Assembly (NCBI GenBank): GCA_021199255.1
Contig: JAJQIK010000072.1
Location: 1-64,000, forward strand
DNA: 64,000 nt
Reading direction: 5' to 3'
From: Clostridiales bacterium
GTDB lineage: Bacteria; Bacillota; Clostridia; Lachnospirales; Lachnospiraceae
How positions within the stretch are numbered: position 1 is the first letter of the stretch; each line of letters begins with the position of its first letter. The position numbers were made by a program, and so were the translations under genes. The notes beneath the pieces were generated by a model that made no database searches, was not told the origin of the DNA, and was given only the letters and a program-made list of their open reading frames with translations. Of this stretch, positions 1-64,000 are shown in pieces.

Positions 1-165
1 AATATTAATATTTATAAAAATTACATCCCAAGAAGCGTGAAGGCTGAAGAGGCGCCAAGCTATGGGAAAAGTATATATGAATATGATGCCACGGGAAAGG
101 TTTCATGCGCTTATCAGAATTTCACGGAGGAGTTCCTCTGCCGCCATCAAGAAGGGAGGGTATAA
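1..165 (+). CDS. parA: ParA/Soj-family partition ATPase, C-terminal fragment (cut by window start)
   Basis: Reading frame 1 is open from the first base to a TAA at 163-165 and encodes 54 residues. The stretch IPRSVKAEEAPSYGKSIYEY is the characteristic C-terminal segment of ParA/Soj ATPases (R-x-A-E-A-P-S-x-G-x-S-I-x-x-Y-D). ParA proteins are Walker-type ATPases that position DNA by moving on the nucleoid. The ATPase motifs are outside the window. Only 2 bp separate it from the next gene, so the two are surely co-transcribed. Confidence 0.85.
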   Translation, partial: NINIYKNYIPRSVKAEEAPSYGKSIYEYDATGKVSCAYQNFTEEFLCRHQEGRV

Positions 166-167
166 AA

Positions 168-1280
168 ATGGGAATAAAATCTTTTGATGTGGCTTCTTTT
201 TCTACAGCAAGTTTGGTTGATCCCAGAGAAGTGGGGTTTCAGGATTCTATTGATATTATTATTGATGAACTTCATAGAACCCGGAAATCTTTTGTAAAAA
301 TTGGTTGGTATCTAAAGCATATTAATGAAACTGAGATGTATAAAGAATATGGCTATGCAAATATATATGAAGTTGCATATGATAAATTCCATATATCACA
401 GTCAACAACCACACGATTTATTAATCTTTGTGTTGAATTTTCAATAAATCACGATTCTCCGGAACTGGATGAGAAGTATGTTGATTTTAATGTATCACAA
501 TTATTTGAGATGCTGCCAATGAACCAAGATGAAAAAAATAAGATTTCACCGGAAATGACGGTAAAACAAATCAGAGAGGCCAAAAAAGAAGCAAAGATAA
601 CAAAAAACACAAATGATACAGTCTCCAATAATACAATCCAAGATAATGCAGATATTCCGGGGCAGACAAGTATTGAAAAAGACTTCCCAGAATATATGCC
701 CAATAAAGATGAAAATCCCAAATTAGAACTTTCTGATACGGCGGTTCAGGAGAAGATAAAATATGCGACGTCGCATAAAGAAGATGAAGTATTACCTGTT
801 GAAGAATTTATTGATATTGAGTGTAGGGAACTGGAGGAAGAAGATGCCTGTTGTGACACGTTTTCAAGGAATAGCTGCAAAAGTGAAGAGCTATTAAAAA
901 TCAGAAGAATCCTTGACGAGAAAAAGGAAGAACTTGATGACTGGTTAAAAGTAGCGGCAGAGGAAAATGTGCCAGAGAGTACTCTTTTTGAAAAAAAGAT
1001 AATTGTCGCAGCACTGGCCTCAATGGTATGTGATTTGGAAGAAGCAGTAGATTTTGCCGGAAGAGGAAAGATAACAGGAATTTATTCGGCAAAGCGTATG
1101 GATAATGGAGAAACTGTTGAGGGAAACCTGATTTACATGCAAAGCGCATTTGCCTATATTCTAACAAAGGAAAATTATAACAAAATGATAATAAATGATG
1201 AATCAGAGACGGAACACTGTCAGCTTATCAGGGTAATGGAAAGAAGCATTCGACAAGTAACGGAAGGCGATGTGATATGA
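168..1280 (+). CDS. ICE protein downstream of ParA; candidate ParB-analogue, function unproven
   Basis: 370 residues starting at ATG 168 behind the strong ribosome site AAGGGAGGG (152-160); an in-frame ATG at 105 lies inside parA and lacks such a site. The first 130 residues (RTRKSFVKIGWYLKHI, then YEVAYDKFHISQSTTTRFINL) look like a helix-turn-helix of the kind that decides whether a protein binds DNA while sensing start-up, ending in VSQLFEMLP and TVKQIREAKKEAK. I see no ParB box or CTPase motif. Residues 140-220 are polar and probably disordered, and the last 100 residues form a second helical domain. Position directly after parA suggests the DNA-binding partner of a partition system, which is inference. 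The gene contains one of the four 16-bp palindromes (762-777). Confidence 0.75.
   Translation: MGIKSFDVASFSTASLVDPREVGFQDSIDIIIDELHRTRKSFVKIGWYLKHINETEMYKEYGYANIYEVAYDKFHISQSTTTRFINLCVEFSINHDSPELDEKYVDFNVSQLFEMLPMNQDEKNKISPEMTVKQIREAKKEAKITKNTNDTVSNNTIQDNADIPGQTSIEKDFPEYMPNKDENPKLELSDTAVQEKIKYATSHKEDEVLPVEEFIDIECRELEEEDACCDTFSRNSCKSEELLKIRRILDEKKEELDDWLKVAAEENVPESTLFEKKIIVAALASMVCDLEEAVDFAGRGKITGIYSAKRMDNGETVEGNLIYMQSAFAYILTKENYNKMIINDESETEHCQLIRVMERSIRQVTEGDVI
762..777. repeat. 16-bp perfect palindrome, copy 1 (inside a CDS)
   Basis: TATGCGACGTCGCATA, exact. It lies in the coding sequence of the gene after parA, reading Y-A-T-S-H-K in frame. Flanks differ from the other three copies, so it is a site and not part of a longer duplication. 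Confidence 0.9.
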
Positions 1281-1357
1281 AAGCAGTATCAAAATCAAAA
1301 GGAAAACGATATCAAGAAAGAATGGAGGAAATATGTCAACAGTCTTTCGCGTTGTAA
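1277..1357 (+). CDS. Possible 26-residue leader peptide between the parA operon genes
   Basis: ATG 1277 overlaps the upstream TGA (ATGA), and the frame runs through 26 codons (MKAVSKSKGKRYQERMEE...) past the start of the next gene. A basic peptide like this could couple translation of the two neighbours. There is no independent ribosome site beyond GGAAGG at 1261-1266, and no family is recognised, so it may be chance. Confidence 0.25.
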   Translation: MKAVSKSKGKRYQERMEEICQQSFAL

Positions 1358-2301
1358 AAAATAGTAATTATACAACACTTAGTAACTATCACTTTAAAGA
1401 TAAGAGACTTTCTTGGAAAGCAAAAGGATTATTATCAACTATGCTGTCGCTGCCGGAGGATTGGAATTATACGATAGAGGGACTGGCGGCATTGGCAGGC
1501 GATGGAACGAAGTCAACAAATTCTGGACTTGCGGAACTGGAAGAATATGGTTATCTTATCCGCACACAACTACGCGGAGAAAATGGCCGGTTTGGGACAA
1601 CAGAATATACCATATATGAGAATCCAATTGAGCAGGGAGATGATTTTGACAGACAGGATATCCAATCATTAGAAGAGACCAGACAGAATGAAGGACAAGT
1701 TAGACAACCGATATGCCAAAACGGACAAACGGTGAAAAATATGGCATTTTCACCGATATGCCAAAAACGGCAAACGGAAAAACGGATAACCGAAAAAGGC
1801 GTGCAATTAAATACTAATATATTAAATACTAAAGAATTAAATACTTCTTCCTCCTCTCCCCCTCTTAGAAATTCGTACAACCAAGAAAGATTAACGGCGG
1901 AAGAGGAAGCAGATAATGATAGGCTGAGAAAACATTTTGAAATAGACAGAATAGAAAACCAATATCCGACAAGCCTTGTTGAAATGGTTTTTGGAGAACT
2001 TTGCAAAAGAGATGCTGCGGATATCCAGTTGATGACTGCTAAGAGACTGGAACAAGTATGTTACGCTATTGTAGAGAAAGAGCATAGGGAACCTATCAGA
2101 ATATTGCCGAGGTTAATCAATAAATACCTGGATAATGCCATAATCAGTATCAGAGCCATGGGCGGTAATTCCCGATCCAGTCCCGGTAATTTGAATATGC
2201 CTTTAGGACAAAGCCGTTTTTATGATTTTGAACAGCATAATTACGATTTTGACACATTAGAAAAGGAATTAACAATATCAAATGAATTATTAAACCAGTA
2301 G
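1333..2301 (+). CDS. Replication-initiator-like helix-turn-helix protein (DUF6017-type)
   Basis: 322 residues with start ATG 1333 after GGAGG at 1324-1328. The N-terminus (VFRVVKNSNYTTLSNYHF, then LSWKAKGLLSTMLSLPEDW, then KSTNSGLAELEEYGYLIR) is the winged-helix domain of RepA/DnaD-like plasmid and ICE replication initiators: one helix-turn-helix with a wing ending in Y-T-I-Y. A polar linker occupies residues about 105-190. The C-terminal segment (LVEMVFGELCKRDAADIQ, then PIRILPRLINKYLDNAI) matches the DUF6017 tail common in Lachnospiraceae ICEs. It probably takes part in autonomous replication of the excised circle. A terminator follows the stop codon immediately. Confidence 0.8.
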   Translation: MSTVFRVVKNSNYTTLSNYHFKDKRLSWKAKGLLSTMLSLPEDWNYTIEGLAALAGDGTKSTNSGLAELEEYGYLIRTQLRGENGRFGTTEYTIYENPIEQGDDFDRQDIQSLEETRQNEGQVRQPICQNGQTVKNMAFSPICQKRQTEKRITEKGVQLNTNILNTKELNTSSSSPPLRNSYNQERLTAEEEADNDRLRKHFEIDRIENQYPTSLVEMVFGELCKRDAADIQLMTAKRLEQVCYAIVEKEHREPIRILPRLINKYLDNAIISIRAMGGNSRSSPGNLNMPLGQSRFYDFEQHNYDFDTLEKELTISNELLNQ

Positions 2302-2331
2302 TAAATCTAAACCAGGTTTACTGCTTTTTTT
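2300..2331 (+). terminator. Rho-independent terminator after the replication-initiator gene
   Basis: The 8-bp stem AGTAAATC / GGTTTACT (one G.U pair, loop TAAACCA) is followed two bases later by a run of seven T at 2325-2331. It separates the parA-operon genes from the antirestriction gene. Confidence 0.75.
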
Positions 2332-2381
2332 ATATTCATTTTCATTAACCAATACAAAATAGCAGAAAGGGGGGAAAGTGG

Positions 2382-2504
2382 ATGGAAGAACTAATAAGGG
2401 CGTGGGAAGAACAGTATCACATGGAATTTGGGGAACCAGAAGAATTTCAAAGGGAAACCCCGGATGATATCAAATTGTATGACAGGAGTAAAGAAGATGA
2501 GTAA
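2382..2504 (+). CDS. Small acidic hypothetical protein, 40 aa
   Basis: ATG 2382 follows AGAAAGGGGGGAAAG (2363-2377), a strong ribosome site, and the frame ends at TAA 2502-2504. The product MEELIRAWEEQYHMEFGEPE... is acidic with no known domain. Its last 8 bp overlap the start of the antirestriction gene (ATGAGTAA), which points to translational coupling and to a genuine small gene. Confidence 0.6.
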   Translation: MEELIRAWEEQYHMEFGEPEEFQRETPDDIKLYDRSKEDE

Positions 2505-4182
2505 GAGTAAAATCCGTGAACAAATGATTGCGGAATTTTTAAAAGCGCTGCGTAAGGAACAAATTCCTTGGAATCGGCCATGGGTCACGCAGCGTCCGCA
2601 GAATGCCGTAAGCGGGAAGGAGTATCGGGGGATCAATGCCCTTTTTTTATCATATATCCAAGGAGAAGCTGGATATAAGGATTGCAGATGGTGTACTTTC
2701 CATCAAGCAAAGGAAGCAGGTTGGAACATAAAAAAGGGAGCAAGAGGAACGCCGGTAGAATTTTGGAGCCTGTACGATAAAAAACGAAAAAAAACCATTT
2801 CCATGCTGGAAGCGGAGAAACTGAAAGAACAGATCCCTCCAGAAGAATACAAGGAAAGAATTTATCCGGTAGTCCAAAATTATACAGTCTTTAATGGGGA
2901 GCAAATAACAGGAATACCAGAGTTTATTATGCCCGGCCAATTGCTTCCGGAAGAACTCCTTACTTACAGGGAAACGTTGGTGGACAATATGGGAGTAACA
3001 TTCATGGAGGATTCTGTGGACAAAAGCTATTATGTCCCTTTACGTGATGAAATTCATCTTCCACCCCCGGAGTTTTTTAAGACGCCTGAATTTTATTTTT
3101 CCGTTTTTTTACATGAGGCAGGACATGCCACGGGACATGAAAGCCGGCTGAACCGTCCGTTTGGGTTGGTTAAAGGTTCTTCGGATTATGCAAAAGAAGA
3201 ATTAAGGGCTGAAATAGCATCTGCCTTTACAGAGCAATTTCTTGGATTAGGTGTGAGCGATAGGGTATATATGGAAAACCATAAGGCATACATCAAGAAT
3301 TGGATTGAGGTGCTGGAAAATAATCCGGAAGAATTGTTTGCGGCTATTAAAGATGCGGAAAAAATTTCGGATTATCTGATTGAGCAGGGGAGATTCAAGG
3401 CTCCACAGATCAGTTTGGATAATCAGAAAACAATGCGGGAACTAACGTTTGCCGAGCAAATAGATGCAGTGCTGGCAGGGAAAGCCAATCCGTTTAATTC
3501 TTTAAAAGTATGTGATACACCGCAGATACTTCTTGATGTAGGTTTGTCACAGCTGCCCATGCTATATACGCAGAGGCATTTAAAAGATGCCTTGCACCCT
3601 AAATCAAATCAAAATCCACATTGGCATGGCTTAACAGTAGAACAAGTAAAGAAGATTCCTGAACTGCTCAGAAAACCGGCCATGGTTTTTGATTCTATGT
3701 CTAAGCACAATCCAGCTAGTATAGGGGTTGTTTTAAATGCGGTAGATCATGATAATGCGCCTATATTAGTAATAGTCAAGCCGGGCGGGAAAGGCACCTA
3801 TGAACTGGAACAGATAGGGAGCAATTTTATTACAAGCATATATGGTAAAGACCATTCCTTTGACCAATATGTCAGTGGAATTATAGAAAATAATAAAATG
3901 CTTTTTGCAGACAAAGAAAAAAGCCAAGAATTGTTTTCGTGTCTGCAGCTCCAGTTGCCACAGGCGATTAACAACCTTGACTTTAATATTATTATACATA
4001 AAAGCCAGAATATTGTAAACTCCCAAAATTTGGATAATCAGCAGAAGGCCAAAAGGAAATCCAAATCCTTAATGGAAAAGCTCTCTGATAACCAAAGAAT
4101 CCTTGATACAAGGAATGTGGAACCCCAAGGAAACGTCCAGCAGAAACAGACAGAAGACTGCCAGCATAATGACCCAAGATAG
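2497..4182 (+). CDS. ArdC-type antirestriction protein with zincin metallopeptidase and MuF/BECR-like C-terminal domain
   Basis: 561 residues. Start ATG 2497 follows AGGAG at 2484-2488. Residues 1-130 are the ArdC N-terminal single-strand-binding domain (IPWNRPW, NAVSGKEYRGINALFLS, ARGTPVEFWS). Residues about 190-280 are the polyvalent-protein zincin domain with the HExGH motif FLHEAGHATGHESRLNRPFG and the later acidic ligand region KEELRAEIASAF. ArdC proteins protect incoming conjugative DNA from restriction. A further segment (DVGLSQLPMLYTQRHLKDAL, HWHGLTVEQVKKIPELLRKP, MVFDSMS) resembles the MuF-C/barnase-EndoU-like nuclease-fold domains attached to mobile polyvalent proteins. The third assignment is from memory of the pattern and less sure than the first two. 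Confidence 0.85.
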   Translation: MSKSKIREQMIAEFLKALRKEQIPWNRPWVTQRPQNAVSGKEYRGINALFLSYIQGEAGYKDCRWCTFHQAKEAGWNIKKGARGTPVEFWSLYDKKRKKTISMLEAEKLKEQIPPEEYKERIYPVVQNYTVFNGEQITGIPEFIMPGQLLPEELLTYRETLVDNMGVTFMEDSVDKSYYVPLRDEIHLPPPEFFKTPEFYFSVFLHEAGHATGHESRLNRPFGLVKGSSDYAKEELRAEIASAFTEQFLGLGVSDRVYMENHKAYIKNWIEVLENNPEELFAAIKDAEKISDYLIEQGRFKAPQISLDNQKTMRELTFAEQIDAVLAGKANPFNSLKVCDTPQILLDVGLSQLPMLYTQRHLKDALHPKSNQNPHWHGLTVEQVKKIPELLRKPAMVFDSMSKHNPASIGVVLNAVDHDNAPILVIVKPGGKGTYELEQIGSNFITSIYGKDHSFDQYVSGIIENNKMLFADKEKSQELFSCLQLQLPQAINNLDFNIIIHKSQNIVNSQNLDNQQKAKRKSKSLMEKLSDNQRILDTRNVEPQGNVQQKQTEDCQHNDPR

Positions 4183-4184
4183 AT

Positions 4185-4200
4185 TATGCGACGTCGCATA
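4185..4200. repeat. 16-bp perfect palindrome, copy 2 (intergenic)
   Basis: TATGCGACGTCGCATA, with one more matching base on each side (4184-4201). It sits just after the antirestriction stop codon and 35 bp before the next start codon, a typical operator position. Confidence 0.9.
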
Positions 4201-4235
4201 AAAAGTAAGAGGAATCGTAAAGGCGGGTGGAGTAA

Positions 4236-4919
4236 ATGAGTAAGGAATTACCAATTTTATTTAATACCGAGATGGTACGGGCGATATTGGACGGAAGAAA
4301 AACGGTTACAAGAAGAATAGTGAAATTTCCCGAAAAAAAACCATATCAGTTTGGGGATATCTTGTATGTACGGGAAGCATGGAGAGTAGGGGCATGGGAT
4401 ATTTGTAATCAGGCGATAGCTTTTGATTATAAGGATGGCACTTGCGGAAACCTGACGTACATAAATAGCTATGAGTTATTTAAACGACTTGTAAATCAGT
4501 CAAGAGAGGACGGCAGAAAGGCAAAGTGCGAATACAATGGTGCGGATTTCGTTTGGAAAAAGGGAGAATCTCCTTGTAGGTGGCATCCTTCTATCCATAT
4601 GCCGAAAGAAGCTGCCCGAATATGGCTGAAAGTCACGGATGTGAGGGTGGAACAGTTACAAAACATAACAAAAGAGGATTGCATACAAGAAGGCATATAT
4701 GCTTCTAATTGCAATGACTGTATTACTCCTTTTGGATGTGATGGTTGTCCATACGAAGGATATGGCGAGGTGGATGCATTTGTGGAGTTATGGGATTCCA
4801 CCATCAAAAACATCAAAAAATCCGACCTTGAACGGTATGGCTGGGAAGCAAATCCGTGGGTATGGGTAATTGAATTTGAGAGGTGTGAGAAGCCGGAAGG
4901 GAGCGGAGAGAATGAGTGA
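4236..4919 (+). CDS. Phage-type ASCH/PUA-like domain protein
   Basis: 227 residues. ATG 4236 follows GGTGGAG (4226-4232). The sequence shows the pattern of a widespread phage and ICE family: PILFNTEMVRAILDGRKTVT at the N-terminus, GDILYVREAWR, a mid segment WHPSIHMPKEAARIWLKVTD, then VRVEQLQNITKEDCIQEGI and the ending WEANPWVWVIEFE. The fold is ASCH-like (PUA-like RNA/nucleic-acid-binding barrel). The biological role in phages is unknown. Six cysteines around residues 150-170 (NCNDCITPFGCDGCPYEGYG) may bind a metal. It heads a run of five closely spaced small genes. Confidence 0.75.
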   Translation: MSKELPILFNTEMVRAILDGRKTVTRRIVKFPEKKPYQFGDILYVREAWRVGAWDICNQAIAFDYKDGTCGNLTYINSYELFKRLVNQSREDGRKAKCEYNGADFVWKKGESPCRWHPSIHMPKEAARIWLKVTDVRVEQLQNITKEDCIQEGIYASNCNDCITPFGCDGCPYEGYGEVDAFVELWDSTIKNIKKSDLERYGWEANPWVWVIEFERCEKPEGSGENE

Positions 4920-5265
4920 AAAAAGATATATCGGGTTTCATCACGGGGCACTGTGCCCGAGTTACGAAGAACAGGCAAACGAACAAGGATTTACTCTCGG
5001 CGAAGAAGCTTGTGGCAAGCGTGAAGCCGATAGAAGGGAGCATAGAATAATGTTTATAAAAACCACAGATGATGAATGGTGGAACCTTGAACAGGCGCAG
5101 TGCATTTACGCAAACGGAGAGGGCGAAATCAAGCTGGTTTATTCTGAAGGAAAGGTTGTTGTATTGCAGAAATACGCAGACTGGAACAGGGCGCAGAGAG
5201 TGTTGTGGGACATGATGGAATGCAAGGATAATGCCGTATCTGTGTTTGTTATGCCGGAGAAATAG
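4912..5265 (+). CDS. Hypothetical protein, 117 aa; N-terminus may be a graft of another small-gene family
   Basis: ATG 4912 overlaps the upstream stop (ATGAGTGA). The first 35 residues (RYIGFHHGALCPSYEEQANE) resemble the beginning of another small phage/ICE protein family. From residue 47 the sequence changes character (MFIKTTDDEWWNLEQAQCIY...) to a compact beta-rich domain. A second good start, ATG 5050, preceded by GGGAGCAT (5036-5043), would give a 71-residue protein that looks complete on its own. The longer form is reported; the shorter may be the true product. Confidence 0.5.
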   Translation: MSEKRYIGFHHGALCPSYEEQANEQGFTLGEEACGKREADRREHRIMFIKTTDDEWWNLEQAQCIYANGEGEIKLVYSEGKVVVLQKYADWNRAQRVLWDMMECKDNAVSVFVMPEK

Positions 5266-5280
5266 AAGGGAGCGGAGAAG

Positions 5281-5511
5281 ATGGAACCTAAATATATTTA
5301 TGAGTCTCATTTAGGCGGTTACTTTACGTCCACGGAAGAAATTGATTTTGAATATCTGCACTGCGAAGAATGCGGAGACTGTGATTGGCTTGTCGGACAA
5401 GCTTCAAACAGGGCAGAAGCAAAAGCTTTACTTTGGACAGAAGAATATGACACCGAGGATTATGATGGCAGTGAAATCCAGAAATTCATTGAAGAAGAGT
5501 GGGAGGAATAA
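5281..5511 (+). CDS. Small acidic cysteine-containing hypothetical protein, 76 aa
   Basis: ATG 5281 follows GGGAGCGGAGA. The product (MEPKYIYESHLGGYFTSTEE...) has a CxxCGxC cluster (HCEECGDCDW, residues 28-37) and is strongly acidic at the C-terminus. No family is recognised. It overlaps nothing and lies 3 bp before the next start codon, whose ribosome site is inside its last codons. Confidence 0.55.
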   Translation: MEPKYIYESHLGGYFTSTEEIDFEYLHCEECGDCDWLVGQASNRAEAKALLWTEEYDTEDYDGSEIQKFIEEEWEE

Positions 5512-5513
5512 AG

Positions 5514-6095
5514 ATGGCTAAATACATAGATGCGGATGCGCTGATAATGAAACTGGCTGATTATGCACTTGCCTCATCACCGAATGAAAATGACGATGCA
5601 GATATCAGGATGATGGATAAGACGGTATATGATGCTATCAATGAATGCATTAAAGCCGTGGAAGAAATGCCCGCCGCAGATGTGGAGCCGGTGAGAAAGT
5701 GGATTCCGATTGAAGAAAGAATGCCACCGGAAGGCTATGATGTATTGCTGAATTTTGCTGATAATTTGACGGTCGGTAATTGGCTCAGAAGACATGATAA
5801 TAATACACCGTGCTGGTACGTATATTCAGATAATGGATATTATACAAGTTGTGATAACGAACCTACTCACTGGAAATGGATGGAGGTAATGCTGATGAGT
5901 GAATGGATTCCGTGCAGTGAGCGATTGCCGGAAGGATACGAAGATGTGATTGTTTGCAAAGATAATGGAACTGTGGAAAGTGGGTATTATTTGCCAGAAT
6001 TAAATATGTGGATGAATGCGAATGAATCTGCAATCAATGTTGAGTTTTGGCAGCCATTACCAGAACCGCCAAGAATGGACGGAGGTAGTGAATAA
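5514..6095 (+). CDS. Protein with two tandem DUF551 domains
   Basis: 193 residues. ATG 5514 follows GGGAGGA (5501-5507). After an N-terminal segment (MAKYIDADALIMKLADYAL...) common in phage small proteins come two DUF551 copies, W-I-P-x-x-E-R-M-P (about residues 63-120) and W-I-P-C-S-E-R-L-P (about 132-187), the second ending in the family signature EFWQPLPEPP. DUF551 proteins are frequent in prophages and ICEs; their function is not known. Confidence 0.75.
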   Translation: MAKYIDADALIMKLADYALASSPNENDDADIRMMDKTVYDAINECIKAVEEMPAADVEPVRKWIPIEERMPPEGYDVLLNFADNLTVGNWLRRHDNNTPCWYVYSDNGYYTSCDNEPTHWKWMEVMLMSEWIPCSERLPEGYEDVIVCKDNGTVESGYYLPELNMWMNANESAINVEFWQPLPEPPRMDGGSE

Positions 6096-6295
6096 TGAAG
6101 TGTCCAAAATATATTGAAAAAGCGTTACATGACAGGGCAAGAGCGGCAGAAAAATTTTACGAACTTGATTTACTGATTTCCGATTGGCTTGAGAAAAATA
6201 ATATTGACTGCGAGTACACCCATTTGCACGTGGAAACAATATCTAACCCTTATGGGGCAATGGATGAAATATTACAGGACATTAAAAGAGCGTAA
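6095..6295 (+). CDS. Small hypothetical protein, 66 aa
   Basis: Start ATG 6095 overlaps the preceding stop codon (TAATG), typical of coupled phage genes; GGAGG lies at 6081-6085. The product MKCPKYIEKALHDRARAAEK... is helical and ends DEILQDIKRA. I recognise the look of short phage proteins of unknown function but no named family. Confidence 0.55.
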   Translation: MKCPKYIEKALHDRARAAEKFYELDLLISDWLEKNNIDCEYTHLHVETISNPYGAMDEILQDIKRA

Positions 6296-6332
6296 TGGGA
6301 AAAAAGACTTGACTATATAGGGAGGTGAACAT

Positions 6333-6908
6333 ATGCCGGGTGAATTATATAGTGATGCAGAACAAAGCCTGAAATCAGGTGGGAAATATATGGTTTCTGC
6401 AAGTATTAAAGCAGCCCAATTTACACTGAAGGAATTTGATGCCTTATGCCGTTTTATTGCAAGGTGCATTTCCGGAAAAGACAGGAATAAAATAGGCAAG
6501 CAAAATTTAAAGGATTTAATGTCGCATGGAAATAAAGTGGTAGAGATAGGCAAGGAGCCGCCCAAGCCAGAGGAAATGGCGGGGCAAACGACGCAGCCTG
6601 ATACATTCAGCTGGGATAAAGGTATGATAAAAGGGTTTGAAAAATATGCGGATAAATATGGAATTAATTATACGGTCCTTCAAGAAACTACTGCGGCAGG
6701 GGAAAAAAGTTTCCGCGTTTTTTTTGAGGGAAAGGATGCGTCGGTCGTCAACCTGTGTCTCCAAAATTATTTAAAAGACAAGGTTAAGACCCAAGGCAAA
6801 AAATCCATAGCGCATAGATTGAACTCCTACCAAGAAAGAATAGCAGGGCGTATGGAGGTTATGAAAAACAGAATTAAGGATAAGGTGCCACAGCATGGAG
6901 AAAGATAA
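6333..6908 (+). CDS. PcfB/DUF3801-like conjugation protein
   Basis: 191 residues. ATG 6333 is preceded by GGGAGGTGA (6320-6328). Features that match PcfB-type proteins are the helix KAAQFTLKEFDALCRFIARC, a glycine-lysine segment QNLKDLMSHGNKVVEI that corresponds to the G-x-x-S-V-K-x-L region, and F-E-K-Y-A-D-K-Y-G-I-N-Y followed by FRVFFEGKDASVVNLCLQNY. PcfB of pCF10 is an accessory factor of the coupling protein that helps recruit the relaxosome. The gene overlaps the coupling-protein start by 14 bp, which supports that role. Confidence 0.75.
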   Translation: MPGELYSDAEQSLKSGGKYMVSASIKAAQFTLKEFDALCRFIARCISGKDRNKIGKQNLKDLMSHGNKVVEIGKEPPKPEEMAGQTTQPDTFSWDKGMIKGFEKYADKYGINYTVLQETTAAGEKSFRVFFEGKDASVVNLCLQNYLKDKVKTQGKKSIAHRLNSYQERIAGRMEVMKNRIKDKVPQHGER

Positions 6909-8781
6909 GAGAAACTTACAAAACACACAGAAAAAGCTTCAGAAGGCGGTACAAGAGAGAAAGATACAGATTATTGTATTTGTACTTATGGCACATTTTG
7001 AAGCAAAGACAATAAGCCTGTACCATCTGAGGGGTGACAATTTAAATAAAACGGTTGAGGATATAAGCATTATTTTCAGGCACCCCCTGCCGGATTATTC
7101 CCTTTTATGCTATTTAGGCTGCCTGGCCTTTACAATCTGTATATACTGGTGTGTGGTTAACAGCAATCCACACCGGGGGAAAAAATTCCGTCCCGGTGAG
7201 GAATACGGTGATTCCAGATGGGGAAATGAAGGGGATATCGAACCGTTTATTGACCATGATTTTTACCATAATATGATTTTCTCTAAAACAGAGATGCTGT
7301 CAATGAATGGGCGGATGCCAGATATGGAGCTTAACCGTAATAAAAACGTACTTGTAATAGGCTCTTCTGGCTCTGGTAAAACCTATGGTTATGTAAAGCC
7401 CAATATTCTGCAAATGGATTGTTCCTATGTGGTTACTGACCCGAAGGGAACTATTATTAACGAGTCAGGAGCAGCTTTTGCAAAAGGCCCGCCCCAAAAA
7501 GACAAGGAAGGGAAAGTGCTCAGGGACAGCCATGGAAAGATCCTGTATGAGCCCTATAAGATTAAAGTATTAAATACTATTGATTTCAGTAAATCCATGC
7601 ATTACAACCCTTTTGTATATATACGGCAAGAAAAAGATATCCTTAAACTGGCAAATGCGCTATTTACAGCGTTAAAAAAGAAGGATGCGGGAGCTGCCGG
7701 GGATCCGTTCTGGGATGAAGCTGCCTTCCTGTGGCTACAGGCACATATTGGGCTGATCTGGTATGAGGCACTGCCGGAGGAGCAAAATATGAATACATTA
7801 ATAGAGCTGCTGAATGCCAGTGAAGTACGTGAGGATGATGATGAGTTTGAAAATGCTGTCGACCTGCTTTTTAAAGACTTGGAAAGAGAAAAAGGCAGCG
7901 AACATTTCGCAGTACGCCAGTATAAGAAATATAAGATGGCTGCAGGAAAGACAGCGAAATCAATCCTGATCACCCTTGGTTCCAAGCTGTCCCCGTTTGA
8001 TATCCAGCAGGTAAGGGATATGATGGCCGATGATGAAATGGAACTGGATAAGCTGGGGGATGAGAAAACAATACTTTTTATCATTGTGTCTGACACGGAC
8101 AGGACCTTTAATTTTATTGCCTCCCTGTTATACAAGCAGATGTTTGATACGCTCTGCTACCATGCGGACAATGATTGCGGCGGCAAATTAAAATACCATG
8201 TACGCTGTATAATGGATGAGTTTGCGAACCTGGGGAAAATAGAAGACTGGGAAATACTGATATCCACCATCAGGAGCCGCGAAATTTCTGCGGATATGAT
8301 CCTACAGTCTAAAGCACAGCTTAAAAGCGTGTATAAGGATGATGCAGAGACAATAGAAGATAACTGTGACACTACTATTTTTTTAGGTGAAAAAGGGAAA
8401 ACGACCTTAAAAGATTTAGAAGAAGCGCTCGGAAAAGAAACAATAGACCTGTTTACACACAGCGATTCCAGAGGGCAGTCATCCACCTTTGGCGTAAACT
8501 ATAACAAGGTGGGCAAGGAATTGATGAGTGTATTTAAGCTGAATGTGATGCCCAGAAAGAAATGCATTGTCCAGCTTTCAGGCTGCCCTCCCTTTTATTC
8601 GGATAAGTACGATTTAAAGGAGCATCCGAGATTCAAAATGACCGGTGATTATGATGAACGCCTGATGTTTGATGCAAGGAAATACTTGAAACAATGGAGG
8701 AGCCGTAACCGCCTGATATTCAAACAAAAGGATATCAACCGCATTTATGATGACTGCGGTAATTATTCCAATGTAACATAA
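6895..8781 (+). CDS. VirD4/TraG-family type IV coupling protein
   Basis: 628 residues. Two membrane segments lie in the first 85 residues (IQIIVFVLMAHF; YLGCLAFTICIYWCVV). Walker A is GSSGSGKT at about residue 155, Walker B VRCIMDEFANLGK at about residue 437. A conserved DPKG follows Walker A, and the family motif FNFIASLLYKQMFDTL is present. The protein is the DNA pump ATPase that brings the relaxase-bound strand to the mating channel at the inner face of the membrane. Length is normal for Gram-positive ICEs. ATG 6895 lies in the 3' end of the PcfB-like gene after CACAGCATGGAG; a hairpin terminator follows. Confidence 0.95.
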   Translation: MEKDKRNLQNTQKKLQKAVQERKIQIIVFVLMAHFEAKTISLYHLRGDNLNKTVEDISIIFRHPLPDYSLLCYLGCLAFTICIYWCVVNSNPHRGKKFRPGEEYGDSRWGNEGDIEPFIDHDFYHNMIFSKTEMLSMNGRMPDMELNRNKNVLVIGSSGSGKTYGYVKPNILQMDCSYVVTDPKGTIINESGAAFAKGPPQKDKEGKVLRDSHGKILYEPYKIKVLNTIDFSKSMHYNPFVYIRQEKDILKLANALFTALKKKDAGAAGDPFWDEAAFLWLQAHIGLIWYEALPEEQNMNTLIELLNASEVREDDDEFENAVDLLFKDLEREKGSEHFAVRQYKKYKMAAGKTAKSILITLGSKLSPFDIQQVRDMMADDEMELDKLGDEKTILFIIVSDTDRTFNFIASLLYKQMFDTLCYHADNDCGGKLKYHVRCIMDEFANLGKIEDWEILISTIRSREISADMILQSKAQLKSVYKDDAETIEDNCDTTIFLGEKGKTTLKDLEEALGKETIDLFTHSDSRGQSSTFGVNYNKVGKELMSVFKLNVMPRKKCIVQLSGCPPFYSDKYDLKEHPRFKMTGDYDERLMFDARKYLKQWRSRNRLIFKQKDINRIYDDCGNYSNVT

Positions 8782-8794
8782 AATAACAGCTTCC

Positions 8795-8832
8795 AAGGGC
8801 AGATATTAGAGGTACTTCTATCTGCCTTTTTA
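8795..8832 (+). terminator. Hairpin terminator between coupling protein and Maff2 gene
   Basis: Stem AAGGGCAGATA / TATCTGCCTTT with a 13-base loop, followed by T-rich sequence (8827-8831). It may only reduce read-through, because the transfer genes continue on the same strand. Confidence 0.65.
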
Positions 8833-8880
8833 TATGGGAAAAAGAACCGGCTAATGCCGGAGAAAGAAGGAGAAAAGAGT

Positions 8881-9192
8881 ATGAAAACAGTATTAGCAAG
8901 CAGCATGATTGGACTGGCAGGCAGGGTAAAATGCCTGGCAAATATGGGGGCAGCTAACGCCACGCTGATCTTGGCTTCCGGCGACGTATCCGGGCTGAAA
9001 CCGATCTTTACAACAGCCGTGGTGGGATTTGGCGCCGTACTGGCACTGAAGGGAATCGCTACCCTTGCGGAAGGGCAGGGGGAGCAGAGTTCCGCTGCCA
9101 AATCGCAGGGATATGGTTTCATTGGCGGGGCAGTCGTGCTGATTATAGCGGGGATCGCGGTTGTCAATTACCTGTTTGATTCACTGAGTTAG
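8881..9192 (+). CDS. Maff2-family mobile-element membrane protein
   Basis: 103 residues from ATG 8881 behind AAGGAG (8867-8872). The product has two hydrophobic segments (FTTAVVGFGAVLALKGIATL and FIGGAVVLIIAGIAVVNYLF) separated by a small polar loop (EGQGEQSSAAKSQG). This is the Maff2 pattern: short proteins found between VirD4 and TrbL genes in Tn1549-like ICEs, reminiscent of VirB2/TrbC pilin-like subunits. That it forms part of the mating channel is inference from position. Confidence 0.85.
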   Translation: MKTVLASSMIGLAGRVKCLANMGAANATLILASGDVSGLKPIFTTAVVGFGAVLALKGIATLAEGQGEQSSAAKSQGYGFIGGAVVLIIAGIAVVNYLFDSLS

Positions 9193-9202
9193 GGGCAGGC
9201 AT

Positions 9203-10120
9203 ATGAATAATCCAATATTGTTATCAGATCTTTCATTGTCATCTTCTCTTGGTAAGTGGTGGGATGAATTGATTGTTTCAATTATGGAATCCGTCAGGGA
9301 ATGCCTGCGGGAAATGATTACCAGCAACCTGGAGGAGGCATTTGCGGATTTCAACAGCAACCTGGACGGTTTTACCCAGTCCCTGTCAAAGTCACCTTCA
9401 CAATTTAATCCCCGCGCATTCAGCACTATTGTAAGCCTGTCTAAAAATGCCATCCTGCCGGTGGCAATGGTGATACTGGCATTTATCTTTGTGACGGAGC
9501 TGTATGAGTTTACGAAGGACAGTAACAGCGGCATGGGAGGATTTAACCAGTCCAAATTTATAGAGCTGATGGGGATGACAGTCCTCTTCCTGTTTATCAC
9601 GGTCAATGCCATGGATATTGCCTATTCCATCTTTAAAATTGGCGCTTGGGCGGTACAGAAGGCAGGGGCGTCGTCGCCGAGCCTTACCGTTTCCTCTTCC
9701 ATCTGGGCGGATATCGCGGAGGAAGAGGATATCGGCGCCCTGATTAGTGCTGTGGTTACGTCTTTTTTGATTAAGTTGCTAATGACGGTAATTAATGTGG
9801 CGCTGACCCTGTGCATTTATATCAGGATGTTTGAAATATATATATACCTGTGCGCAGCCCCGGCGCCGTTTGCCACCTTACAGAGCAGGGACTGGGGTGA
9901 GACTGGCAAGAATTATATCAGGGCGCTGATCGCCCTGGCAATGCAGGCATTCTTCATGCTTGCCATGATAGCGGTTTATGGGGCTGTCCTCGGAGGCATG
10001 GATACATCCGGGAAAAGCCTGAGCGGAGCGTTATGGGAATGTGTGGCCTACTGCGCAATGGTAGTGCTGATGCTGTTTAAGGCAGGCAGCATATCCAAGT
10101 CAATTTTTAACGCACATTAA
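9203..10120 (+). CDS. TrbL/VirB6-like conjugal transfer membrane protein (CD1112-type)
   Basis: 305 residues with start ATG 9203, RBS GGGGCAGG. An amphipathic N-terminal region (MESVRECLREMITSNLEEAF) is followed by five or six hydrophobic spans, including ILPVAMVILAFIFVTELYEF, LMGMTVLFLFITVNAMDIAY and ALIALAMQAFFMLAMIAVYG. The segment CAAPAPFATLQSRDWGETGK is a hallmark of VirB6/TrbL proteins of these ICEs. It forms the polytopic inner-membrane part of the type IV secretion channel. It lies between Maff2 and VirB4 as in related elements. Confidence 0.9.
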   Translation: MNNPILLSDLSLSSSLGKWWDELIVSIMESVRECLREMITSNLEEAFADFNSNLDGFTQSLSKSPSQFNPRAFSTIVSLSKNAILPVAMVILAFIFVTELYEFTKDSNSGMGGFNQSKFIELMGMTVLFLFITVNAMDIAYSIFKIGAWAVQKAGASSPSLTVSSSIWADIAEEEDIGALISAVVTSFLIKLLMTVINVALTLCIYIRMFEIYIYLCAAPAPFATLQSRDWGETGKNYIRALIALAMQAFFMLAMIAVYGAVLGGMDTSGKSLSGALWECVAYCAMVVLMLFKAGSISKSIFNAH

Positions 10121-10134
10121 AGGAGGAGACAAAA

Positions 10135-13056
10135 ATGTATGTAGCAATTAATAAGGACCTGTCAGAGGCCAAAACAACAGTAATGTTTGGGCTGACCAAA
10201 AGGCAGATCCTGATGGGGCTTCCAGGGGTCGGCGCAGGAGGCGCCTTATTTTTCCTGACGAAAGGGTTCCTGGGGACTTCTATGGCGAGCCTGTTGCTGT
10301 TCGCCATTGCCGGCGCCGCATTTTTTGCGGCGGAATATAAGAAAAACGGACAATATGTTGAGAAGCTTTTCAAAAACTGGTATGAGACCCGGTTCCTACG
10401 GAGCACGGAACGGCCTTATGTAACGGAAAACCTATACGGATACCTGGACCGCATGAACAGATATGAGAGTGAAGCTGCCGCGATGGTAAAGGAAGTGCAA
10501 AATAAACAACATAAAAAAAGAAGGCTGCCGGGATTAGGGGGCGCGGGGAAGCCGGGAGGGCAAAAAGACAGGAAAAAAGAAAATCCGGATGACAGGGAGA
10601 AAGGAGTGTCCCCGGATGAGACATTTTTTATTTCACCCAACGAGGTGCTTGACAAACGTACAAAGAAGGAGTTGGTTAAAGCACTGAATAAGGCAAAGCA
10701 TACTGGGAGAATAGCGGAGAGTGCGCAGAGGACCATTCCTTATGAAGCCTTATATCCTGATGGCATTATGGAGTCGGAACCGGGGTATTACACCAGAATG
10801 ATAGAATTTGACGACAGGGAGTACCATTTGACAGATGATGACACGAAAAATGGTATTTTTGAAAACCACTGTGATTTCCTGAATTATTTTGACCCTACTA
10901 TTGATGCCTGTTTTTATTATTACAACCTGGAAACAGACCGGAAGCAGACAGATAAATCCCTGGATATTTCCAGGCAGAAGGATGGTTTTAACCATATCCG
11001 CAAGGAATATTCAGATATGCTGAAGGATAATGCTGAATATGGTTCCAATGGAATAGAAAACAAACGTTATATTACATATGGCATCCATGCAAAGGATATA
11101 GGGATTGCCAAGAAAAGGCTCTCCAAAATATCTACGGACATTATGGATAACTTTTCCAGGAATAAAGTGCGTAGCAGGGTATTAAACGGTTATGAGCGGG
11201 CAAAAGTCATGTGGAAATTCTGTAATCCGGCATCGGATGAGAAATTCCTGTTTAACTGGTCCGCCATTGCTGGGCATGGACTTTCCTCCAAAGATTTTAT
11301 AGCGCCTACATCTTTTGGATTCACCAATGAAAAGGGGACATTTGATAACCGGCATTATTTTAAGATGGGGGACCGCATCGGTGCGGTGAATTTCATCCAG
11401 ATTACGGCATCGGATCTCCCGGATGTGGTGTTGAGTGAGTTAAGGGGAATTAGCACCAATATCTGTATAGCGGTACATTTCAAACCGCTGGACAGGGACC
11501 AAGCCCTAAAAAATATCCATGCGGAGATAGACAGGATGCAGCAGTCCATCAGCAGGCTACAGCGAAAAGCTGTAGAGGGCGGATACGACATGGATATGCT
11601 GCCGCCTGACCTGAAAATGTATTATGAAGCTGCCCAGACAGCACTCAGGGGATTGGAAAACAGAAATGAGAGGATGTTTTTGGTAACACTGTTGGTAATG
11701 CAGACTGCCGGCACAAAGAAGGAGCTGGATAATAATATTTTCCAAGCAAACAGTATTATCGGTACCTACAACTGCCACATGAAAAGGTTGGATGACAGGC
11801 AGGAATACGGGCTTGTTTCTACCATGCCGCTTGGGATTAATAAGATTGAAATCCAAAGATCCATGATGACAACAGAGCTGGCGGTTTTCCTTCCCTTTAT
11901 GGCAGAAGAACTGTACCAGATAGGGCCAGATTATAAAGGCTATGAGCCTATGTATTATGGGATGAATATGATCAGCAATAACCTGATAATGGCTGACCGT
12001 AAGAAATTGAGGAACCCTAATGGGCTTATTCTGGGTAAACCGGGTTATGGAAAATCCTTTGCCACAAAGAGGGAGATATTCAATTCATTTTTTGTATCGT
12101 CAGATGATATCCTGATCCTGGATCCGGAACGGGAGTATGAAAGCCTTGTAAAATATCTGGACGGGCAGATTATACGGCTTGCGAACGGAACGGATACATA
12201 CATCAACCCAATGGAGGTTGACCTGAACCTGATCTGGGAAGAGGATAAAGAATATGACCCAATCAGTGACCAGATTGATTTCCTTGTTTCGTTATGCGAA
12301 CAGCTTATGGGAGGCAGGCAGGGACTGAGCCAGGAAGAAATTTCGATTATCATAACCTGTGCACAAGCAGTATATGACAAGTGGCTGGAAGAACCTTCGG
12401 AAGAAACGATGCCAATTTTAGGGGATCTCTATGAAGAAATCATTAAAGAGGAGGATGAAGAATCCTTCCGGCTGGCGAGAAAACTTAAGGTTTTTATTAC
12501 GACTTATAACATTTTTAACCATAAAAGCACGGTGGATATCAACAACCGCATTGTTTCTTTTGATATTAAAGACCTTGGCAAGATGCTGAAGCCTGCAGGT
12601 ATGTGTATTATACAGAATTTTATCTGGAAAAGAGTGGCAAAAAACAGGCTGATCGGAAAATATACAAGGGTATATTTTGATGAGTTCCACCTGTTTTTAC
12701 GTGATCCAAAGACCCAGGAATATTCCATAGAAATTTGGAAGCGTTTCAGGAAATGGGGCGGTATCCCGACAGGCATAACGCAGAATGTCAAAGACCTCCT
12801 GCGGAGTACTGATGTTGAAGTTATTTTTGAGAATACAGATTTTATCATTATGTTGAACCAGGGGCCAGGCGATGCCCGTATCCTCCAGGAAAAGCTTGAG
12901 ATATCCATTTACCAGATGAAATATGTTGTGAATACATCGGAAGGGCGGGGCCTTATTTTTTATGGTGACAGGATTATCCCATTTTATGATGAATTCCCTA
13001 AGGACACAACAATGTATAAGATCATGACGACCAAATTTGACGAGGTTGCCGAATAG
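10135..13056 (+). CDS. PrgI (VirB3-like) - VirB4 fusion ATPase
   Basis: 973 residues. Residues 1-110 are a PrgI domain (VAINKDLSEAKTTVMFGLTK, two membrane spans around residues 27-65, then ETRFLRSTERPYVTEN); a basic linker follows (about 125-170). The rest is VirB4 (CD1110-type): Walker A LGKPGYGKSF at about residue 632, DPEREYE, and Walker B VYFDEFHLFLRD at about residue 845. VirB4 powers assembly of the channel and substrate transfer. In many related elements I know PrgI and VirB4 are separate genes, so the fusion is notable. Start ATG 10135 has AAAGGAGGAG upstream. Confidence 0.93.
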   Translation: MYVAINKDLSEAKTTVMFGLTKRQILMGLPGVGAGGALFFLTKGFLGTSMASLLLFAIAGAAFFAAEYKKNGQYVEKLFKNWYETRFLRSTERPYVTENLYGYLDRMNRYESEAAAMVKEVQNKQHKKRRLPGLGGAGKPGGQKDRKKENPDDREKGVSPDETFFISPNEVLDKRTKKELVKALNKAKHTGRIAESAQRTIPYEALYPDGIMESEPGYYTRMIEFDDREYHLTDDDTKNGIFENHCDFLNYFDPTIDACFYYYNLETDRKQTDKSLDISRQKDGFNHIRKEYSDMLKDNAEYGSNGIENKRYITYGIHAKDIGIAKKRLSKISTDIMDNFSRNKVRSRVLNGYERAKVMWKFCNPASDEKFLFNWSAIAGHGLSSKDFIAPTSFGFTNEKGTFDNRHYFKMGDRIGAVNFIQITASDLPDVVLSELRGISTNICIAVHFKPLDRDQALKNIHAEIDRMQQSISRLQRKAVEGGYDMDMLPPDLKMYYEAAQTALRGLENRNERMFLVTLLVMQTAGTKKELDNNIFQANSIIGTYNCHMKRLDDRQEYGLVSTMPLGINKIEIQRSMMTTELAVFLPFMAEELYQIGPDYKGYEPMYYGMNMISNNLIMADRKKLRNPNGLILGKPGYGKSFATKREIFNSFFVSSDDILILDPEREYESLVKYLDGQIIRLANGTDTYINPMEVDLNLIWEEDKEYDPISDQIDFLVSLCEQLMGGRQGLSQEEISIIITCAQAVYDKWLEEPSEETMPILGDLYEEIIKEEDEESFRLARKLKVFITTYNIFNHKSTVDINNRIVSFDIKDLGKMLKPAGMCIIQNFIWKRVAKNRLIGKYTRVYFDEFHLFLRDPKTQEYSIEIWKRFRKWGGIPTGITQNVKDLLRSTDVEVIFENTDFIIMLNQGPGDARILQEKLEISIYQMKYVVNTSEGRGLIFYGDRIIPFYDEFPKDTTMYKIMTTKFDEVAE

Positions 13057-13071
13057 GCGGGGAGAAGGCGG

Positions 13072-15054
13072 ATGGCAAAAGAATTTACAAACGACAGGGT
13101 TGTCAATGAGATGGCCAGGGACGGACTACAGAGCCATAACCTTAATACTGGGGAAGTAACGAGAATTTCCAACCGCCATGAAAATACTTTTTATGGCGGC
13201 TCTTCCCAAGTATCTTCGGAAAAAGGCGGCGGAAACCATGACCACAGCTATTTGCAGAGACGATATAACAGGAAATTCCAACAGCATCTGAAGGGGCAGA
13301 AACAGGCTGGCACTGACAGGGAACGGGCAGAGAAAAAGTTACATGGCAAAGAGGCCCACATGCGCAAGAAAATACACCTGCGTACTGAGCGGGTGAAGAA
13401 GATAGACTATGCCGCTTACGGGAAGCTGGGGCGGCCGAAGGACTATGTGGGAGAAGAACATTATAAGTATGGGAAAAGGCTGCAGAGGACTGTAAAGCTC
13501 TACCGTACCAGGGACCTGGCGACTACACGTGTGGTGAAGGGCGGCACCAGAAAGCTTTTCCAGCGTGCAGAGGCTATGTACTTTGCCGATGATGAGAATA
13601 ACAACGCACAGCGTATCATGCATGACGGATACCGGGCAGGGAAATCCGGCGCAAGATACTTTTCCCGCAAGCTGTCCCATCCGGTCAATAAACTGAGGAA
13701 CCGAAGTTACCTGCATACCAAGAAGCAGTACCAAAAGGCGGGCAGGAAAGCAGCGCACCATGAACGCATGGCGGATAAATACCGTTTCAGGCTGTCGATG
13801 GAAACATCGTGGAAGAAAGAACTGCGTTCTAATAAAGCCATGCAAAAGCTGAATGCCAGGGAAAGGCTCATCAAAAAGATATTGTATAAACATGCTTATA
13901 AGAAAAAATACGGGCAGACCTTTATGCAGAAGGCCAAGAACAACTTTGCCAAGGCGGCTAAAAAAACAAAGCAGTATATCGCGCAGAACACAAAAGCCAT
14001 CATAACGATCGGAGGCGTTTTGCTGTTGGTTGCCGTCCTGTTTTACTTGTTGGCAAGCTGTGCCACCATGGCGGCCACTTTTGGCACAGATGGCATAACC
14101 CAGATGATGGCAGGCCTGTATGTGACAGGGTTTGATGTGATTACTGAATGTGACGAATATTTTTCCAAGCTCCTGAATGACTTGCAGAACGATATTGCGG
14201 CTTTGGAAAAAGATCATCCGGGATATGACGAATATCAATATTGGGTTAATGGCGTCCAGGTAGCGGATGCGGAAGCCTTGTCTGCATATATTGTTTACGA
14301 CCAGATAGAGCTGGCGTCTTACCTGAGCACAAAGATCCCTGAATATACCTTAGAGACAGCTGCCCCACTGATGGAAGAATTGTTTGGGAAGATGTTTATT
14401 ATAGAGCAGGAAGAAATTATAGAACAGAGAAAGCGGCAGGCGTACTTGGAGGACGGCACACCTGAAACGGATTCAAACGGCAATGCTGTGATGGAATGGT
14501 ATGACTGCCATATCTTAAAAATTTCCCTTACCAGTAAAGCGATTGCAGAAATCATGGAAACGGAGCTCACAGAGGATGAGTACAGCCAGTGGGATACGTT
14601 CTGCAGGTCTGAAGGGAACCTTAAAATTTATAATTCCCCATTCGCATTTGAATGGCATCCTTACATCAGCAGCTATTTTGGTTACCGGAACCATCCTATT
14701 GACGGAGTAGGGGCAATGCATAAAGGGATAGATATTGCTGTCCCGGAGGGAACAAAAATATACAGCATTATGGAGGGAACCGTGGAAGTATCAGGATATT
14801 CAGAGTCTGCGGGCAACTGGATTGTCATCAGGGATGAAGACGGCTATGTGTCCAAATATATGCATTGCTCCGCACTGCTGGTAGGAGCTGGGACACAGGT
14901 GGCCAGAGGGCAGCTGATCGCTACGGTTGGAAGCACCGGGCACAGCACCGGTGCCCATCTTCATCTACAAATAGAGGATCCGGATGGTAATTATATTAAT
15001 CCGCTGTATATCTGTGCGGAGTATGGAGAGGAGATCAGTACAGAAAATGAATAA
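13072..15054 (+). CDS. CD1108-family mobile-element protein with C-terminal M23 endopeptidase
   Basis: 660 residues. The first 300 are highly basic (K/R/H-rich), cytoplasmic and probably helical. One membrane span lies at about 308-335 (AIITIGGVLLLVAVLFYLLA). The extracytoplasmic part ends in an M23 LytM-type peptidase (about 525-650): ISSYFGYRNHP, then AMHKGIDIAVPEGTKI with the H-x(3)-D zinc ligands, and TGAHLHLQ with H-x-H. Such proteins open the peptidoglycan for the mating channel. Many relatives carry a lysozyme plus NlpC/P60 pair here, so an M23 domain is the variant form. ATG 13072 follows GGGGAGAAGG. Confidence 0.92.
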   Translation: MAKEFTNDRVVNEMARDGLQSHNLNTGEVTRISNRHENTFYGGSSQVSSEKGGGNHDHSYLQRRYNRKFQQHLKGQKQAGTDRERAEKKLHGKEAHMRKKIHLRTERVKKIDYAAYGKLGRPKDYVGEEHYKYGKRLQRTVKLYRTRDLATTRVVKGGTRKLFQRAEAMYFADDENNNAQRIMHDGYRAGKSGARYFSRKLSHPVNKLRNRSYLHTKKQYQKAGRKAAHHERMADKYRFRLSMETSWKKELRSNKAMQKLNARERLIKKILYKHAYKKKYGQTFMQKAKNNFAKAAKKTKQYIAQNTKAIITIGGVLLLVAVLFYLLASCATMAATFGTDGITQMMAGLYVTGFDVITECDEYFSKLLNDLQNDIAALEKDHPGYDEYQYWVNGVQVADAEALSAYIVYDQIELASYLSTKIPEYTLETAAPLMEELFGKMFIIEQEEIIEQRKRQAYLEDGTPETDSNGNAVMEWYDCHILKISLTSKAIAEIMETELTEDEYSQWDTFCRSEGNLKIYNSPFAFEWHPYISSYFGYRNHPIDGVGAMHKGIDIAVPEGTKIYSIMEGTVEVSGYSESAGNWIVIRDEDGYVSKYMHCSALLVGAGTQVARGQLIATVGSTGHSTGAHLHLQIEDPDGNYINPLYICAEYGEEISTENE

Positions 15055-15352
15055 TTTAGAGAAGAAACAGTCCAGGCTTGAAAAGCTTACAGCACAATAT
15101 GAAAAATTTAAAGCCAGGACAGAGCAGCTCTGCAGGGAAATCAAGGAGCTGACCAAGGAAATAGAGATGGACAGTATGGCAGACTTATTCCAGGAAGGGA
15201 AAATAAATAAAATGACTGTCAGTGATTGGAAATATGTTAAATCAGCCATTGCAAGCGGCGACCTGCAACAGTTTTTAAAACAGAAATACGGGGAGCAAGC
15301 AGGCTATGAAGAAAAGAAAATGGAGGGGACTGCAGACAATGAAAATGAATAA
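15047..15352 (+). CDS. DUF4315 family coiled-coil protein
   Basis: 101 residues from ATG 15047, overlapping the previous stop (ATGAATAA). The product is a coiled coil (NNLEKKQSRLEKLTAQYEKF, EQLCREIKELTKEIE) ending in the conserved tail DWKYVKSAIASGDLQQFLKQ, which is the DUF4315 pattern. Members sit between the wall hydrolase and the DUF4366 gene in Tn1549-like ICEs. Function unknown; a scaffold role in the mating pore is a guess. Confidence 0.85.
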   Translation: MNNLEKKQSRLEKLTAQYEKFKARTEQLCREIKELTKEIEMDSMADLFQEGKINKMTVSDWKYVKSAIASGDLQQFLKQKYGEQAGYEEKKMEGTADNENE

Positions 15353-16418
15353 ATATAAGACAGCCTGTGCGGCTATGCTGCTATGCGTTTGCCTCGTAGG
15401 TTTATGCGACGTCGCATATGCGGCAGAGGATTACACGACCATTACGGTAGAAGCAACGGACGATGAAAGCGGCGTATATAGGTATGCGATTGATTCAACG
15501 GAGGATACTGCCTGGCAGGCATCTAATATCTTTTATGTACTGCCAGGAACCCTGCATACGGTATATGTTAAGGACGCTGCAGGTAATATTACATCAAACG
15601 AGGTATGGGCAGAAGGGGCAGAGGTATCTGTTGGGGATGAACCCAATGATCCGTTAGAGGAAGAACCCGTGCCGGAGGCAGCGGATAACGTATCAGAAGA
15701 CCCTTATACAGCGGGAAGCGGAACCGGAACGGTAACCGATTATACAGATGACAGCAGCAAGGAATATTATACGATTACCACAAAAAACGGTAATAATTTT
15801 TATCTTATTATCGACCATAGGAGCAGCGATAATAATGTATATTTCACGAAGCCAGTATCAGAATTAGACCTCCTGACACTGGCCGCGGAAGCTGGTGAAA
15901 TAGAAGAATCTGCTTTAGAACAGACAGAGTTGGAGGACATAGCGGTTACCGTGACAGCAGAAGAAACGGAAAGCAATTCCAGCCAGGGCAGTTCTTTCCT
16001 GGAGTATCTGCCGTTAATCCTGCTTGTTGTGGTGCTGTGCGGAGGATATTACTATTTTATGGTTTACAAAAAAAAGAAAGCGATCAGGGAAGAATATGAT
16101 GAGGAGGCTGCAGATATGGAACAGTTTATCCCAATAGAGGATGACGAGGATGCAGCCTTGTTTGCCTACAAGGGAAATAAAGCATCTACAGAAGAAGAGG
16201 GAAATGATTCATTCCTGGATGAACTCTATGAAGATAATGAGGTTCCGGACATGGATGAAGCTTATGGAGAACAGGAAGAGCTATATGAGGACGGAATCCC
16301 AGATCAGGATATTATCGATGGCGGGCAGGCTGCGGATGGTGGAGAAGCAGTATATAGCCAAGAGGATGACTATGATATGGACATTTACGAAGAAGAACCG
16401 GAAGAGAATGATGTATAG
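15339..16418 (+). CDS. DUF4366 family secreted/membrane protein
   Basis: 359 residues. ATG 15339 is chosen because GGAGGGG lies at 15322-15328; an in-frame ATG at 15306 lacks a site. Signal peptide: KTACAAMLLCVCLVGLCDVAYA, cleaved near AYA-AED. A small Ig-like or bacterial-repeat segment (TTITVEATDDESGVYRYAID, then GTLHTVYVKDAAGNITSN) precedes the DUF4366 core (YYTITTKNGNNFYLIIDHRS, then NVYFTKPVSELDLLTLA). A membrane anchor (YLPLILLVVVLCGGYYYFMV, about 234-253) and an acidic cytoplasmic tail follow. The signal-peptide coding region contains palindrome copy 3. Confidence 0.85.
   Translation: MKMNKYKTACAAMLLCVCLVGLCDVAYAAEDYTTITVEATDDESGVYRYAIDSTEDTAWQASNIFYVLPGTLHTVYVKDAAGNITSNEVWAEGAEVSVGDEPNDPLEEEPVPEAADNVSEDPYTAGSGTGTVTDYTDDSSKEYYTITTKNGNNFYLIIDHRSSDNNVYFTKPVSELDLLTLAAEAGEIEESALEQTELEDIAVTVTAEETESNSSQGSSFLEYLPLILLVVVLCGGYYYFMVYKKKKAIREEYDEEAADMEQFIPIEDDEDAALFAYKGNKASTEEEGNDSFLDELYEDNEVPDMDEAYGEQEELYEDGIPDQDIIDGGQAADGGEAVYSQEDDYDMDIYEEEPEENDV
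15403..15418. repeat. 16-bp perfect palindrome, copy 3 (inside a CDS)
   Basis: TATGCGACGTCGCATA, exact, within the end of the DUF4366 signal-peptide coding region. The reading frame (C-D-V-A-Y) differs from copy 1, so the DNA and not the protein is what is shared. Confidence 0.9.
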
Positions 16419-16432
16419 GGGAGAAGTGCGGT

Positions 16433-18301
16433 ATGAAAAATAAAAAGAAATTAGCAGGCATTACAGCATTGATTCTTATCCTGTGTTTTTTGGCCGGATG
16501 TATTATCTATGGTTTTTATTCGGGGACTATACCCAATATGATAAACCAGTTTGAAAATGAGGATACACAGGAAGCAGAGCCGGATATACTGGCGCACGAG
16601 GAAACTGAAAAGGATGTAGATACGCCTCCGGATACAGACTCTGGGGAAGCACAGGAAGAAAACGAAGAAGAGGAGCCGGAAGCGCTGATTGATGATGCAA
16701 TAATGATTACGGACACTTATTGCATTGCAGGCGATAAGGCATCCTTTTATGTATATGAATCAGGTGCCGATCCATATACCTGGGAATATTACAATAAGAA
16801 AACGGCACAATGGGACAATATATCAGGTTTTGTAGATGCCAGTGTAACAGAGGAGCTGGATGAATATTATCGGCTGGTATCAGTCCTGAATGTCCCGGCA
16901 GAGGAAGAATATGATGGGATGATATTCCGATGTAGAACAGGAAGCCAAAATGAGGAAGAAACCATACCGGAAGGGACGCTTTATGTTCTGCCTCCTTTTG
17001 AGGCGCTGACAATACCGGAGGAATATGAAGCCAGTGCAATGCAGCTGCTTTACACCAATGAAATCCCTGTCACATTAACTTATGCAGACGGGGAATGCAT
17101 GGAGATCAAAGGCCTACAGGGATTATATTTCTGCTATGAGGTTAGCTCTACGGAAGACATATCAAAGGATTTTAATGAAATTACGAAGACAATTACTACC
17201 GTGAGCAAGGAAGAGCGGAGCTATATGACTATGCCAGGGGACAACCCTATTATGCTCCGATACCGCGATGACGGTAACACATTGGATTTTAAAATCAATA
17301 TCATTGGCGTGGACGATACCGAGCCAGTGATTGTATCGTATGAAATCAGTGCATTTGAGGTACTTGCCCAAGATACGCCAGAAGGTACAGAAATTACGGC
17401 GGATATCCGGGCAACGGATAATTGTACGGAACAATCCGCGCTTTTGTACTGTTTTGCACTGGAAGGGGAAGACTTACCGTTAAAAGAAGAATTTATACAA
17501 GACAGCAGTGTTACCATCCATACGAATACAAATGGTATGTATGCAGTTTATGTCATGGATGAGGCGGGCAATGTTGCGAAGGAAAATATAGAGTTGATTG
17601 TGGTGGATACCAAAACACCGGAAATCAAAGAGGTTTATTTAGAGTATTCTGAAAGCGGTAAATGGTATGAGAGCAATATTATCCATGTGACGGCAGAGGA
17701 CAAATCAACTGTTACATACCAATATCGGTTTGATGGGACTGATTCAGGATATATCCAAGATAATTTTTATACAATTACAGAAAACGGCACTTGGTCTATC
17801 TCGGTAAAAGATGCTGCCGGGAATGTGTCTTCCCAGGATATTGAAGTCAGCAATATTGACCATACACCGCCAACAATCCTTAACATTTCGCAAGAAAGTG
17901 CTTTAAGTGCGGTTGATCCGAATGGCACTTTTTCCCAAGGAAGTGCCGTTGGCACAGGAAGCACAGATGATAGCAGCCAGCCGCAAGATGCGGAACAGAC
18001 AGCGGTAGTAACGCCCATTGTGATCAACGGTATAGATGGGGTAGATGGCAAGGACGGGGCAGATGGGGAAAGTGTAACGGGGTCAACCGGGGCATCCGGG
18101 AAAAATGGAAACAGCGTTTTTATCAGATATTCAGCCAGTGCAGACGGAAGCGGCATGACGGAAACACCTGATTCCACATCGAAATACATGGGTACCTATA
18201 TAGGCAAAAAAGCGTCGGAAGATCCAGCAGATTACACATGGACCAGATATTCCGATGCGACCATCAGCTATTCTGACGGGGTTCTTTATATTACACAATA
18301 A
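16433..18301 (+). CDS. Large ICE surface lipoprotein with Ig-like and collagen-like repeats
   Basis: 622 residues. A lipobox LAGC at residues 20-23 follows a hydrophobic segment, so the mature protein should be lipid-anchored outside the membrane. Acidic linker (about 35-80), several beta-sandwich-like units including two with the motif Y-V-M-D-E-A-G-N-V / S-V-K-D-A-A-G-N-V, and a collagen-like Gly-x-y stretch (about 530-562, GIDGVDGKDGADGESVTG). The end (NSVFIRYSASADGSGMTE, then STSKYMGTYIGKKASEDPAD) resembles the terminal module of phage tail and adhesin proteins. It may promote contact with the recipient; that is inference. RBS GGGGAGAAG before ATG 16433. Confidence 0.75.
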   Translation: MKNKKKLAGITALILILCFLAGCIIYGFYSGTIPNMINQFENEDTQEAEPDILAHEETEKDVDTPPDTDSGEAQEENEEEEPEALIDDAIMITDTYCIAGDKASFYVYESGADPYTWEYYNKKTAQWDNISGFVDASVTEELDEYYRLVSVLNVPAEEEYDGMIFRCRTGSQNEEETIPEGTLYVLPPFEALTIPEEYEASAMQLLYTNEIPVTLTYADGECMEIKGLQGLYFCYEVSSTEDISKDFNEITKTITTVSKEERSYMTMPGDNPIMLRYRDDGNTLDFKINIIGVDDTEPVIVSYEISAFEVLAQDTPEGTEITADIRATDNCTEQSALLYCFALEGEDLPLKEEFIQDSSVTIHTNTNGMYAVYVMDEAGNVAKENIELIVVDTKTPEIKEVYLEYSESGKWYESNIIHVTAEDKSTVTYQYRFDGTDSGYIQDNFYTITENGTWSISVKDAAGNVSSQDIEVSNIDHTPPTILNISQESALSAVDPNGTFSQGSAVGTGSTDDSSQPQDAEQTAVVTPIVINGIDGVDGKDGADGESVTGSTGASGKNGNSVFIRYSASADGSGMTETPDSTSKYMGTYIGKKASEDPADYTWTRYSDATISYSDGVLYITQ

Positions 18302-18337
18302 CAGACATTATTAAAATCAGAACAGACGAGGAGCATT

Positions 18338-18595
18338 ATGATGAGAATAAAAAAGAAGATCTTATTTGGAGCGTTAACGGCGTCTGTGATAGCCGGTGCC
18401 AGTGCGCCGTGCTTTGCTTCCAGCGGCAGTGAAAACAGTACAGCTGAAACGACAACCATAAAATCCAGAAACACATTGAAATACCAGAGCGCAGAAGGCT
18501 GTGTAGAATTTTATGGGGATGATATTACATTCCTGGAAGAAAAATTATCCAGTATACCCAGCAGTGTCTTTGACCCTGGCATATATGCACAATAA
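18338..18595 (+). CDS. Small secreted protein, 85 aa, paralogous to the next gene's N-terminus
   Basis: ATG 18338 follows GAGGAGC (18328-18334). A signal peptide (KKKILFGALTASVIAGASAP, cleavage near CFA-SSG) leaves about 57 residues. The mature part carries RNTLKYQSAEGCVEFYGDDI-T-F-L-E-E-K-L, closely similar in order and spacing to residues 33-65 of the following gene's product. No family is recognised; export and conjugation context suggest a cell-envelope role. Confidence 0.7.
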   Translation: MMRIKKKILFGALTASVIAGASAPCFASSGSENSTAETTTIKSRNTLKYQSAEGCVEFYGDDITFLEEKLSSIPSSVFDPGIYAQ

Positions 18596-18616
18596 TGAAA
18601 GGAGCAGGACCATATT

Positions 18617-19885
18617 ATGAAAAGGAAATTCATTTCAGTAATGCTGATAGCATTACTGGTGATTGGAACTTATACAGTAGCTGCAGCAGATGAAATAACG
18701 CAGGAATATGCGACAAGGAATTCCCTGAAATCTTATGGAGATATTGTGTACACAGATGGCGAAAATTCTGTAGAGATATATTCAGATGATTTATACCTAT
18801 TGGCAGATCAGCTGGATCTTTTTAAAACAAGCATGGCAAACCAGCTTGCCCAGATGAATACCTATCTTACAAGCGGCAGTGATGGAATAAGCACTACATC
18901 TGATAGTAATATCAAAATACTCCATACGTTACCGGATGAGGGAGAAACCGTTGCCCCCCTTGCTCTAGGCTTTGATGTTTTGCTGGAAGGGCTGGCGGCC
19001 AGCCAAAGTATTCCTACGGATGTGACAGAATATGGTTATCCAGAAGAAACTATGCTTTATATAACCTCGGATGGGGAACTGGTTGCGGCGGACAATGGAG
19101 AAACAGAAGAAGCGGATCCCAGCGTCAGCGGTAATGATGCGGATGATGGAGGGGAGGCAGGAAGCGCTGAAACGGAAAGCCTCCAGGAAGTTACTATTAC
19201 TGCGGCAACACCAGAGAATTTATCTGCCGGAACAGCGGCCTGGGTCAACGGGGAACTGCTTCTTGGTACGGGGGCAGACAACAAGTCCTGGTATGACAGG
19301 AATACAGTTGACCCGGAAAGCATTGGCAGCATCGTCTATGGCGGCAATACGGTGATACAAAATATTATAGATATTGTATATTCCGGGAATACAGAAACCG
19401 TGACTTACAGCGATGGTTCCGGGGCAACTGGCGTCAGCTCCGCCTCCGTCGATGGCGGAAGCAAAGACAGTGACACAGGTTCCCTCATTACATACACATC
19501 AGAGAAGATACAAGTGTGGGATCTGGAAAGCGATTCCGATAGTAAGAAGCTTATGAATACCTTGAATGTAGGAATCCTTTGCAATAGAGGTGGGGGTGTA
19601 AATTCTGGTACCACTCCCAGTGGCACAATTTCCATATATGATGAGGATGATAATTTGATCTATTCCCGTAGCCTGCCTTATTTTACTCCTAATACTGGCA
19701 GCTATGTAAGGTCAACATTACAAATAAATATGTTTACGTTACCTATTTCTACCCAATATATTTATGTCGTGGCGACTGCCCGGGCTTCAGTTTCAAACCA
19801 TGCTGATAGTGATGGTGAATATCACAGCGGGAGCTGCAAAATATATTTTGATGGCACCACAACGGTTACCTATTTGACGGATTAG
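18617..19885 (+). CDS. Secreted ICE protein of unknown function, 422 aa
   Basis: ATG 18617 follows AAAGGAGCAGG. Signal peptide SVMLIALLVIGTYTVAAADE, cleaved near AAA-DE. The N-terminal mature part (RNSLKSYGDIVYTDGENSVE, then YSDDLYLLADQLDLFKTSM) is related to the preceding small protein. The middle is Ser/Asp/Glu-rich and repeat-like; the rest is beta-rich with many Gly/Ser/Thr (GGNTVIQNIIDIVYSGNTET), resembling surface stalk proteins. No catalytic motif seen. Genes like this follow DUF4366 in some ICEs as variable surface proteins. Confidence 0.65.
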   Translation: MKRKFISVMLIALLVIGTYTVAAADEITQEYATRNSLKSYGDIVYTDGENSVEIYSDDLYLLADQLDLFKTSMANQLAQMNTYLTSGSDGISTTSDSNIKILHTLPDEGETVAPLALGFDVLLEGLAASQSIPTDVTEYGYPEETMLYITSDGELVAADNGETEEADPSVSGNDADDGGEAGSAETESLQEVTITAATPENLSAGTAAWVNGELLLGTGADNKSWYDRNTVDPESIGSIVYGGNTVIQNIIDIVYSGNTETVTYSDGSGATGVSSASVDGGSKDSDTGSLITYTSEKIQVWDLESDSDSKKLMNTLNVGILCNRGGGVNSGTTPSGTISIYDEDDNLIYSRSLPYFTPNTGSYVRSTLQINMFTLPISTQYIYVVATARASVSNHADSDGEYHSGSCKIYFDGTTTVTYLTD

Positions 19886-20016
19886 CGGAACGATTGCTGA
19901 TTAACCCTAAATTACAGGAGGTGGTGCCCTTGTGCGTAGTAAATAAAAATTGATAAACCTGACCAGAAACCAAAAAGGTACCGGACCCAAGCTGCCGGTA
20001 AGAAACGGAGATGCAT

Positions 20017-20745
20017 ATGAAGTATACTATTAAAGTAAATGAAATAACAGATGGAGCGGAGAATTTAAAAGCCCTGGCCTCAGTTACCTTTGGAGATTCA
20101 TTTAAATTCAATAATATTGCAATTGTGAATGACCCCAGGGAAGCAGGAAAATTGTTTGTATCAATGCCTTCATACAAAACCAGCGAGAAAGGAGAAGGCG
20201 GCAACCATGTAGATGTTTACCAGAATACCTTTAACCCTACATCAAAAGAATTCCATGATGAACTGTACCAGAATATTCTCGACACATATCATGAGCTTCA
20301 TGATTTTCAGGCAAAAAAATCCTATACGGCAGTATTTCATAAAGAAGATACCAGAATGCCGGAATTTTCGGTGAATGTCACTCCTTACGAAAGCGAAACC
20401 AGCAATATCAAAGGGCTGGCTACCATCAGATTTTCTGAAGGCATGGTTGTGAATAAGGTTGGCATTTACCAAGGAAACGACAAGTTATTTGTATCAATGC
20501 CGTCTTATAAGACCAAACGGACGGATGAGCAGGGCAAGCCAGTCTATGAGGATGTATGCCATCCGGTAAGCGCTAAATTCCGCGAAAAGCTCTATGGAGC
20601 TATTTTGAATGCTTATGAGGAAAAGCAGCGGGCCACAGAAAAAACTTCCATATTGGGCAAGCTGAATGAAAATAAGGACGCTATTAGTAATAATGACACT
20701 AAAGGGAAGGAATATACCCAGCCGGAGCACGGTGAAGCAAGATAG
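20017..20745 (+). CDS. Protein with two tandem SpoVG domains
   Basis: 242 residues. ATG 20017 is preferred over ATG 20011 because GGAG at 20007-20010 gives correct spacing. Repeat 1 (about 1-90) has VTFGDSFKFNNIAIVNDPRE and LFVSMPSYKTSEKGEGGNHV; repeat 2 (about 108-205) has TIRFSEGMVVNKVGIYQGND and LFVSMPSYKTKRTDEQGKPV. The shared LFVSMPSYKT is the SpoVG signature. SpoVG proteins are small nucleic-acid-binding regulators of sporulation and septation; the duplicated version is typical of ICEs and could act on host or element genes. A short dyad (TACCGG / CCGGTA, 19978-19999) precedes it. Confidence 0.85.
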   Translation: MKYTIKVNEITDGAENLKALASVTFGDSFKFNNIAIVNDPREAGKLFVSMPSYKTSEKGEGGNHVDVYQNTFNPTSKEFHDELYQNILDTYHELHDFQAKKSYTAVFHKEDTRMPEFSVNVTPYESETSNIKGLATIRFSEGMVVNKVGIYQGNDKLFVSMPSYKTKRTDEQGKPVYEDVCHPVSAKFREKLYGAILNAYEEKQRATEKTSILGKLNENKDAISNNDTKGKEYTQPEHGEAR

Positions 20746-20801
20746 TGAATAGGGATGTATAAAACCCGCATTAGCGGCGCGGGATTAGAAGCAAATGAAG
20801 G

Positions 20802-20838
20802 AGAGGCAGTCAATCATATCCAGGGCTGCCTCTTTTTT
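20802..20838 (+). terminator. Rho-independent terminator before topB
   Basis: Stem AGAGGCAG / CTGCCTCT with a 16-base loop and a following run of seven T (20833-20839). It isolates the topoisomerase gene, which then depends on its own upstream region with palindrome copy 4. Confidence 0.85.
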
Positions 20839-20843
20839 TGTTT

Positions 20844-20859
20844 TATGCGACGTCGCATA
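20844..20859. repeat. 16-bp perfect palindrome, copy 4 (upstream of topB)
   Basis: TATGCGACGTCGCATA, here extended by three further matching bases on each side (20841-20862). It lies 17 bp before the topB start codon, between the terminator and the ribosome site. Confidence 0.9.
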
Positions 20860-20876
20860 AAAAGGAGAAAAATACC

Positions 20877-23012
20877 ATGGGAAAAATATTAATTGTGGCA
20901 GAAAAACCGGCCGCAGGCAGTGATATTGCAAAAGTAGTCGGTGCTAAAGAAAAGCATCAAGGGTATCTTGAAGGAGACGAGTATGTTGTTACGTGGGCTA
21001 TAGGGCATTTGATTGGATTAAAACATCCATCAGAGCACGATGAGAAATATAAGAAATGGCACCTACAGAATTTGCCGCTTTCATTTGATTTGTCTGACAG
21101 CCTTAAAGTTTTGCCGGATACCTCATATCAGTATAAGGTTATCAAGAACCTGATCCACAGGAACGATATTGATATGCTTATTAATGCTGGCGATGCCGGG
21201 AGAGAGGGTTATTTGATCCAGGAATGGATTTACCGTATGGCAGGCTGTACATTGCCGAAAAAGGTTTTATGGGCGAGCTCCCTGACAACAGCAGGGATTA
21301 AAAATGCAATGAATCATTTAAAAGATAGTGATTTGCCGGAATTTCAGGGTATTTTAAGGGAAGCAGAGGCCAGGGCTGAAGGAGATTATATTTTGGGATT
21401 CAATTACAGCCCGCTTTTGACGATTACAAGAGCATATAAGCAGACATTGTCTTATGGGAGATGCCAGACACCCCTTTTAAACTTAGTTGCTGTCCGGGAT
21501 GAAGAGATTAGAAATTTTAGATCGATGCCCTATTGGGATATCCAGATAACATACAGTAAAGGATTTAAAGGTATGCTGGTGGATGAGAATGGAAAAAATA
21601 AACATTTCCGCAATAAGGCAGAAGCCGAAAGCATTATTAAATCCTGTAAAGGACAGGGGCTTGTAACGCTCTATCAAAATCAGGCCAAAAAGGAAAAGCC
21701 GCCCTTGCTGTATAACCTTGCAAAGCTGCAGCAGGATATGGGGAAAAAGTATAGTTTTTCTCCTGACAAAACGCTTACAATCGCCCAATCCTTATATGAG
21801 AAGCATAAGATACTGTCTTATCCACGGACGGACAGCCAGCATCTGTCAATGGATGTATATGATGAGATTGCAGAACATCTTAAATGCTGCAGATTTGGGG
21901 CGTTCACCGAATTAATTGATAAGATTGAACTGGAATCCATCAAAGCAGACAAAAGTTATTTTAATGATTTAAAAGTTACAGACCACCATGCGCTGATTCC
22001 CACTATCCATACGGATATGGATCAGGCATATGGCTGTTTAAACGAAGATGAGAAAAGAGTATTTGATGCGGTAGTGCTATCTTTAATAGCTATTTTTTAT
22101 CCGGAATATTGCTATGATGCAACTAAAATCCTTGTAGACATGGAAGGAAATCATTTTATGTCCCAGGGAACTACTATCAGGCAGTTGGGTTACAGGGCAT
22201 TGTTTGCAAACCAAGCGAACCACAATAAGCCGAAGGCTTCTGAAATGCAGATCCTTCCAACAGTACAGGAGGGGAGCGTTCTTTCCGTCGATTCATCGGA
22301 AATTATTCCTAAGAAAACTGAGCCGCCTAAAAAATATAATGATGAGACAATCGTTAAAATAATGGAAAAATATAATATAGGGACTAGTGCGACCAGGGCG
22401 GAAATTATAAAAAAACTACAAAATCCTAAAAGACAGTTCCTGATACGGCAGGAAGGAAAATATAGCATTACAGAACTGGGTAAAGAATATATCAAGATTG
22501 TCCCTCCAGAACTTAAGGCGCCGGAACTGACACAGAAATTTGAAGAAGATCTCCAGAAGGTTAATAAAGGGACATTAGAAAAAGAAGAGTTCCTAGGCAG
22601 CCTGCTGGAGGACATCCAGACAAATATGGATAAATTTATTGCCAATCCCATCCCTGATGAGCAGAAAATTGGCTATGCTGCCATGAAGGAACGGGAAGCA
22701 GCGGCGCAGCTTGGGAAATGCCCTAAATGTGGTGCAGAAATTGTGTCCGGGCAATATGGAGCTTATTGCACGGGAAAATGCGGAATGAACGTCGGACGGG
22801 CGATGGGAGCAGTGCTGACCGATGCACAGGCCAAGAGTATGCTTGAGGGGAAAAAGACCTTTGTCAAAGGCTTAAAGGGGAAGAAAGGCGCTTATGATGC
22901 CTATCTGATACCGGAAGGAATTGAAGAATTTTCTTACACCAAAGATGGTAAGGAAATCAGAGGTTTTCAGTATAAGGTAAGGCTGGAATTTCCGCAGAAA
23001 AAGAAGCAATGA
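20877..23012 (+). CDS. topB: DNA topoisomerase III, ICE-borne
   Basis: 711 residues, ATG 20877 after AAAGGAG. N-terminal Toprim fold (ILIVAEKPAAGSDIAKVVG, then the acidic DAGREGYLI). The active-site tyrosine is in ILSYPRTDSQHLS at about residue 314. The C-terminal part carries a zinc-ribbon-like CPKCGAEIVSG...YCTGKC (about 614-640). Type IA topoisomerases of this class pass single strands and are constant partners in Tn1549-like ICEs, probably for replication or transfer of the excised form. Confidence 0.95.
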   Translation: MGKILIVAEKPAAGSDIAKVVGAKEKHQGYLEGDEYVVTWAIGHLIGLKHPSEHDEKYKKWHLQNLPLSFDLSDSLKVLPDTSYQYKVIKNLIHRNDIDMLINAGDAGREGYLIQEWIYRMAGCTLPKKVLWASSLTTAGIKNAMNHLKDSDLPEFQGILREAEARAEGDYILGFNYSPLLTITRAYKQTLSYGRCQTPLLNLVAVRDEEIRNFRSMPYWDIQITYSKGFKGMLVDENGKNKHFRNKAEAESIIKSCKGQGLVTLYQNQAKKEKPPLLYNLAKLQQDMGKKYSFSPDKTLTIAQSLYEKHKILSYPRTDSQHLSMDVYDEIAEHLKCCRFGAFTELIDKIELESIKADKSYFNDLKVTDHHALIPTIHTDMDQAYGCLNEDEKRVFDAVVLSLIAIFYPEYCYDATKILVDMEGNHFMSQGTTIRQLGYRALFANQANHNKPKASEMQILPTVQEGSVLSVDSSEIIPKKTEPPKKYNDETIVKIMEKYNIGTSATRAEIIKKLQNPKRQFLIRQEGKYSITELGKEYIKIVPPELKAPELTQKFEEDLQKVNKGTLEKEEFLGSLLEDIQTNMDKFIANPIPDEQKIGYAAMKEREAAAQLGKCPKCGAEIVSGQYGAYCTGKCGMNVGRAMGAVLTDAQAKSMLEGKKTFVKGLKGKKGAYDAYLIPEGIEEFSYTKDGKEIRGFQYKVRLEFPQKKKQ

Positions 23013-23035
23013 AATAGATTTTATCACAGAAAGGA

Positions 23036-23060
23036 ACTTCTGGACATGATGTCCAAAAGT
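23036..23060. promoter_or_regulatory. 25-bp imperfect dyad between topB and the zeta locus
   Basis: ACTTCTGGACAT g ATGTCCAAAAGT: 11 of 12 pairs match around a single central base. No T-run follows, so it looks more like a protein-binding site than a terminator. Confidence 0.4.
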
Positions 23061-23074
23061 CGGAAAGAGGAACA

Positions 23075-23233
23075 ATGGAAACAGAAAAAGAGCAGCCGCA
23101 GGAAGAAAGGTTCGTGAAGCTCACAGGGCTTCCGATAAGCGACAGGATGAAAGAAATCCTCGCAAGGCTGGAGCAAGGAGATGTTGCCCTTGATGAGATC
23201 AAGGACACGCCCGAGATGAACATAGCAGGATAA
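23075..23233 (+). CDS. 52-aa protein, N-terminal remnant or antitoxin partner of a zeta-type toxin
   Basis: ATG 23075 follows AAAGAGG (23063-23069). The product (METEKEQPQEERFVKLTGLP, then ILARLEQGDVALDEIKDTPE) matches, from memory, the beginning of zeta-toxin genes of Tn1549-like ICEs. It ends at TAA 23231 and the zeta sequence resumes in another frame 2 bp later. It could be a true small protein, but the junction with the zeta remainder suggests the remains of one longer gene. Confidence 0.5.
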   Translation: METEKEQPQEERFVKLTGLPISDRMKEILARLEQGDVALDEIKDTPEMNIAG

Positions 23234-24219
23234 TAGACAATGATGAGGCAAAAAAAATGATACCGCAGTACAATGACGGCTGGGGCGCAGGTGTTGTTCA
23301 TGTAGAGTCTCAGAATATAAGTGATGATGTTTTCAATATCAGTATTAGCCGAGGAGACAACATCGTGCTACCAAAGGTCGGTTCGGACGCAGATAAGGTT
23401 GCCAAAGAGTACATAATTAAGGCTAAAAGCCATGGTTATAAGGTGAATGTCCATTATGTTGAGCTTGACAGAAACAAGGCGATGAGCAGGATGATAAACC
23501 GTTTCATTGACCAAGGGCGGTATCTTGCCCCTGAGCTTATAGAGAAATATGCGCCCTTTGGCAGGGAAAACAGGATTGACATAGCCTATGGCGAACTGAA
23601 GGACAGCGGCATCATTGACGGCTATTCAAAATGGGACAACGATGTTGCACTCGGGGAAAGACCGGTGCTTATCGAAACTAATTGTAAAGGAGGATTTGTT
23701 GAAAATGCAAGGAGAGATGAGAGGACAAGGATCAACGAAGAAGTCGCCGTGGCCGGGGAAGGAATACTGGCAGGAGCACAGGGAGGACTGGTTTCTGCTG
23801 ACTTACGGGGAGGACGATCTGCTGGAAAATCCGAACACGGAATACTGGAATCAGCACGAGGAAGAAATGAACAAGCTGTCGCTCATAGAAAGAACGAAGC
23901 TAGTAAACAGGATAAGCAGGTCGTTCAAGATAGACAACATACAGGAGATGAGCGTGGAGGAAATCCTGTCGCTGCCGGAAGAAATGCTGGAGCAGCCCGA
24001 GGACTGGGAGGAGAAGCTGGAATGGATAAAGGCGAAGCTCGCCGAGCAGGAAAAGGAGCGGAGCGAGAAACGGGCGGGGAGATAAGATCCTCCGTCCGCG
24101 CAAAGCTTGAGGCATACAAAGCGAAAGCAGCTGCAGCATCCCGTCAAGGCAAGCCGCCCGAGAGAGGAGGAGAAGGAAAGTGCGCAGAACAGGAAACCGG
24201 ATTTGGAAAAATCAGATAA
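23233..24219 (+). pseudogene. Zeta-toxin family gene lacking its Walker A region (internal deletion and frameshift)
   Basis: From 23233 the frame reads I-D-N-D-E-A-K-K, then IPQYNDGWGAGVVHVESQNI, NIVLPKVGSD and IDQGRYLAPELIEKYAPFGR, which is the second half of a zeta-toxin kinase (these phosphorylate UDP-N-acetylglucosamine). The ATP-binding loop (G-x-P-x-x-G-K-S) that should come just before I-D-N-D-E-A-K is absent: only the end of the 52-residue frame lies there, in a different frame. After about 23,700 the frame becomes Gly/Arg/Glu-rich with no zeta character, because a real gene runs there in frame 2. Conclusion: inactive toxin. Confidence 0.7.
23705..24085 (+). CDS. Conserved ICE hypothetical protein, 126 aa
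   Basis: AAAGGAGG at 23686-23693 serves either TTG 23699 or ATG 23705. The product (PWPGKEYWQEHREDWFLLTY, then TEYWNQHEEEMNKLSLIERT, then EEILSLPEEMLEQPEDWEEK) is aromatic- and Glu-rich and clearly protein-like, whereas the overlapping zeta frame is low-complexity here. Function unknown. It follows the zeta locus in the ICE backbone. Confidence 0.6.
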   Translation: MQGEMRGQGSTKKSPWPGKEYWQEHREDWFLLTYGEDDLLENPNTEYWNQHEEEMNKLSLIERTKLVNRISRSFKIDNIQEMSVEEILSLPEEMLEQPEDWEEKLEWIKAKLAEQEKERSEKRAGR

Positions 24220-24237
24220 AAAGAAAGAGCTTGTCCA

Positions 24238-24405
24238 TTGAATCCAGAAGTCGAGCGTTTTTTGAAAGAGCAGGAAATTGATTTTTTGAAGAAACAGCAA
24301 ATAGCAGTAAGGTGTATGGAAAAAAACCATGCACCTTTTTTATTTATGACAATAGGTTTGCTGGCGAAGCCGGCAATCTATTGTATGGCTGATACCGTTT
24401 TGTAG
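24238..24405 (+). CDS. Possible small protein (55 aa), start uncertain
   Basis: A frame open after the TAA at 24217 runs from TTG 24238 (LNPEVERFLKEQEIDFLKKQ) to TAG 24403, including a hydrophobic part (APFLFMTIGLLAKPAIYCMA). The preceding AAGAAAGAG is a weak ribosome site. No family recognised. It ends inside the terminator stem, which argues either for a compact gene end or for chance. Confidence 0.3.
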   Translation: MNPEVERFLKEQEIDFLKKQQIAVRCMEKNHAPFLFMTIGLLAKPAIYCMADTVL

Positions 24406-24425
24406 AGATACAAGGCGGTATTTTT
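24393..24425 (+). terminator. Rho-independent terminator, zeta locus end
   Basis: A 12-bp stem TACCGTTTTGTA / TACAAGGCGGTA (two G.U pairs), tetraloop GAGA, then five T. A weaker dyad, roughly CAATAG..GCTGGC / GCCGGC..CTATTG, lies just before it. Confidence 0.8.
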
Positions 24426-24471
24426 GCTTGAAGGAAGATTATTTTATGGCAGACGAAAGGAGAATTGATAG

Positions 24472-26028
24472 ATGTCGGAAGTACTTGATAATTTAAATGG
24501 TTATCTAAATGAATTGGATAATTATATGACCAGGCTAAATAAAAACCGTTTATCCAGGAAGGATCGAAAAGTTTTCCTGGAGATAAGCAACGAGTATTAT
24601 GAGGCTTTTCAAGAATATTATAAAAACAGCCCCAACAGATTCCTTGAGTCCTTTTTAGAAGCAGTTGAAGCCTTTAATGATAATATTATTGTGAATGGAA
24701 ATGACAAAGCGGTGGAAATGGCCAATGAACATTACCAAGAAATTAAAAGCAACGCTGTTTCCTTCTACGACAGCGCCCGGAAAGCCGAACTGGTATCAGG
24801 GATTTTCAAGAAGGATATTGTGGCATATGACCTGCGTAGGGAAAAAATAGTTATGTTACAGGAATTAGTGGATTTGGATCAGAAGGTATTGGGAGAACTG
24901 TCGCAAGAAACTTTGTTGGTTCTAGAGACTGAGCACTGCCAATTGGTAGGAGGTAAAGTTGTAGAAATACCAGAGAGGAAAAGTGAAGCAGAGAAATCTC
25001 CAAGCACTGCTGCGGATGTACTTTTGCCTGTAGATGGGGGAAAGAAAGATACAAAAATTAATATGAAATTTCCCGGCAAGGATCCTTACCGCGCCTACGT
25101 ATACCGGGTTGGAAACAACCAATCCCCAGAACTGGTATACGGAAAAAGCCCGGAAGAGATCATATCGAGGCTGCACCTGTGGAATAATGGAAGAACGGGA
25201 AGCATGAAGCTGCGAACCTGTTATATCCAGGAATTGAAACCGGATATTAATAAATTTGAAAATTTAAAAAAATGGGATCTTCTTAGCGATAAGGATATCA
25301 CGCCTATATATCTTAAGATTCCCTATATAGAAGACAGGACTCAATTTAACCAGATGATGGCTGGGCTGAAAGCTGATGGTGCAAAATATAGTCCTTCTAA
25401 AAAAGCTTATTATATTACGAAGCAGGATGATTTAAGCAAGTTTGTTCCATACTTGCCACCTACAGACACACAGAGGCCGGACCAGGAGCAGGAACATGAG
25501 GGGAAGCAGGGGAACAGCAGAACTGAAAAAGTGCTCCCTTCAGAGTTAGAATATCGTGGAAAGATGTATGACCCTTTGCAATATGATATCTTGAAACTGG
25601 CGGAACAACAAAAGTTTACAGATGAACAAATGAACTTATTGGAACATCCGGAGATTTCTGCAGACCGGATGAATGAAATCCGTTTTGCGGTCAGGGACGG
25701 TTTATCTGTTGAGCAGATCGTACAGTTTGCGAATCCATCCTATGAACAATGGCAGATGGATATCTGTAGAACTGGCTTGCAGAATGGATTCACAATGCAG
25801 GAATTACAGCCAATTATTGATCCACAGCATTATGTACCAGAACAATGGGCGGCAAGAAGGAACCAACTACAGAAAATGATACATGAAAAAAACAAAGCTA
25901 ATAAAAACAGCTTGATGGAACGGCTGGACAATAACAAATTAAAAACAAATTCTGTGCAGCATAAGAACCAGGATGCCGTCCAACAAAATAAATCTAAAGC
26001 CGTACTTCCAGGAAATGCAAAAGAATAG
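24472..26028 (+). CDS. DUF5710-containing ICE protein of unknown function, 518 aa
   Basis: ATG 24472 follows AAAGGAGAA. Residues 1-150 are helical. Around residues 205-265 there is a small globular unit (RAYVYRVGNNQSPELVYGKS). Residues about 282-330 match the DUF5710 pattern of short nucleic-acid-associated domains (IYLKIPYIEDRTQFNQMMAG, ADGAKYSPSKKAYYI). The C-terminal 150 residues carry degenerate helical repeats (FTDEQMNLLEHPEISADRMN, then NPSYEQWQMDICRTGLQNGF). These large proteins sit upstream of relaxase operons in ICEs. Confidence 0.65.
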   Translation: MSEVLDNLNGYLNELDNYMTRLNKNRLSRKDRKVFLEISNEYYEAFQEYYKNSPNRFLESFLEAVEAFNDNIIVNGNDKAVEMANEHYQEIKSNAVSFYDSARKAELVSGIFKKDIVAYDLRREKIVMLQELVDLDQKVLGELSQETLLVLETEHCQLVGGKVVEIPERKSEAEKSPSTAADVLLPVDGGKKDTKINMKFPGKDPYRAYVYRVGNNQSPELVYGKSPEEIISRLHLWNNGRTGSMKLRTCYIQELKPDINKFENLKKWDLLSDKDITPIYLKIPYIEDRTQFNQMMAGLKADGAKYSPSKKAYYITKQDDLSKFVPYLPPTDTQRPDQEQEHEGKQGNSRTEKVLPSELEYRGKMYDPLQYDILKLAEQQKFTDEQMNLLEHPEISADRMNEIRFAVRDGLSVEQIVQFANPSYEQWQMDICRTGLQNGFTMQELQPIIDPQHYVPEQWAARRNQLQKMIHEKNKANKNSLMERLDNNKLKTNSVQHKNQDAVQQNKSKAVLPGNAKE

Positions 26029-26052
26029 CCGGAATCCATGGAAAATAACAGC

Positions 26053-26079
26053 AGGGGAACGTGAATCCTTTGTTCCCCT
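26053..26079. other. Intergenic hairpin without T-run
   Basis: AGGGGAAC / GTTCCCCT stem with an 11-base loop, 18 bp before the next start codon. Without a T-run it may be an mRNA-processing or protein-binding element. Confidence 0.5.
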
Positions 26080-26096
26080 CATATTAGGAGCAGGAT

Positions 26097-26825
26097 ATGA
26101 AAGATAAATATATAGTATCAATTTATGTAGCAGAATGTAATGAATTCAGAAATGAGGGCGAATGTTACGAAGGTATATATGATATGCCAGAGGCTATAGA
26201 AGCCCGAAACAGCCTGCCAACTGCCAGAGTGCCTGTAATTGGTTTAAGAATTCATAAAAAGGGGCAGAAAGAGCTTACAGACGTTTTGACAGATATCCTT
26301 ATCGGGGAGGAAATACATTTGGAGGCATTGGAATATATACCAAGAATTTTAGAAAGTGAGGCGGCTGTGAATTATATTGCGGAATTGATTGTCCTGTGTC
26401 CCGATAATCGGATTCAGGGCATGGTTCCGGAATGCCTTGATGCCAGAATTAAAGAATATGAAAAAAACTATCAGGATAAAGAAAATATTTTTAGAATACA
26501 GCTATATAAGAAGTTATCCCAGTTAACGGCAGAAGCCATGAAATATTCTAAATCAACCAATCAATCGGAACGCCAGTATGCAGCGGAATTATTAAAGTAT
26601 GCAGTATCGCAGAAGGAGGCGATCCTTCATGGCCAAAAAGAGATTGATCTGAATAGCCTTCCGTTAAAAGAAAACTATTTTACTGAAGAAATACCCAGGC
26701 AAAACATTGAAAAAACTGACAATGTTAAGACAACGGAGCAGAGTGGCGCCAATTTGCCACGGGTCAATTCCCTGTTGGCAAAGTTATATGAGTACCAGAA
26801 GCTGCTTAAGGAGAAAAGCATATAA
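26097..26825 (+). CDS. Hypothetical ICE protein, 242 aa
   Basis: ATG 26097 follows TTAGGAGCAGG. The first 55 residues (YIVSIYVAECNEFRNEGECY, then IEARNSLPTARVPVIGLRIH) look like a small domain attached to polyvalent mobile-element proteins; the rest is alpha-helical. No catalytic motif seen. It is immediately upstream of mobC and probably belongs to the mobilisation operon. Confidence 0.55.
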   Translation: MKDKYIVSIYVAECNEFRNEGECYEGIYDMPEAIEARNSLPTARVPVIGLRIHKKGQKELTDVLTDILIGEEIHLEALEYIPRILESEAAVNYIAELIVLCPDNRIQGMVPECLDARIKEYEKNYQDKENIFRIQLYKKLSQLTAEAMKYSKSTNQSERQYAAELLKYAVSQKEAILHGQKEIDLNSLPLKENYFTEEIPRQNIEKTDNVKTTEQSGANLPRVNSLLAKLYEYQKLLKEKSI

Positions 26826-26858
26826 ATAAAAACAGTGTTAAGAAGGAGCATTAAGCGC

Positions 26859-27191
26859 ATGAATGTAAACAGGAGACGTGAGCTACAGATTAATTTTAGG
26901 GTTACTCCGGCTGAAAGACAGATGATAAAAGACCGAATTATGAAAAGCGGCTATAGGGAAGAAGGAGAATATCTTAGGAGAATGGCAATTGATGGATATA
27001 TTTTTCATCTGGATAATTCGGATTTGAAACAATTGATTTATGAAATCAATAAAATAGGAACCAATATTAACCAGATAGCACACAAGATTAATAAAGACAA
27101 TGAAATATATCAGACAGATATGGATGAACTTAAGGAGAAGATGGATCGGGTATGGCGGTTACTAAGACAAAGCATATTACAACAACCTTAA
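26859..27191 (+). CDS. mobC: MobC-family relaxosome accessory protein
   Basis: 110 residues. ATG 26859 is used because AAGGAGC lies at 26842-26848. A ribbon-helix-helix-like N-terminus (ELQINFRVTPAERQMIKDRI) is followed by YLRRMAIDGY and the MobC signature LKQLIYEINKIGTNINQIAH. MobC binds oriT with the relaxase and helps nicking. The last 40 bp overlap the relaxase gene. An oriT is expected nearby upstream, but I could not pick it out. Confidence 0.9.
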   Translation: MNVNRRRELQINFRVTPAERQMIKDRIMKSGYREEGEYLRRMAIDGYIFHLDNSDLKQLIYEINKIGTNINQIAHKINKDNEIYQTDMDELKEKMDRVWRLLRQSILQQP

Positions 27192-28540
27192 ATAAAGCAA
27201 TAGACTATATATGCAATGAAAAAAAGACGGATGAAGGAATATTAATTTCTTCTTTTGCCTGTGCACCTGAAACTGCAGATTTGGAATTTTCCTTGACTAA
27301 CCAGAAATATAACCGGAGTGGGAAATGCCTGGCGCATCATTTGATACAATCTTTTAAGCCTGGGGAAGTGACACCGGAGGATGCACACCATATTGGTGAA
27401 GAATGGGCGCAGTCGATATTGGGAGGAAAATATGAGTTTGTTCTTTCCACCCATATTGACAGAGGACATATCCACAATCATTTGATTTTTAACGCGACTT
27501 CTTTTACAGAGGGAAGAAAATATAACGATTGTAAGAGAACGTTGAGATTTCGGATGAAAGAGTCAGACCGTATCTGTAGAGAGCACGGCTTATCTGTTAT
27601 TGAAGAAAAGAGCGGTAGACGTGGGGTTGGAAAATATGAATATGAGCATATAAAACGTGGTACATCTTGGAAAGAAAAAATCAGGATTGCCATTGACGAT
27701 GCCGTAAATAAAGCATCAGACTGGGACGAATTTGTTACTATTATGGAACTGAAAGGATGCGATTGCGAAAGAAATTCTTATGGCATCATGAAGCTTCGGT
27801 TACTGGGGCAAGAACGTTTTGTGTGTATTAATAGCCTTGGTGAAAAATATTCAGAAGATATCATCCGTGACCGTATTGAGAGAAAAGATTATTACAAAAA
27901 TTTGAACCAGCAAGAACAATCAAATGAACGGTATGATAAGAAAAGGGCGCGCCAATATCATAAGAAAAATGTCTCATTAATTGTTGACCTACAGAACAAT
28001 TTACAGGCACAGCAGTCAAGAGGATACAGGCAGGCACTTGAGATAAATAATGTAAACCAGTTATTTAAAACCATTGCATTTCTTGAACAAAACGACTTAG
28101 CGTCATATACTGATTTTTTACAAAAATACAATTCTGTGAAAGAGCAATATGATATGATTCGCAATAAGCTTGCCCCGTTAGAACAACAGTCACTTGCTGT
28201 TTCCGAAAAAATACAATATTGCCAAAATTTCTTTAAAGTGGCCAAGAATGCAAGGATGGCAATTCGTAATCCAGCAATGATGGGAAAATATAAAAATGAG
28301 GTTGCTGTTTATAATTCATGCTTAAGGTATTTTAAAGAAAATAATATTTCCATTAAGGGAATAAATTTGAAGGAATTACTTAATGAACAAAAGCAAATAA
28401 ACGCAACTAGAAGGGAAGTGGCAAACCAGCTTCGTGCATTACGTACAGAAATGAAAAATTGGAATGTAATCAAAGCAAATATTGATACAACTTTAGGATA
28501 CGCTGATGGCCAGGAAAAGCAAAATGATCCGAGAAGTTAA
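27152..28540 (+). CDS. MOBP-type relaxase (MobA/VirD2 family)
   Basis: 462 residues. The relaxase domain is in the first 200 residues, with KCLAHHLIQSFKPGEVTPED and the three-histidine metal motif THIDRGHIHNH at about residues 100-111; the nucleophilic tyrosine is probably Y18 in AIDYICNEKKT. The relaxase cuts oriT and pilots the DNA strand. The C-terminal half is a long coiled coil (EKIQYCQNFFKVAKNARMAI, then LKELLNEQKQINATRREVAN), as in other ICE relaxases. Start ATG 27152 lies in the mobC 3' end. Confidence 0.92.
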   Translation: MAVTKTKHITTTLNKAIDYICNEKKTDEGILISSFACAPETADLEFSLTNQKYNRSGKCLAHHLIQSFKPGEVTPEDAHHIGEEWAQSILGGKYEFVLSTHIDRGHIHNHLIFNATSFTEGRKYNDCKRTLRFRMKESDRICREHGLSVIEEKSGRRGVGKYEYEHIKRGTSWKEKIRIAIDDAVNKASDWDEFVTIMELKGCDCERNSYGIMKLRLLGQERFVCINSLGEKYSEDIIRDRIERKDYYKNLNQQEQSNERYDKKRARQYHKKNVSLIVDLQNNLQAQQSRGYRQALEINNVNQLFKTIAFLEQNDLASYTDFLQKYNSVKEQYDMIRNKLAPLEQQSLAVSEKIQYCQNFFKVAKNARMAIRNPAMMGKYKNEVAVYNSCLRYFKENNISIKGINLKELLNEQKQINATRREVANQLRALRTEMKNWNVIKANIDTTLGYADGQEKQNDPRS

Positions 28541-28551
28541 AAAGATTATAG

Positions 28552-28594
28552 AATGTCTCATCTGTTGGCAGACAGATGAGACATTATTTTTTTT
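28552..28594 (+). terminator. Strong terminator after the relaxase operon
   Basis: 14-bp perfect stem AATGTCTCATCTGT / ACAGATGAGACATT, 6-base loop, then T-rich sequence including eight consecutive T. Confidence 0.92.
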
Positions 28595-28627
28595 GCTCTT
28601 TGAACATATTCTTTAAAATATGTGAAT

Positions 28628-28828
28628 GCCAAAATTTATTTTGGCGGCTGGAATTTATTCCAGCCTATAAGGGGATTGGGGAATTTTCCCCAACAAGCGA
28701 GGTTTGAAAAACCGGCGGAAGTGGCTAGCCACTTCCAGCGCTTGCTATTCCATGAAAACGCCGTTTTCATGGCGTGTTTTAGCCCGCATCGGCGGGCTGT
28801 ATAAAACACATAACGCCGTTACCGGCGT
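28628..28828. other. Array of eight short inverted repeats (hairpins) in 201 bp
   Basis: Hairpins: 28628-28645 (GCCAAAAT/ATTTTGGC, loop TT); 28646-28665 (GGCTGGAAT/ATTCCAGCC, loop TT), abutting the first; 28676-28693 (TTGGGGAA/TTCCCCAA, loop TT); 28701-28713 (GGTTT/AAACC); 28717-28736 (a 20-bp palindrome, GGAAGTGGCT/AGCCACTTCC); 28750-28772 (CCATGAAAAC/GTTTTCATGG); 28774-28809 (GTGTTTTAGCCCGC/GCGGGCT..AAAACAC); 28813-28828 (ACGCCG/CGGCGT). An outer pair CAAGCG (28694-28699) / CGCTTG (28739-28744) encloses two of them in a branched fold. All but the bulged hairpin 7 are perfect stems. The 28541-28938 interval has no credible gene besides this. Function unknown. Confidence 0.85.
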
Positions 28829-28938
28829 AGTTTGCTTTGCATTTTCAATTATAAAGCCTATTAACAAAACTAATTGTCGTAATTTGTAGAATGTGGTAAA
28901 ATAATTAAAAATCTAGGTTATGGGAGGAGATAAGACTT

Positions 28939-29304
28939 ATGAGGGTGGATGAGATATACACAGAAAGGAATTATTATAAAGAATTTTTGTGGTTGTGGAT
29001 TAAAGCAGCATTTATTTATTTTATTGGTGGATATGTATGTTACCTGTTTCAAGGGACTTTTGCCAAAGATATGGCATTTGCAGTGTCAGCTACAGTATTT
29101 GGCTTTACTTTTTTTGAAAAAATTGTACGTTTCAATTTGTTTGGCAATCACGATGCGGTTATATTGTTTTGGGCATTTAAAATTATTTGTTCTTTTATAA
29201 TTGGGATTCTTGTATTCCCGATCGTAAATATTTATTATATTATTATGATAATCCGTTCTATCATGAAAAAAAATTCTGAAGGCGAAGAACTAAAAGAGGA
29301 ATAA
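28939..29304 (+). CDS. Small membrane protein, 121 aa
   Basis: ATG 28939 follows GGGAGGAGATAAG. Three hydrophobic segments (LWIKAAFIYFIGGYVCYLFQ, MAFAVSATVFGFTFFEKIV, IICSFIIGILVFPIVNIYYI) and a charged tail. No family recognised. First gene after the hairpin array and part of the variable cargo. Confidence 0.6.
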   Translation: MRVDEIYTERNYYKEFLWLWIKAAFIYFIGGYVCYLFQGTFAKDMAFAVSATVFGFTFFEKIVRFNLFGNHDAVILFWAFKIICSFIIGILVFPIVNIYYIIMIIRSIMKKNSEGEELKEE

Positions 29305-29338
29305 TCCATAATATTTTTGAATGGAGAGCTAGATAAAT

Positions 29339-29992
29339 ATGGAATTACTTTTGTTAGGATTTATTCTCATAGGTATAGCAGGCGTTATAATATATTATGG
29401 TGGATATGTAATATTGTGGTTTTTGATAAAATCAAGATTGGCATATCCTGTAGCATGGTTTGTTTTTTCTCTTGTTGTAGTTTCTCATAAAGAATGGATC
29501 CTATATACAATTTTAATAAATTCATGGTCGGCAGTATTATGGCTTATAGTTGGTGTCATTTCAGGACTTATGGTAATCGTACTTGGCATCAGGGATGTTA
29601 TTAGATTTTTTATTCCTACATTCAGATGGCGCGATATCCCGAATTATTTTTTTCAAAAAAAATCAGATAAAAAATATGAGAAAGAATTTATTCAATATTG
29701 TGATTTGAAAAACAAACTCTATCATTTATATGAGGGCTTAGAGCAGGAAGAATATTATTTTTATAATGATATATGCAGAAACGCACGTGAGAGAGCAGAA
29801 TTTGATTTAGATTGGAAGTCTTATATAATAGAATTGGAACAATCCGATTCCTTTATTCCGTTTGCAGAATGGTTTTCAAAAAAACAACGATGGAAATGGA
29901 CAAGCTATAACCATGAGTATTCTGAACAATACAAGGCTCTTCGCAGGGAAAATATAAAATATTCTGCGGGAGATGGTTCTGAAAATTCATAA
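29339..29992 (+). CDS. Membrane protein with cytoplasmic C-terminal domain, 217 aa
   Basis: Residues 1-85 contain three membrane spans (LLLLGFILIGIAGVIIYYGG, YPVAWFVFSLVVVSH, SAVLWLIVGVISGLMVIVLG). The remainder is charged, helical and aromatic-rich (EEYYFYNDICRNARERAEFD, SFIPFAEWFSKKQRWKWTS). Start ATG 29339 has GGAGAG upstream. Unrecognised; the membrane-plus-effector layout and position next to a nuclease gene recall defence cargo, which is only a suggestion. Confidence 0.6.
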   Translation: MELLLLGFILIGIAGVIIYYGGYVILWFLIKSRLAYPVAWFVFSLVVVSHKEWILYTILINSWSAVLWLIVGVISGLMVIVLGIRDVIRFFIPTFRWRDIPNYFFQKKSDKKYEKEFIQYCDLKNKLYHLYEGLEQEEYYFYNDICRNARERAEFDLDWKSYIIELEQSDSFIPFAEWFSKKQRWKWTSYNHEYSEQYKALRRENIKYSAGDGSENS

Positions 29993-30077
29993 TTGTGGGT
30001 ATATTGTACCCCTGAACAATAAACATAAAAAGCGGGTTTCTCTTGAACCGTACGCATGAAAAATACGAAATAGATAA

Positions 30078-30119
30078 TATGTGACAGAGGGAGGAACTGC
30101 ACAATGTCTGAAATCAGCA
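30078..30119. repeat. 42-bp inverted copy, arm 1 (5' end of the DUF2726-like gene)
   Basis: The sequence covering the ribosome site and first five codons of the nuclease gene recurs exactly in reverse complement at 32692-32733. Confidence 0.9.
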
Positions 30120-30721
30120 TAAAACCCAAAAGATTATATGACAGCGATGTTGAAAACTTAAGTTATGATATATTAAAAGAACTGATAAATCTGGAACACT
30201 ACGAGATTGTTCCTCATGTTATTTTGAGGGATATTCTTCCTCCCCAGCAAGATTCTACATGGGGAAATTTTCATATTGACTTTGTTATCTGCGATAAGCG
30301 CGGATATCCGGTTATGGGAATGGAAATTAACGGTCCTAAGCATTGGAATGATTCTTGCAGAAAAGAGCATGATCAAATCAAAAAACAAATATTTACAAAA
30401 GCTCAAATTCCATTAATCTTTATTCCAATTGTGGAATTACCTCAGTACAACCATTTAGATATTGGCAAGCAATACCGGCTAGCGCTTCAATCCCTTTTGA
30501 TAAACTGCTTATCTCCCTACATATACGCTACTGCATTCCCTGCATACTGCTGGAAATGCGGCGGGATTCTAGATATAAAATTTAACAATGATAATTTTGC
30601 TCCGTTTTACATATGTTCAAATAAGGATTGTGAATGTTATAAAAACAATAAAACATTCCCAGCAGAAATATCCCATCCAATATTAAGTGAAGCCGCTTTG
30701 AAATTTTTCAAGAAAACTTGA
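30104..30721 (+). CDS. DUF2726-like PD-(D/E)XK nuclease-fold protein with zinc-binding tail
   Basis: 205 residues. ATG 30104 follows GAGGGAGGAAC. Residues about 47-85 contain the restriction-fold core: FHIDFVICDKRGYPVMGMEI followed by NGPKHW, giving the acidic D-(x)n-E pair of PD-(D/E)XK enzymes with N replacing the usual K after E. FTKAQIPLIFIPIVELPQY continues the fold. C-terminal CWKCGG...ICSNKDC (about 150-175) should bind zinc. DUF2726 domains occur in helicases and stand-alone putative nucleases of mobile elements. It may act on foreign DNA; activity unproven. Confidence 0.7.
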   Translation: MSEISIKPKRLYDSDVENLSYDILKELINLEHYEIVPHVILRDILPPQQDSTWGNFHIDFVICDKRGYPVMGMEINGPKHWNDSCRKEHDQIKKQIFTKAQIPLIFIPIVELPQYNHLDIGKQYRLALQSLLINCLSPYIYATAFPAYCWKCGGILDIKFNNDNFAPFYICSNKDCECYKNNKTFPAEISHPILSEAALKFFKKT

Positions 30722-30789
30722 TTTTTCTCAGCATTTTACATATACGGATAGTTTTTGCAAAATGGAGAAAGTGCTATGAAACTCGTCGC

Positions 30790-31039
30790 ATGAGCGAATT
30801 AGCACCTAGAATACACGATGACAGTAACGGATTTGATTATATTCTTGTGGGAGATTATTACATTCCTGCACTTGTCGGGGATATGCCGGATATTTCGACA
30901 ATCGGCAGATGGGGTAGAATGAGGTTAGAGTTTATCAAGAAGAATTGTCCGACACTTTATCATGAGCTGAAATGTAGTGGAATCTATCCGTTCCAGAGCT
31001 GAAGAAATCGTTATAAACGAGCTGATTTATGAAAGATAA
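30790..31039 (+). pseudogene. Decayed TnpV-family gene
   Basis: ATG 30790 begins MSELAPRIHDDSNGFDYILV, then DYYIPALV, GRWGRMRLEFIKKNCPTLYH and ELKCSG, which is TnpV. Instead of continuing, the frame stops at 31000-31002. In the next frame the typical TnpV ending R-A-E-E-I-V-I-N-E-L-I-Y-E-R appears immediately (30995-31039). About 40-50 codons are missing from the middle, and the frame is shifted. Confidence 0.7.
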
Positions 31040-31111
31040 TGGAAATTTAATTTGTGAAAAGCATGGATACAGAGTATAATAAAATCAGACAAAGGAAAGT
31101 AGGTACAACAA

Positions 31112-31930
31112 GTGGCAGAAGATATGATTTTAGATCAGGAAATGCAGAGTGTTGACCAAATCATAGATAATATGTCCCTCATGGACGATGATTTGTTTGG
31201 ACTGGTATTTAACAATAATATTCCGGCGGCAGAAGTGCTGCTAAAAACAATCCTAAAACGTGACGATATAGAGATTATAAGCGTAGAGGGCCAGAAAGAA
31301 CTTAGAAATCCCGAAGTCGGCGGTCGTATGATAAGACTTGATGTTCTGGTGAAAGATGGAACAGGACGCTTTTACAATGTGGAGGTTCAGCGTACTAACA
31401 GCGGAGCACACCCAAAGCGAGCAAGATTTCATAGCAGTATGGTGGATGCAAGAATGCTGAAAGAAGGACAGAAATTCAAGGAATTGAAAGAGTCCTATGT
31501 CATTTTTATTACAGAAAATGACTATTGGGGAGAGGAACTTCCAATCTACACCATCAATCGGCACTTTGAAGAAGTTGATAGAGTATTTGAGGACGAATCG
31601 CATATTATATATGTGAATGGAAGTTACAAAGGCAATGATGCAATAGGACATCTCATGCAGGACTTTCGATGTAAGAAAGCCGATGACATTCAAAATGCAG
31701 AATTGGCAAAAGGCGTGAGATATTTCAAAGAAAATGAAGGAGGTCGACAGGAAATGTGTGAAAGTGTTGAACGATATGGAGATCAAAGAGCAATTAAAGC
31801 AACAATAGAAACAAGCATTGAACTTGGTGCAAATAAGGAAAAAGTAGTGGATATTTTGAGAAAGAGATTTGCACTATCAGAGGAACAGGCAGAGCGTGTA
31901 TATGAACGTTACGCTCCGGCAGTTGTATAA
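31112..31930 (+). CDS. PD-(D/E)XK nuclease family transposase-like (Rpn/PF12784) protein
   Basis: 272 residues from GTG 31112 (AAAGGAAAG upstream; ATG 31124 is an alternative). The nuclease core is at about residues 75-100: RMIRLDVLVKDGTGRFYNVE with D and E-V-Q-R in PD-(D/E)XK spacing, followed by PKRARFHSSMVDARML typical of this family. The tail EQAERVYERYAPA is the short C-terminal signature. Members are RecA-independent recombination nucleases, often multicopy in Lachnospiraceae. Length is normal for the short subfamily. Confidence 0.85.
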   Translation: MAEDMILDQEMQSVDQIIDNMSLMDDDLFGLVFNNNIPAAEVLLKTILKRDDIEIISVEGQKELRNPEVGGRMIRLDVLVKDGTGRFYNVEVQRTNSGAHPKRARFHSSMVDARMLKEGQKFKELKESYVIFITENDYWGEELPIYTINRHFEEVDRVFEDESHIIYVNGSYKGNDAIGHLMQDFRCKKADDIQNAELAKGVRYFKENEGGRQEMCESVERYGDQRAIKATIETSIELGANKEKVVDILRKRFALSEEQAERVYERYAPAVV

Positions 31931-32045
31931 CAAAATATCAGACATCAAAAATATGTGCGGTGATCCTACCGCCCCAAATTTAAGCGCTTACCATTGATCC
32001 TCCGGGAGATGCCCGGCCGTGCTTGAGAATGTAGCATAAATTTTC

Positions 32046-32074
32046 TTGAACTGGCCTAGAATTTATGGTATAGT
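32046..32074 (+). promoter_or_regulatory. Sigma-A promoter of antitoxin RNA copy 1
   Basis: TTGAAC (32046-32051), 17-bp spacer, TATAGT (32069-32074). The same boxes and spacing recur at 32288-32316. Confidence 0.75.
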
Positions 32075-32080
32075 ATAGTA

Positions 32081-32212
32081 AGGTTAAAGAAAGACACCTG
32101 CACTAACAGGCGCCTTCCGGGAGCACCGATAGACGGTTAGCCACAAATCAATAACAATATTAGAAATGATCGCTTAGTTTGCAGACTCGGGCGGTCATTT
32201 CTGTGTCTTGTT
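32081..32212 (+). ncRNA. Orphan type I antitoxin-like RNA, copy 1
   Basis: Downstream of a perfect-spacing promoter, this copy shares with copy 2 the blocks GACACCTGC, ACAGG, CCGGGAGC and CGATAGACGGTTAGCCACAAA. It ends in the stem GAAATGATCGC / GCGGTCATTTC. It lies opposite the 3' end of a toxin gene that has lost its start, so it has no intact partner here. Ends are estimated from the promoter and the hairpin. Confidence 0.65.
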
Positions 32213-32280
32213 TCTATCTTTGCCTAAGGCGTATCCCATTCCGGAGCAGGTCAAGCCGAAGCTCAACACGTAGCCAGCAA
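32195..32280 (-). pseudogene. 5'-truncated type I toxin gene remnant
   Basis: On the minus strand the codons read V-L-S-F-G-L-T-C-S-G-M-G-Y-A-L-G-K-D-R-N-K-T-Q-K-stop, matching the C-terminal 24 residues of the intact toxin downstream. Upstream of this the Met-Ser-Ile-Ala start, ribosome site and leader are replaced by sequence joining the second antitoxin promoter. Confidence 0.7.
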
Positions 32281-32287
32281 ATTTTCC

Positions 32288-32316
32288 TTGAACTGATTTG
32301 GAAACCATGCTATAGT
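32288..32316 (+). promoter_or_regulatory. Sigma-A promoter of antitoxin RNA copy 2
   Basis: TTGAAC (32288-32293), 17-bp spacer, TATAGT (32311-32316). Confidence 0.78.
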
Positions 32317-32322
32317 AAGCAT

Positions 32323-32447
32323 AAGGAAAGACACCTGCGTCAACAGGTGTCCCTCCGGGAGCGCCGATAGACGGTTAGCCACAAAATTGATTAGGTTAAA
32401 AGAAATAACCGCTTCACATGCGACTGGGGCGGTTATTTCTGTGTTTT
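32323..32447 (+). ncRNA. Type I antitoxin RNA, copy 2 (paired with intact toxin)
   Basis: RNA of about 125 nt from the promoter above to the hairpin GAAATAACCGC (32402-32412) / GCGGTTATTTC (32429-32439) and a T-rich end. Its 3' part is antisense to the last codons and 3' end of the toxin mRNA, as in txpA/RatA-type modules where toxin and antitoxin RNAs converge. The hairpin is followed by T-rich sequence on both strands, so it can terminate both transcripts. Confidence 0.72.
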
Positions 32448-32531
32448 ATGATTATCCTTGCCGAACGTATACCCGGCACAAAAGCAGCCGACGCCGAAGC
32501 TCAGCACTGCAATTAAGTCTGCGATACTCAT
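32433..32531 (-). CDS. Holin-like type I toxin peptide, 32 aa
   Basis: Minus-strand ATG at 32531 with ribosome site AAAGGAGGG eight bases upstream. Product begins MSIADLIAVLSFGVGCFCAG, a short hydrophobic helix, and ends KDNHKTQK, a basic tail. This is the pattern of 30-35-residue membrane toxins (putative holin-like toxin family) from Firmicutes. It would insert in the membrane and depolarise the cell if translated. Antisense RNA and an occluded ribosome site keep it silent (see the following entries). Likely function: maintenance of the ICE. Too short for usual gene finders. Confidence 0.75.
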   Translation of the reverse strand: MSIADLIAVLSFGVGCFCAGYTFGKDNHKTQK

Positions 32532-32537
32532 TGGCTC

Positions 32538-32609
32538 AGCCCTCCTTTCTTCAGATTCCCTTGCGGGTTTCTATGTAATCGGAGGGTCACAGTCCCTCCG
32601 GAGAGGGCT
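32538..32609 (-). promoter_or_regulatory. Toxin mRNA leader with self-occluded ribosome site
   Basis: The toxin ribosome-site region (plus-strand AGCCCTC at 32538-32544) is exactly complementary to a leader segment (plus-strand GAGGGCT at 32603-32609). A further hairpin CGGAGGG / CCCTCCG (32580-32600) lies between them. Full-length mRNA would therefore hide the start site, as is known for type I toxins. Confidence 0.6.
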
Positions 32610-32647
32610 AACCGCCTACCATCCTAGTAGCTCTTGCCCATTATCCT

Positions 32648-32653
32648 ACTATA
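32648..32653 (-). promoter_or_regulatory. Probable -10 box of the toxin promoter
   Basis: Minus-strand TATAGT about 115 bp upstream of the toxin start; the -35 region is poor (TTGTGG at 15 bp spacing). Confidence 0.45.
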
Positions 32654-32691
32654 GTTCGACAGAAATTTCCACAATTAGATATATTTTTTAT

Positions 32692-32733
32692 TGCTGATTT
32701 CAGACATTGTGCAGTTCCTCCCTCTGTCACATA
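32692..32733. repeat. 42-bp inverted copy, arm 2 (stub of a second DUF2726-like gene start)
   Basis: Exact reverse complement of 30078-30119. Read on the minus strand, it places a ribosome site and the codons ATG TCT GAA ATC AGC directly downstream of the XRE gene at 32737, after which homology stops. So a nuclease gene once followed this regulator. Confidence 0.88.
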
Positions 32734-32858
32734 TATCTATTTTTTATTTCCGGCGATATATCCTTTTACAAAACCAATACATTCATTTTTGGTATCAGGA
32801 TCGGATAAGGATAATTGCCTGTATAAATTTAACCAGTCGTTTTCTTCTTGTGACAAAT
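32734..32858. repeat. Direct repeat A, copy 1 (3' part of XRE gene)
   Basis: 125 bp almost identical to 33363-33487 (two differences seen), covering the last 40 codons of both XRE regulators plus the stop codon. Confidence 0.9.
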
Positions 32859-33060
32859 CATCATTTCTATGTTTACCAGTCAGGAGATAATCTGTACTCA
32901 CATTAAAATAGTTGGCAAATTTTAATATGGTTTCTCCATTTGGAATAACGCCTTTTTTCCAGTTAGTTATAGTTCCTTTACTCATTCCTAGTTGTTGTAT
33001 AAGAGACGTTACTGAAATGTTATTTTCTTTACATAAAATTTTTAATTGATCAAAAAACAT
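32737..33060 (-). CDS. XRE-family transcriptional repressor 1
   Basis: 107 residues. N-terminal HTH_3 domain (LKILCKENNISVTSLIQQLG, then MSKGTITNWKKGVIPNGETI, LKFANYFNVSTDYLLTGKH). The C-terminal 40 residues (LSQEENDWLNLYRQLSLSDP...) are identical to those of the second regulator at 33366, while the HTH halves share only family-level similarity. Probably a phage-type repressor acting on the 33.1 or 33.75 kb promoter region. In the minus direction it is followed by a stub of a nuclease gene start. Confidence 0.85.
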   Translation of the reverse strand: MFFDQLKILCKENNISVTSLIQQLGMSKGTITNWKKGVIPNGETILKFANYFNVSTDYLLTGKHRNDDLSQEENDWLNLYRQLSLSDPDTKNECIGFVKGYIAGNKK

Positions 33061-33116
33061 ACGCCCACCAGTCTATTAAAATGAACTATATTGTTGATAA
33101 GTTCATTTTAATGCGC

Positions 33117-33283
33117 TATACTTTAAAATGTAATCACTAAGGTAATAGTATATTTTAAGGTTATAATGGTACAAAAATAACGGATAACATACGTAAATGG
33201 TATCTTTATCATTTTGATAATACGCCTAAATATACTATTCTATTTTATCTGAACAAGTTTACAAAGTAAAGCATAAACAAAAA
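33117..33283. repeat. Direct repeat B, copy 1 (operator/promoter region)
   Basis: 167 bp nearly identical to 33743-33909 (three or four differences seen). It contains the inverted pair AATAGTATATTT / AAATATACTATT at 33144-33155 and 33228-33239. Confidence 0.9.
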
Positions 33284-33296
33284 TAGGAAGGACAAG

Positions 33297-33443
33297 ATGT
33301 ATCTGTTTGAAGCGGTTTATGAAAATGTTTATACAGGCGAGAAGATTACAAGTGTCACATATTATCTATTTTTTATTTCCGGCGATATATCCTTTTACAA
33401 AACCAATACATTCATTTTTGGTATCAGGATCGGACAAGGATAA
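33297..33443 (+). pseudogene. Truncated small gene fused to antisense of the XRE repeat
   Basis: GGAAGGACAAG precedes ATG 33297 and 18 codons (MYLFEAVYENVYTGEKIT) that look like the start of a small ICE protein. At about 33,353 the sequence becomes repeat A read from the wrong strand, giving 30 meaningless codons before TAA 33441. The original gene was cut by the duplication. Confidence 0.55.
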
Positions 33444-33487
33444 TTGCCTGTATAAATTTAACCAGTCGTTTTCTTCCTGTGACAAAT
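33363..33487. repeat. Direct repeat A, copy 2
   Basis: See 32734-32858; offset 629 bp. Confidence 0.9.
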
Positions 33488-33689
33488 TTGTGGTTTCATT
33501 GTTTCCAGTATACAGATAATCTATAGAAACATGGAGTAAAGAAGCAACTTTGTAAAGCTTTTCTACGGAAGGTTTTACTTTTCCCCATTTTGCAATAGAA
33601 CCATTTGCCAAATGAGTTTTTCTTTCTATGGATGCGAGGGATAGTCCTTGCTTAAGTCCTTCTTCTTTTATTCGTTCTGCAATAGTCAT
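33366..33689 (-). CDS. XRE-family transcriptional repressor 2
   Basis: 107 residues, same length as repressor 1. HTH part differs (ERIKEEGLKQGLSLASIERK, then THLANGSIAKWGKVKPSVEK, YKVASLLHVSIDYLYTGN), but the last 40 residues are identical. It is divergent from the HTH gene at 33925 and shares a 235-bp control region with it that includes an inverted repeat (33770-33865). Probably the working immunity repressor of the present element. Confidence 0.85.
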   Translation of the reverse strand: MTIAERIKEEGLKQGLSLASIERKTHLANGSIAKWGKVKPSVEKLYKVASLLHVSIDYLYTGNNETTNLSQEENDWLNLYRQLSLSDPDTKNECIGFVKGYIAGNKK

Positions 33690-33742
33690 GGCAACGCTCC
33701 CAAAATAGAATATTATCTATTGACAACTAGAAAATATTCTAA

Positions 33743-33909
33743 TATACTTTAAAATGTAATCAGTAAGGTAATAGTATATTTTAGGGTTATAATGGTACAA
33801 AAATAACGGATAACATACGTAAATGGTATCCTTATCATTTTGATAATACGCCTAAATATACTATTCTATTTTATCTGAACAAGTTTACAAAGTAAAGCAT
33901 AAACAAAAA
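33743..33909. repeat. Direct repeat B, copy 2
   Basis: See 33117-33283; offset 626 bp. Ends just before the ribosome site of the 33925 gene. Confidence 0.9.
33770..33865. promoter_or_regulatory. Paired operator-like inverted repeats in the divergent control region
   Basis: AATAGTATATTT (33770-33781) and its complement AAATATACTATT (33854-33865), 72 bp apart. Their preservation in both repeat copies, in a region between a repressor and its divergent gene, suggests repressor-binding sites that may loop. Confidence 0.5.
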
Positions 33910-33924
33910 AGGAGTACAACAGAT

Positions 33925-34206
33925 ATGGACAAGAAACTTTCGCCGTGGAGCAAGGAGGTCAAAAAAGCGATGCTGGACAGGGATATGGATACAAATGATG
34001 TGGCAGCGGCGCTTCACTATACCAGGCAGTATGTTTCGACTGTGATAAACGGCGGCCGCTATTACCGGGATGCTGTTGTCCGGATTAGCCAAATGTTTGA
34101 TATAGAGGTCCCAGAAGAGGGAACAACCCTGGCGAAGACAAAGCAGAGTTGCCGTAGCCATAATGATGGCAGCAAAACGAAGAATCGAGGATGTCTTTAT
34201 GGATGA
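33925..34206 (+). CDS. Helix-turn-helix regulator, 93 aa
   Basis: ATG 33925 after AAAGGAG (33909-33915). Residues 8-60 form a Cro/XRE-like HTH (VKKAMLDRDMDTNDVAAALH, then YTRQYVSTVINGGRYYRDAV, RISQMFDIE). The last 20 residues are basic and overlap the next gene. Divergent arrangement with repressor 2 is the CI/Cro layout of phages and ICEs; this would be the Cro-like partner or an activator of the following genes. Confidence 0.75.
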   Translation: MDKKLSPWSKEVKKAMLDRDMDTNDVAAALHYTRQYVSTVINGGRYYRDAVVRISQMFDIEVPEEGTTLAKTKQSCRSHNDGSKTKNRGCLYG

Positions 34207-34450
34207 ATTGGTGAAAGAGGCACTTGAAGAATATAAAAGGGAATATGAAGAGTATCTTGATTTTATGCTTGCCGAATATGATGTGCCTAAAAATGTAAAA
34301 CTCCTTCAAGACAATATGCTCCTGCATTTGGCATTAAAAGAGGCCACAGAAACAATAAAAGACCTGAACATGAAAAACCGCAGCGGATGGTATCGGAACA
34401 ATGACGGACAGTCTGACCATAATAAAAGGAAAAACGAAGCAGAAAAATGA
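34163..34450 (+). CDS. Hypothetical protein in the regulatory operon, 95 aa
   Basis: Starts ATG 34163 inside the HTH gene; ATG 34199 (after GAGGATG) is a good alternative and gives 83 residues. The product is helical and charged (VKEALEEYKREYEEYLDFML, then VKLLQDNMLLHLALKEATET). No domain recognised. Confidence 0.5.
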   Translation: MMAAKRRIEDVFMDELVKEALEEYKREYEEYLDFMLAEYDVPKNVKLLQDNMLLHLALKEATETIKDLNMKNRSGWYRNNDGQSDHNKRKNEAEK

Positions 34451-34767
34451 ATAGAGCCAAAGAATGGAATATAATCGATATCTTCATTATGAAAGCGGAA
34501 GATTTTATACATAATTTCAGGCTGGAAGATTTATCCGACCAGGTGGATACAGAGACAATTATTGCAGCCCAGACAGAGTATCTCCGAGAGGAAAATGAGC
34601 ATTTAAAAGCAAGGGAAACTCCCATATATATGATTGAAAAAGATGAAAAATATTTCTGCCCCAAGTGCCATACTTTCTTACAGGAAAATGCGAAATATTG
34701 TAGTAATTGTGGGCATAGGGTCATAAAGCATATTTCTGTAGATGGATATATATGCAAAGTGAAATGA
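34447..34767 (+). CDS. Zinc-ribbon protein, 106 aa
   Basis: ATG 34447 overlaps the previous stop (ATGA). N-terminal helices (IIDIFIMKAEDFIHNFRLED) are followed by a zinc ribbon CPKCHTFLQENAKYCSNCGH (residues about 72-91) with CxxC pairs. Position at the end of the regulator operon suggests a DNA- or RNA-associated role; unrecognised beyond the ribbon. Confidence 0.6.
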   Translation: MNRAKEWNIIDIFIMKAEDFIHNFRLEDLSDQVDTETIIAAQTEYLREENEHLKARETPIYMIEKDEKYFCPKCHTFLQENAKYCSNCGHRVIKHISVDGYICKVK

Positions 34768-34833
34768 CCAGCCTTTTGATTTGGGTTAGAAGCAGCTTGT
34801 AAAAAGCTTTTCTATAGATAGCACTTTGACAAA

Positions 34834-35160
34834 TGCGCCGCAGGGGAAACCTTGTGTAAGAACATAGCACTTGCGTTATAAAGTCCGGTAACGTCTGGCA
34901 GATGGAGAGCTGCACAGTGGGAACGCGAGGATCTTATTCTCTTTTGAAACGTCTAAGCAGAAGATTATTAGAGGGAGCGGGTACTGTTCTGTGTTAAGTT
35001 CCGTGGTAAGGAATGGAGCGAGGACACTTCTGCCGGTGATAATGATACACACCAATCTAGGAGTCTGCCCATAGAAATGGGAGAGGTAGAGTAGTATGCG
35101 TCGAAATGCGTATATAAGGGTAACCTGTGGAGCTGACCAACAGCCGCCGGCATTTATTTA
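34834..35160 (+). ncRNA. Structured non-coding stretch, possibly the 5' part of a group II intron
   Basis: There is no credible gene between 34,768 and 35,331. The stretch beginning TGCGCCGCAGGGGAAACC has many short stems: GCAG/CTGC around 34,899-34,914; TTCC/GGAA around 35,000-35,015; CCCAT-AGAA-ATGGG at 35,069-35,082; TATGCG/CGTATA at 35,095-35,114. The opening and the spacing of motifs remind me of domain I of bacterial group II introns, but the first base of the expected GTGYG is not G, and I find no reverse transcriptase and no domain V. Treat as a structured RNA of unknown type. Confidence 0.35.
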
Positions 35161-35180
35161 ATGAACAAGATTAATCATTT

Positions 35181-35262
35181 GGGAGTGGTGGATGTTCCAT
35201 TCACCAAGCACATATTCATTCCCCATTTATGGATGGACATTCTGTGAATGTCCATCACTCCC
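35181..35262 (+). promoter_or_regulatory. Mutually exclusive hairpins upstream of the recombinase operon
   Basis: Three pairings compete: 35187-35205 (GGTGGATG/CATTCACC); 35232-35256 (11-bp perfect GATGGACATTC/GAATGTCCATC, loop TGT); and a long 17-bp pairing of 35181-35197 with 35246-35262, with only three G.U pairs. No T-run follows. It resembles a switching leader or a cluster of protein sites. Confidence 0.5.
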
Positions 35263-35331
35263 AGAAGATTAAATATAGTGATACGGACAAAACAAACCGT
35301 CATATGATATAGCAGGAAGGAGGAAGCGCTT

Positions 35332-35481
35332 ATGGAGGCTGTGATGAAAAATTGTAAAAGTATTTTTATTTCGGATCAATCAAAAATCCGGGATACCTTT
35401 ACTAAATTATGGGTCCAGGTTATTGACCAGGAAGAAAACAGTATAAAGACAGACAAAAATATACAGGCTAATATTATATAA
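35332..35481 (+). CDS. Small protein preceding the recombinase, 49 aa
   Basis: ATG 35332 follows GGAAGGAGGAAG, an excellent ribosome site. Product MEAVMKNCKSIFISDQSKIR... has no recognised domain. Location 44 bp upstream of the recombinase start suggests a role in recombination control or excision. Confidence 0.55.
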   Translation: MEAVMKNCKSIFISDQSKIRDTFTKLWVQVIDQEENSIKTDKNIQANII

Positions 35482-35525
35482 TTAGCATCTGCTGGTACAG
35501 GTTTGTTTTATTAAGGGATGATATA

Positions 35526-37097
35526 ATGAACAATAACATTGTTGCTATTTATAGCCGGTTATCTGAAGAAGACAGGAATAAACTCAATGAATCTGACGAC
35601 AGCCAGAGCATCCAAAACCAAAAAAGTATGCTGATCACTTATGCCATGAGCCAGGGCTGGGAAATCTATAACATATATTCAGATGACGACTATAAAGGTT
35701 CAGACAGAAACAGGCCGGCTTTTAAACAGTTGATGCAGGATGCCGAAAACAGGAAATTTAATATTGTGCTATGTAAGTCACAGGCGAGGTTTACCAGGGA
35801 ACTGGAACTGGTGGAAAAAATCATACATGGCCAGTTTGTTGAGTGGGGGATCCGTTTTGTGGGGTATGCCGATAATGCGGATACTTCTGTTGCAGGGAAT
35901 AAGAAAGCAAGGCAAATTAACGGACTGGTCAATGAATGGTATCTGGAGGATTTGTCTGATAATATTAAGACTGTTTTGACGGATCACCGCAAGAAAGGGA
36001 TGCATATTGGTTCTTTTGCACTGTATGGGTATCAGAAAGATCCTGAAAGGAAAGGGCATCTGATTATTGATGAAGAAGCTGCGGAGACGGTCAAACTTGT
36101 TTTTGAACTATATGCCTCCGGTATGGGTCGGACGGCCATTGCCAGATATTTAAATGAACAGGGTATTCCTAATCCGACCGAGTATAAGCGCCAGCAGGGA
36201 CTCCGTTATCATGGTACATCTGCCCAATATGGAACCTTGTGGAAATATTATTCGGTCAGTAATATGTTGCATAATGAAATGTATATTGGCAATATGGTAC
36301 AGGGAAAGTATAAGAATCCCACCTATAAATCTAAAAGCAGCAAGCCGGTTCCGAAGGAACAGTGGATCAGGGTGGAGGGTACCCATGAGGCTATTATTGA
36401 AAGAGACCTATGGAATAAGGTACAGGATATGCTGGCAGCCAGGACTAAGCCGATGTGTACAGGTGAGATAGGCATTTTTGCAGGTAAAACAAGATGTATG
36501 TATTGTGGTTATGCGCTCAGGTCGTGCAAAAACAGAGAATACAGGTATTTACGCTGCACTTCCAGATTTTTTGATAAAGAATCCTGTAAGGGAGCCTTTA
36601 TTGCGCAGCGCTTCCTGGAGCAGGCGGTGTTGGACGAGTTAAATAATATCATCAGCCAGTATTTTGACGAGGAAGCTGCCCGGGAGAAATTGTCTGTTGA
36701 ACGGGAACATGAATTACACAAGACAAAGCTGCAGAAAGAGGCTGCGGGATGCAGGAAAAGAATAAGCGAATTGGAACATGCCCTGAAAAGCCTGTATTTA
36801 GATAAAACGAAAGGAATTATTACAGAACAGGAGTTCCTGGATTTTAAGACAGCCTTTGTGGAAGATATGGAAGGATACAAAAAGAAGCTGGCTGAGTTAG
36901 AGCAGCAAATAGATTTATGGAGGAAGGAGACAGATGAGGCACATTCTATTAAAAATATCCTGCAAAAATACCGAAATATTAAAAAATTGAACCGCACTAT
37001 TGTTGATGCGTTGATTGATTATATTGAAATAGGACGCAGTGAAAGCAAAGCCCATAAAGCTGATCTCCCACCGATGATTATTCATTGGAAGTTTTAA
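35526..37097 (+). CDS. Large serine recombinase (site-specific integrase of the ICE)
   Basis: 523 residues. Resolvase catalytic domain at residues 1-145 with the nucleophile Ser10 in AIYSRLSEEDR, plus QNQKSMLITYA and the DRNRPAF segment. Recombinase domain about 155-270 (LYGYQKDPERKGHLIIDEEA, YLNEQGIPNP). Zinc ribbon about 325-370 (CMYCGYALRSC...CTSRFFDKESC), then a coiled coil (ISELEHALKSLYLDKTKGII). Such enzymes integrate and excise Tn4451/CTn5-type elements with a 2-bp crossover. The gene ends 13 bp from the truncated cotJC, at the element boundary. Confidence 0.95.
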   Translation: MNNNIVAIYSRLSEEDRNKLNESDDSQSIQNQKSMLITYAMSQGWEIYNIYSDDDYKGSDRNRPAFKQLMQDAENRKFNIVLCKSQARFTRELELVEKIIHGQFVEWGIRFVGYADNADTSVAGNKKARQINGLVNEWYLEDLSDNIKTVLTDHRKKGMHIGSFALYGYQKDPERKGHLIIDEEAAETVKLVFELYASGMGRTAIARYLNEQGIPNPTEYKRQQGLRYHGTSAQYGTLWKYYSVSNMLHNEMYIGNMVQGKYKNPTYKSKSSKPVPKEQWIRVEGTHEAIIERDLWNKVQDMLAARTKPMCTGEIGIFAGKTRCMYCGYALRSCKNREYRYLRCTSRFFDKESCKGAFIAQRFLEQAVLDELNNIISQYFDEEAAREKLSVEREHELHKTKLQKEAAGCRKRISELEHALKSLYLDKTKGIITEQEFLDFKTAFVEDMEGYKKKLAELEQQIDLWRKETDEAHSIKNILQKYRNIKKLNRTIVDALIDYIEIGRSESKAHKADLPPMIIHWKF

Positions 37098-37128
37098 AAT
37101 ATGTTGTTCTTATATGCTTGTAGCATCT
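37098..37128. other. Right attachment junction (attR region) inside cotJC
   Basis: CotJC coding homology (minus strand ...E-D-M-A-A-D) ends at about 37,125; the next codons (A-T-S-I-stop) are foreign. The host codons GCA GAT at 37125-37130 contain a GA dinucleotide, the crossover type used by related recombinases. Exact crossover cannot be fixed without the left junction. Confidence 0.65.
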
Positions 37129-37532
37129 GCCGCCATATCCTCCATCAAATCAGTAATGATATCGCCGGTAGACTGGAACTGGGAGGCGCTAAAGGGGAAG
37201 CCGCTTGCTGCCTGCGGCCATACGCCGATAGTATGGTCTACATAGTAATTGGCAAAGCCGGATTCTTCAATCTCTTCCATGGACAAATCCTTGGTTAACT
37301 GATGAACTATGGTGGCAACCATCTCCAGATGAGCCAGTTCTTCAGTACCGATATCCGTCAGAATAGCCGAAACCTCCCGATAGGGGCAAGCGTATCTTTG
37401 CGACAGGTATCTCATGGACGCGCCCATTTCGCCGTCAGGCCCGCCGTACTGGCTGATTACAGCCTGTGCCAGCCTGGCGTTGGGAGTGGTAATATTTACA
37501 GGAAATTCAAGTCTTTTTTCATAATTCCACAT
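37110..37532 (-). pseudogene. cotJC: cotJC, 3'-truncated by ICE insertion
   Basis: 140 codons from ATG 37532 (overlapping the cotJB stop, TAATG). Sequence is CotJC: MWNYEKRLEFPVN, ISQYGGPDGEMGASMRYLSQ, TDIGTEELAHLEMVATIVHQ, GDIITDLMEDMAAD. Full-length CotJC is about 190 residues and continues after this point with an E-E-K-A-R-A-T-Y helix and R-F-L-R-E-R-E-x-x-H, which contribute ligands of its manganese-catalase-like fold. Those residues are absent; four foreign codons and a stop follow. Inactive unless the ICE excises precisely. Confidence 0.85.
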
Positions 37533-37810
37533 TAATTGCAGCCTCCTTCCCATGGCATCGGTCCAAGAGCCCATTTCCAGTCGCCGCATTCCGACGTGTC
37601 TGCGCAGGAAAGTGTCAGCGGGCCGTATTTGGCGCAGTATTCTTTTTTGGCCTGATTGCTCATACGATTATAATGGTTAAAATATTCCATAGCGTTGCGG
37701 TCGTCGGGGTGCGTATCCAGATAGAGGGACATTTCGGTTACTACGAAAGAGAGAACGTTGACGTCATGAAGCATTTTCTCTTTCTCATTGTCAAAATGCG
37801 TATTCATCAT
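37532..37810 (-). CDS. cotJB: Spore coat protein CotJB
   Basis: 92 residues, ATG 37810 (second ATG follows directly), ribosome site AGGAGG within the end of cotJA. Family features: LHDVNVLSFVVTEMSLYLDT, HPDDRNAMEYFNHYN and the ending KWALGPMPWEGGCN. CotJB belongs to the inner spore coat polypeptide set made in the mother cell. The cotJA-cotJB-cotJC order is that of B. subtilis and Clostridia. Confidence 0.92.
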   Translation of the reverse strand: MMNTHFDNEKEKMLHDVNVLSFVVTEMSLYLDTHPDDRNAMEYFNHYNRMSNQAKKEYCAKYGPLTLSCADTSECGDWKWALGPMPWEGGCN

Positions 37811-37980
37811 TTCTTACAGCACCTCCTTCCGGTGAACGGCTTGTTCAGTTCGGGGAAGACGGTTCCGTCAAGGAGCGCTTCCTCCAGATTATCGCAGATG
37901 CCGTTAAAGCGTTGTATGGGAACATATGCCATCGCAAGCGGAAGACCGGCAAGAGCCTCTTTGTACATATAATCTTTCAT
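37807..37980 (-). CDS. cotJA: Spore coat-associated protein CotJA
   Basis: 57 residues, minus-strand ATG 37980 to TGA 37807 (overlaps cotJB start, ATGA). Sequence MKDYMYKEALAGLPLAMAYV, P-I-Q-R-F-N and YxxLEEALLDGTVFPELNKP-like region (NLEEALLDGTVFPELNKPF) identify CotJA. First gene of the coat operon, which would be under mother-cell control (sigma-E in relatives); no clear promoter box was picked. Confidence 0.9.
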   Translation of the reverse strand: MKDYMYKEALAGLPLAMAYVPIQRFNGICDNLEEALLDGTVFPELNKPFTGRRCCKK

Positions 37981-38160
37981 ATACTGCCTTTCCTAGTGAG
38001 TCCACTATTTTTTGTGGTGTTTTTACTATTATCATATGCTATAATTCTGACAGTGTGTTTTATGAGAAAACACAGAATGTTCACAATTTGATACGAATGG
38101 GGACACATTTATTTAGTATAGTAATAAGAGCGTTTGCCAAACAGAAGGGAGGATTTTTCT

Positions 38161-39252
38161 GTGATACAAGTGGAAAATTTAGTTAAGAAGTATGGAAATC
38201 ATACCGCGGTAGACCAGTTGTCTTTTACGGTGGAAAAGGGGCAGATTTATGGCTTCTTAGGACCTAACGGCGCCGGTAAATCTACTACGATGAATATAAT
38301 TACCGGTTATATTGCCGCAAGCAGCGGTACAGTCAGTATCAATGGATATGATATTCTGAAGGAGCCGGTAAAGGCCAAAAAATGTATTGGCTATCTGCCG
38401 GAGGTTCCGCCTTTGTATAGCGATATGACAGTGCGGGAATATCTGGCGTTTGTGGCGGAGCTGAAAAAGATTCCCAGGAAGGAAAGAAAAGAGCATCTGG
38501 AAGAAATCATCGATCGGATACAGTTAGGCGATGTGGCCGACAGGCTGATCCGCAATCTGTCCAAGGGATATAAGCAGCGTGTGGGGTTGGCGCAGGCGTT
38601 GATCGGTTATCCGGAGATTATTATTTTAGACGAGCCCATGGTAGGTCTGGATCCCAAGCAGATTATTGAGATGAGGGATTTGATTAAGGGGCTGGCCAAA
38701 GAGCATACCGTCATTTTGAGCTCTCATATTTTATCGGAGGTCAGCGCGGTATGCGACCATATTATGATTATTTCGAAAGGAAAGCTGGTGGCAAGCGGGT
38801 CGCCGGAACAATTACAGGAGATGATGCAGGGCGGTTCGGAACTGGAGGTTACCGTGATGGGCGATGAAGCGCAGGCGGAAGCTGTATTGAAGGAGATGGA
38901 ACTGATCGAATCTTATACCTTTGAACAGGCGGAGGAATCCAACTGCGTCAGAATACGGATTGTATCGAAGGAAAATCTTGATATCCGCCGGGAATTGTCC
39001 GTGGCGTTATCCGGCGCGCAACTGCCGATTTTATCCATGAACAGGCGGGAAAAAACGTTGGAGGATATTTTCCTGGAATTGACCGATACACAGGAGGAAG
39101 AAATACAGGAAGAAGCTGCAAAGGCGGACGACGACTCAGATGCTGTGGACAGTGACGCGCAGGCGGGGCAGGAAGCCGGTCAATCCGAAGAGGACGCCCA
39201 TGACACGGTAGACGCGGAGAAGGAGGAAACGGACAATGATAGCGATTTATAA
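38161..39252 (+). CDS. ABC transporter ATP-binding protein (GldA-like exporter subunit)
   Basis: 363 residues. GTG 38161 is chosen because GGGAGG (38148-38153) precedes it; an earlier TTG lies upstream of that site. Walker A GPNGAGKST (about 35-43), signature LSKGYKQRVGLAQAL, Walker B IIILDEPMVGLD. The C-terminal 40 residues are acidic. It overlaps the permease gene by 17 bp. The family moves unknown substrates; pairing with a GldF/GldG-type permease is the usual arrangement. Confidence 0.92.
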   Translation: MIQVENLVKKYGNHTAVDQLSFTVEKGQIYGFLGPNGAGKSTTMNIITGYIAASSGTVSINGYDILKEPVKAKKCIGYLPEVPPLYSDMTVREYLAFVAELKKIPRKERKEHLEEIIDRIQLGDVADRLIRNLSKGYKQRVGLAQALIGYPEIIILDEPMVGLDPKQIIEMRDLIKGLAKEHTVILSSHILSEVSAVCDHIMIISKGKLVASGSPEQLQEMMQGGSELEVTVMGDEAQAEAVLKEMELIESYTFEQAEESNCVRIRIVSKENLDIRRELSVALSGAQLPILSMNRREKTLEDIFLELTDTQEEEIQEEAAKADDDSDAVDSDAQAGQEAGQSEEDAHDTVDAEKEETDNDSDL

Positions 39253-41359
39253 GAGAGATTTAAAAGCCTTCTTTCATTCCTTTGTGGGGTGGCTGTTTGT
39301 GGCTGCAACCCTTTTTATGATGGGGATTTATTTTACCGTGTTTAATATGCTGGCAGGATATCCGACCATATCATACGTGCTGCAAAGTATTGTGTTTTTA
39401 TTTATTATCACGATACCGATTCTGACGATGCGTAGTCTTTCGGAGGATCGGAAATACAAAACAGACCAGTTAATTCTGACGGCTCCGGTGTCGGTGGGCA
39501 GGATTGTGATGGGCAAGTATCTGGCTCTGGTAACAGTGCTGGCAATTCCCACGATTGTGATCGGCTTGACGCCTTTGGCTTTGATGCAGGCGGGAGAGTT
39601 CCAACTGGGGATCTCTTATTCTTCCCTGCTGGGATTTTTCCTCTATGGCTGTCTGGCGCTGGCGATCGGTTTATTTCTTTCTTCTTTGACGGAGAGTGTG
39701 GTGATCGCCGCCGTTCTGACTATAGTCGCTTTGTTTCTGGGCTATATTATGTCCGGGCTTTGCAGTATTCTGTCAAGCTCCGGCACGACGCTGTTTACGG
39801 ATATTCTGGTTAAGATATTAGATTGCCTTGATATGGTGGGCAGATTTGATATGCTGTCCGGCGGTTATTTTCAGATAGAGGCGGTAGCCTATTATGTGAC
39901 CTTTACCGCGTTTGTCTTATTCTGTACGACGCAGTCTATCCAAAAGAGAAGATACAGCGTTTCCGGCAGAGGAATCAGGCTGGGTGCATACAGTGTAAGC
40001 GCGGTTCTGGTTATGGCGGCGCTTACCATTGCGGTCAATCTTGGACTGAATTATGTGCCGGATCAGTATACTTCTTTTGATGTGACTGCCAATAAAATTT
40101 ATACGCTTACAGACGATACGAAGGAAATGCTGTCTGGACTGACAGAGGATATTACGATTTATGTGCTGGCGGAGGAGGCCTCTAAGGATGAGGATCTGGA
40201 CAAAACGCTGACGCAGATGGAAAATCTGTCCGGGCATATTCAGGTGGAGTATATCAGCCCGGTGGCAAATCCGAAATTTTATTATAATTATACCAGCGAG
40301 GAGCCCACGGATAACAGCCTGATTGTGGAAGGCTCTGTTAACAGTACGGTTGTGGATTATAATACGATTTATACCTACGAGCTGAATTATACCTCGTACA
40401 GCTATGAAATCACCGGATATGACGGGGAAGGGCAGCTTGCGTCTGCGATTGCCTATGTGACAACGGAGGATATCCCGAAATTTTATATCACAACGGGGCA
40501 TGGCGAGCTGGAGTTTGAGGAGACCTTTTTAAATGCCCTGACTAAGGAAAATGTAACCTATGAGGAATTGGCGCTGTATACGGTAGATGAAATCCCGGCA
40601 GATGCCCAGGGCGTTATTATCAACGCGCCCACCAGCGATTTTTCCGCGGAAGACGCGGATAAGGTTATCGCTTATTTGGAACAGGGGGGCAACGCGTTTT
40701 TGCTGCCTACCTATACGCAGGAGAGCATGGATAACTTTGAGCGCATCTTAGATTATTACGGGGTTGCCCTGGTGGACGGCATGATTGTGGAGGGAGACCG
40801 CAATTACTATTACCAGAGCCCCTATTATCTGTTCCCGGAAATCGCCTATGACGAGGTGACTGAGAGGATTGCGGACGGGACGGTATTCGCGCCTCTTTCC
40901 AGAGGCTTGTCCTATGACGAAGAGGAGAGCAGCGTTTATTATACGCCGCTTTTGACCACCAGCGATGCTTCTTTCAGCAAGGTTGACATATCCGATGCGG
41001 GAAATTATACGAAGTCGGCAGAGGATATTGACGGCCCCTTTGTAATCGCCCTGAAGGCGGAGAAAACCACGGACGGAGGGGAGGTTTCCCAGGCATTGAT
41101 TGTGGCCAATGAAAGTATGTTCACCACCATGGCGGACGATATGGCGCCCGGATACAACCTTAAGCTTTTCAGCAGTATGATCAGCGCCTTGGCGGAGCAT
41201 GAACAGTCGGTTGCGATTCCTGCTAAGAGCTTTGAAATCAGCAGTCTGATTTTCAGTGCGCAGACCGTTTATCTGGTAGGAATCGTTGCCATTTTCATTC
41301 TGCCCATCGGCGCGCTGATCGCAGGATTTATCATCTGGCTGAAACGGCGTAAAAAATAA
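39236..41359 (+). CDS. ABC-2 permease fused to GldG-like extracellular domain
   Basis: 707 residues. The first 240 residues are an ABC-2-type permease with six membrane spans (KAFFHSFVGWLFVAATLFMM, SIVFLFIITIPILTMRSLSE and others). After a further span (SVSAVLVMAALTIAVNLGL) comes the GldG-like region (NKIYTLTDDTKEMLSGLTED, YVLAEEASKDEDLDKTLTQM), and a last span LVGIVAIFILPIGALIAGFI anchors the end. Separate GldF and GldG in Bacteroidetes are fused here. Substrate unknown. A terminator follows. Confidence 0.88.
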   Translation: MIAIYKRDLKAFFHSFVGWLFVAATLFMMGIYFTVFNMLAGYPTISYVLQSIVFLFIITIPILTMRSLSEDRKYKTDQLILTAPVSVGRIVMGKYLALVTVLAIPTIVIGLTPLALMQAGEFQLGISYSSLLGFFLYGCLALAIGLFLSSLTESVVIAAVLTIVALFLGYIMSGLCSILSSSGTTLFTDILVKILDCLDMVGRFDMLSGGYFQIEAVAYYVTFTAFVLFCTTQSIQKRRYSVSGRGIRLGAYSVSAVLVMAALTIAVNLGLNYVPDQYTSFDVTANKIYTLTDDTKEMLSGLTEDITIYVLAEEASKDEDLDKTLTQMENLSGHIQVEYISPVANPKFYYNYTSEEPTDNSLIVEGSVNSTVVDYNTIYTYELNYTSYSYEITGYDGEGQLASAIAYVTTEDIPKFYITTGHGELEFEETFLNALTKENVTYEELALYTVDEIPADAQGVIINAPTSDFSAEDADKVIAYLEQGGNAFLLPTYTQESMDNFERILDYYGVALVDGMIVEGDRNYYYQSPYYLFPEIAYDEVTERIADGTVFAPLSRGLSYDEEESSVYYTPLLTTSDASFSKVDISDAGNYTKSAEDIDGPFVIALKAEKTTDGGEVSQALIVANESMFTTMADDMAPGYNLKLFSSMISALAEHEQSVAIPAKSFEISSLIFSAQTVYLVGIVAIFILPIGALIAGFIIWLKRRKK

Positions 41360-41390
41360 AAGAGGCTCATTGTTTTAAATTGGCTTGATT

Positions 41391-41439
41391 TCCCCGTAAG
41401 TTTGTGTAAAAATAAACATGTCTGCTTACGGGGATTTTT
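41391..41439 (+). terminator. Rho-independent terminator after the exporter operon
   Basis: TCCCCGTAAG / CTTACGGGGA stem with a 24-base loop and five T (41435-41439). Confidence 0.88.
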
Positions 41440-41511
41440 GTGTGAATACATTGTGAAAATATTAACATAAATCCCGGTCCGCGGGAATAAACAAAAAGGC
41501 GTGGTATATGT

Positions 41512-42984
41512 ATGAGAGGAATGGATACGCAGGTTCGCAGGAACAGACAGCGAATCTTTAAGGAAGTGGCTAATCTGGCATATCATTCGGAAAATTTAAA
41601 GGACGATATTGAAGCGCTTCCCTATAAGATTGTAGATTATGATGAATCCGAATATGAGAGTATTTATAGAGAGCGGGCGATTGTCCGCGAAAGAATCAGG
41701 CTGGCCATGGGCTTATCGCTCCGCCCGGAAAATCAGCCGGTTCACTTAACTCAGGGGCTGGAAGAAAGCAATATATCGGAGAAATATTATGAGCCCCCGC
41801 TGATGCAGGTGATTCCATCTGCCTGTAACGCCTGTCCGGAGAATTGTTATCATGTGACGGATCTTTGTATGGGCTGCGTGGCGCACCCTTGCAGGGAGGT
41901 GTGTCCCAGAGGCGCTATTTCCATGAAAAACGGCAAATCTGTCATTGATCAGGAGAAGTGCATTAAATGCGGTAAATGCAAAGCGGTCTGTCCTTACGAC
42001 GCGATTTCCCATCAGGTAAGACCCTGCGCGGCCGCCTGCGGAGTGAATGCCATTAAGAATGACGACAAGAAAAGGGCGGTTATCGATAATGAGTTATGTG
42101 TCTCCTGCGGTCAATGCATGGTAAGCTGCCCGTTTGGCGCGATTGCGGATAAGTCCCAGATTTTCCAGTTGATTCGGGCAATGCAGTCCGGATATAAAAT
42201 TATTGCGCAGGTGGCGCCGGCCTTTGCGGGACAGTTTGGCCCGGAGGTCACTCCGGATATGTTTAAGACCGCTTTAAAGGAGTTAGGCTTTTACGATGTC
42301 TATGAAACGGCCATAGGAGCCGATATGGGAGCCATGGCGGAGGCGGAGCATTATGCCGGGGAGGTGGCCACCGGCAATCTGCCCTTCAGCCTGACGTCCT
42401 GTTGTCCCTCATGGTCTGTACTGGCGAAGAAATTTTTCCCGGAAACCATAGACAAGATATCCAATGCGCTGACTCCTATGGTGGCGACTGCCCGTGTGAT
42501 TAAGGCGGAGCACCCGGACGCGAAGGTAGTCTTTATCGGACCCTGCGCTTCCAAGAAGTTGGAGGCCTCCAGAAGAACCATTCGTTCCGATGTGGATTTC
42601 GTCATTACCTTTGAGGAATTGGCGGGTATTTTTGAGGCCAGAGGAATCATGCTGAAGGAAATTCAGGCGATGGACGCATTAAAGGGCGCTACTGGAGCCG
42701 GACGCGGATATGGCGTTGCGGGCGGCGTGGCCAGCGCTATTGAAGAATGTGTGCGGGAATACTACCCCGATGTGGAGGTCAATATCGAGCACGCGGAGGG
42801 TCTTTCAGAATGTAAAAAGATGCTGATGCTGGCCAAGGCGGGCAAGAAGAATGGCTGCCTGATCGAAGGAATGGCCTGCCCGGGAGGCTGCGTTGCCGGA
42901 GCTGGTACCAATATTCCGATAGCCGTTGCCGCGAAAGCGGTGGGGGCTTTCCAGAACGCGGCGGATAAGAAGCTGCCGGAATAA
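41512..42984 (+). CDS. Monomeric [FeFe] hydrogenase (group B-type)
   Basis: 490 residues. N-terminal helices, then ferredoxin-like [4Fe-4S] clusters (CNACPENC, CMGCVAHPCREVCP, CIKCGKCKAVCP, CVSCGQCMVSCP). H-cluster motifs: TSCCPSW at about residue 294, GPCASKKLEA, and EGMACPGGCVAGAGTNIP, with the cysteines that hold the [4Fe-4S] and 2Fe sites. In the group B type the second motif is G-P-C-A-S-K instead of M-P-C. These cytosolic enzymes interconvert H2 and protons in fermenting Clostridia. The physiological partner is unknown. Start ATG 41512; 41521 is an alternative. Confidence 0.92.
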   Translation: MRGMDTQVRRNRQRIFKEVANLAYHSENLKDDIEALPYKIVDYDESEYESIYRERAIVRERIRLAMGLSLRPENQPVHLTQGLEESNISEKYYEPPLMQVIPSACNACPENCYHVTDLCMGCVAHPCREVCPRGAISMKNGKSVIDQEKCIKCGKCKAVCPYDAISHQVRPCAAACGVNAIKNDDKKRAVIDNELCVSCGQCMVSCPFGAIADKSQIFQLIRAMQSGYKIIAQVAPAFAGQFGPEVTPDMFKTALKELGFYDVYETAIGADMGAMAEAEHYAGEVATGNLPFSLTSCCPSWSVLAKKFFPETIDKISNALTPMVATARVIKAEHPDAKVVFIGPCASKKLEASRRTIRSDVDFVITFEELAGIFEARGIMLKEIQAMDALKGATGAGRGYGVAGGVASAIEECVREYYPDVEVNIEHAEGLSECKKMLMLAKAGKKNGCLIEGMACPGGCVAGAGTNIPIAVAAKAVGAFQNAADKKLPE

Positions 42985-43035
42985 AAAGAAAGGGTGCAGT
43001 CGGAAAAGGCTTAAGGACTGCAAGTGGAGGAAAGA

Positions 43036-44502
43036 ATGCAAAAAATCAGGACAAGATACGCGCCCAGCCCTACCGGACGTATGCACGTGGGAAATCTCAG
43101 AACCGCATTATATGCGTATTTGATTACCAAGCATGAGGGCGGAGATTTTATTTTAAGAATAGAGGACACCGATCAGGAACGCTATGTGGAGGGGGCGGTG
43201 GAGATTATTTACCGAACCTTGGAACAGACAGGACTGATTCATGACGAGGGGCCGGATAAAGACGGAGGCGTGGGGCCTTATGTGCAGAGCGAACGCCAGA
43301 AGCAGGGACTTTATCTTAAGTACGCCCAGGAATTAATCCGCAAGGGAGAGGCCTATTATTGCTTCTGCGATAAAGAAAGGCTGGCGGGGCTGACCCAGAC
43401 CGTAGCGGGGAAAGAGATTAATGTCTACGACAAGCACTGCCTGCATTTGTCAAAGGAAGAAATAGAGGCCAACCTGGCGGCCGGAAAGCCCTATGTGATC
43501 CGGCAGAACAATCCGACGGAGGGCACCACGACCTTCCATGATGATATCTACGGTGATATCACGGTGGACAACGCGGAGCTTGACGATATGATTCTGATTA
43601 AATCAGACGGTTATCCAACCTATAATTTCGCCAACGTAGTGGACGATCATTTGATGGGAATTACGCATGTGGTAAGAGGAAACGAGTACCTTTCTTCCTC
43701 GCCTAAATACAATCGTCTTTATGAAGCCTTTGGCTGGGAGGTGCCGGAATATATTCACTGTCCGTTGATTACAGATGAAAATCATCAGAAGCTTTCCAAG
43801 CGCTGCGGCCATTCCTCCTATGAAGATCTGATTGCCCAGGGCTTTTTGTCGGAGGCTGTGGTAAATTTTGTGGCGCTGCTTGGCTGGAGCCCGGAGGATA
43901 ACAACGAAATTTTTACGTTAGAAGAACTGGTTCGGAAATTTGATTACCATCACCTGTCCAAATCTCCGGCAGTATTTGATTATACCAAGCTGAAGTGGAT
44001 GAACGGAGAGTATATAAAGGCTATGGATTTTGACAGGTTCTATGCAATGGCGGAGCCTTATCTGAAGGAAGTGATCACCAAGGATCTGGATCTTAAGAAG
44101 ATTGCCGCCATGGTGAAGACCAGGATCGAGGTCTTCCCGGATATCAGGGAGCATATAGACTTTTTCGAACAGCTTCCGGAATATGATGTGCAGATGTATA
44201 CCCATAAAAAGATGAAAACCAATGGCGAGACTTCTTTAGAGGTTTTGACGGAGCTTCTGCCTGTGCTGGAGGCGCAGGAGGATTACAGCAACGACGCGTT
44301 GTATCAGACGCTGTCCGCTTATGTGGAGCAGAAGGGATGTAAGAACGGTTATGTGATGTGGCCTGTCAGAACGGCCGTGTCCGGCAGGCAGATGACGCCG
44401 GGGGGAGCCACAGAACTGATGGAGATTTTAGGGAAGGATGAGTCCCTTTCGAGAATACGCAAGGGAATCGAGAAGCTGCGGAATGTCTCAGCGAATCAGT
44501 AA
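43036..44502 (+). CDS. gltX: Glutamyl-tRNA synthetase
   Basis: 488 residues from ATG 43036 (TGGAGGAA upstream; a GTG at 43024 is an alternative). Class I HIGH-like motif [11 protein letters not shown] at the N-terminus and KLSKR for KMSKS at about residue 256. Charges tRNA-Glu in the cytoplasm. Length is normal. No T-box leader is seen upstream. Confidence 0.96.
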
Positions 44503-46366
44503 TCCGAATCAGGAAAACGCAATCAGGCACTTTGCCGGGCCGGCGGTTATCTTAGCCGGCCCCGGCAGCGGCAAAACCTATGTTACCGTTCAACGTATCC
44601 GACATCTCATCACACATCATGGCGTCGATCCCGCGCACATTCTGGTGATTACCTTTACCAGGGCTGCCGTTGTGGAAATGCGGGAACGCTTTTTTCATCT
44701 TATGGAGCCCGAAAAACCGCCTGTATGGTTCGGCACCTTTCATGCCGTATTCTATCACATTCTGAAACAATCGGCGCTGTATCGCGATTATACCATTATT
44801 ACCGAATCCGGAAAAAGAAAACTGCTCAAAAATATTGTGCAGATGCATAAGCGTTTCAGGGATATCAAAGAGGAGGATTACGACAGGCTTCTGGCAGGAA
44901 TCAGCGGCATAAAAAACGCGTCCCGTCCCATGCCTGCATCTTTCGACAGGGAGCGGACAGAGGGCTGGCTTTCGGAGGCGGAGATTCCCCTGGCCGAACT
45001 GTCCAGGGAGGATTTTGCCTTTCTTATATCGGAATATCAGAGGTATCTGCGGGAATTTGGGCAAATGGATTTTGACGATATTGCGATTGATTGCGAGGCG
45101 CTTTTGACGCAGAACAGGGCTGTTCTCCAGAAATGGCAGTCCCGGTTCCGCTATATTCTGATTGATGAGTTTCAGGATATTGCTCCTGGGCAGTACCGTA
45201 TCATGAAGCTGCTGGCTGCGCCGGAAAACAACATTTTTATCGTGGGGGACGACGATCAGTCTATTTACAGGTTCCGCGGGGCAAGCCCTGCCAATATGCG
45301 GCGCTTTGTAAAGGATTACCCACAAGCCCGGCAGATACTGCTCAATGTTAATTACCGCTGCCATCAACAGATCGTGGAAGCGTCTTTAGCCGTAGTGGGA
45401 GAGAATAAAGAGCGTTTTGTGAAGAAGATAGAGTCCAGCCACAGGGACGGTGATGGCGTATGCTGTCATATCTTTGACACGAAGGAGGAGGAGCAGGCAT
45501 ATTTGACGGACAGGCTGAAAGAAGAGCTGAGTTGTCAAACGCTGCGGCAGTCAGCCCTTATTTGCAGAACCAATTACGACTGTGCCCTTTGGGCGCAGCT
45601 TTTGGCACAAAACAAAATACCGTATCGGTTAAAAGATGCGCCGAAGAGCCTTTTTTCCCATTTTGTGATTCAGGATCTGTCGGCATATCTGGCGCTGGCG
45701 GCCGGGAGCAGGAAGCGAAGCCTGTTTTTGCGTATTATGAACCGTCCGGCGCGTTATCTCAGGAGAGACAGTCTGGAGGGGGAGGAGGTATCGGAGCAGG
45801 CATGGAAGGCTTATTACCGGGATATGCCTGAGATACAGGACAGAATAGAAGAACTGTTCCGGGGGCTGGAAAGGCTTCGCAGCATGAAGCTTTGTCTGGC
45901 TGTCCGTTATATCAGAAGGGTTTTGGGATACGATTCCTATCTGATCGATAAATATGGGAAGGAACAGGCCAAAGCCCTGCTGCGGACGGCGGATGAGTTT
46001 CAGGAATTGGTCAGCCCCTTTGCCGCTTATGGGGAACTGGAGCGTTATCGACAGGAATATGAGGAAACGTTAAGCTGTCGCAGGGAGAATGGAGGGAAGG
46101 CCGCTGGCGGTGAGGAACAGGGAATTGAACTGCTTACCATGCACGCCTCTAAGGGTCTGGAATATGACAGCGTTTATCTGCCCGGCTGTACGGAGGGCAG
46201 AATCCCATCTCAAAAGGCAGAAACAGAGGAGGATCTGGAGGAAGAAAGGCGTATGTTTTACGTGGCAATGACGCGGGCAAAAAAGAATCTGTATATCAGC
46301 GCGGTGAAAGGAAAAACCGGAAAAGAAATCCCTTCCCGGTTTTTAAATCCGCTCTGTAAAACATGA
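44483..46366 (+). CDS. UvrD/PcrA-family superfamily 1 DNA helicase
   Basis: 627 residues. ATG 44483 lies in the last codons of gltX; ATG 44438 is upstream in the same frame. Q-motif [10 protein letters not shown], Walker A AGPGSGKT, motif [16 protein letters not shown], motif [15 protein letters not shown], motif [20 protein letters not shown], motif [19 protein letters not shown]. Repair and replication helicase moving 3'-5' on single strands. Slightly shorter than PcrA (about 730), with a compact C-terminus. Confidence 0.92.
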
Positions 46367-46386
46367 TAGCCCGGCAGACGGCTTTC

Positions 46387-46728
46387 TCAGGTGGCCTCTT
46401 CCCCGTCCTCTACCAATTCATCAAATTCAGAGGCGTCCAAATATTCGTCGAAAGCATCTGCCACAGCCTCGTACTCCGCGTCATTTTCAATATATTCCAG
46501 TTTCGGTTCCTCATTGGGGTCGGCGGGGTTTTCGCTGTAACGGTAAAACCAGACTTCGCCGTCCGCATTTTCGCCCTTTTCATCAAGCGGAAGCAGTACG
46601 ATATAGTCCTGTCGGGAGACAGTCAATATGGTAACGATGGCGCAGGTGACAGAAGTGCCGTCCTCTAGGTCTAATTCCACCGTCATTTCTTCCGCATCAT
46701 AGCTGTTGTCGGTGACGTTTGTGCTCAT
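46387..46728 (-). CDS. DUF1292 family protein
   Basis: 113 residues on the minus strand, convergent with the helicase gene. The core MTVELDLEDGTSVTCAIVTI, ILTVSRQDYIVLLPLD, GEVWFYRYSENPADPNEEPK is DUF1292; the product is very acidic. Members are small cytosolic Firmicute proteins of unknown function, often beside ruvX or mreB genes. Ribosome site GGAGGAGC before ATG 46728. Confidence 0.88.
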   Translation of the reverse strand: MSTNVTDNSYDAEEMTVELDLEDGTSVTCAIVTILTVSRQDYIVLLPLDEKGENADGEVWFYRYSENPADPNEEPKLEYIENDAEYEAVADAFDEYLDASEFDELVEDGEEAT

Positions 46729-46892
46729 AATAGCTCCTCCATTCTGAGAATGTTTGTTATTCGTGCAAGTATATTTTACAGAAAGGAATACAGATATTCA
46801 ATCCATAAATAAATTTTTGTACAGAAAAGACGGCTTCTATGGTAAAATAGTCATATTGGCAGATAATAAGACTTGAATCAACGGAGGTTTTC

Positions 46893-48869
46893 ATGCAAAA
46901 AGCGTTTCAGATAGAACGGACACAGGCGTATCCCTTAGGAGTCTGCTTTCAGGCGGAGGGACTACATATTTCCGCAGTCTTTGATCAGAAGGAGCAGGAT
47001 GGGGCGGGAGAAAAAGGCGTGCTGCTCTATGATCAGGAGCACAGGGAGGGCGTCAGGCTCCCTTTCCCGGAAGAATATCGGGTCGGTTCCGTTTATTCCA
47101 TGCTTCTGAAAGGATATCAGGACAGGGCGTGCAGCTATCTGTTCTATCAGGGAGAGGAGCTTTTGCAGGATCCCCGTTGTAAGCAGATAGACAACCCTTA
47201 CCGCTATGGCGAGGCCAGGAAGAGCCTGCCCCGATGCAGGGTACAGGACGTGCGTTATCGCTGGGAGGGGGATTGCAGACCCGCTGTTCCTTATCAGGAT
47301 ATGATTCTCTATTCGCTGCATGTCCGGGGCTTTACCAAACACCGTTCTTCCCAGGTGCGCTGTAAGGGCACCTACGCGGGGATTGTGGAGAAGATTCCCT
47401 ATATGAAGGAGCTGGGGGTCACGTCGGTTCTTCTGATGCCGGCTTATGAATTTGATGAGCTGCTGCCGCTGGAAAGTAACGCGCAGCCCATGTCTATGGA
47501 ACAGGCGGTGGCGTCCTACAGGCAGGAGCTTCCGGCCTCCAGGGAGACGGCGGGAAAAGAGGACGGCTACAGGATTAATTACTGGGGGTACCAGAAGGGG
47601 CTTTACTATATTCCCAAGAGCGGATATGCATACGGCAGGGATGCGGTAACGGAATATAAGGACATGGTCAGGGCAATGCACCAAAACGGCATGGAGGTGC
47701 TGATGCAGTTTTATTTTCCGGCGGAGGTATCTCCTCTGGATATGATGGATATCATGCGCTATTGGGTGACAGAATACCATATAGACGGATTTCAATTGAT
47801 GGGAACCGATCTTCCGGTAGAGCTGTTTGTGCAGGAGCCGCTTCTGTCGGAAACCAAAATCCTTACGGAGCGCCGGTATCACCTGAAGGACGGTTCCTCC
47901 GGACACGGGCGTCCCGCCATGGGCTGGCTGAACGACGGATTTCTCTATGATATGCGGAGATTCTTAAAGGGCGACGACAACCTGATCAATTCCTTTTTGT
48001 TTCATATCCGGCATAATACTCCTGAGGCGCGCGTGGTGAATTACATGGCGAAATGGGACGGCTTCAGGCTGGCCGACCTGGTCAGCTATGACCGTAAGCA
48101 TAACGAGCAAAACGGGGAGGATAATCAGGACGGCAACGACTATAATTGCAGCTGGAATTGCGGCGCAGAGGGCAAAAGCCGTAAGAAAAGTATTCTGAAG
48201 CTGCGGACAAGGCAGATGAAAAACGCCATGTCCCTGCTGTTTCTCTCGCAGGGGACCCCGTTGCTTTACAGCGGAGACGAGTTTGGCAATACGCAGGAGG
48301 GCAACAACAATCCATATTGCCAGGATAACGCAGTTTCCTGGGTGAAATGGAACCGGACGGAAAGCGGCAGGGAATTGCTGGATTATACCAAAATGCTGAT
48401 TCGGCTCAGGAAAGAATATCCTGTTTTACACAGCGCCGAGCCGCTTAGAGGGATGGATTATCTCTCCTGCGGCTATCCGGATCTCTCTTTCCATGGAAAG
48501 GAGGCATGGAGCCCGGATACCGGCCCTGCCAGCAGGACTATGGGACTTCTTTACTGCGGCGCTTACGGGCGGACAAAGGGGGAAAAGGGAGACGATTTGT
48601 TGTATATCGGCGTCAATATGCATTGGATTTCCCATACGCTGGGGCTTCCCCAGCCTCCCAGGGGCAAAATGTGGCAGATGGCCGCCTCCACCTATGAGCG
48701 GGAAGAGGCGGAACCGGCAGGAACGGACAATCCTCAGGAAATCCGGGTGGAGCCCAGAACGATTGAAATCTATACCTTAAGGGACTGCCCGGAGCCGGAG
48801 GGCATGAAGAATAAAAGGAAAGCAAACGCTAAAAATCTGGAACCAAAGGAAGTATCAACGCATGAATAA
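46893..48869 (+). CDS. GH13 isoamylase/debranching-enzyme homologue with degenerate active site
   Basis: 658 residues. CBM48-like N-terminus (FQIERTQAYPLGVCFQAEGL, QDPRCKQIDNPYRYGE), then a GH13 barrel (DMILYSLHVRGFTKH, YRINYWGYQKGLYYIPKSGY) and ending MSLLFLSQGTPLLYSGDEFG with the isoamylase signature. At catalytic region II, the usual G-F-R-x-D becomes GFQLMGTD, replacing the nucleophile Asp by Met; region I is MQFYFPAE instead of D-V-V-x-N-H; region IV has W-D-G for H-D-G. It is probably a non-catalytic glycan-binding or regulatory protein. Overlaps the next gene by 8 bp. RBS ACGGAGG. Confidence 0.85.
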   Translation: MQKAFQIERTQAYPLGVCFQAEGLHISAVFDQKEQDGAGEKGVLLYDQEHREGVRLPFPEEYRVGSVYSMLLKGYQDRACSYLFYQGEELLQDPRCKQIDNPYRYGEARKSLPRCRVQDVRYRWEGDCRPAVPYQDMILYSLHVRGFTKHRSSQVRCKGTYAGIVEKIPYMKELGVTSVLLMPAYEFDELLPLESNAQPMSMEQAVASYRQELPASRETAGKEDGYRINYWGYQKGLYYIPKSGYAYGRDAVTEYKDMVRAMHQNGMEVLMQFYFPAEVSPLDMMDIMRYWVTEYHIDGFQLMGTDLPVELFVQEPLLSETKILTERRYHLKDGSSGHGRPAMGWLNDGFLYDMRRFLKGDDNLINSFLFHIRHNTPEARVVNYMAKWDGFRLADLVSYDRKHNEQNGEDNQDGNDYNCSWNCGAEGKSRKKSILKLRTRQMKNAMSLLFLSQGTPLLYSGDEFGNTQEGNNNPYCQDNAVSWVKWNRTESGRELLDYTKMLIRLRKEYPVLHSAEPLRGMDYLSCGYPDLSFHGKEAWSPDTGPASRTMGLLYCGAYGRTKGEKGDDLLYIGVNMHWISHTLGLPQPPRGKMWQMAASTYEREEAEPAGTDNPQEIRVEPRTIEIYTLRDCPEPEGMKNKRKANAKNLEPKEVSTHE

Positions 48870-49407
48870 AGCATGGGAACATTTTAAAACCATCACCCAA
48901 CATAAATTACTGGTCATGGAAGGCTGCTTTAAGGTCGGGCTTTATCGGCAGGGGCTGCTGCACGACCTGTCGAAATACAGTCCCACGGAATTTAGAGTCG
49001 GCGCCAGATATTGGCAGGGGGACAGAAGCCCTAACAATGCGGAGCGGGAAGCCATCGGTTATTCTTCCGCATGGCTTCACCACAAGGGGCGCAATAAGCA
49101 TCATTATGAATACTGGATCGATTACAGCAGCAAGGAGATTCCGGGCGGTATGGCGCCTGCGCCGATGCCGAAGCGTTATGTTGTGGAAATGTTCATGGAC
49201 CGCATCGCGGCCTGTAAGGTGTACCATAAGGAGGCCTATACGGATAAGGATCCGCTGGCCTATTACCAATCCAGCAAGACGCCGCCCCCGCTGCATCCCA
49301 GAACCAGACAGCTTTTGGAATTTTTGCTGCATATGCTGGCGGAGCAGGGAGAGGAGAAAACCTTTCGCTATATTCGTCTGAGGATTTTGAAAAACAGCCG
49401 CAGATAG
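48862..49407 (+). CDS. DUF5662 family protein (HD-like)
   Basis: 181 residues, ATG 48862 overlapping the preceding gene. Family marks are AWEHFKTITQHKLLVM, LLHDLSKYSPTEF, AWLHHKGRNKHHYEYWID and AMPKRYVVEMFMDRIAACK-like region. The His-Asp and paired His residues suggest a metal site similar to HD hydrolases, but function is unknown. Confidence 0.85.
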   Translation: MNKAWEHFKTITQHKLLVMEGCFKVGLYRQGLLHDLSKYSPTEFRVGARYWQGDRSPNNAEREAIGYSSAWLHHKGRNKHHYEYWIDYSSKEIPGGMAPAPMPKRYVVEMFMDRIAACKVYHKEAYTDKDPLAYYQSSKTPPPLHPRTRQLLEFLLHMLAEQGEEKTFRYIRLRILKNSRR

Positions 49408-49466
49408 AGTGGCGGCGGCTTCCTTTTTTGCATAGTATATCGTATGAGCAAAAAGGAGATGAGACT

Positions 49467-49709
49467 ATGAATTGTTGTATTATTTTATGCCTGTTATGGC
49501 TCTGCAGTCAGAATGGGTTCGGCTGCCAGAATGGGTCCGGCTGCCAGGACTCTGACGAAAGCGGTTTTGGTTTTGCGGGGGCGCGCCGGGGGGAGAGAGA
49601 CGGCGATCCGGATTCCTGTTCCTGCAACGAGTCCAGAGAATCCAGATTCGAACCCCGCTTCGAGGGCATACCCTTTAGCGGGTCAACCTGTGGCTGTGAA
49701 GAGCAGTGA
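49467..49709 (+). CDS. Small cysteine-rich protein, 80 aa
   Basis: ATG 49467 follows AAAAGGAGATGAG. A hydrophobic cysteine-rich start (MNCCIILCLLWLCSQ) is followed by Gly/Asp/Ser-rich sequence with C-x-x-x-x-x-C at residues 20-26 and two C-x-C pairs near 51-53 and 75-77, ten cysteines in all. I know of no exact family; small Cys-rich proteins like this occur in spore coats and secreted peptides. Confidence 0.55.
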   Translation: MNCCIILCLLWLCSQNGFGCQNGSGCQDSDESGFGFAGARRGERDGDPDSCSCNESRESRFEPRFEGIPFSGSTCGCEEQ

Positions 49710-49732
49710 CAGGACGGATACATGAATGAGGG

Positions 49733-49763
49733 AAAGCGCAAGTTTTATGCTTGCGCTTTTTGT
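49733..49763 (+). terminator. Rho-independent terminator
   Basis: AAAGCGCAAG / CTTGCGCTTT stem with a 7-base loop and a following T-run. Confidence 0.85.
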
Positions 49764-49866
49764 ATGGGAATGATACACTTAATGCTGATATATCGCTTAC
49801 ATTTTCATTATGGAAAGCCTGCGGCCTTGGCGCCTGCGGGACAAAAGAAAGGCATGGGACAACAGT

Positions 49867-50871
49867 ATGATAGATGGAAATAAAGTTTTATTCAGCGGAA
49901 TGCAGGCAACCGGCAATCTGACGCTTGGCAATTATCTGGGCGCCTTAAAGAACTGGATTACCCTGTGCGACGAGTATCAGTGCTTCTATTCGGTGGTAGA
50001 CCTACATTCTATTACGATCAGGCAAGATCCCGCAGAGCTTCGCAGAAGAGCCAGGAGCCTGCTTACCTTATATATTGCGGCAGGACTTGATCCGGAGAAA
50101 AATTGTCTGTATTATCAGTCCCACGTATCCGGCCATGCCGAGTTAGCGTGGATTCTGAATTGTTTTACCTATATGGGCGAATTAAACCGCATGACCCAGT
50201 TTAAGGATAAGGCTGCCAAACATGCGGATAACATTAACGCAGGGCTTTTTACCTACCCGGTGCTGATGGCTGCGGATATTTTATTATACCAGTCGGACGT
50301 TGTCCCGGTGGGCAAAGACCAGCTGCAGCATTTGGAGATCACAAGGGATATTGCGCAGCGCTTTAACAGCATTTATGGAGACGTGTTTACCATTCCGGAG
50401 CCGTATATTGGCAAGGCGGGCGCTAAAATCATGAGTTTACAGGATCCCTCCAGAAAGATGTCCAAGTCTGACGAGAATCCCAACGCCAGCATTTATCTGA
50501 TGGATGACCCGGATACGATTATCCGTAAATTTAAGCGCGCGGTTACTGATTCCGAGGCATGCGTGCGCTATTGTGAGAATCAGCCGGGTATCTCGAACCT
50601 GATCGATATTTATTGCGCTTGTACGGGCAAGACCCCGGAGGAGACGGAGCGGGAGTTTGACGGCAAGGGCTACGGCGATTTCAAGCTGGCGGTAGGAGAG
50701 GCTGTGGTGGGCGTGCTCAAGCCGCTTCAGGAGCGCTATGCGGAACTGTCAAAGAACAAGGATTATATTGATAAAATCATCAAAGATAACGGTGAGAAAG
50801 CGAATTATTACGCGTTAAAGACGCTTCGCAAGGTGCAGAAAAAGGTTGGATTCCCTGAGAAAATCCGCTAG
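49867..50871 (+). CDS. trpS: Tryptophanyl-tRNA synthetase
   Basis: 334 residues from ATG 49867 (an in-frame ATG at 49810 gives an atypical N-terminus). GNLTLGNYLGALKNW carries the HIGH-like motif; RKMSKSDENP is KMSKS at about residue 196. DLHSITIRQDP and QVGKDQLQHLEITRDIAQRF-like segment (VPVGKDQLQHLEITRDIAQR) are TrpRS hallmarks. No T-box leader is apparent in the short upstream gap. Confidence 0.95.
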   Translation: MIDGNKVLFSGMQATGNLTLGNYLGALKNWITLCDEYQCFYSVVDLHSITIRQDPAELRRRARSLLTLYIAAGLDPEKNCLYYQSHVSGHAELAWILNCFTYMGELNRMTQFKDKAAKHADNINAGLFTYPVLMAADILLYQSDVVPVGKDQLQHLEITRDIAQRFNSIYGDVFTIPEPYIGKAGAKIMSLQDPSRKMSKSDENPNASIYLMDDPDTIIRKFKRAVTDSEACVRYCENQPGISNLIDIYCACTGKTPEETEREFDGKGYGDFKLAVGEAVVGVLKPLQERYAELSKNKDYIDKIIKDNGEKANYYALKTLRKVQKKVGFPEKIR

Positions 50872-50916
50872 GGGAAGAACCTCGGAGGCATAGGGAGAGA
50901 AAGACGGAGGAGAAAG

Positions 50917-51909
50917 ATGTTTGGCGCTAAGAACAAGGGAAGCGAAAGGATTCATAAGCTTGCGGGCAAGAGCGCGCTGACGGTGAAAATTGTTATTGCC
51001 GCCATTGTATTGCTGGCGCTTGGCGGCAGCTCTTACTATTCCATTCAAGAGGAGGAACAGGCGGTGGTATGTACCTTCGGTTCCCCCAAGGCGGTGACTA
51101 CGCCGGGGCTTCATTTTAAAATTCCGCTGATACAGAGCGTGACCAAGGTAAACACCACGATACAGGGGTTTAATATCGGTTATCACGCGGACGGGGAAGA
51201 AGAGGACGCCCTGATGATTACCTCCGATTATAATTTTATTTTTGTGGATTTCTACGCAGAATACAGAGTGACTGACCCGGTCAAGGCTTTATACGCTTCA
51301 GAGGACCCGGAGACTATTCTGAAAAATATTGCCCAAAACTGTATCAGAACCACAATTGGCTCCTACAGTGTAGACAGCGTGTTGACCACCGGTAAAAATG
51401 AGATTCAGTCCAATATTAAACAGATGATCTTAGATAAGCTGGAGGAATATGATATCGGTATTCAACTGGTTAATATTACGATTCAGGACGCGACGCCGCC
51501 CAATGAAGAGGTGGAAAATGCGTTTAAGGAAGTAGAGACGGCGAAGCAGGGCAAGGAGACGGCTCTGAATAACGCGAATAAATATCGGAACGAGCAGATT
51601 CCCAATGCGGAGGCCGAATCGGATAAGATTTTACAGGACGCGGAGGCGCAGAAGCAGGAGAGAATCAATGAAGCCAACGGACAGGTAGCGCGTTTTAATT
51701 CCATGTATCAGGAGTATATCAAATACCCGGAGGTAACAAAGAAGCGTATGTTCTATGAGGCAATGGAGAATGTCCTTCCAGATCTCAAGGTTATCATTGA
51801 AAGCCAGGACGGCAGTACCAGCACAATCCTTCCTCTGGACAGCTTTGTCACGGGGGAGAATACGGCGCAAAGCGGCGATGAAGAGGCGGATGGGGAAGAG
51901 GAGGAATAA
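50917..51909 (+). CDS. hflK: HflK-like SPFH-domain membrane protein
   Basis: 330 residues, ATG 50917 after GGAGGAG. One N-terminal membrane span (VKIVIAAIVLLALGGSSYYS), a prohibitin/SPFH domain (YRVTDPVKALYASEDPETIL), a Glu/Lys-rich coiled-coil helix (VETAKQGKETALNNANKYRN, SDKILQDAEAQKQERINEAN) and a disordered acidic tail. HflK and HflC form a large membrane ring around FtsH. It is followed 2 bp later by hflC. Confidence 0.88.
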   Translation: MFGAKNKGSERIHKLAGKSALTVKIVIAAIVLLALGGSSYYSIQEEEQAVVCTFGSPKAVTTPGLHFKIPLIQSVTKVNTTIQGFNIGYHADGEEEDALMITSDYNFIFVDFYAEYRVTDPVKALYASEDPETILKNIAQNCIRTTIGSYSVDSVLTTGKNEIQSNIKQMILDKLEEYDIGIQLVNITIQDATPPNEEVENAFKEVETAKQGKETALNNANKYRNEQIPNAEAESDKILQDAEAQKQERINEANGQVARFNSMYQEYIKYPEVTKKRMFYEAMENVLPDLKVIIESQDGSTSTILPLDSFVTGENTAQSGDEEADGEEEE

Positions 51910-51911
51910 CG

Positions 51912-52958
51912 ATGGCAGGCTTTCAGCAGAACACAGGCGCGGAGTTTGAGCGTTTTCATTCCGACGGCACGAAACAGAAGAGTAAAAAGGATAAGAAAAA
52001 CAGACCCGGAATCGGCGTGATAGCGGCGGTGGCGGCTGTCCTTGCGGTTGTCATTTTATCCAACAGTATGGTAGTTACCAAACAGAACCAGTTTAAGCTG
52101 ATACGCCAGTTTGGCCGTGTGCAGAGAGTGGTATCCGAACCGGGACTAAGCTTTAAGATTCCCTTTGTGGAATCCGTCGACGTGATACCCAATGAATTAT
52201 TATTGTATGATATCGCGGCGTCTGATGTGATTACCTCCGACAAAAAGACAATGATCGTGGACAGCTATGTATTATGGCGCGTAACAGATCCGCTTAAATT
52301 CGCGCAGACCCTGAGCTGTTCGGTAAGCAATGCGGAGGGGCGTATCGACGCGGTGGTCTATAACGCGATGAAAAATACGATTTCCAATATGAAACAGGAC
52401 GAGGTGATCCGCAGCCGGGACGGTAAAATGACGATTACGGCGGAAGAAGCGGAGGATATTGGCAACGATATGGAAATCTCCTCTGATACGGAAGAGGTGA
52501 TTGAAATCAAATCGCTGACCGAGGAAATCATGGAACAGATTAACCATGTGGAGGAGCAGTATGGTATTGAGATCGTAACCGTGGAGGTCAAGAAGCTGGA
52601 TCTTCCCGACGACAATAAGCAGGCCGTGTATACCCGTATGATTTCGGAGCGTGAAAATATCGCGGCCCAGTACACCGCGGAGGGCAAATCCGAAGCGAAG
52701 ATCATTGAGAATACTACGGATAAAGAGGTTTCTATTATGCTTTCCGACGCGCAGGCGAAGGCGGAGGCGACGATCGCGGAGGGAGAAGCGGAATATATGC
52801 GTATTCTGTCAGACGCCTATTCCGATCCGGAGAAAACGGATTTCTATTCCTTTGTCCGGGCACTGGACGCGTTGCAGGAAAGTATGACCGGCGATAATAA
52901 GACGATTATTTTATCGGACGATTCCCCCATTGCCCAGATTTTTAACGGGCAATATTAA
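51912..52958 (+). CDS. hflC: HflC-like SPFH-domain membrane protein
   Basis: 348 residues. The membrane span is GVIAAVAAVLAVVILSNSMV near residues 35-55, followed by FKLIRQFGRVQRVVSEPGLS and VDSYVLWRVTDPLKFAQTLS. The coiled-coil region contains the HflC-like YTRMISERENIAAQYTAEGK. Contains an inserted acidic stretch (about 175-215) not usual for E. coli HflC. Partner of HflK in quality control of membrane proteins. Confidence 0.88.
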   Translation: MAGFQQNTGAEFERFHSDGTKQKSKKDKKNRPGIGVIAAVAAVLAVVILSNSMVVTKQNQFKLIRQFGRVQRVVSEPGLSFKIPFVESVDVIPNELLLYDIAASDVITSDKKTMIVDSYVLWRVTDPLKFAQTLSCSVSNAEGRIDAVVYNAMKNTISNMKQDEVIRSRDGKMTITAEEAEDIGNDMEISSDTEEVIEIKSLTEEIMEQINHVEEQYGIEIVTVEVKKLDLPDDNKQAVYTRMISERENIAAQYTAEGKSEAKIIENTTDKEVSIMLSDAQAKAEATIAEGEAEYMRILSDAYSDPEKTDFYSFVRALDALQESMTGDNKTIILSDDSPIAQIFNGQY

Positions 52959-52985
52959 TACGTGCGAATGTGATGCGGTAATCAT

Positions 52986-53480
52986 ATGGGACAAGACGGC
53001 GCAAGGACAAAACAGCATATTCGGACAGCCGACGTTTTGTTAATCGTCGGCTGTCTGCTCGCCTCCTTGATATCAGGCTGGTGGCTTCTGGCGGCACAGC
53101 GTCCCGGAGAGACGCTGCGGATTTCTTATGACGGGGAAGTGCTGTATACCATGGAGCTGAAGGATATGGAAAATTCCCATGGCGGGGAGGACGGAAAGGC
53201 GGAGTATTTGCTGATTACTTACTCTGATTCGGAGGAAACGCCTGCAATCAGCAGAGCTTCTGCAAGGCCGGATATTCCCACGGACACTGCCTATAATCTG
53301 CTTTGTATTGCCGCAGGACAGGTAACCATGGAGGCGGCGGACTGCCCGGATCAGATTTGTGTGCATCATAAGCCGTTAACCGGTGACCTGGAAAGCGTGA
53401 TTTGCCTGCCCCATAAGCTGGTAGTGGAGCTTGTGGGCGGTACGCAGGAGAATACCGCGATAGATGGGATGGTGAATTGA
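52986..53480 (+). CDS. NusG domain II-containing membrane-anchored protein
   Basis: 164 residues. A hydrophobic N-terminal segment (DVLLIVGCLLASLISGWWLL) anchors a small beta domain: ISYDGEVLYTMELKD, then AAGQVTMEAADCPDQICVHH and ESVICLPHKLVVELVGG. This is the NusG-II fold used outside transcription in Clostridia. Its stop overlaps the start of the Gx transporter, a recurrent gene pair, possibly in flavin or polyprenyl metabolism. Confidence 0.85.
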   Translation: MGQDGARTKQHIRTADVLLIVGCLLASLISGWWLLAAQRPGETLRISYDGEVLYTMELKDMENSHGGEDGKAEYLLITYSDSEETPAISRASARPDIPTDTAYNLLCIAAGQVTMEAADCPDQICVHHKPLTGDLESVICLPHKLVVELVGGTQENTAIDGMVN

Positions 53481-53995
53481 TGAAAAAGACGGCGGAGCTT
53501 GGCTTTTGGCTGGCGGCGGCGCTGATTCTTTCTTATGTGGAGTCGCTGCTTCCTCTTTCCTTCGGCGTACCCGGCATAAAGCTGGGATTACCCAACGCGG
53601 TGGTTCTTTTGCTATTATATGACGCCGATGGCGGCGTGAAGGAAGCGGCGCTGGTCAATGGATTGCGGATTGTTTTATCCGGCTTTATGTTCAGCGGCTT
53701 GTACACGATTCTGTATGCGTTGGCGGGAGCGATATGCAGCCTGGCCGCCATGCTGGCCGCAAAGAGGCTGCGTTGCTTTTCCGTGGTGGGAGTCAGTGTG
53801 TTGGGAGGCGTTTTTCATAATCTGGGGCAGATTATCGTGGCGGCGCTTGTGGTAGAGACCTTTGCGGTAAGCCTTTATCTGCCTTTTCTGATAGCGGCGG
53901 GAACTCTGACGGGCGCGCTGCTGGGAATCGTGGTTCTGGAGCTGACGCCCTATTTGCGGCATTACAGGAGCCGATTGAAGCGGGAAATCTCATAA
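53477..53995 (+). CDS. Gx transporter / heptaprenyl diphosphate synthase component I family
   Basis: 172 residues with five hydrophobic spans. Family motifs: YVESLLPLSFGVPGIKLGLP and NAVVLLLLYDADGGVKEAAL near the N-terminus, and GVFHNLGQIIVAALVVET in the middle. Called Hpre_diP_synt_I or Gx transporter in databases; probably an ECF-like substrate-binding membrane protein. ATG 53477 overlaps the upstream stop (TGATG). Confidence 0.87.
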   Translation: MMKKTAELGFWLAAALILSYVESLLPLSFGVPGIKLGLPNAVVLLLLYDADGGVKEAALVNGLRIVLSGFMFSGLYTILYALAGAICSLAAMLAAKRLRCFSVVGVSVLGGVFHNLGQIIVAALVVETFAVSLYLPFLIAAGTLTGALLGIVVLELTPYLRHYRSRLKREIS

Positions 53996-54015
53996 GAAGG
54001 AACAGAGAATCAAAT

Positions 54016-54636
54016 ATGTATGCCTATTTAAAAGGAACTTTGGAAGAAGTATCGGAAGACAATATTGTGATAGAAGCGGGCGGTATCGGTTATAACGTGA
54101 AGATATCGGCGACCACAGCCCAACTGCTGCCGGGACCCGGCAATGAAGTGAAGGTTTATACCTATACCCTGGTCAGGGAAGACGCCTTATCCTTATACGG
54201 CTTCCTGACCAGAGATGATCTGGCGATTTTCAGAAAGCTGATTACGGTCAACGGGATCGGCCCTAAGGGCGGGCTGGCGATTCTTTCCGTTATGAGTGCG
54301 GACGCCCTTAGGTTTGCAATTATGGCGGGAGACGCGAAATCAATTGCGAAGGCGCCGGGGATTGGCAGCAAGACGGCGGAACGCGTGATTCTGGATTTGC
54401 GCGATAAGATTGCTTCGATGGACGGGTTTGGCAATGAGGCCGCTATTGCGGGCGTGGCCGCGGGCAACGGCTCAGGCGGCGCTTTGGACAACGCCATGAA
54501 GCAGGAGGCCATTGAGGCGCTGGTAGCGCTTGGATATTCCGCTTCCGAGGCCGTGGCGGCGGTGAAGAAAACGGATATCACCGGGGAGACTACGGTGGAA
54601 AGTATTTTGAAAAGCGCATTGAAGCATATGTTCTAA
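54016..54636 (+). CDS. ruvA: Holliday junction branch migration protein RuvA
   Basis: 206 residues. MYAYLKGTLEEVSEDNIVIE starts the OB domain, GFLTRDDLAIFRKLITVNGI carries the first helix-hairpin-helix, DAKSIAKAPGIGSKTAERVI the second, and the C-terminal three-helix domain (EAIEALVALGYSASEAVAAV) binds RuvB. Tetramer that holds the junction. Followed by ruvB. Confidence 0.96.
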   Translation: MYAYLKGTLEEVSEDNIVIEAGGIGYNVKISATTAQLLPGPGNEVKVYTYTLVREDALSLYGFLTRDDLAIFRKLITVNGIGPKGGLAILSVMSADALRFAIMAGDAKSIAKAPGIGSKTAERVILDLRDKIASMDGFGNEAAIAGVAAGNGSGGALDNAMKQEAIEALVALGYSASEAVAAVKKTDITGETTVESILKSALKHMF

Positions 54637-54699
54637 GCTTCGGCAGCTTAAGCCTGCATTGCTTTAACGATAGGACTGTTGGGGAGATGACATAGCGCC

Positions 54700-55698
54700 A
54701 TGGGCAACCGAATGATAGAGACGAATTTAATAGAAGAAGATAAGAAGATAGAAGGCTCCCTGCGCCCTCAGACACTAGATGACTATATTGGTCAATCAAA
54801 AGTGAAGGATAATTTGAAAATTTATATTGAAGCGGCCAAACAGCGAAACGACGCTCTGGATCACGTTTTATTTTACGGGCCTCCGGGACTGGGTAAGACG
54901 ACTCTGGCCGGAATCATTGCCAATGAGATGGGAGTCCATATGAAGGTGACCAGCGGCCCGGCTATCGAAAAGCCGGGGGAAATGGCGGCGATCCTGAATA
55001 ATTTACAGGAGGGGGATCTGCTTTTCGTGGACGAGATTCACCGGCTGAATCGTCAGGTAGAAGAGGTGTTATATCCCGCTATGGAGGATTACGCCATTGA
55101 TATTATGATTGGCAAAGGCGCTGCGGCTCGTTCTATCCGCCTGGATTTGCCCCGGTTTACGCTGGTGGGGGCGACTACCAGGGCGGGGCTTCTGACCGCG
55201 CCGCTCAGGGACAGATTCGGTGTGATTCATCGGCTGGAATTTTATTCTGTACAGGAGTTGAAGCTGATTATCATGCATTCGGCCAGAATCCTGGACGTAA
55301 AGATTGATGAAAAGGGTGCGCTGGAGCTTGCTAGGAGAAGCCGGGGAACGCCCCGTCTTGCCAACCGTATCCTGAAAAGGGTGCGGGATTTCGCCCAGGT
55401 AAAATATGACGGTATCATTACAGAGGAGGTTGCCAATATCGCCTTGGATTTGATGGATGTGGACAAAATGGGGCTGGATCATATTGACCGGAATATTTTG
55501 TGTACTATGATCGATAAGTTCAAGGGAGGACCGGTGGGGCTGGATACTTTGGCCGCGGCCATTGGGGAGGACAGCGGAACCATAGAGGACGTTTACGAAC
55601 CCTATCTGATTCAAAACGGCTTTTTGAACCGCACGCCGAGGGGGCGCGTAGTTACAGATGCGGCCTATCATCATTTGGGGCTTGAAATTCCTACCTAG
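54700..55698 (+). CDS. ruvB: Holliday junction branch migration ATPase RuvB
   Basis: 332 residues from ATG 54700 (ATG 54712 possible). [11 protein letters not shown], Walker [13 protein letters not shown], Walker [21 protein letters not shown], sensor [19 protein letters not shown], and the C-terminal winged helix ([36 protein letters not shown]). Hexameric motor acting with RuvA. Confidence 0.96.
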
Positions 55699-55769
55699 GC
55701 TGGCTATAATAAATATAGTGTATGACATTTATATCAGACCACATATTTAGTATGGGAGGGGGAAGCCCT

Positions 55770-56177
55770 ATGTCTACAAAAACAGATACAGAAGTGATCA
55801 TTGCCGGTAAGGTCTTTACGTTGAGCGGCTATGAAAGTGAAGAGTACTTGCAGAAGGTAGCCTCATATATCAATAATAAAGTGGCTGAGTATCATAAGGT
55901 TGACAGTTTTAAAAGGCAGTCTCTGGATACACAGAATGTTTTGTTGCAACTCAATATAGCAGATGATTATTTTAAGGCCAAAAAACAGATTAGTCTCTTG
56001 GAAGAAGAGCTTCAAAATAAGGAAAAAGAGATGTACGATCTGAAGCATGAATTAATCGCTTCCCAGATTAAGCTGGAGAATACGGAAAAAAACGTCCAGA
56101 AGCTTCAGGCGGAGGCCAACGAAAACGCGAAAAAGATTGTCCGGCTGGAAACCGAATTAAAAGAACCTAAAAAGTAA
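55770..56177 (+). CDS. zapA: Cell division protein ZapA
   Basis: 135 residues. ATG 55770 is used because GGGAGGGGG precedes it. N-terminus TEVIIAGKVFTLSGYESEEY and LQKVASYINNKVAEY are the ZapA fold; a long C-terminal coiled coil follows (ISLLEEELQNKEKEMYDLKH, IKLENTEKNVQKLQAEANEN). It bundles FtsZ filaments. The coiled coil is longer than in B. subtilis ZapA (85 aa), as common in Clostridia. Confidence 0.88.
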   Translation: MSTKTDTEVIIAGKVFTLSGYESEEYLQKVASYINNKVAEYHKVDSFKRQSLDTQNVLLQLNIADDYFKAKKQISLLEEELQNKEKEMYDLKHELIASQIKLENTEKNVQKLQAEANENAKKIVRLETELKEPKK

Positions 56178-56182
56178 GATTG

Positions 56183-56210
56183 TAGCTGTCTTTCGTAGAC
56201 AGCTATTTTC
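56183..56210 (+). terminator. Rho-independent terminator after zapA
   Basis: TAGCTGTCT / AGACAGCTA stem, loop TTCGT, then four T. Confidence 0.85.
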
Positions 56211-56319
56211 ATCATGGGCGAAGACCAGGAGGGGCGGCCAGGCGCTTCCCCGGGAAACCGAAGGGCAGGGTTATATTGCGGACAGGCAGCCGGGGAACAG
56301 TCCGGGAAATGACCATGGA

Positions 56320-58530
56320 ATGGATAAGAATATGGAACACAAAGTGGAGCTTTTAGCGCCGGCGGGGAATTATGAGGCTTTTATCGGCGCGATCAATGCC
56401 GGGGCGGACGCCGTATATCTTGGCGGCAAGAAGTTCGGCGCCAGAGCCTATGCGGATAATTTTTCAACGGAAGAAATATGCAGGGCGCTGCGGATTGCTC
56501 ATTTCATGGGCAGGAAAATCTATCTGACGGTTAATACGCTGGTCAAGGAATCGGAATTTGACGAATTGTACGATTACCTTCTTCCTTTTTATGAGGCGGG
56601 GCTGGACGGCGTGATTGTACAGGATCTCGGCGTGTTTGCTTATATCAGGGAGCACTTTCCTGAGCTGCCGCTGCATGCCAGTACCCAAATGACTCTGACG
56701 GGGGCGCGGGGAGCCGCGTTCTTAAAGGAGCAGGGCGTTGTGCGTATTGTGCCCGCCAGAGAATTGTCTTTAGAGGAAGTGCGCGAAATCAAGGAACGGA
56801 CAGGCATGGAAATAGAGTGTTTTATCCATGGCGCTATGTGCTATTGTTATTCGGGACAATGCCTTTTCAGCAGCGTTCTGGGGGGAAGGAGCGGCAACCG
56901 CGGCAGATGCGCGCAGCCCTGCAGGCTTCCCTACCAGATCTATGAAGATGGCCGTCCGGTTTCCGGGGAGGGATATCCCTTAAGCCTGAAGGATTTGTGT
57001 ACCCTTTCCCTGCTGCCAAAGCTGATGGAGGCGGGAATCGATTCTTTTAAAATAGAAGGGCGTATGAAGAAGCCTGAGTATACGGCGGGAGTGACGGCGT
57101 TATATCGCAAATATATGGATCGCTGCGAACAGTATGGGGCGGAAGGCTATCAGATAGAGGAGGAGGATTTCCGCAGGCTGCGAAGCCTGTATATCCGCAG
57201 CGAGATTCAGACAGGCTATTATGAAAGGCATAACGGCAAAGAGATGATTACGCTGCGCAAACCCGGTTACGGCGGCAGCGACGAGGTGGTTCTTAACAGG
57301 ATACGCGCAAGCTATCTTCACGAGCCGGATAAAATGCCTGTAACAATGTGCGCCGACGTCAAGGTGGGAGAACCCCTTGGCCTGCGGCTGGCGGGAGAAG
57401 ATATTCAGGTCTCAGTGACGGGCGATATTGTGGAGCAGGCGCGGAAGCTGCCCATGCAGGAAGCCGACATCAGGAAACAGCTCTTAAAAACCGGTAATTC
57501 CTGCGTAACCATCTCCGCGTGCACGGTGGCTATGGAGGGAGAGGCGTTCGTGCCGGTGGGTTCCCTGAATCAGCTTCGGAGAGAGGCAGTGGCGGCTTTG
57601 GAAGAGGAGAGAATCCGGCAGCATGGACTGAGCGCAGGGCGGACGCAGGACGTGTCGGTGTGCAGAAGCCGGAAAGAGAATATCCTAGACGCCAGGCCTT
57701 CCATGGATAATCGGAATATCAGGGACTGCTTGGTGTCCACTTACGACCAACTGCGGGTTGTGACAGAAGCTGCCTGCAGACGGGTCTATGTGGACAGCGA
57801 TTTGTATATCAGGGAGCATAGCCGCGTGGCAGAGCTGCTTTCCCGGCGGGCGGAGTACGAATATGCTTTGGCGCTTCCCTATGTGATCCGGGCAAGAGAT
57901 GAGGAATATCTGCGGAGACTTCAGGAAAATCTTAAGAAAGACGGCGGCCTGATCCGGGGCTTTCTGATCCGTAATCTGGAAGAACTTTCCTATGTTATGG
58001 AGCTGCCGGGAAATTATGCTGTCATACCCGATGTGGGACTGTATTGCATGAATGGAGAAGCAATCCGCTTCTTCGCGCAATATTGCGATGAAGTCTATCT
58101 GCCCTATGAGGTCAATGGAAAAGAAGCTTCCCGTCTGGTGGAACAGGCTCACGGATTGCATCGGATCGCCTCCATGGTGGTATATGGCAGAATCCCCATG
58201 ATGGTTACTGCCAATTGCCTGAAGAAAACCTCCGGCAGATGCAGAGGAGGGGAAGAGGCCGGGGGCGGACGGGGACAGTCTGGCCTCAAGGATCGTTATG
58301 GAAGGGTTTTTCCGGTAGAGACTCATTGTGAACATTGTTATAATATTATTTATAATTCAGTACCTTACTCGCTGCATTTAAAGTCGAAGGAGGTGCGCAG
58401 AATCGGCGCAGATGTGCTGCGATATGATTTTATCATGGAATCCGCCGGGGACTGCCGCCGGATTATAAGCGGCGAAGCATTTCCCTATCAGGACTATACC
58501 ACGGGGCATTTGAAAAGGGGCGTAGAATAA
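56320..58530 (+). CDS. U32 peptidase-family protein with DUF3656 (RlhA-like)
   Basis: 736 residues. VELLAPAGNYEAFIGAINAG and ADAVYLGGKKFGARA begin the U32 barrel; the cysteine cluster region FIHGAMCYCYSGQCLFSSVL, GGRSGNRGRCAQPCRLPY is the U32 signature. The C-terminal half matches DUF3656, and HCEHCYNIIYNSVPYSL completes the cysteine set. E. coli relatives (RlhA, TrhP) hydroxylate cytidine or uridine in rRNA/tRNA with prephenate; the name peptidase is historical. DUF3656 points to RlhA. Start could also be at a nearby ATG. Confidence 0.87.
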   Translation: MDKNMEHKVELLAPAGNYEAFIGAINAGADAVYLGGKKFGARAYADNFSTEEICRALRIAHFMGRKIYLTVNTLVKESEFDELYDYLLPFYEAGLDGVIVQDLGVFAYIREHFPELPLHASTQMTLTGARGAAFLKEQGVVRIVPARELSLEEVREIKERTGMEIECFIHGAMCYCYSGQCLFSSVLGGRSGNRGRCAQPCRLPYQIYEDGRPVSGEGYPLSLKDLCTLSLLPKLMEAGIDSFKIEGRMKKPEYTAGVTALYRKYMDRCEQYGAEGYQIEEEDFRRLRSLYIRSEIQTGYYERHNGKEMITLRKPGYGGSDEVVLNRIRASYLHEPDKMPVTMCADVKVGEPLGLRLAGEDIQVSVTGDIVEQARKLPMQEADIRKQLLKTGNSCVTISACTVAMEGEAFVPVGSLNQLRREAVAALEEERIRQHGLSAGRTQDVSVCRSRKENILDARPSMDNRNIRDCLVSTYDQLRVVTEAACRRVYVDSDLYIREHSRVAELLSRRAEYEYALALPYVIRARDEEYLRRLQENLKKDGGLIRGFLIRNLEELSYVMELPGNYAVIPDVGLYCMNGEAIRFFAQYCDEVYLPYEVNGKEASRLVEQAHGLHRIASMVVYGRIPMMVTANCLKKTSGRCRGGEEAGGGRGQSGLKDRYGRVFPVETHCEHCYNIIYNSVPYSLHLKSKEVRRIGADVLRYDFIMESAGDCRRIISGEAFPYQDYTTGHLKRGVE

Positions 58531-58536
58531 GAACGA

Positions 58537-59940
58537 ATGGAATTATATATTACAGAGCTTTCTAAATATTTTATCACGCTGTTTATTGCGTTATATACCC
58601 TGGAGTGTTTTCTGGTGTTCCGTTATCAGGAGGAGGAAAAACGCAAGGGGAGTTATATCCGCCAGAATCTGTTAATGTTTCTGGTTCATTTTTCCTGCTT
58701 TCTGGTTATCTGCTTTGAAACGGGAGAGATAGAATATCTCTTATTTTATGTGCTGCAGCAGATTCTCCTGTTTGCCACGGTTATGCTGTTTCGCATGATC
58801 TACCCCAGGGGAAACAGGCTGATTATTAATAATATGTGTATGCTTTTGAGCGTGGGCTTTGTGATTTTGTCCAGACTTTCTTATGAAAAAGCGATCAAAC
58901 AGTTCTTTATCGTCACAGTATCCATTATCGTGGGCATGGTGATACCGTTTTTTATTCATAAGCTCAAGTTTCTGAAAAGCCTGACCTGGATTTATGCGGC
59001 AGTGGGCGTTGCGGCTCTGGGGATTGTCCTGATTCTGGGTTCCGTTACCTATGGCTCTAAGATTTCTTATTCCATTGGGGGCATTACCTTTCAGCCCTCG
59101 GAATTTGTCAAAATCCTGTTTGTATTCTTTATCGCCAGCGCGCTTTATGAAAGCCAGAGCTTTCTGCGGGTTGCGCTGACGGCGGTGCTGGCAGGGCTTC
59201 ATGTGTTGATTCTGGTGGCTTCCAGGGACTTGGGAAGCGCCCTGATCTTTTTCGTGGTCTATGTGATGATGGTCTTTATCGCTACGGGCAGACGGTTCTA
59301 TTTGTTGCTTGGCAGTGTGGGCGGCTGCGGCGCTGCGGTGCTTGCTTACCATTTTTTTTCCCATGTGCAGGTTCGCGTGCAGGCATGGCAGGACCCTTTT
59401 AGCTGTATCGATGACGCCGGATATCAGATCACACAGTCGCTTTTTGCCATCAGCAGCGGCGGCTGGTTTGGTTTAGGGCTGTTTAGGGGCAGTCCCACTT
59501 CCATTCCTTTTGTGGAAGCGGATTTTGTGTTTTCGGCGGTGGCGGAGGAGCTGGGGATTGTATTTTCCATGTGTGTGATCCTGATCTGTATCAGTTGCTT
59601 CATTATGTTTATGAATATTTCCGTCAGGCTGCAGGACAAGTTCTACCAGTTGATTGCTTTCGGGCTTGGGGTCACTTATATCTTTCAGGTGTTTCTGACA
59701 ATCGGCGGCGGCACGAAGTTTATACCGATGACCGGCGTGACGCTGCCTTTAATCAGTTATGGCGGCAGTTCCGTCCTGACGACGCTGATTATGTTTTTTA
59801 TCATTGAGGGTCTGTATATTATCAGGCAGGATGAAGGAGCAAAACGTGCGAAGAAAAAGAAGAGAAGACGAAGAAGAAGTGAAGCTGAAGACTTCGAAAA
59901 CGAAGAAGAAAAAGAGTGGGAAGCAGAAGAAGAGGAATAG
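58537..59940 (+). CDS. FtsW/RodA/SpoVE-family SEDS peptidoglycan polymerase
   Basis: 467 residues with about ten spans. Family signatures: GGITFQPSEFVKILFVFFIA, ASRDLGSALIFFVVYVMMVF with the catalytic-region Asp, and TGVTLPLISYGGSSVLTTLI. Two extra N-terminal spans precede the core. The C-terminal tail is first very basic (KRAKKKKRRRRRS) then acidic (EEEKEWEAEEEE) and is encoded in the same DNA as the start of the penicillin-binding protein. The pair forms a glycan polymerase and cross-linker. Confidence 0.92.
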   Translation: MELYITELSKYFITLFIALYTLECFLVFRYQEEEKRKGSYIRQNLLMFLVHFSCFLVICFETGEIEYLLFYVLQQILLFATVMLFRMIYPRGNRLIINNMCMLLSVGFVILSRLSYEKAIKQFFIVTVSIIVGMVIPFFIHKLKFLKSLTWIYAAVGVAALGIVLILGSVTYGSKISYSIGGITFQPSEFVKILFVFFIASALYESQSFLRVALTAVLAGLHVLILVASRDLGSALIFFVVYVMMVFIATGRRFYLLLGSVGGCGAAVLAYHFFSHVQVRVQAWQDPFSCIDDAGYQITQSLFAISSGGWFGLGLFRGSPTSIPFVEADFVFSAVAEELGIVFSMCVILICISCFIMFMNISVRLQDKFYQLIAFGLGVTYIFQVFLTIGGGTKFIPMTGVTLPLISYGGSSVLTTLIMFFIIEGLYIIRQDEGAKRAKKKKRRRRRSEAEDFENEEEKEWEAEEEE

Positions 59941-61333
59941 GCAGATTCTGACCGTTACCTATCTTTTTGTGGCGTTGTTTCTGGGAATGATGGGCTATAC
60001 CTGTTATTATGCCATTACGAATCAGCAGGAGCTGATTAACAACAGCTATAACAGCAGGCAGGAGCTTCTGGTGGCTCAGAATACCAGAGGCACCATTTAC
60101 GCCAGCGGCAGGCAGATTCTGGCGCAGACGCAGACAGATGAAAACGGCGATGAGACGCGTATCTATCCCTATGCCAATATGTTCGCCCATGTGGTCGGGT
60201 ATGCTTCCAACGGAAAGTACGGCATCGAATCCCTGAGCAATTACTATCTGATTAATTCCAATGCCAAATTATCCGATAAGGTAGCGAGCGAGGTTTCCGG
60301 TGAAAAATATCCGGGCGATAATGTAGTTACAACTCTGGATGTGGATTTGCAGGAAATCGCCTACCAATCCCTGGGAGCCTACAAGGGGGCGATTATTGTG
60401 TCGGAGCCCTCTACCGGCAAAATCCTGGCTATGGTGTCAAAACCGGATTTTGACCCCAATGAAATCGACGCCATATGGGACGGGCTGCTGAACGACGAGG
60501 AAAGCAGCGTGCTCTTAAACCGAGTGACCCAGGGGCTTTATCCGCCGGGTTCTACCTTTAAGATCATCACGGCGTTAGAGTATATCCGGGAGAACACTGA
60601 CTCCTATAGTCAATACACCTTCCAGTGTAACGGCAGATTTACCTACGGACAGGATACCATTAACTGTTATCATGGAACGGCTCACGGACAGGTGGATTTC
60701 ATCAGGTCTTTCGCGAAGTCGTGTAATTCTTCCTTTGCCAATATCGGCTTGCAGTTAGACCGCAGCAGCTTCGCGGATACCCTGGAGGATCTGTTGTTTA
60801 ATGAAGAACTGCCGGTTTCCTTTGCCTACAATAAGAGCAAGCTTATCATTGAGGAATCCACTTCTGATTCGGATATCATGCAGGCGGCCATCGGACAGGG
60901 AACCACACAGATCACGCCGCTGCATCTGAATATGATCACCAATGCGATCGCCAACGACGGCGTGCTGATGAAGCCTTATCTGGTAGATCATGTGGAAAAT
61001 TATGAAGGGACGCTCATCAAGCAGTTTAGCCCCAGTACCTATAAAAGTCTGATGTCGGAGGAGGAAGCCGGGATACTTACGGAACTGATGCAGGCGGTGG
61101 TAGAGAGCGGTACGGGAACAAAATTATCCGGCCTGGCCTATACGGCGGCCGGAAAGACAGGATCTGCGGAATATAGCAGTGTGAAAACGGACTCCCACGC
61201 GTGGTTTACGGGCTTCGCGCCGGCAGAGAATCCGGAGATAAGCGTTACGATTATTATCGAAGGCGCCGGCTCCGGCGGCGACTATGCGGTACCCATTGCG
61301 AAGAGGATATTTGACGCGTATTTTGGCGTATAA
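59846..61333 (+). CDS. Class B penicillin-binding protein (transpeptidase)
   Basis: About 495 residues. The start is set to GTG 59846, eight bases after AAGGAG (59833-59838); the same frame also offers ATG 59831 and TTG 59804. Basic N-terminus, one membrane span (ILTVTYLFVALFLGMMGYTC), then PASTA-less transpeptidase domain: SxxK in PPGSTFKIITAL, SxN in AKSCNSSF, KTG in AAGKTGSAEYS. Similar to PbpA/PBP2-type proteins paired with SEDS genes. It overlaps the SEDS gene by 95 bp. Cross-links peptidoglycan outside the membrane. Confidence 0.92.
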   Translation: MRRKRREDEEEVKLKTSKTKKKKSGKQKKRNRQILTVTYLFVALFLGMMGYTCYYAITNQQELINNSYNSRQELLVAQNTRGTIYASGRQILAQTQTDENGDETRIYPYANMFAHVVGYASNGKYGIESLSNYYLINSNAKLSDKVASEVSGEKYPGDNVVTTLDVDLQEIAYQSLGAYKGAIIVSEPSTGKILAMVSKPDFDPNEIDAIWDGLLNDEESSVLLNRVTQGLYPPGSTFKIITALEYIRENTDSYSQYTFQCNGRFTYGQDTINCYHGTAHGQVDFIRSFAKSCNSSFANIGLQLDRSSFADTLEDLLFNEELPVSFAYNKSKLIIEESTSDSDIMQAAIGQGTTQITPLHLNMITNAIANDGVLMKPYLVDHVENYEGTLIKQFSPSTYKSLMSEEEAGILTELMQAVVESGTGTKLSGLAYTAAGKTGSAEYSSVKTDSHAWFTGFAPAENPEISVTIIIEGAGSGGDYAVPIAKRIFDAYFGV

Positions 61334-61354
61334 AGTAATTCAGGAAAACAGGAA

Positions 61355-62410
61355 TCAATAGATAGCCGTAATTTCAAGCTCCGGTTCCATAGCAAGATCT
61401 ATGGTTTGGCTGCCTGATTTAAGAAGCGGCCTGGAAAGCTGCTTCTGGTTAATCAATATGATTTCCGCTTCCGCGTCATTGCTCAGACGGACGTTCAGTC
61501 CCAGTTGGGTAGAGGCAATGTGCGTAAGAATAGGGCGGAGAATCGCTTCGTCATATTTTACGTAGCCGTCTCGCTCAAAATTGGCGATTACCTGAAAGGG
61601 ATTTAAGGACTGCCGATAGGTTCTGGCGGAGGTCATAGCCTCGTAGGCGTCGATCACAGCGATATATTTTGCAAAAATATCGATCTGGTCTTTGCGCAGC
61701 TTAGAGGGATAGCCGGAGCCGTCGCAGCGCTCATGATGCATGAGGGTTGCCTTGATGACGTGCTCGTTTAGGTTCTGCTCCTTCAGCAGGTCAAAGCCCA
61801 GCATGGTATGGGTTTTCAGTCTTGTAAATTCCAAATCGTTTAGCTTGCCGGGCTTCCAGAGCAATTCACGGGGCAGCTTTAGCTTGCCGATATCATAGAA
61901 AAAGCCGCATTGAATCAACAGGAAGATATCCTCTTTAGGCAGTCCCAGCCAGGTGCCGAACACTCCGGCGATCAGCGCGGAGTTCAGACAATGGGCATGG
62001 GTCATATCGTCCTCGCTGGGCAGCATATTGTACAGAAAATCCAGAAGCTGTTCGCCGTTGCGCGCGCAGGAGGAAATTTTCACATATAATTCCATCAGCC
62101 TGCTCATGCGGAACGGAATCCCCCGTTCCACAAAATCCGTCATGATCTTGCGGTACACCGGCATACAATCATTGTAGGTAAACTCAAAATATTTAAATTC
62201 CGTACTGAGACGGATCTTCTCAAAATGTGTGGTCGCGTAGTCGATTTCCTCTTTGATGGAAACGCACATGATGGAATGACGATTCAGCCTTGCAATCACA
62301 TATTCATCTACCACAGTGTCTTTTGGATAGATCAGATCGTTTTGATAGCTATAGACGTCTTCGCCGATTACCATACCGTTTTTAAGCGCCATACATGCAA
62401 CTGTTTTCAT
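61355..62410 (-). CDS. HD-GYP domain protein with altered HD motif
   Basis: 351 residues, ATG 62410 with GGGGGA upstream. Short N-terminal domain, then HD-GYP fold: HAHCLNSALIA (first His present), FFYDIGKLKLPRELLWKPGK, HTMLGFDLL, MHHERCDGSGYPSKLRKDQI and IAVIDAYEAMTSARTYRQ. In the normal metal motif H-D-I-G-K the His is Tyr here (Y-D-I-G-K), so cyclic-di-GMP hydrolysis may be lost or changed. Divergent from the 62604 gene. Confidence 0.88.
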   Translation of the reverse strand: MKTVACMALKNGMVIGEDVYSYQNDLIYPKDTVVDEYVIARLNRHSIMCVSIKEEIDYATTHFEKIRLSTEFKYFEFTYNDCMPVYRKIMTDFVERGIPFRMSRLMELYVKISSCARNGEQLLDFLYNMLPSEDDMTHAHCLNSALIAGVFGTWLGLPKEDIFLLIQCGFFYDIGKLKLPRELLWKPGKLNDLEFTRLKTHTMLGFDLLKEQNLNEHVIKATLMHHERCDGSGYPSKLRKDQIDIFAKYIAVIDAYEAMTSARTYRQSLNPFQVIANFERDGYVKYDEAILRPILTHIASTQLGLNVRLSNDAEAEIILINQKQLSRPLLKSGSQTIDLAMEPELEITAIY

Positions 62411-62448
62411 AAGAATCCCCCGTCTTTTGTGGAAAACACCTAATTTAT

Positions 62449-62476
62449 AGTATAATTATTCTGGAAAATAAGTCAA
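62449..62476 (-). promoter_or_regulatory. Sigma-A promoter of the HD-GYP gene
   Basis: Minus-strand TTGACT (62476-62471), 16-bp spacer, TATACT (62454-62449), 39 bp before the start codon. Confidence 0.7.
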
Positions 62477-62494
62477 CATTTTCCTTTCCGGTAC

Positions 62495-62523
62495 CAAGGT
62501 AATCTTACCGATAAGATACCTTG
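62495..62523. promoter_or_regulatory. Long imperfect dyad in the divergent control region
   Basis: CAAGGTAATCTTA / TAAGATACCTTG pair with one extra base, loop CCGA. It lies between the two divergent genes and could be an operator serving both. Confidence 0.5.
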
Positions 62524-62603
62524 CAAGATCATCTATTTAATTTGGATAAAGTGTGGTACAATAAATAATTGTAACCAAAAAGGATCTGCAATAGGGGAAA
62601 TCC

Positions 62604-62948
62604 ATGAAATTTTATAAAAATCTCTATGTTGGGGATACTATTAAAAAACCGGATAAGGTCATCAAAAAGCTGAAGAAATACGCAAAGCTGCCAAATATTC
62701 ATGTAATAGCCTATGCACAGGAGCATAACCGGCTGGAAATTTATCATAGCCTGATGCTGCAGCAGTGGTATTATAAGGAACATTCTCCTTATATTATCGG
62801 GATTGCAGGCAGCCAGGAGGAGGCCGTCGGGCTGATTGCGCAGATGACGGAGGACGCGGTTTCCCAGACAGGACAAGCTGATCTGATTTCCTATTTATTT
62901 CAGAAAGGCCTGCAGGAAGAATTGATGGAAGAACATCAGAAACAGTAA
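62604..62948 (+). CDS. Conserved hypothetical protein, 114 aa
   Basis: ATG 62604 after GGGGAAAT. Alpha/beta protein (KKPDKVIKKLKKYAKLPNIH, then VIAYAQEHNRLEIYHSLMLQ). I recognise the general look of Lachnospiraceae conserved proteins near the DUF2953 gene, but no named domain. An extended -10 TGGTACAAT lies 35 bp upstream. Confidence 0.6.
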   Translation: MKFYKNLYVGDTIKKPDKVIKKLKKYAKLPNIHVIAYAQEHNRLEIYHSLMLQQWYYKEHSPYIIGIAGSQEEAVGLIAQMTEDAVSQTGQADLISYLFQKGLQEELMEEHQKQ

Positions 62949-62973
62949 TGAAAAAGGAACGGAAGTAAACCGT

Positions 62974-63993
62974 ATGTTACATATCATATTATTGATTTTA
63001 AAAATTATAGGAATCATACTGTTATGTATTCTAGGAATCCTGCTTCTTGCCATTCTGTGCGTTCTATTGGTTCCGGTGCGGTATCGGATCCAGGTGAGCC
63101 GGGAGGAGGGAGAAGGAAAGCCGCCCTTTATGGCGAAGGTGAAGATTACATGGCTTCTGCATATGGTGAACGTCCGGGTTCGCTATCCGGCAGAAGAAAC
63201 CTGCGTGCGGGTCAGGTTGTTTGTATTCACGCTGCTGCGGCTCCCCGGGAAAAAAACCCGGCGTTCCCCCAGGGCCGAAAGCAGAGAGCAGGGCAAGAAG
63301 CAGGCTCCTCCCGTTTCCCCGGATACGGAAAAGAGCGAAGCCGGAGAGCAGGAGAGGGCTAAACAGAAGCCGCAGGAGAACCGGGCGCAGGAGAAGAAGC
63401 CAAAGAAGCAGTCAAAGAAGCAGGAGCTTCACAAGAAGCCAAAGAAGCAGTCAAAGAAGCAGGAGCTTCACAAGAAGCCAAAGAAGCAGTCAAAGAAGCA
63501 GTCAAAGAAGCAGAAGCTTCACAAGAAGCCGGAGGGGCGGAAAAATATTTTTGGGAAAATAAAAGAGTGGATTCAAAAGATACAGTACACAATTAGAAAT
63601 TTCTGTGATAAAATAAGGTCTATATCCGATCAAATCAGCTATTATCGGGAAATCATCGCCAGCGACGCCTTTCGGCAGTCCCTGCAGCTTTGCAGGGGCG
63701 AGCTTGGTTTGATTGGCAAAGGCTTAAAGCCCCGGAAGCTGGAGGCGGATCTGGTCGTGGGAATGGATGACCCGGCTGTGACGGCCGAGATTTTAGCGGT
63801 TTACGGCATGTTATATCCGCTGGTCGGGGAACATGTGCGCGTGACCGGGGATTTTGAACAGAACCGCGTCGAGGGTTATATAACGGTAAAGGGCAGAATC
63901 AGGGGCATTGCCTTTATACGGGCGGCGGTACGGATTTACTTTAATCAGAATATCAGGAAATTGATTCAGCTATTCAAAAAGGAGGCTGCGTAA
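62974..63993 (+). CDS. DUF2953 protein (YtfI-like) with Lys-rich repeat linker
   Basis: 339 residues. N-terminal membrane segment (IIGIILLCILGILLLAILCV), small beta domain (RVRYPAEETCVRVRLFVFTL), a long lysine-rich linker with 13-residue repeats (K-K-P-K-K-Q-S-K-K-Q-E-L-H) and the DUF2953 domain from about 200 (GELGLIGKGLKPRKLEADLV). In B. subtilis the homologue ytfI precedes ytfJ (gerW) for spore germination; the same order starts here. The linker is far longer than in ytfI. Confidence 0.85.
   Translation: MLHIILLILKIIGIILLCILGILLLAILCVLLVPVRYRIQVSREEGEGKPPFMAKVKITWLLHMVNVRVRYPAEETCVRVRLFVFTLLRLPGKKTRRSPRAESREQGKKQAPPVSPDTEKSEAGEQERAKQKPQENRAQEKKPKKQSKKQELHKKPKKQSKKQELHKKPKKQSKKQSKKQKLHKKPEGRKNIFGKIKEWIQKIQYTIRNFCDKIRSISDQISYYREIIASDAFRQSLQLCRGELGLIGKGLKPRKLEADLVVGMDDPAVTAEILAVYGMLYPLVGEHVRVTGDFEQNRVEGYITVKGRIRGIAFIRAAVRIYFNQNIRKLIQLFKKEAA
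63394..63522 (+). repeat. In-frame 39-bp tandem repeat
   Basis: Three units of 39 bp (63394-63432, 63433-63471, 63472-63522 with a 12-bp insertion), each coding K-K-P-K-K-Q-S-K-K-Q-E-L-H or near. Units 1 and 2 look identical, so the number of copies may vary between strains. Confidence 0.92.
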
Positions 63994-64000
63994 ATGGCAG
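63994..64000 (+). CDS. Start of next gene (probably ytfJ/gerW), cut by window end
   Basis: ATG 63994 follows AAAGGAGG (63978-63985) directly after the DUF2953 stop codon. Only two codons are visible (M-A). Identity as ytfJ is inferred from the ytfI-ytfJ order in other spore formers. Confidence 0.35.

What the first reader, a model, noticed from the sequence alone, without database searches (positions are those of the whole stretch)
37110..37532. ICE inserted inside the spore-coat gene cotJC, with the recombinase at the junction
CotJC homology stops exactly where the ICE begins, after the ...E-D-M-A-A-D segment. The operon is otherwise intact. Large serine recombinases excising elements from sporulation genes are known from skin (sigK) and SP-beta (spsM). 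If this ICE excises precisely in the mother cell, cotJC would be restored. That would be a conjugative spore-gene intervening element.
Basis: partly seen in the sequence, partly recalled or inferred. Interest (0 to 1): 0.85.

Follow-up and report, generated by a model that had tools for sequence, protein, structure and literature searches.

The report
Conjugative element splits spore catalase gene
A 38-kb DNA element with genes for moving between cells sits inside the spore-coat catalase gene cotJC of a gut bacterium, placed so that clean removal would restore the gene, and related elements hit the same spot in many other spore-formers.

Summary
CotJC breaks at codon 136; the missing 3' part is at the other ICE end on contig C88, which shares its terminal 55-mer only with the window's contig. 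The element is 38,071 bp; joining the flanks gives an open 201-aa CotJC with Glu136, a predicted Mn ligand, restored. Its serine recombinase belongs to a clade tied to this codon: 74 of 80 named loci fetched by recombinase similarity (72 of 78 without two query contigs) carry CotJC broken there. At least two ICE types use it; one is 99.6-100% identical in Diplocloster modestus and Clostridium fessum up to the junction, where cotJC drops to 69%. A sigmaK/E-type -10 box is enriched before the recombinase operon (38 of 64; shuffle mean 5.1, maximum 11). cotJC is also split at three further sites near predicted ligand codons; 32 of 66 genus genomes with a match are split. Mother-cell excision was not observed; in a relative, contigs break exactly at the core of a cotJC ICE, as if empty and occupied sites coexist.

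The parts
1..37133 (.). ICE, right-hand 37.1 kb; the left ~0.95 kb (with most of parA) is on contig C88 (L032:1-1001); 38,071 bp core to core
37113..37532 (-). cotJC 5' part, to codon 136, plus four element-encoded residues
37126..37133 (-). recombination core GCGGCAGA at codons 134-136, shared with the other end (L032:994-1001)
35526..37097 (+). large serine recombinase, 523 aa, site-B clade
   Evidence: PF00239, PF07508, PF13408
35332..35481 (+). 49-aa ORF of a kind conserved upstream of site-B recombinases; candidate recombination directionality factor
   Evidence: no Pfam match over its cut-off
35283..35309 (+). sigmaK/E-like promoter AC-N16-CATATGATA
37532..37810 (-). cotJB
   Evidence: PF12652
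37807..37980 (-). cotJA
   Evidence: PF11007
38030..38038 (-). cotJ operon -10 box CATATGATA, same nonamer as the recombinase operon
1..165 (+). 3' end of parA (rest on C88)
   Evidence: stop read by eye
2428..4182 (+). ArdC-type antirestriction protein with MuF-C domain
6895..8781 (+). T4SS coupling protein (VirD4/TraG)
9203..10120 (+). TrbL/VirB6-like protein
10135..13056 (+). PrgI-VirB4-type ATPase
13072..15054 (+). M23 peptidase, likely part of the transfer apparatus
15306..16418 (+). CD1107-like mobile element protein
20838..23012 (+). DNA topoisomerase
26835..27191 (+). NikA/MobC relaxosome protein
27152..28540 (+). MobA/VirD2-type relaxase

Best explanation
The element is an integrative conjugative element whose serine recombinase is specialised for the DNA of cotJC codons 134-136. 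In growing cells it stays integrated and cotJC is split. During sporulation a mother-cell sigma factor transcribes the small ORF and the recombinase at about the time the cotJ operon is transcribed; the recombinase, helped by a small directionality factor, excises the ICE at the GA of codon 136 and restores full-length CotJC in the mother cell. The mother cell dies, so the forespore keeps the ICE and the host pays little. The same recombinase integrates the ICE into the conserved codons of new hosts after conjugation. Shown from sequence: both ends, core, in-frame join, site specificity of the clade, ICE gene set, recent inter-genus transfer of a relative, promoter enrichment, purifying selection on cut-off gene parts. 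Inferred: timing, mother-cell restriction, the role of the small ORF, and excision of this ICE itself.
For: 3' part in frame at the far end, 201-aa join. 74 of 80 loci fetched by recombinase similarity have CotJC broken at this codon, 72 of 78 without two query contigs; 15 of 15 loci with both parts have them in one orientation. At codon 136 the 5' parts read Asp in 32 of 38 (5 Glu, 1 other), the 3' parts Glu in 51 of 51. ICE end 99.6-100% identical between two genera up to the junction, cotJC 69%. CATANNNTA upstream of the operon in 38 of 64 loci, 37 of 63 without the window (reverse complement 5 of 64; Markov shuffles mean 5.1, max 11 of 300); GC<0.42 subset 30 of 37 against 21 of 290 other ORFs. 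Same nonamer CATATGATA after AC-N16 before the recombinase operon and the cotJ operon of the window. Cut-off 3' parts: median pairwise dN/dS 0.067 at site A and 0.12 at site B against 0.06-0.07 for intact genes. Relative G013: contigs end exactly at the two edges of the 9-bp core of an ICE in cotJC. Host has sigmaE and a SigK-subfamily protein.
Against: No excision or expression data. The window's own assembly shows no fork at its att sites. The fuller pattern AC-N15-17-CATANNNTA is in only 9 of 64 (shuffle mean 0.75, max 6). The -10 box was noticed in the window before it was tested. It is absent upstream of most recombinases examined at sites A (1 of 11) and C (0 of 12). The attP dyad of the window is not significant (83 of 500 shuffles reach it). 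A first dN/dS pass on site-B 3' parts, with an indel loop left in, gave 0.224 (61 pairs, max 1.57); without the loop 0.12. Absence of stops in cut-off parts is biased, since parts were found as open stretches. The contig join rests on a 55-bp assembly overlap, not on reads. In Clostridioides difficile cotCB and cotD mutants are reported to lose catalase activity without significant coat defect (passage of PMC11222575), so the gene may be dispensable.
Confidence: 0.78

Rival explanations
1. Dead-end disruption: the ICE simply inactivated cotJC, a dispensable coat gene, and no regulated excision restores it.
For: 11 of 77 genus genomes have no cotJC match at all, so the gene may be dispensable, or missed in incomplete genomes; related C. 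difficile genes are reported as not needed for coat formation (passage of PMC11222575); no excision was observed.
Against: Cut-off 3' parts keep low dN/dS; two site-A genomes at dS 0.53 have dN/dS 0.038 in the cut-off part; mother-cell-type promoter enrichment.
Confidence: 0.1
2. Excision happens only for conjugative transfer in growing cells, under stress or density control; cotJC returns only in cells that lost the ICE.
For: The element has an ICE gene set; the forks at att cores in relatives need not come from sporulating cells; recombinases at sites A and C mostly lack the -10 box.
Against: Site-B operon promoter signature shared with the cotJ operon; conservation of cut-off parts.
Confidence: 0.1
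3. The 140-aa truncated CotJC is the functional product and the 3' part is a relic.
For: The truncated frame is open.
Against: It lacks two predicted Mn ligands (E136 reads Asp, H170 is lost), and the 3' parts remain under purifying selection.
Confidence: 0.02

Closest known systems
skin (sigK), SP-beta (spsM), vfbin (spoVFB), gin (gerE), yin (yabG) gene-intervening elements
   Same: Serine recombinase element inside a sporulation gene, short shared core, halves that join in frame; small directionality factors shown or proposed: GirX 42 aa, CD1234 53 aa, yin candidate 72 aa (passages of PMC5595907, PMC10747680, PMC5025042).
   Different: Those are prophages or prophage-like, or the non-phage island gin, whose authors suggest it may move with a plasmid conjugation system and which has ImmR/ImmA homologues. 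Here an element with its own conjugation genes sits in another gene, and one codon is used by different ICE types and by small elements across many genera.
ICEBs1-SPbeta chimera made in the laboratory (PMC6957869, passages)
   Same: An ICE with a sporulation-gene recombination unit that transfers and integrates into spsM.
   Different: That one was engineered; these are natural.
CTn/Tn1549-type and Tn916-type ICEs (type names recalled)
   Same: Relaxase or Rep_trans protein, coupling protein, VirB4-type ATPase, CD1107-like or TcpC proteins.
   Different: Integration into one codon of a spore-coat gene by a recombinase clade tied to it, with a sporulation-type promoter.
Prophage phi027 next to a CotJC-related catalase gene in C. 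difficile R20291 (PMC11222575, abstract and passages)
   Same: A mobile element beside a CotJC-related manganese catalase gene.
   Different: The passages seen call the gene adjacent, not interrupted; I did not examine that junction.

Membership tests
Sporulation gene-intervening element | Inserted in a sporulation gene with the two halves at its two ends | tested here: met
Sporulation gene-intervening element | Removal at a short shared core restores the frame | tested here: met
   201-aa CotJC
Sporulation gene-intervening element | Element-encoded site-specific recombinase tied to that site | tested here: met
   By association, not by assay: 74 of 80 loci
Sporulation gene-intervening element | Recombination directionality factor | tested here: inconclusive
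   Conserved small ORF in 64 of 83 loci by a regular expression written after reading the ORFs; role not shown
Sporulation gene-intervening element | Excision during sporulation, in the mother cell | not testable with these tools
   Promoter signature only
Integrative conjugative element | Relaxase, coupling protein, T4SS ATPase | tested here: met
Integrative conjugative element | Horizontal spread between hosts | tested here: inconclusive
   Met for a Tn916-type relative at the same codon; not shown for the window's own ICE
Integrative conjugative element | Circular form and conjugative transfer | not testable with these tools
   No reads or mating data
Large serine recombinase | Resolvase, Recombinase and zinc ribbon domains | tested here: met

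The most novel reading that the evidence does not exclude
cotJC is a gene in pieces across gut and other anaerobic spore-formers. Elements occupy up to four sites, each next to or inside the codons of the predicted Mn ligands; at three of them a separate recombinase lineage was identified. ICEs, found at two of the sites, spread between genera at little cost because the terminal mother cell cuts them out to assemble the catalase, some species needing two, three or more excisions in one gene.
Probability: 0.6. Interest if true: 0.92.

Novelty: new variant of a known kind. Interest (0 to 1): 0.86.

Why it matters
It joins two life strategies that the papers I saw treat apart in nature: conjugation, and insertion into a sporulation gene with developmental excision. 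The terminal mother cell would offer a mobile element a host gene it can occupy almost for free, and the most conserved codons of a metal-site gene give a target present in many species. It makes testable whether mother-cell excision is a general route for ICE spread among gut bacteria, and it supplies recombinases with closely related natural sites.

Tried and rejected
Mis-assembly: rejected because the break recurs on 74 of 80 loci and the 55-mer join is unique in the genome. An excised circle: plasmid record OY725852.1 looked like one, but it holds the cotJC 3' part next to the recombinase and, by my reading of unannotated frames, chromosomal genes. IMG/VR contigs: 6 of 18 carry CotJC at site B; the one examined (L235) has TcpC and NlpC/P60 proteins like a Tn916-type ICE. 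attP dyad: not significant in the window. Same -10 box at sites A and C: 1 of 11 and 0 of 12, with 12 of the 13 C-cluster recombinases tested. Phage records: all 601 matches under 60% identity, the 15 listed at most 42.5%; plasmid records: all 334 under 60%. A first regular expression for the small ORF matched 0 of 85 loci; the second was written after reading those frames.

Six of 80 loci have no CotJC part: L141, L147, L158, L200, L212, L214; in L147, L158 and L214 the recombinase ends within 100 bp of a contig end. Dropped before counts: L153 and L052 (same contigs as L051 and L135); 11 of 77 genus genomes without a match. The classes of the 66 are my reading's table; only added them up. 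Ancestral sequences, and so branch-wise dN/dS, could not be had.

Full report
Observation. The frame at 37113-37532(-) is CotJC to codon 136 followed by four element-encoded residues. CotJB and CotJA upstream are intact. Full-length genus relatives run on for about 65 residues. A search of the window's own genome found that missing part once, on contig C88. C88 and the window's contig C4 overlap by exactly 55 bases, that 55-mer occurs only at these two contig ends in this genome, and an open parA frame runs across the join. The element is therefore 38,071 bp from core to core. Joining the flanks gives a 201-aa CotJC without a stop. GC is 0.411 in the element against 0.494 and 0.476 in the flanks.

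The element. Pfam finds a coupling protein, PrgI-VirB4, a TrbL-like protein, M23 peptidase, a CD1107-like protein, topoisomerase, NikA/MobC, a MobA/VirD2-type relaxase and ArdC. The recombinase has the three domains of a large serine recombinase and ends 28 bp from the core.

The site. Both ends share GCGGCAGA. Among relatives the common part is GA of codon 136: 5' parts read Asp there in 32 of 38 (5 Glu, 1 other), 3' parts Glu in 51 of 51. Profile alignment with manganese catalase 1jku puts CotJC E35, E65, H68, E136 and H170 at the positions of its metal ligands (the ligand list is recalled). So the crossover appears to lie inside a predicted ligand codon.

Specificity. CotJC parts broken at this codon lie on 74 of the 80 loci, 72 of 78 without the two contigs whose recombinases were in the query. 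The recombinase is a median of 92.5 bp from the 5' part (38 cases) or 46 bp from the 3' part (51 cases). In an order-level set that partly overlaps, 14 of 22 loci L106-L127 have such a part within about 1.5 kb, and 0 of 7 of the more distant L128-L134. Hosts in the record titles include Diplocloster modestus, Clostridium fessum, Roseburia faecis, Agathobaculum butyriciproducens, Anaerotignum lactatifermentans, Eubacterium plexicaudatum and Sporomusa ovata.

Mobility. Site-B elements measured 2.9 to 11.5 kb on the 15 loci that held both ends, a range limited by the 10-kb flanks, and 23.7 and 20.3 kb in G342 and G282. These two carry Tn916-type genes: AAA_10, NlpC/P60, FtsK and Rep_trans in both, and TcpC in G342 (the type name is recalled). 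The ICE end of Diplocloster modestus and that of Clostridium fessum are 99.6-100% identical over about 9.6 kb up to the junction (95.4% in the outermost 1.8 kb fetched); cotJC beyond is 69.3% identical and the sequence further upstream 60-65%. Two weaker cases: 96.8-97.7% against 78.2%, and 90.3% against 64.9%.

Other sites. In this genus 66 of 77 genomes have a CotJC match. By my reading 32 have an uninterrupted copy; 13 are split only near codon 177 (site C), 14 near codon 62 (site A, 4 of them also at C), 5 at codon 136 (site B, 2 of them also at C), and 2 are undetermined. Two of the split ones, G474 and G017, also hold an uninterrupted divergent copy (64-65% identity). Most are draft assemblies. 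A site-B-class recombinase of about 1000 bits is in 5 of 77; in G479, split at B, none was found. Recombinase frames from the fetched loci fall into one cluster per site, 11 at A, 5 at B, 13 at C; 4 of 33 frames fell in none. The A and C loci had been fetched because cotJC was split, so this is not an independent test there. From the recombinase side CotJC lies next to 5 of 16 A-class loci and, mostly by weak tail matches, 7 of 30 C-class loci, including the four best-scoring loci of each. A fourth site near codon 31 is used in other genera. G013 (site A) carries an ICE with the same kind of transfer genes as the window.

Regulation. A 41-73-aa ORF (median 48) lies just upstream of the recombinase in 64 of 83 site-B loci, by a regular expression written after reading the frames. 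In the 160 bp before it CATANNNTA occurs in 38 of 64 loci (37 of 63 without the window, where I first noticed it), against 5 of 64 on the reverse strand and a shuffle mean of 5.1 with a maximum of 11; in the GC<0.42 subset 30 of 37 against 21 of 290 other ORFs. These loci are related, so the counts are not independent. The window has AC-N16-CATATGATA before its recombinase operon and before cotJA; the box is upstream of 20 of 20 cotJ operons checked in the genus, 19 in the same arrangement. In Clostridioides difficile the operons of the catalases CotCB and CotD depend on sigmaK, and a sigmaK promoter is given there with -35 AC and -10 CATATAAT (passages of PMC3789822). Against: the fuller spacing pattern is in only 9 of 64, and recombinases at A and C mostly lack the box (1 of 11, 0 of 12). 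The host has sigmaE over its cut-off and a SigK protein over the cut-off of NF004471 but below that of TIGR02846.

Is the split gene kept? Cut-off 3' parts at site A (11 rows, two from one genome) and site B (52) have no stops in the stretches compared, but they were found as open stretches, so this is biased. Median pairwise dN/dS is 0.06 for intact pairs and 0.067 for site-A pairs; dS is high and only 63 of 561 and 17 of 55 pairs were usable. For site B a first pass with an indel loop left in gave 0.224 (61 pairs, max 1.57); on a 23-codon stretch without the loop it is 0.12 against 0.07 for intact genes.

Excision trace. In G013 contig C22 ends at the last base of the 9-bp core and C4 begins at its first base, while the ICE contig overlaps each by 55. 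This is what an assembler does when empty and occupied sites are both present; a strain mixture could also cause it. G481's contig begins at the edge of core C, and G486's, intact across site B, ends 55 bp after the start of GCAGA; the latter is only suggestive, as no site-B recombinase was found in G486. The window's genome shows no such fork.

Literature. Known intervening elements lie in sigK, spsM, spoVFB, gerE and yabG (passages of PMC5595907 and PMC10747680). An ICE carrying SP-beta's recombination unit was made in the laboratory and integrates into spsM (passages of PMC6957869). Prophage phi027 lies next to a CotJC-related catalase gene in C. difficile R20291; the passages seen call the gene adjacent, not interrupted (PMC11222575). 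A large survey of serine recombinases did not mention catalase or spore genes in the words searched in its main text (PMC10083194). Searches for cotJC or spore-coat genes together with intervening elements, interruption, recombinases, integrases or ICEs listed no paper that, by title and abstract, describes an element inside cotJC; the library holds open-licence papers only.

Noticed in passing
L047 (G006) 6206-6823 and 13374-13817; also L041, L048, L055: Some genomes have an intact cotJC plus a second copy of part of its 3' region a few kb away, as if an element had brought a replacement 3' end.
   Followed up: partly
G533, G695, G743, G052: cotJC appears in several pieces, mostly on different contigs, suggesting several elements in one gene.
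   Followed up: partly
L141, Holdemanella biformis: A site-B-class recombinase (55% identity) with no CotJC part within 10 kb: another target, or a host without the gene.
   Followed up: no
L235 (IMG/VR 2846178487): A contig in the viral collection carries Tn916-type transfer genes and sits in cotJC; probably an ICE filed as a virus.
   Followed up: partly
L302, contig C78:51-533 of the window's genome: A second SigK-like frame cut off near a contig start, besides the one on C53.
   Followed up: no
L043, 212 bp upstream of the site-A recombinase: The site-A element of G032 carries the same CATATGATA box as the window's site-B ICE, as if recombinase modules had been exchanged.
   Followed up: no
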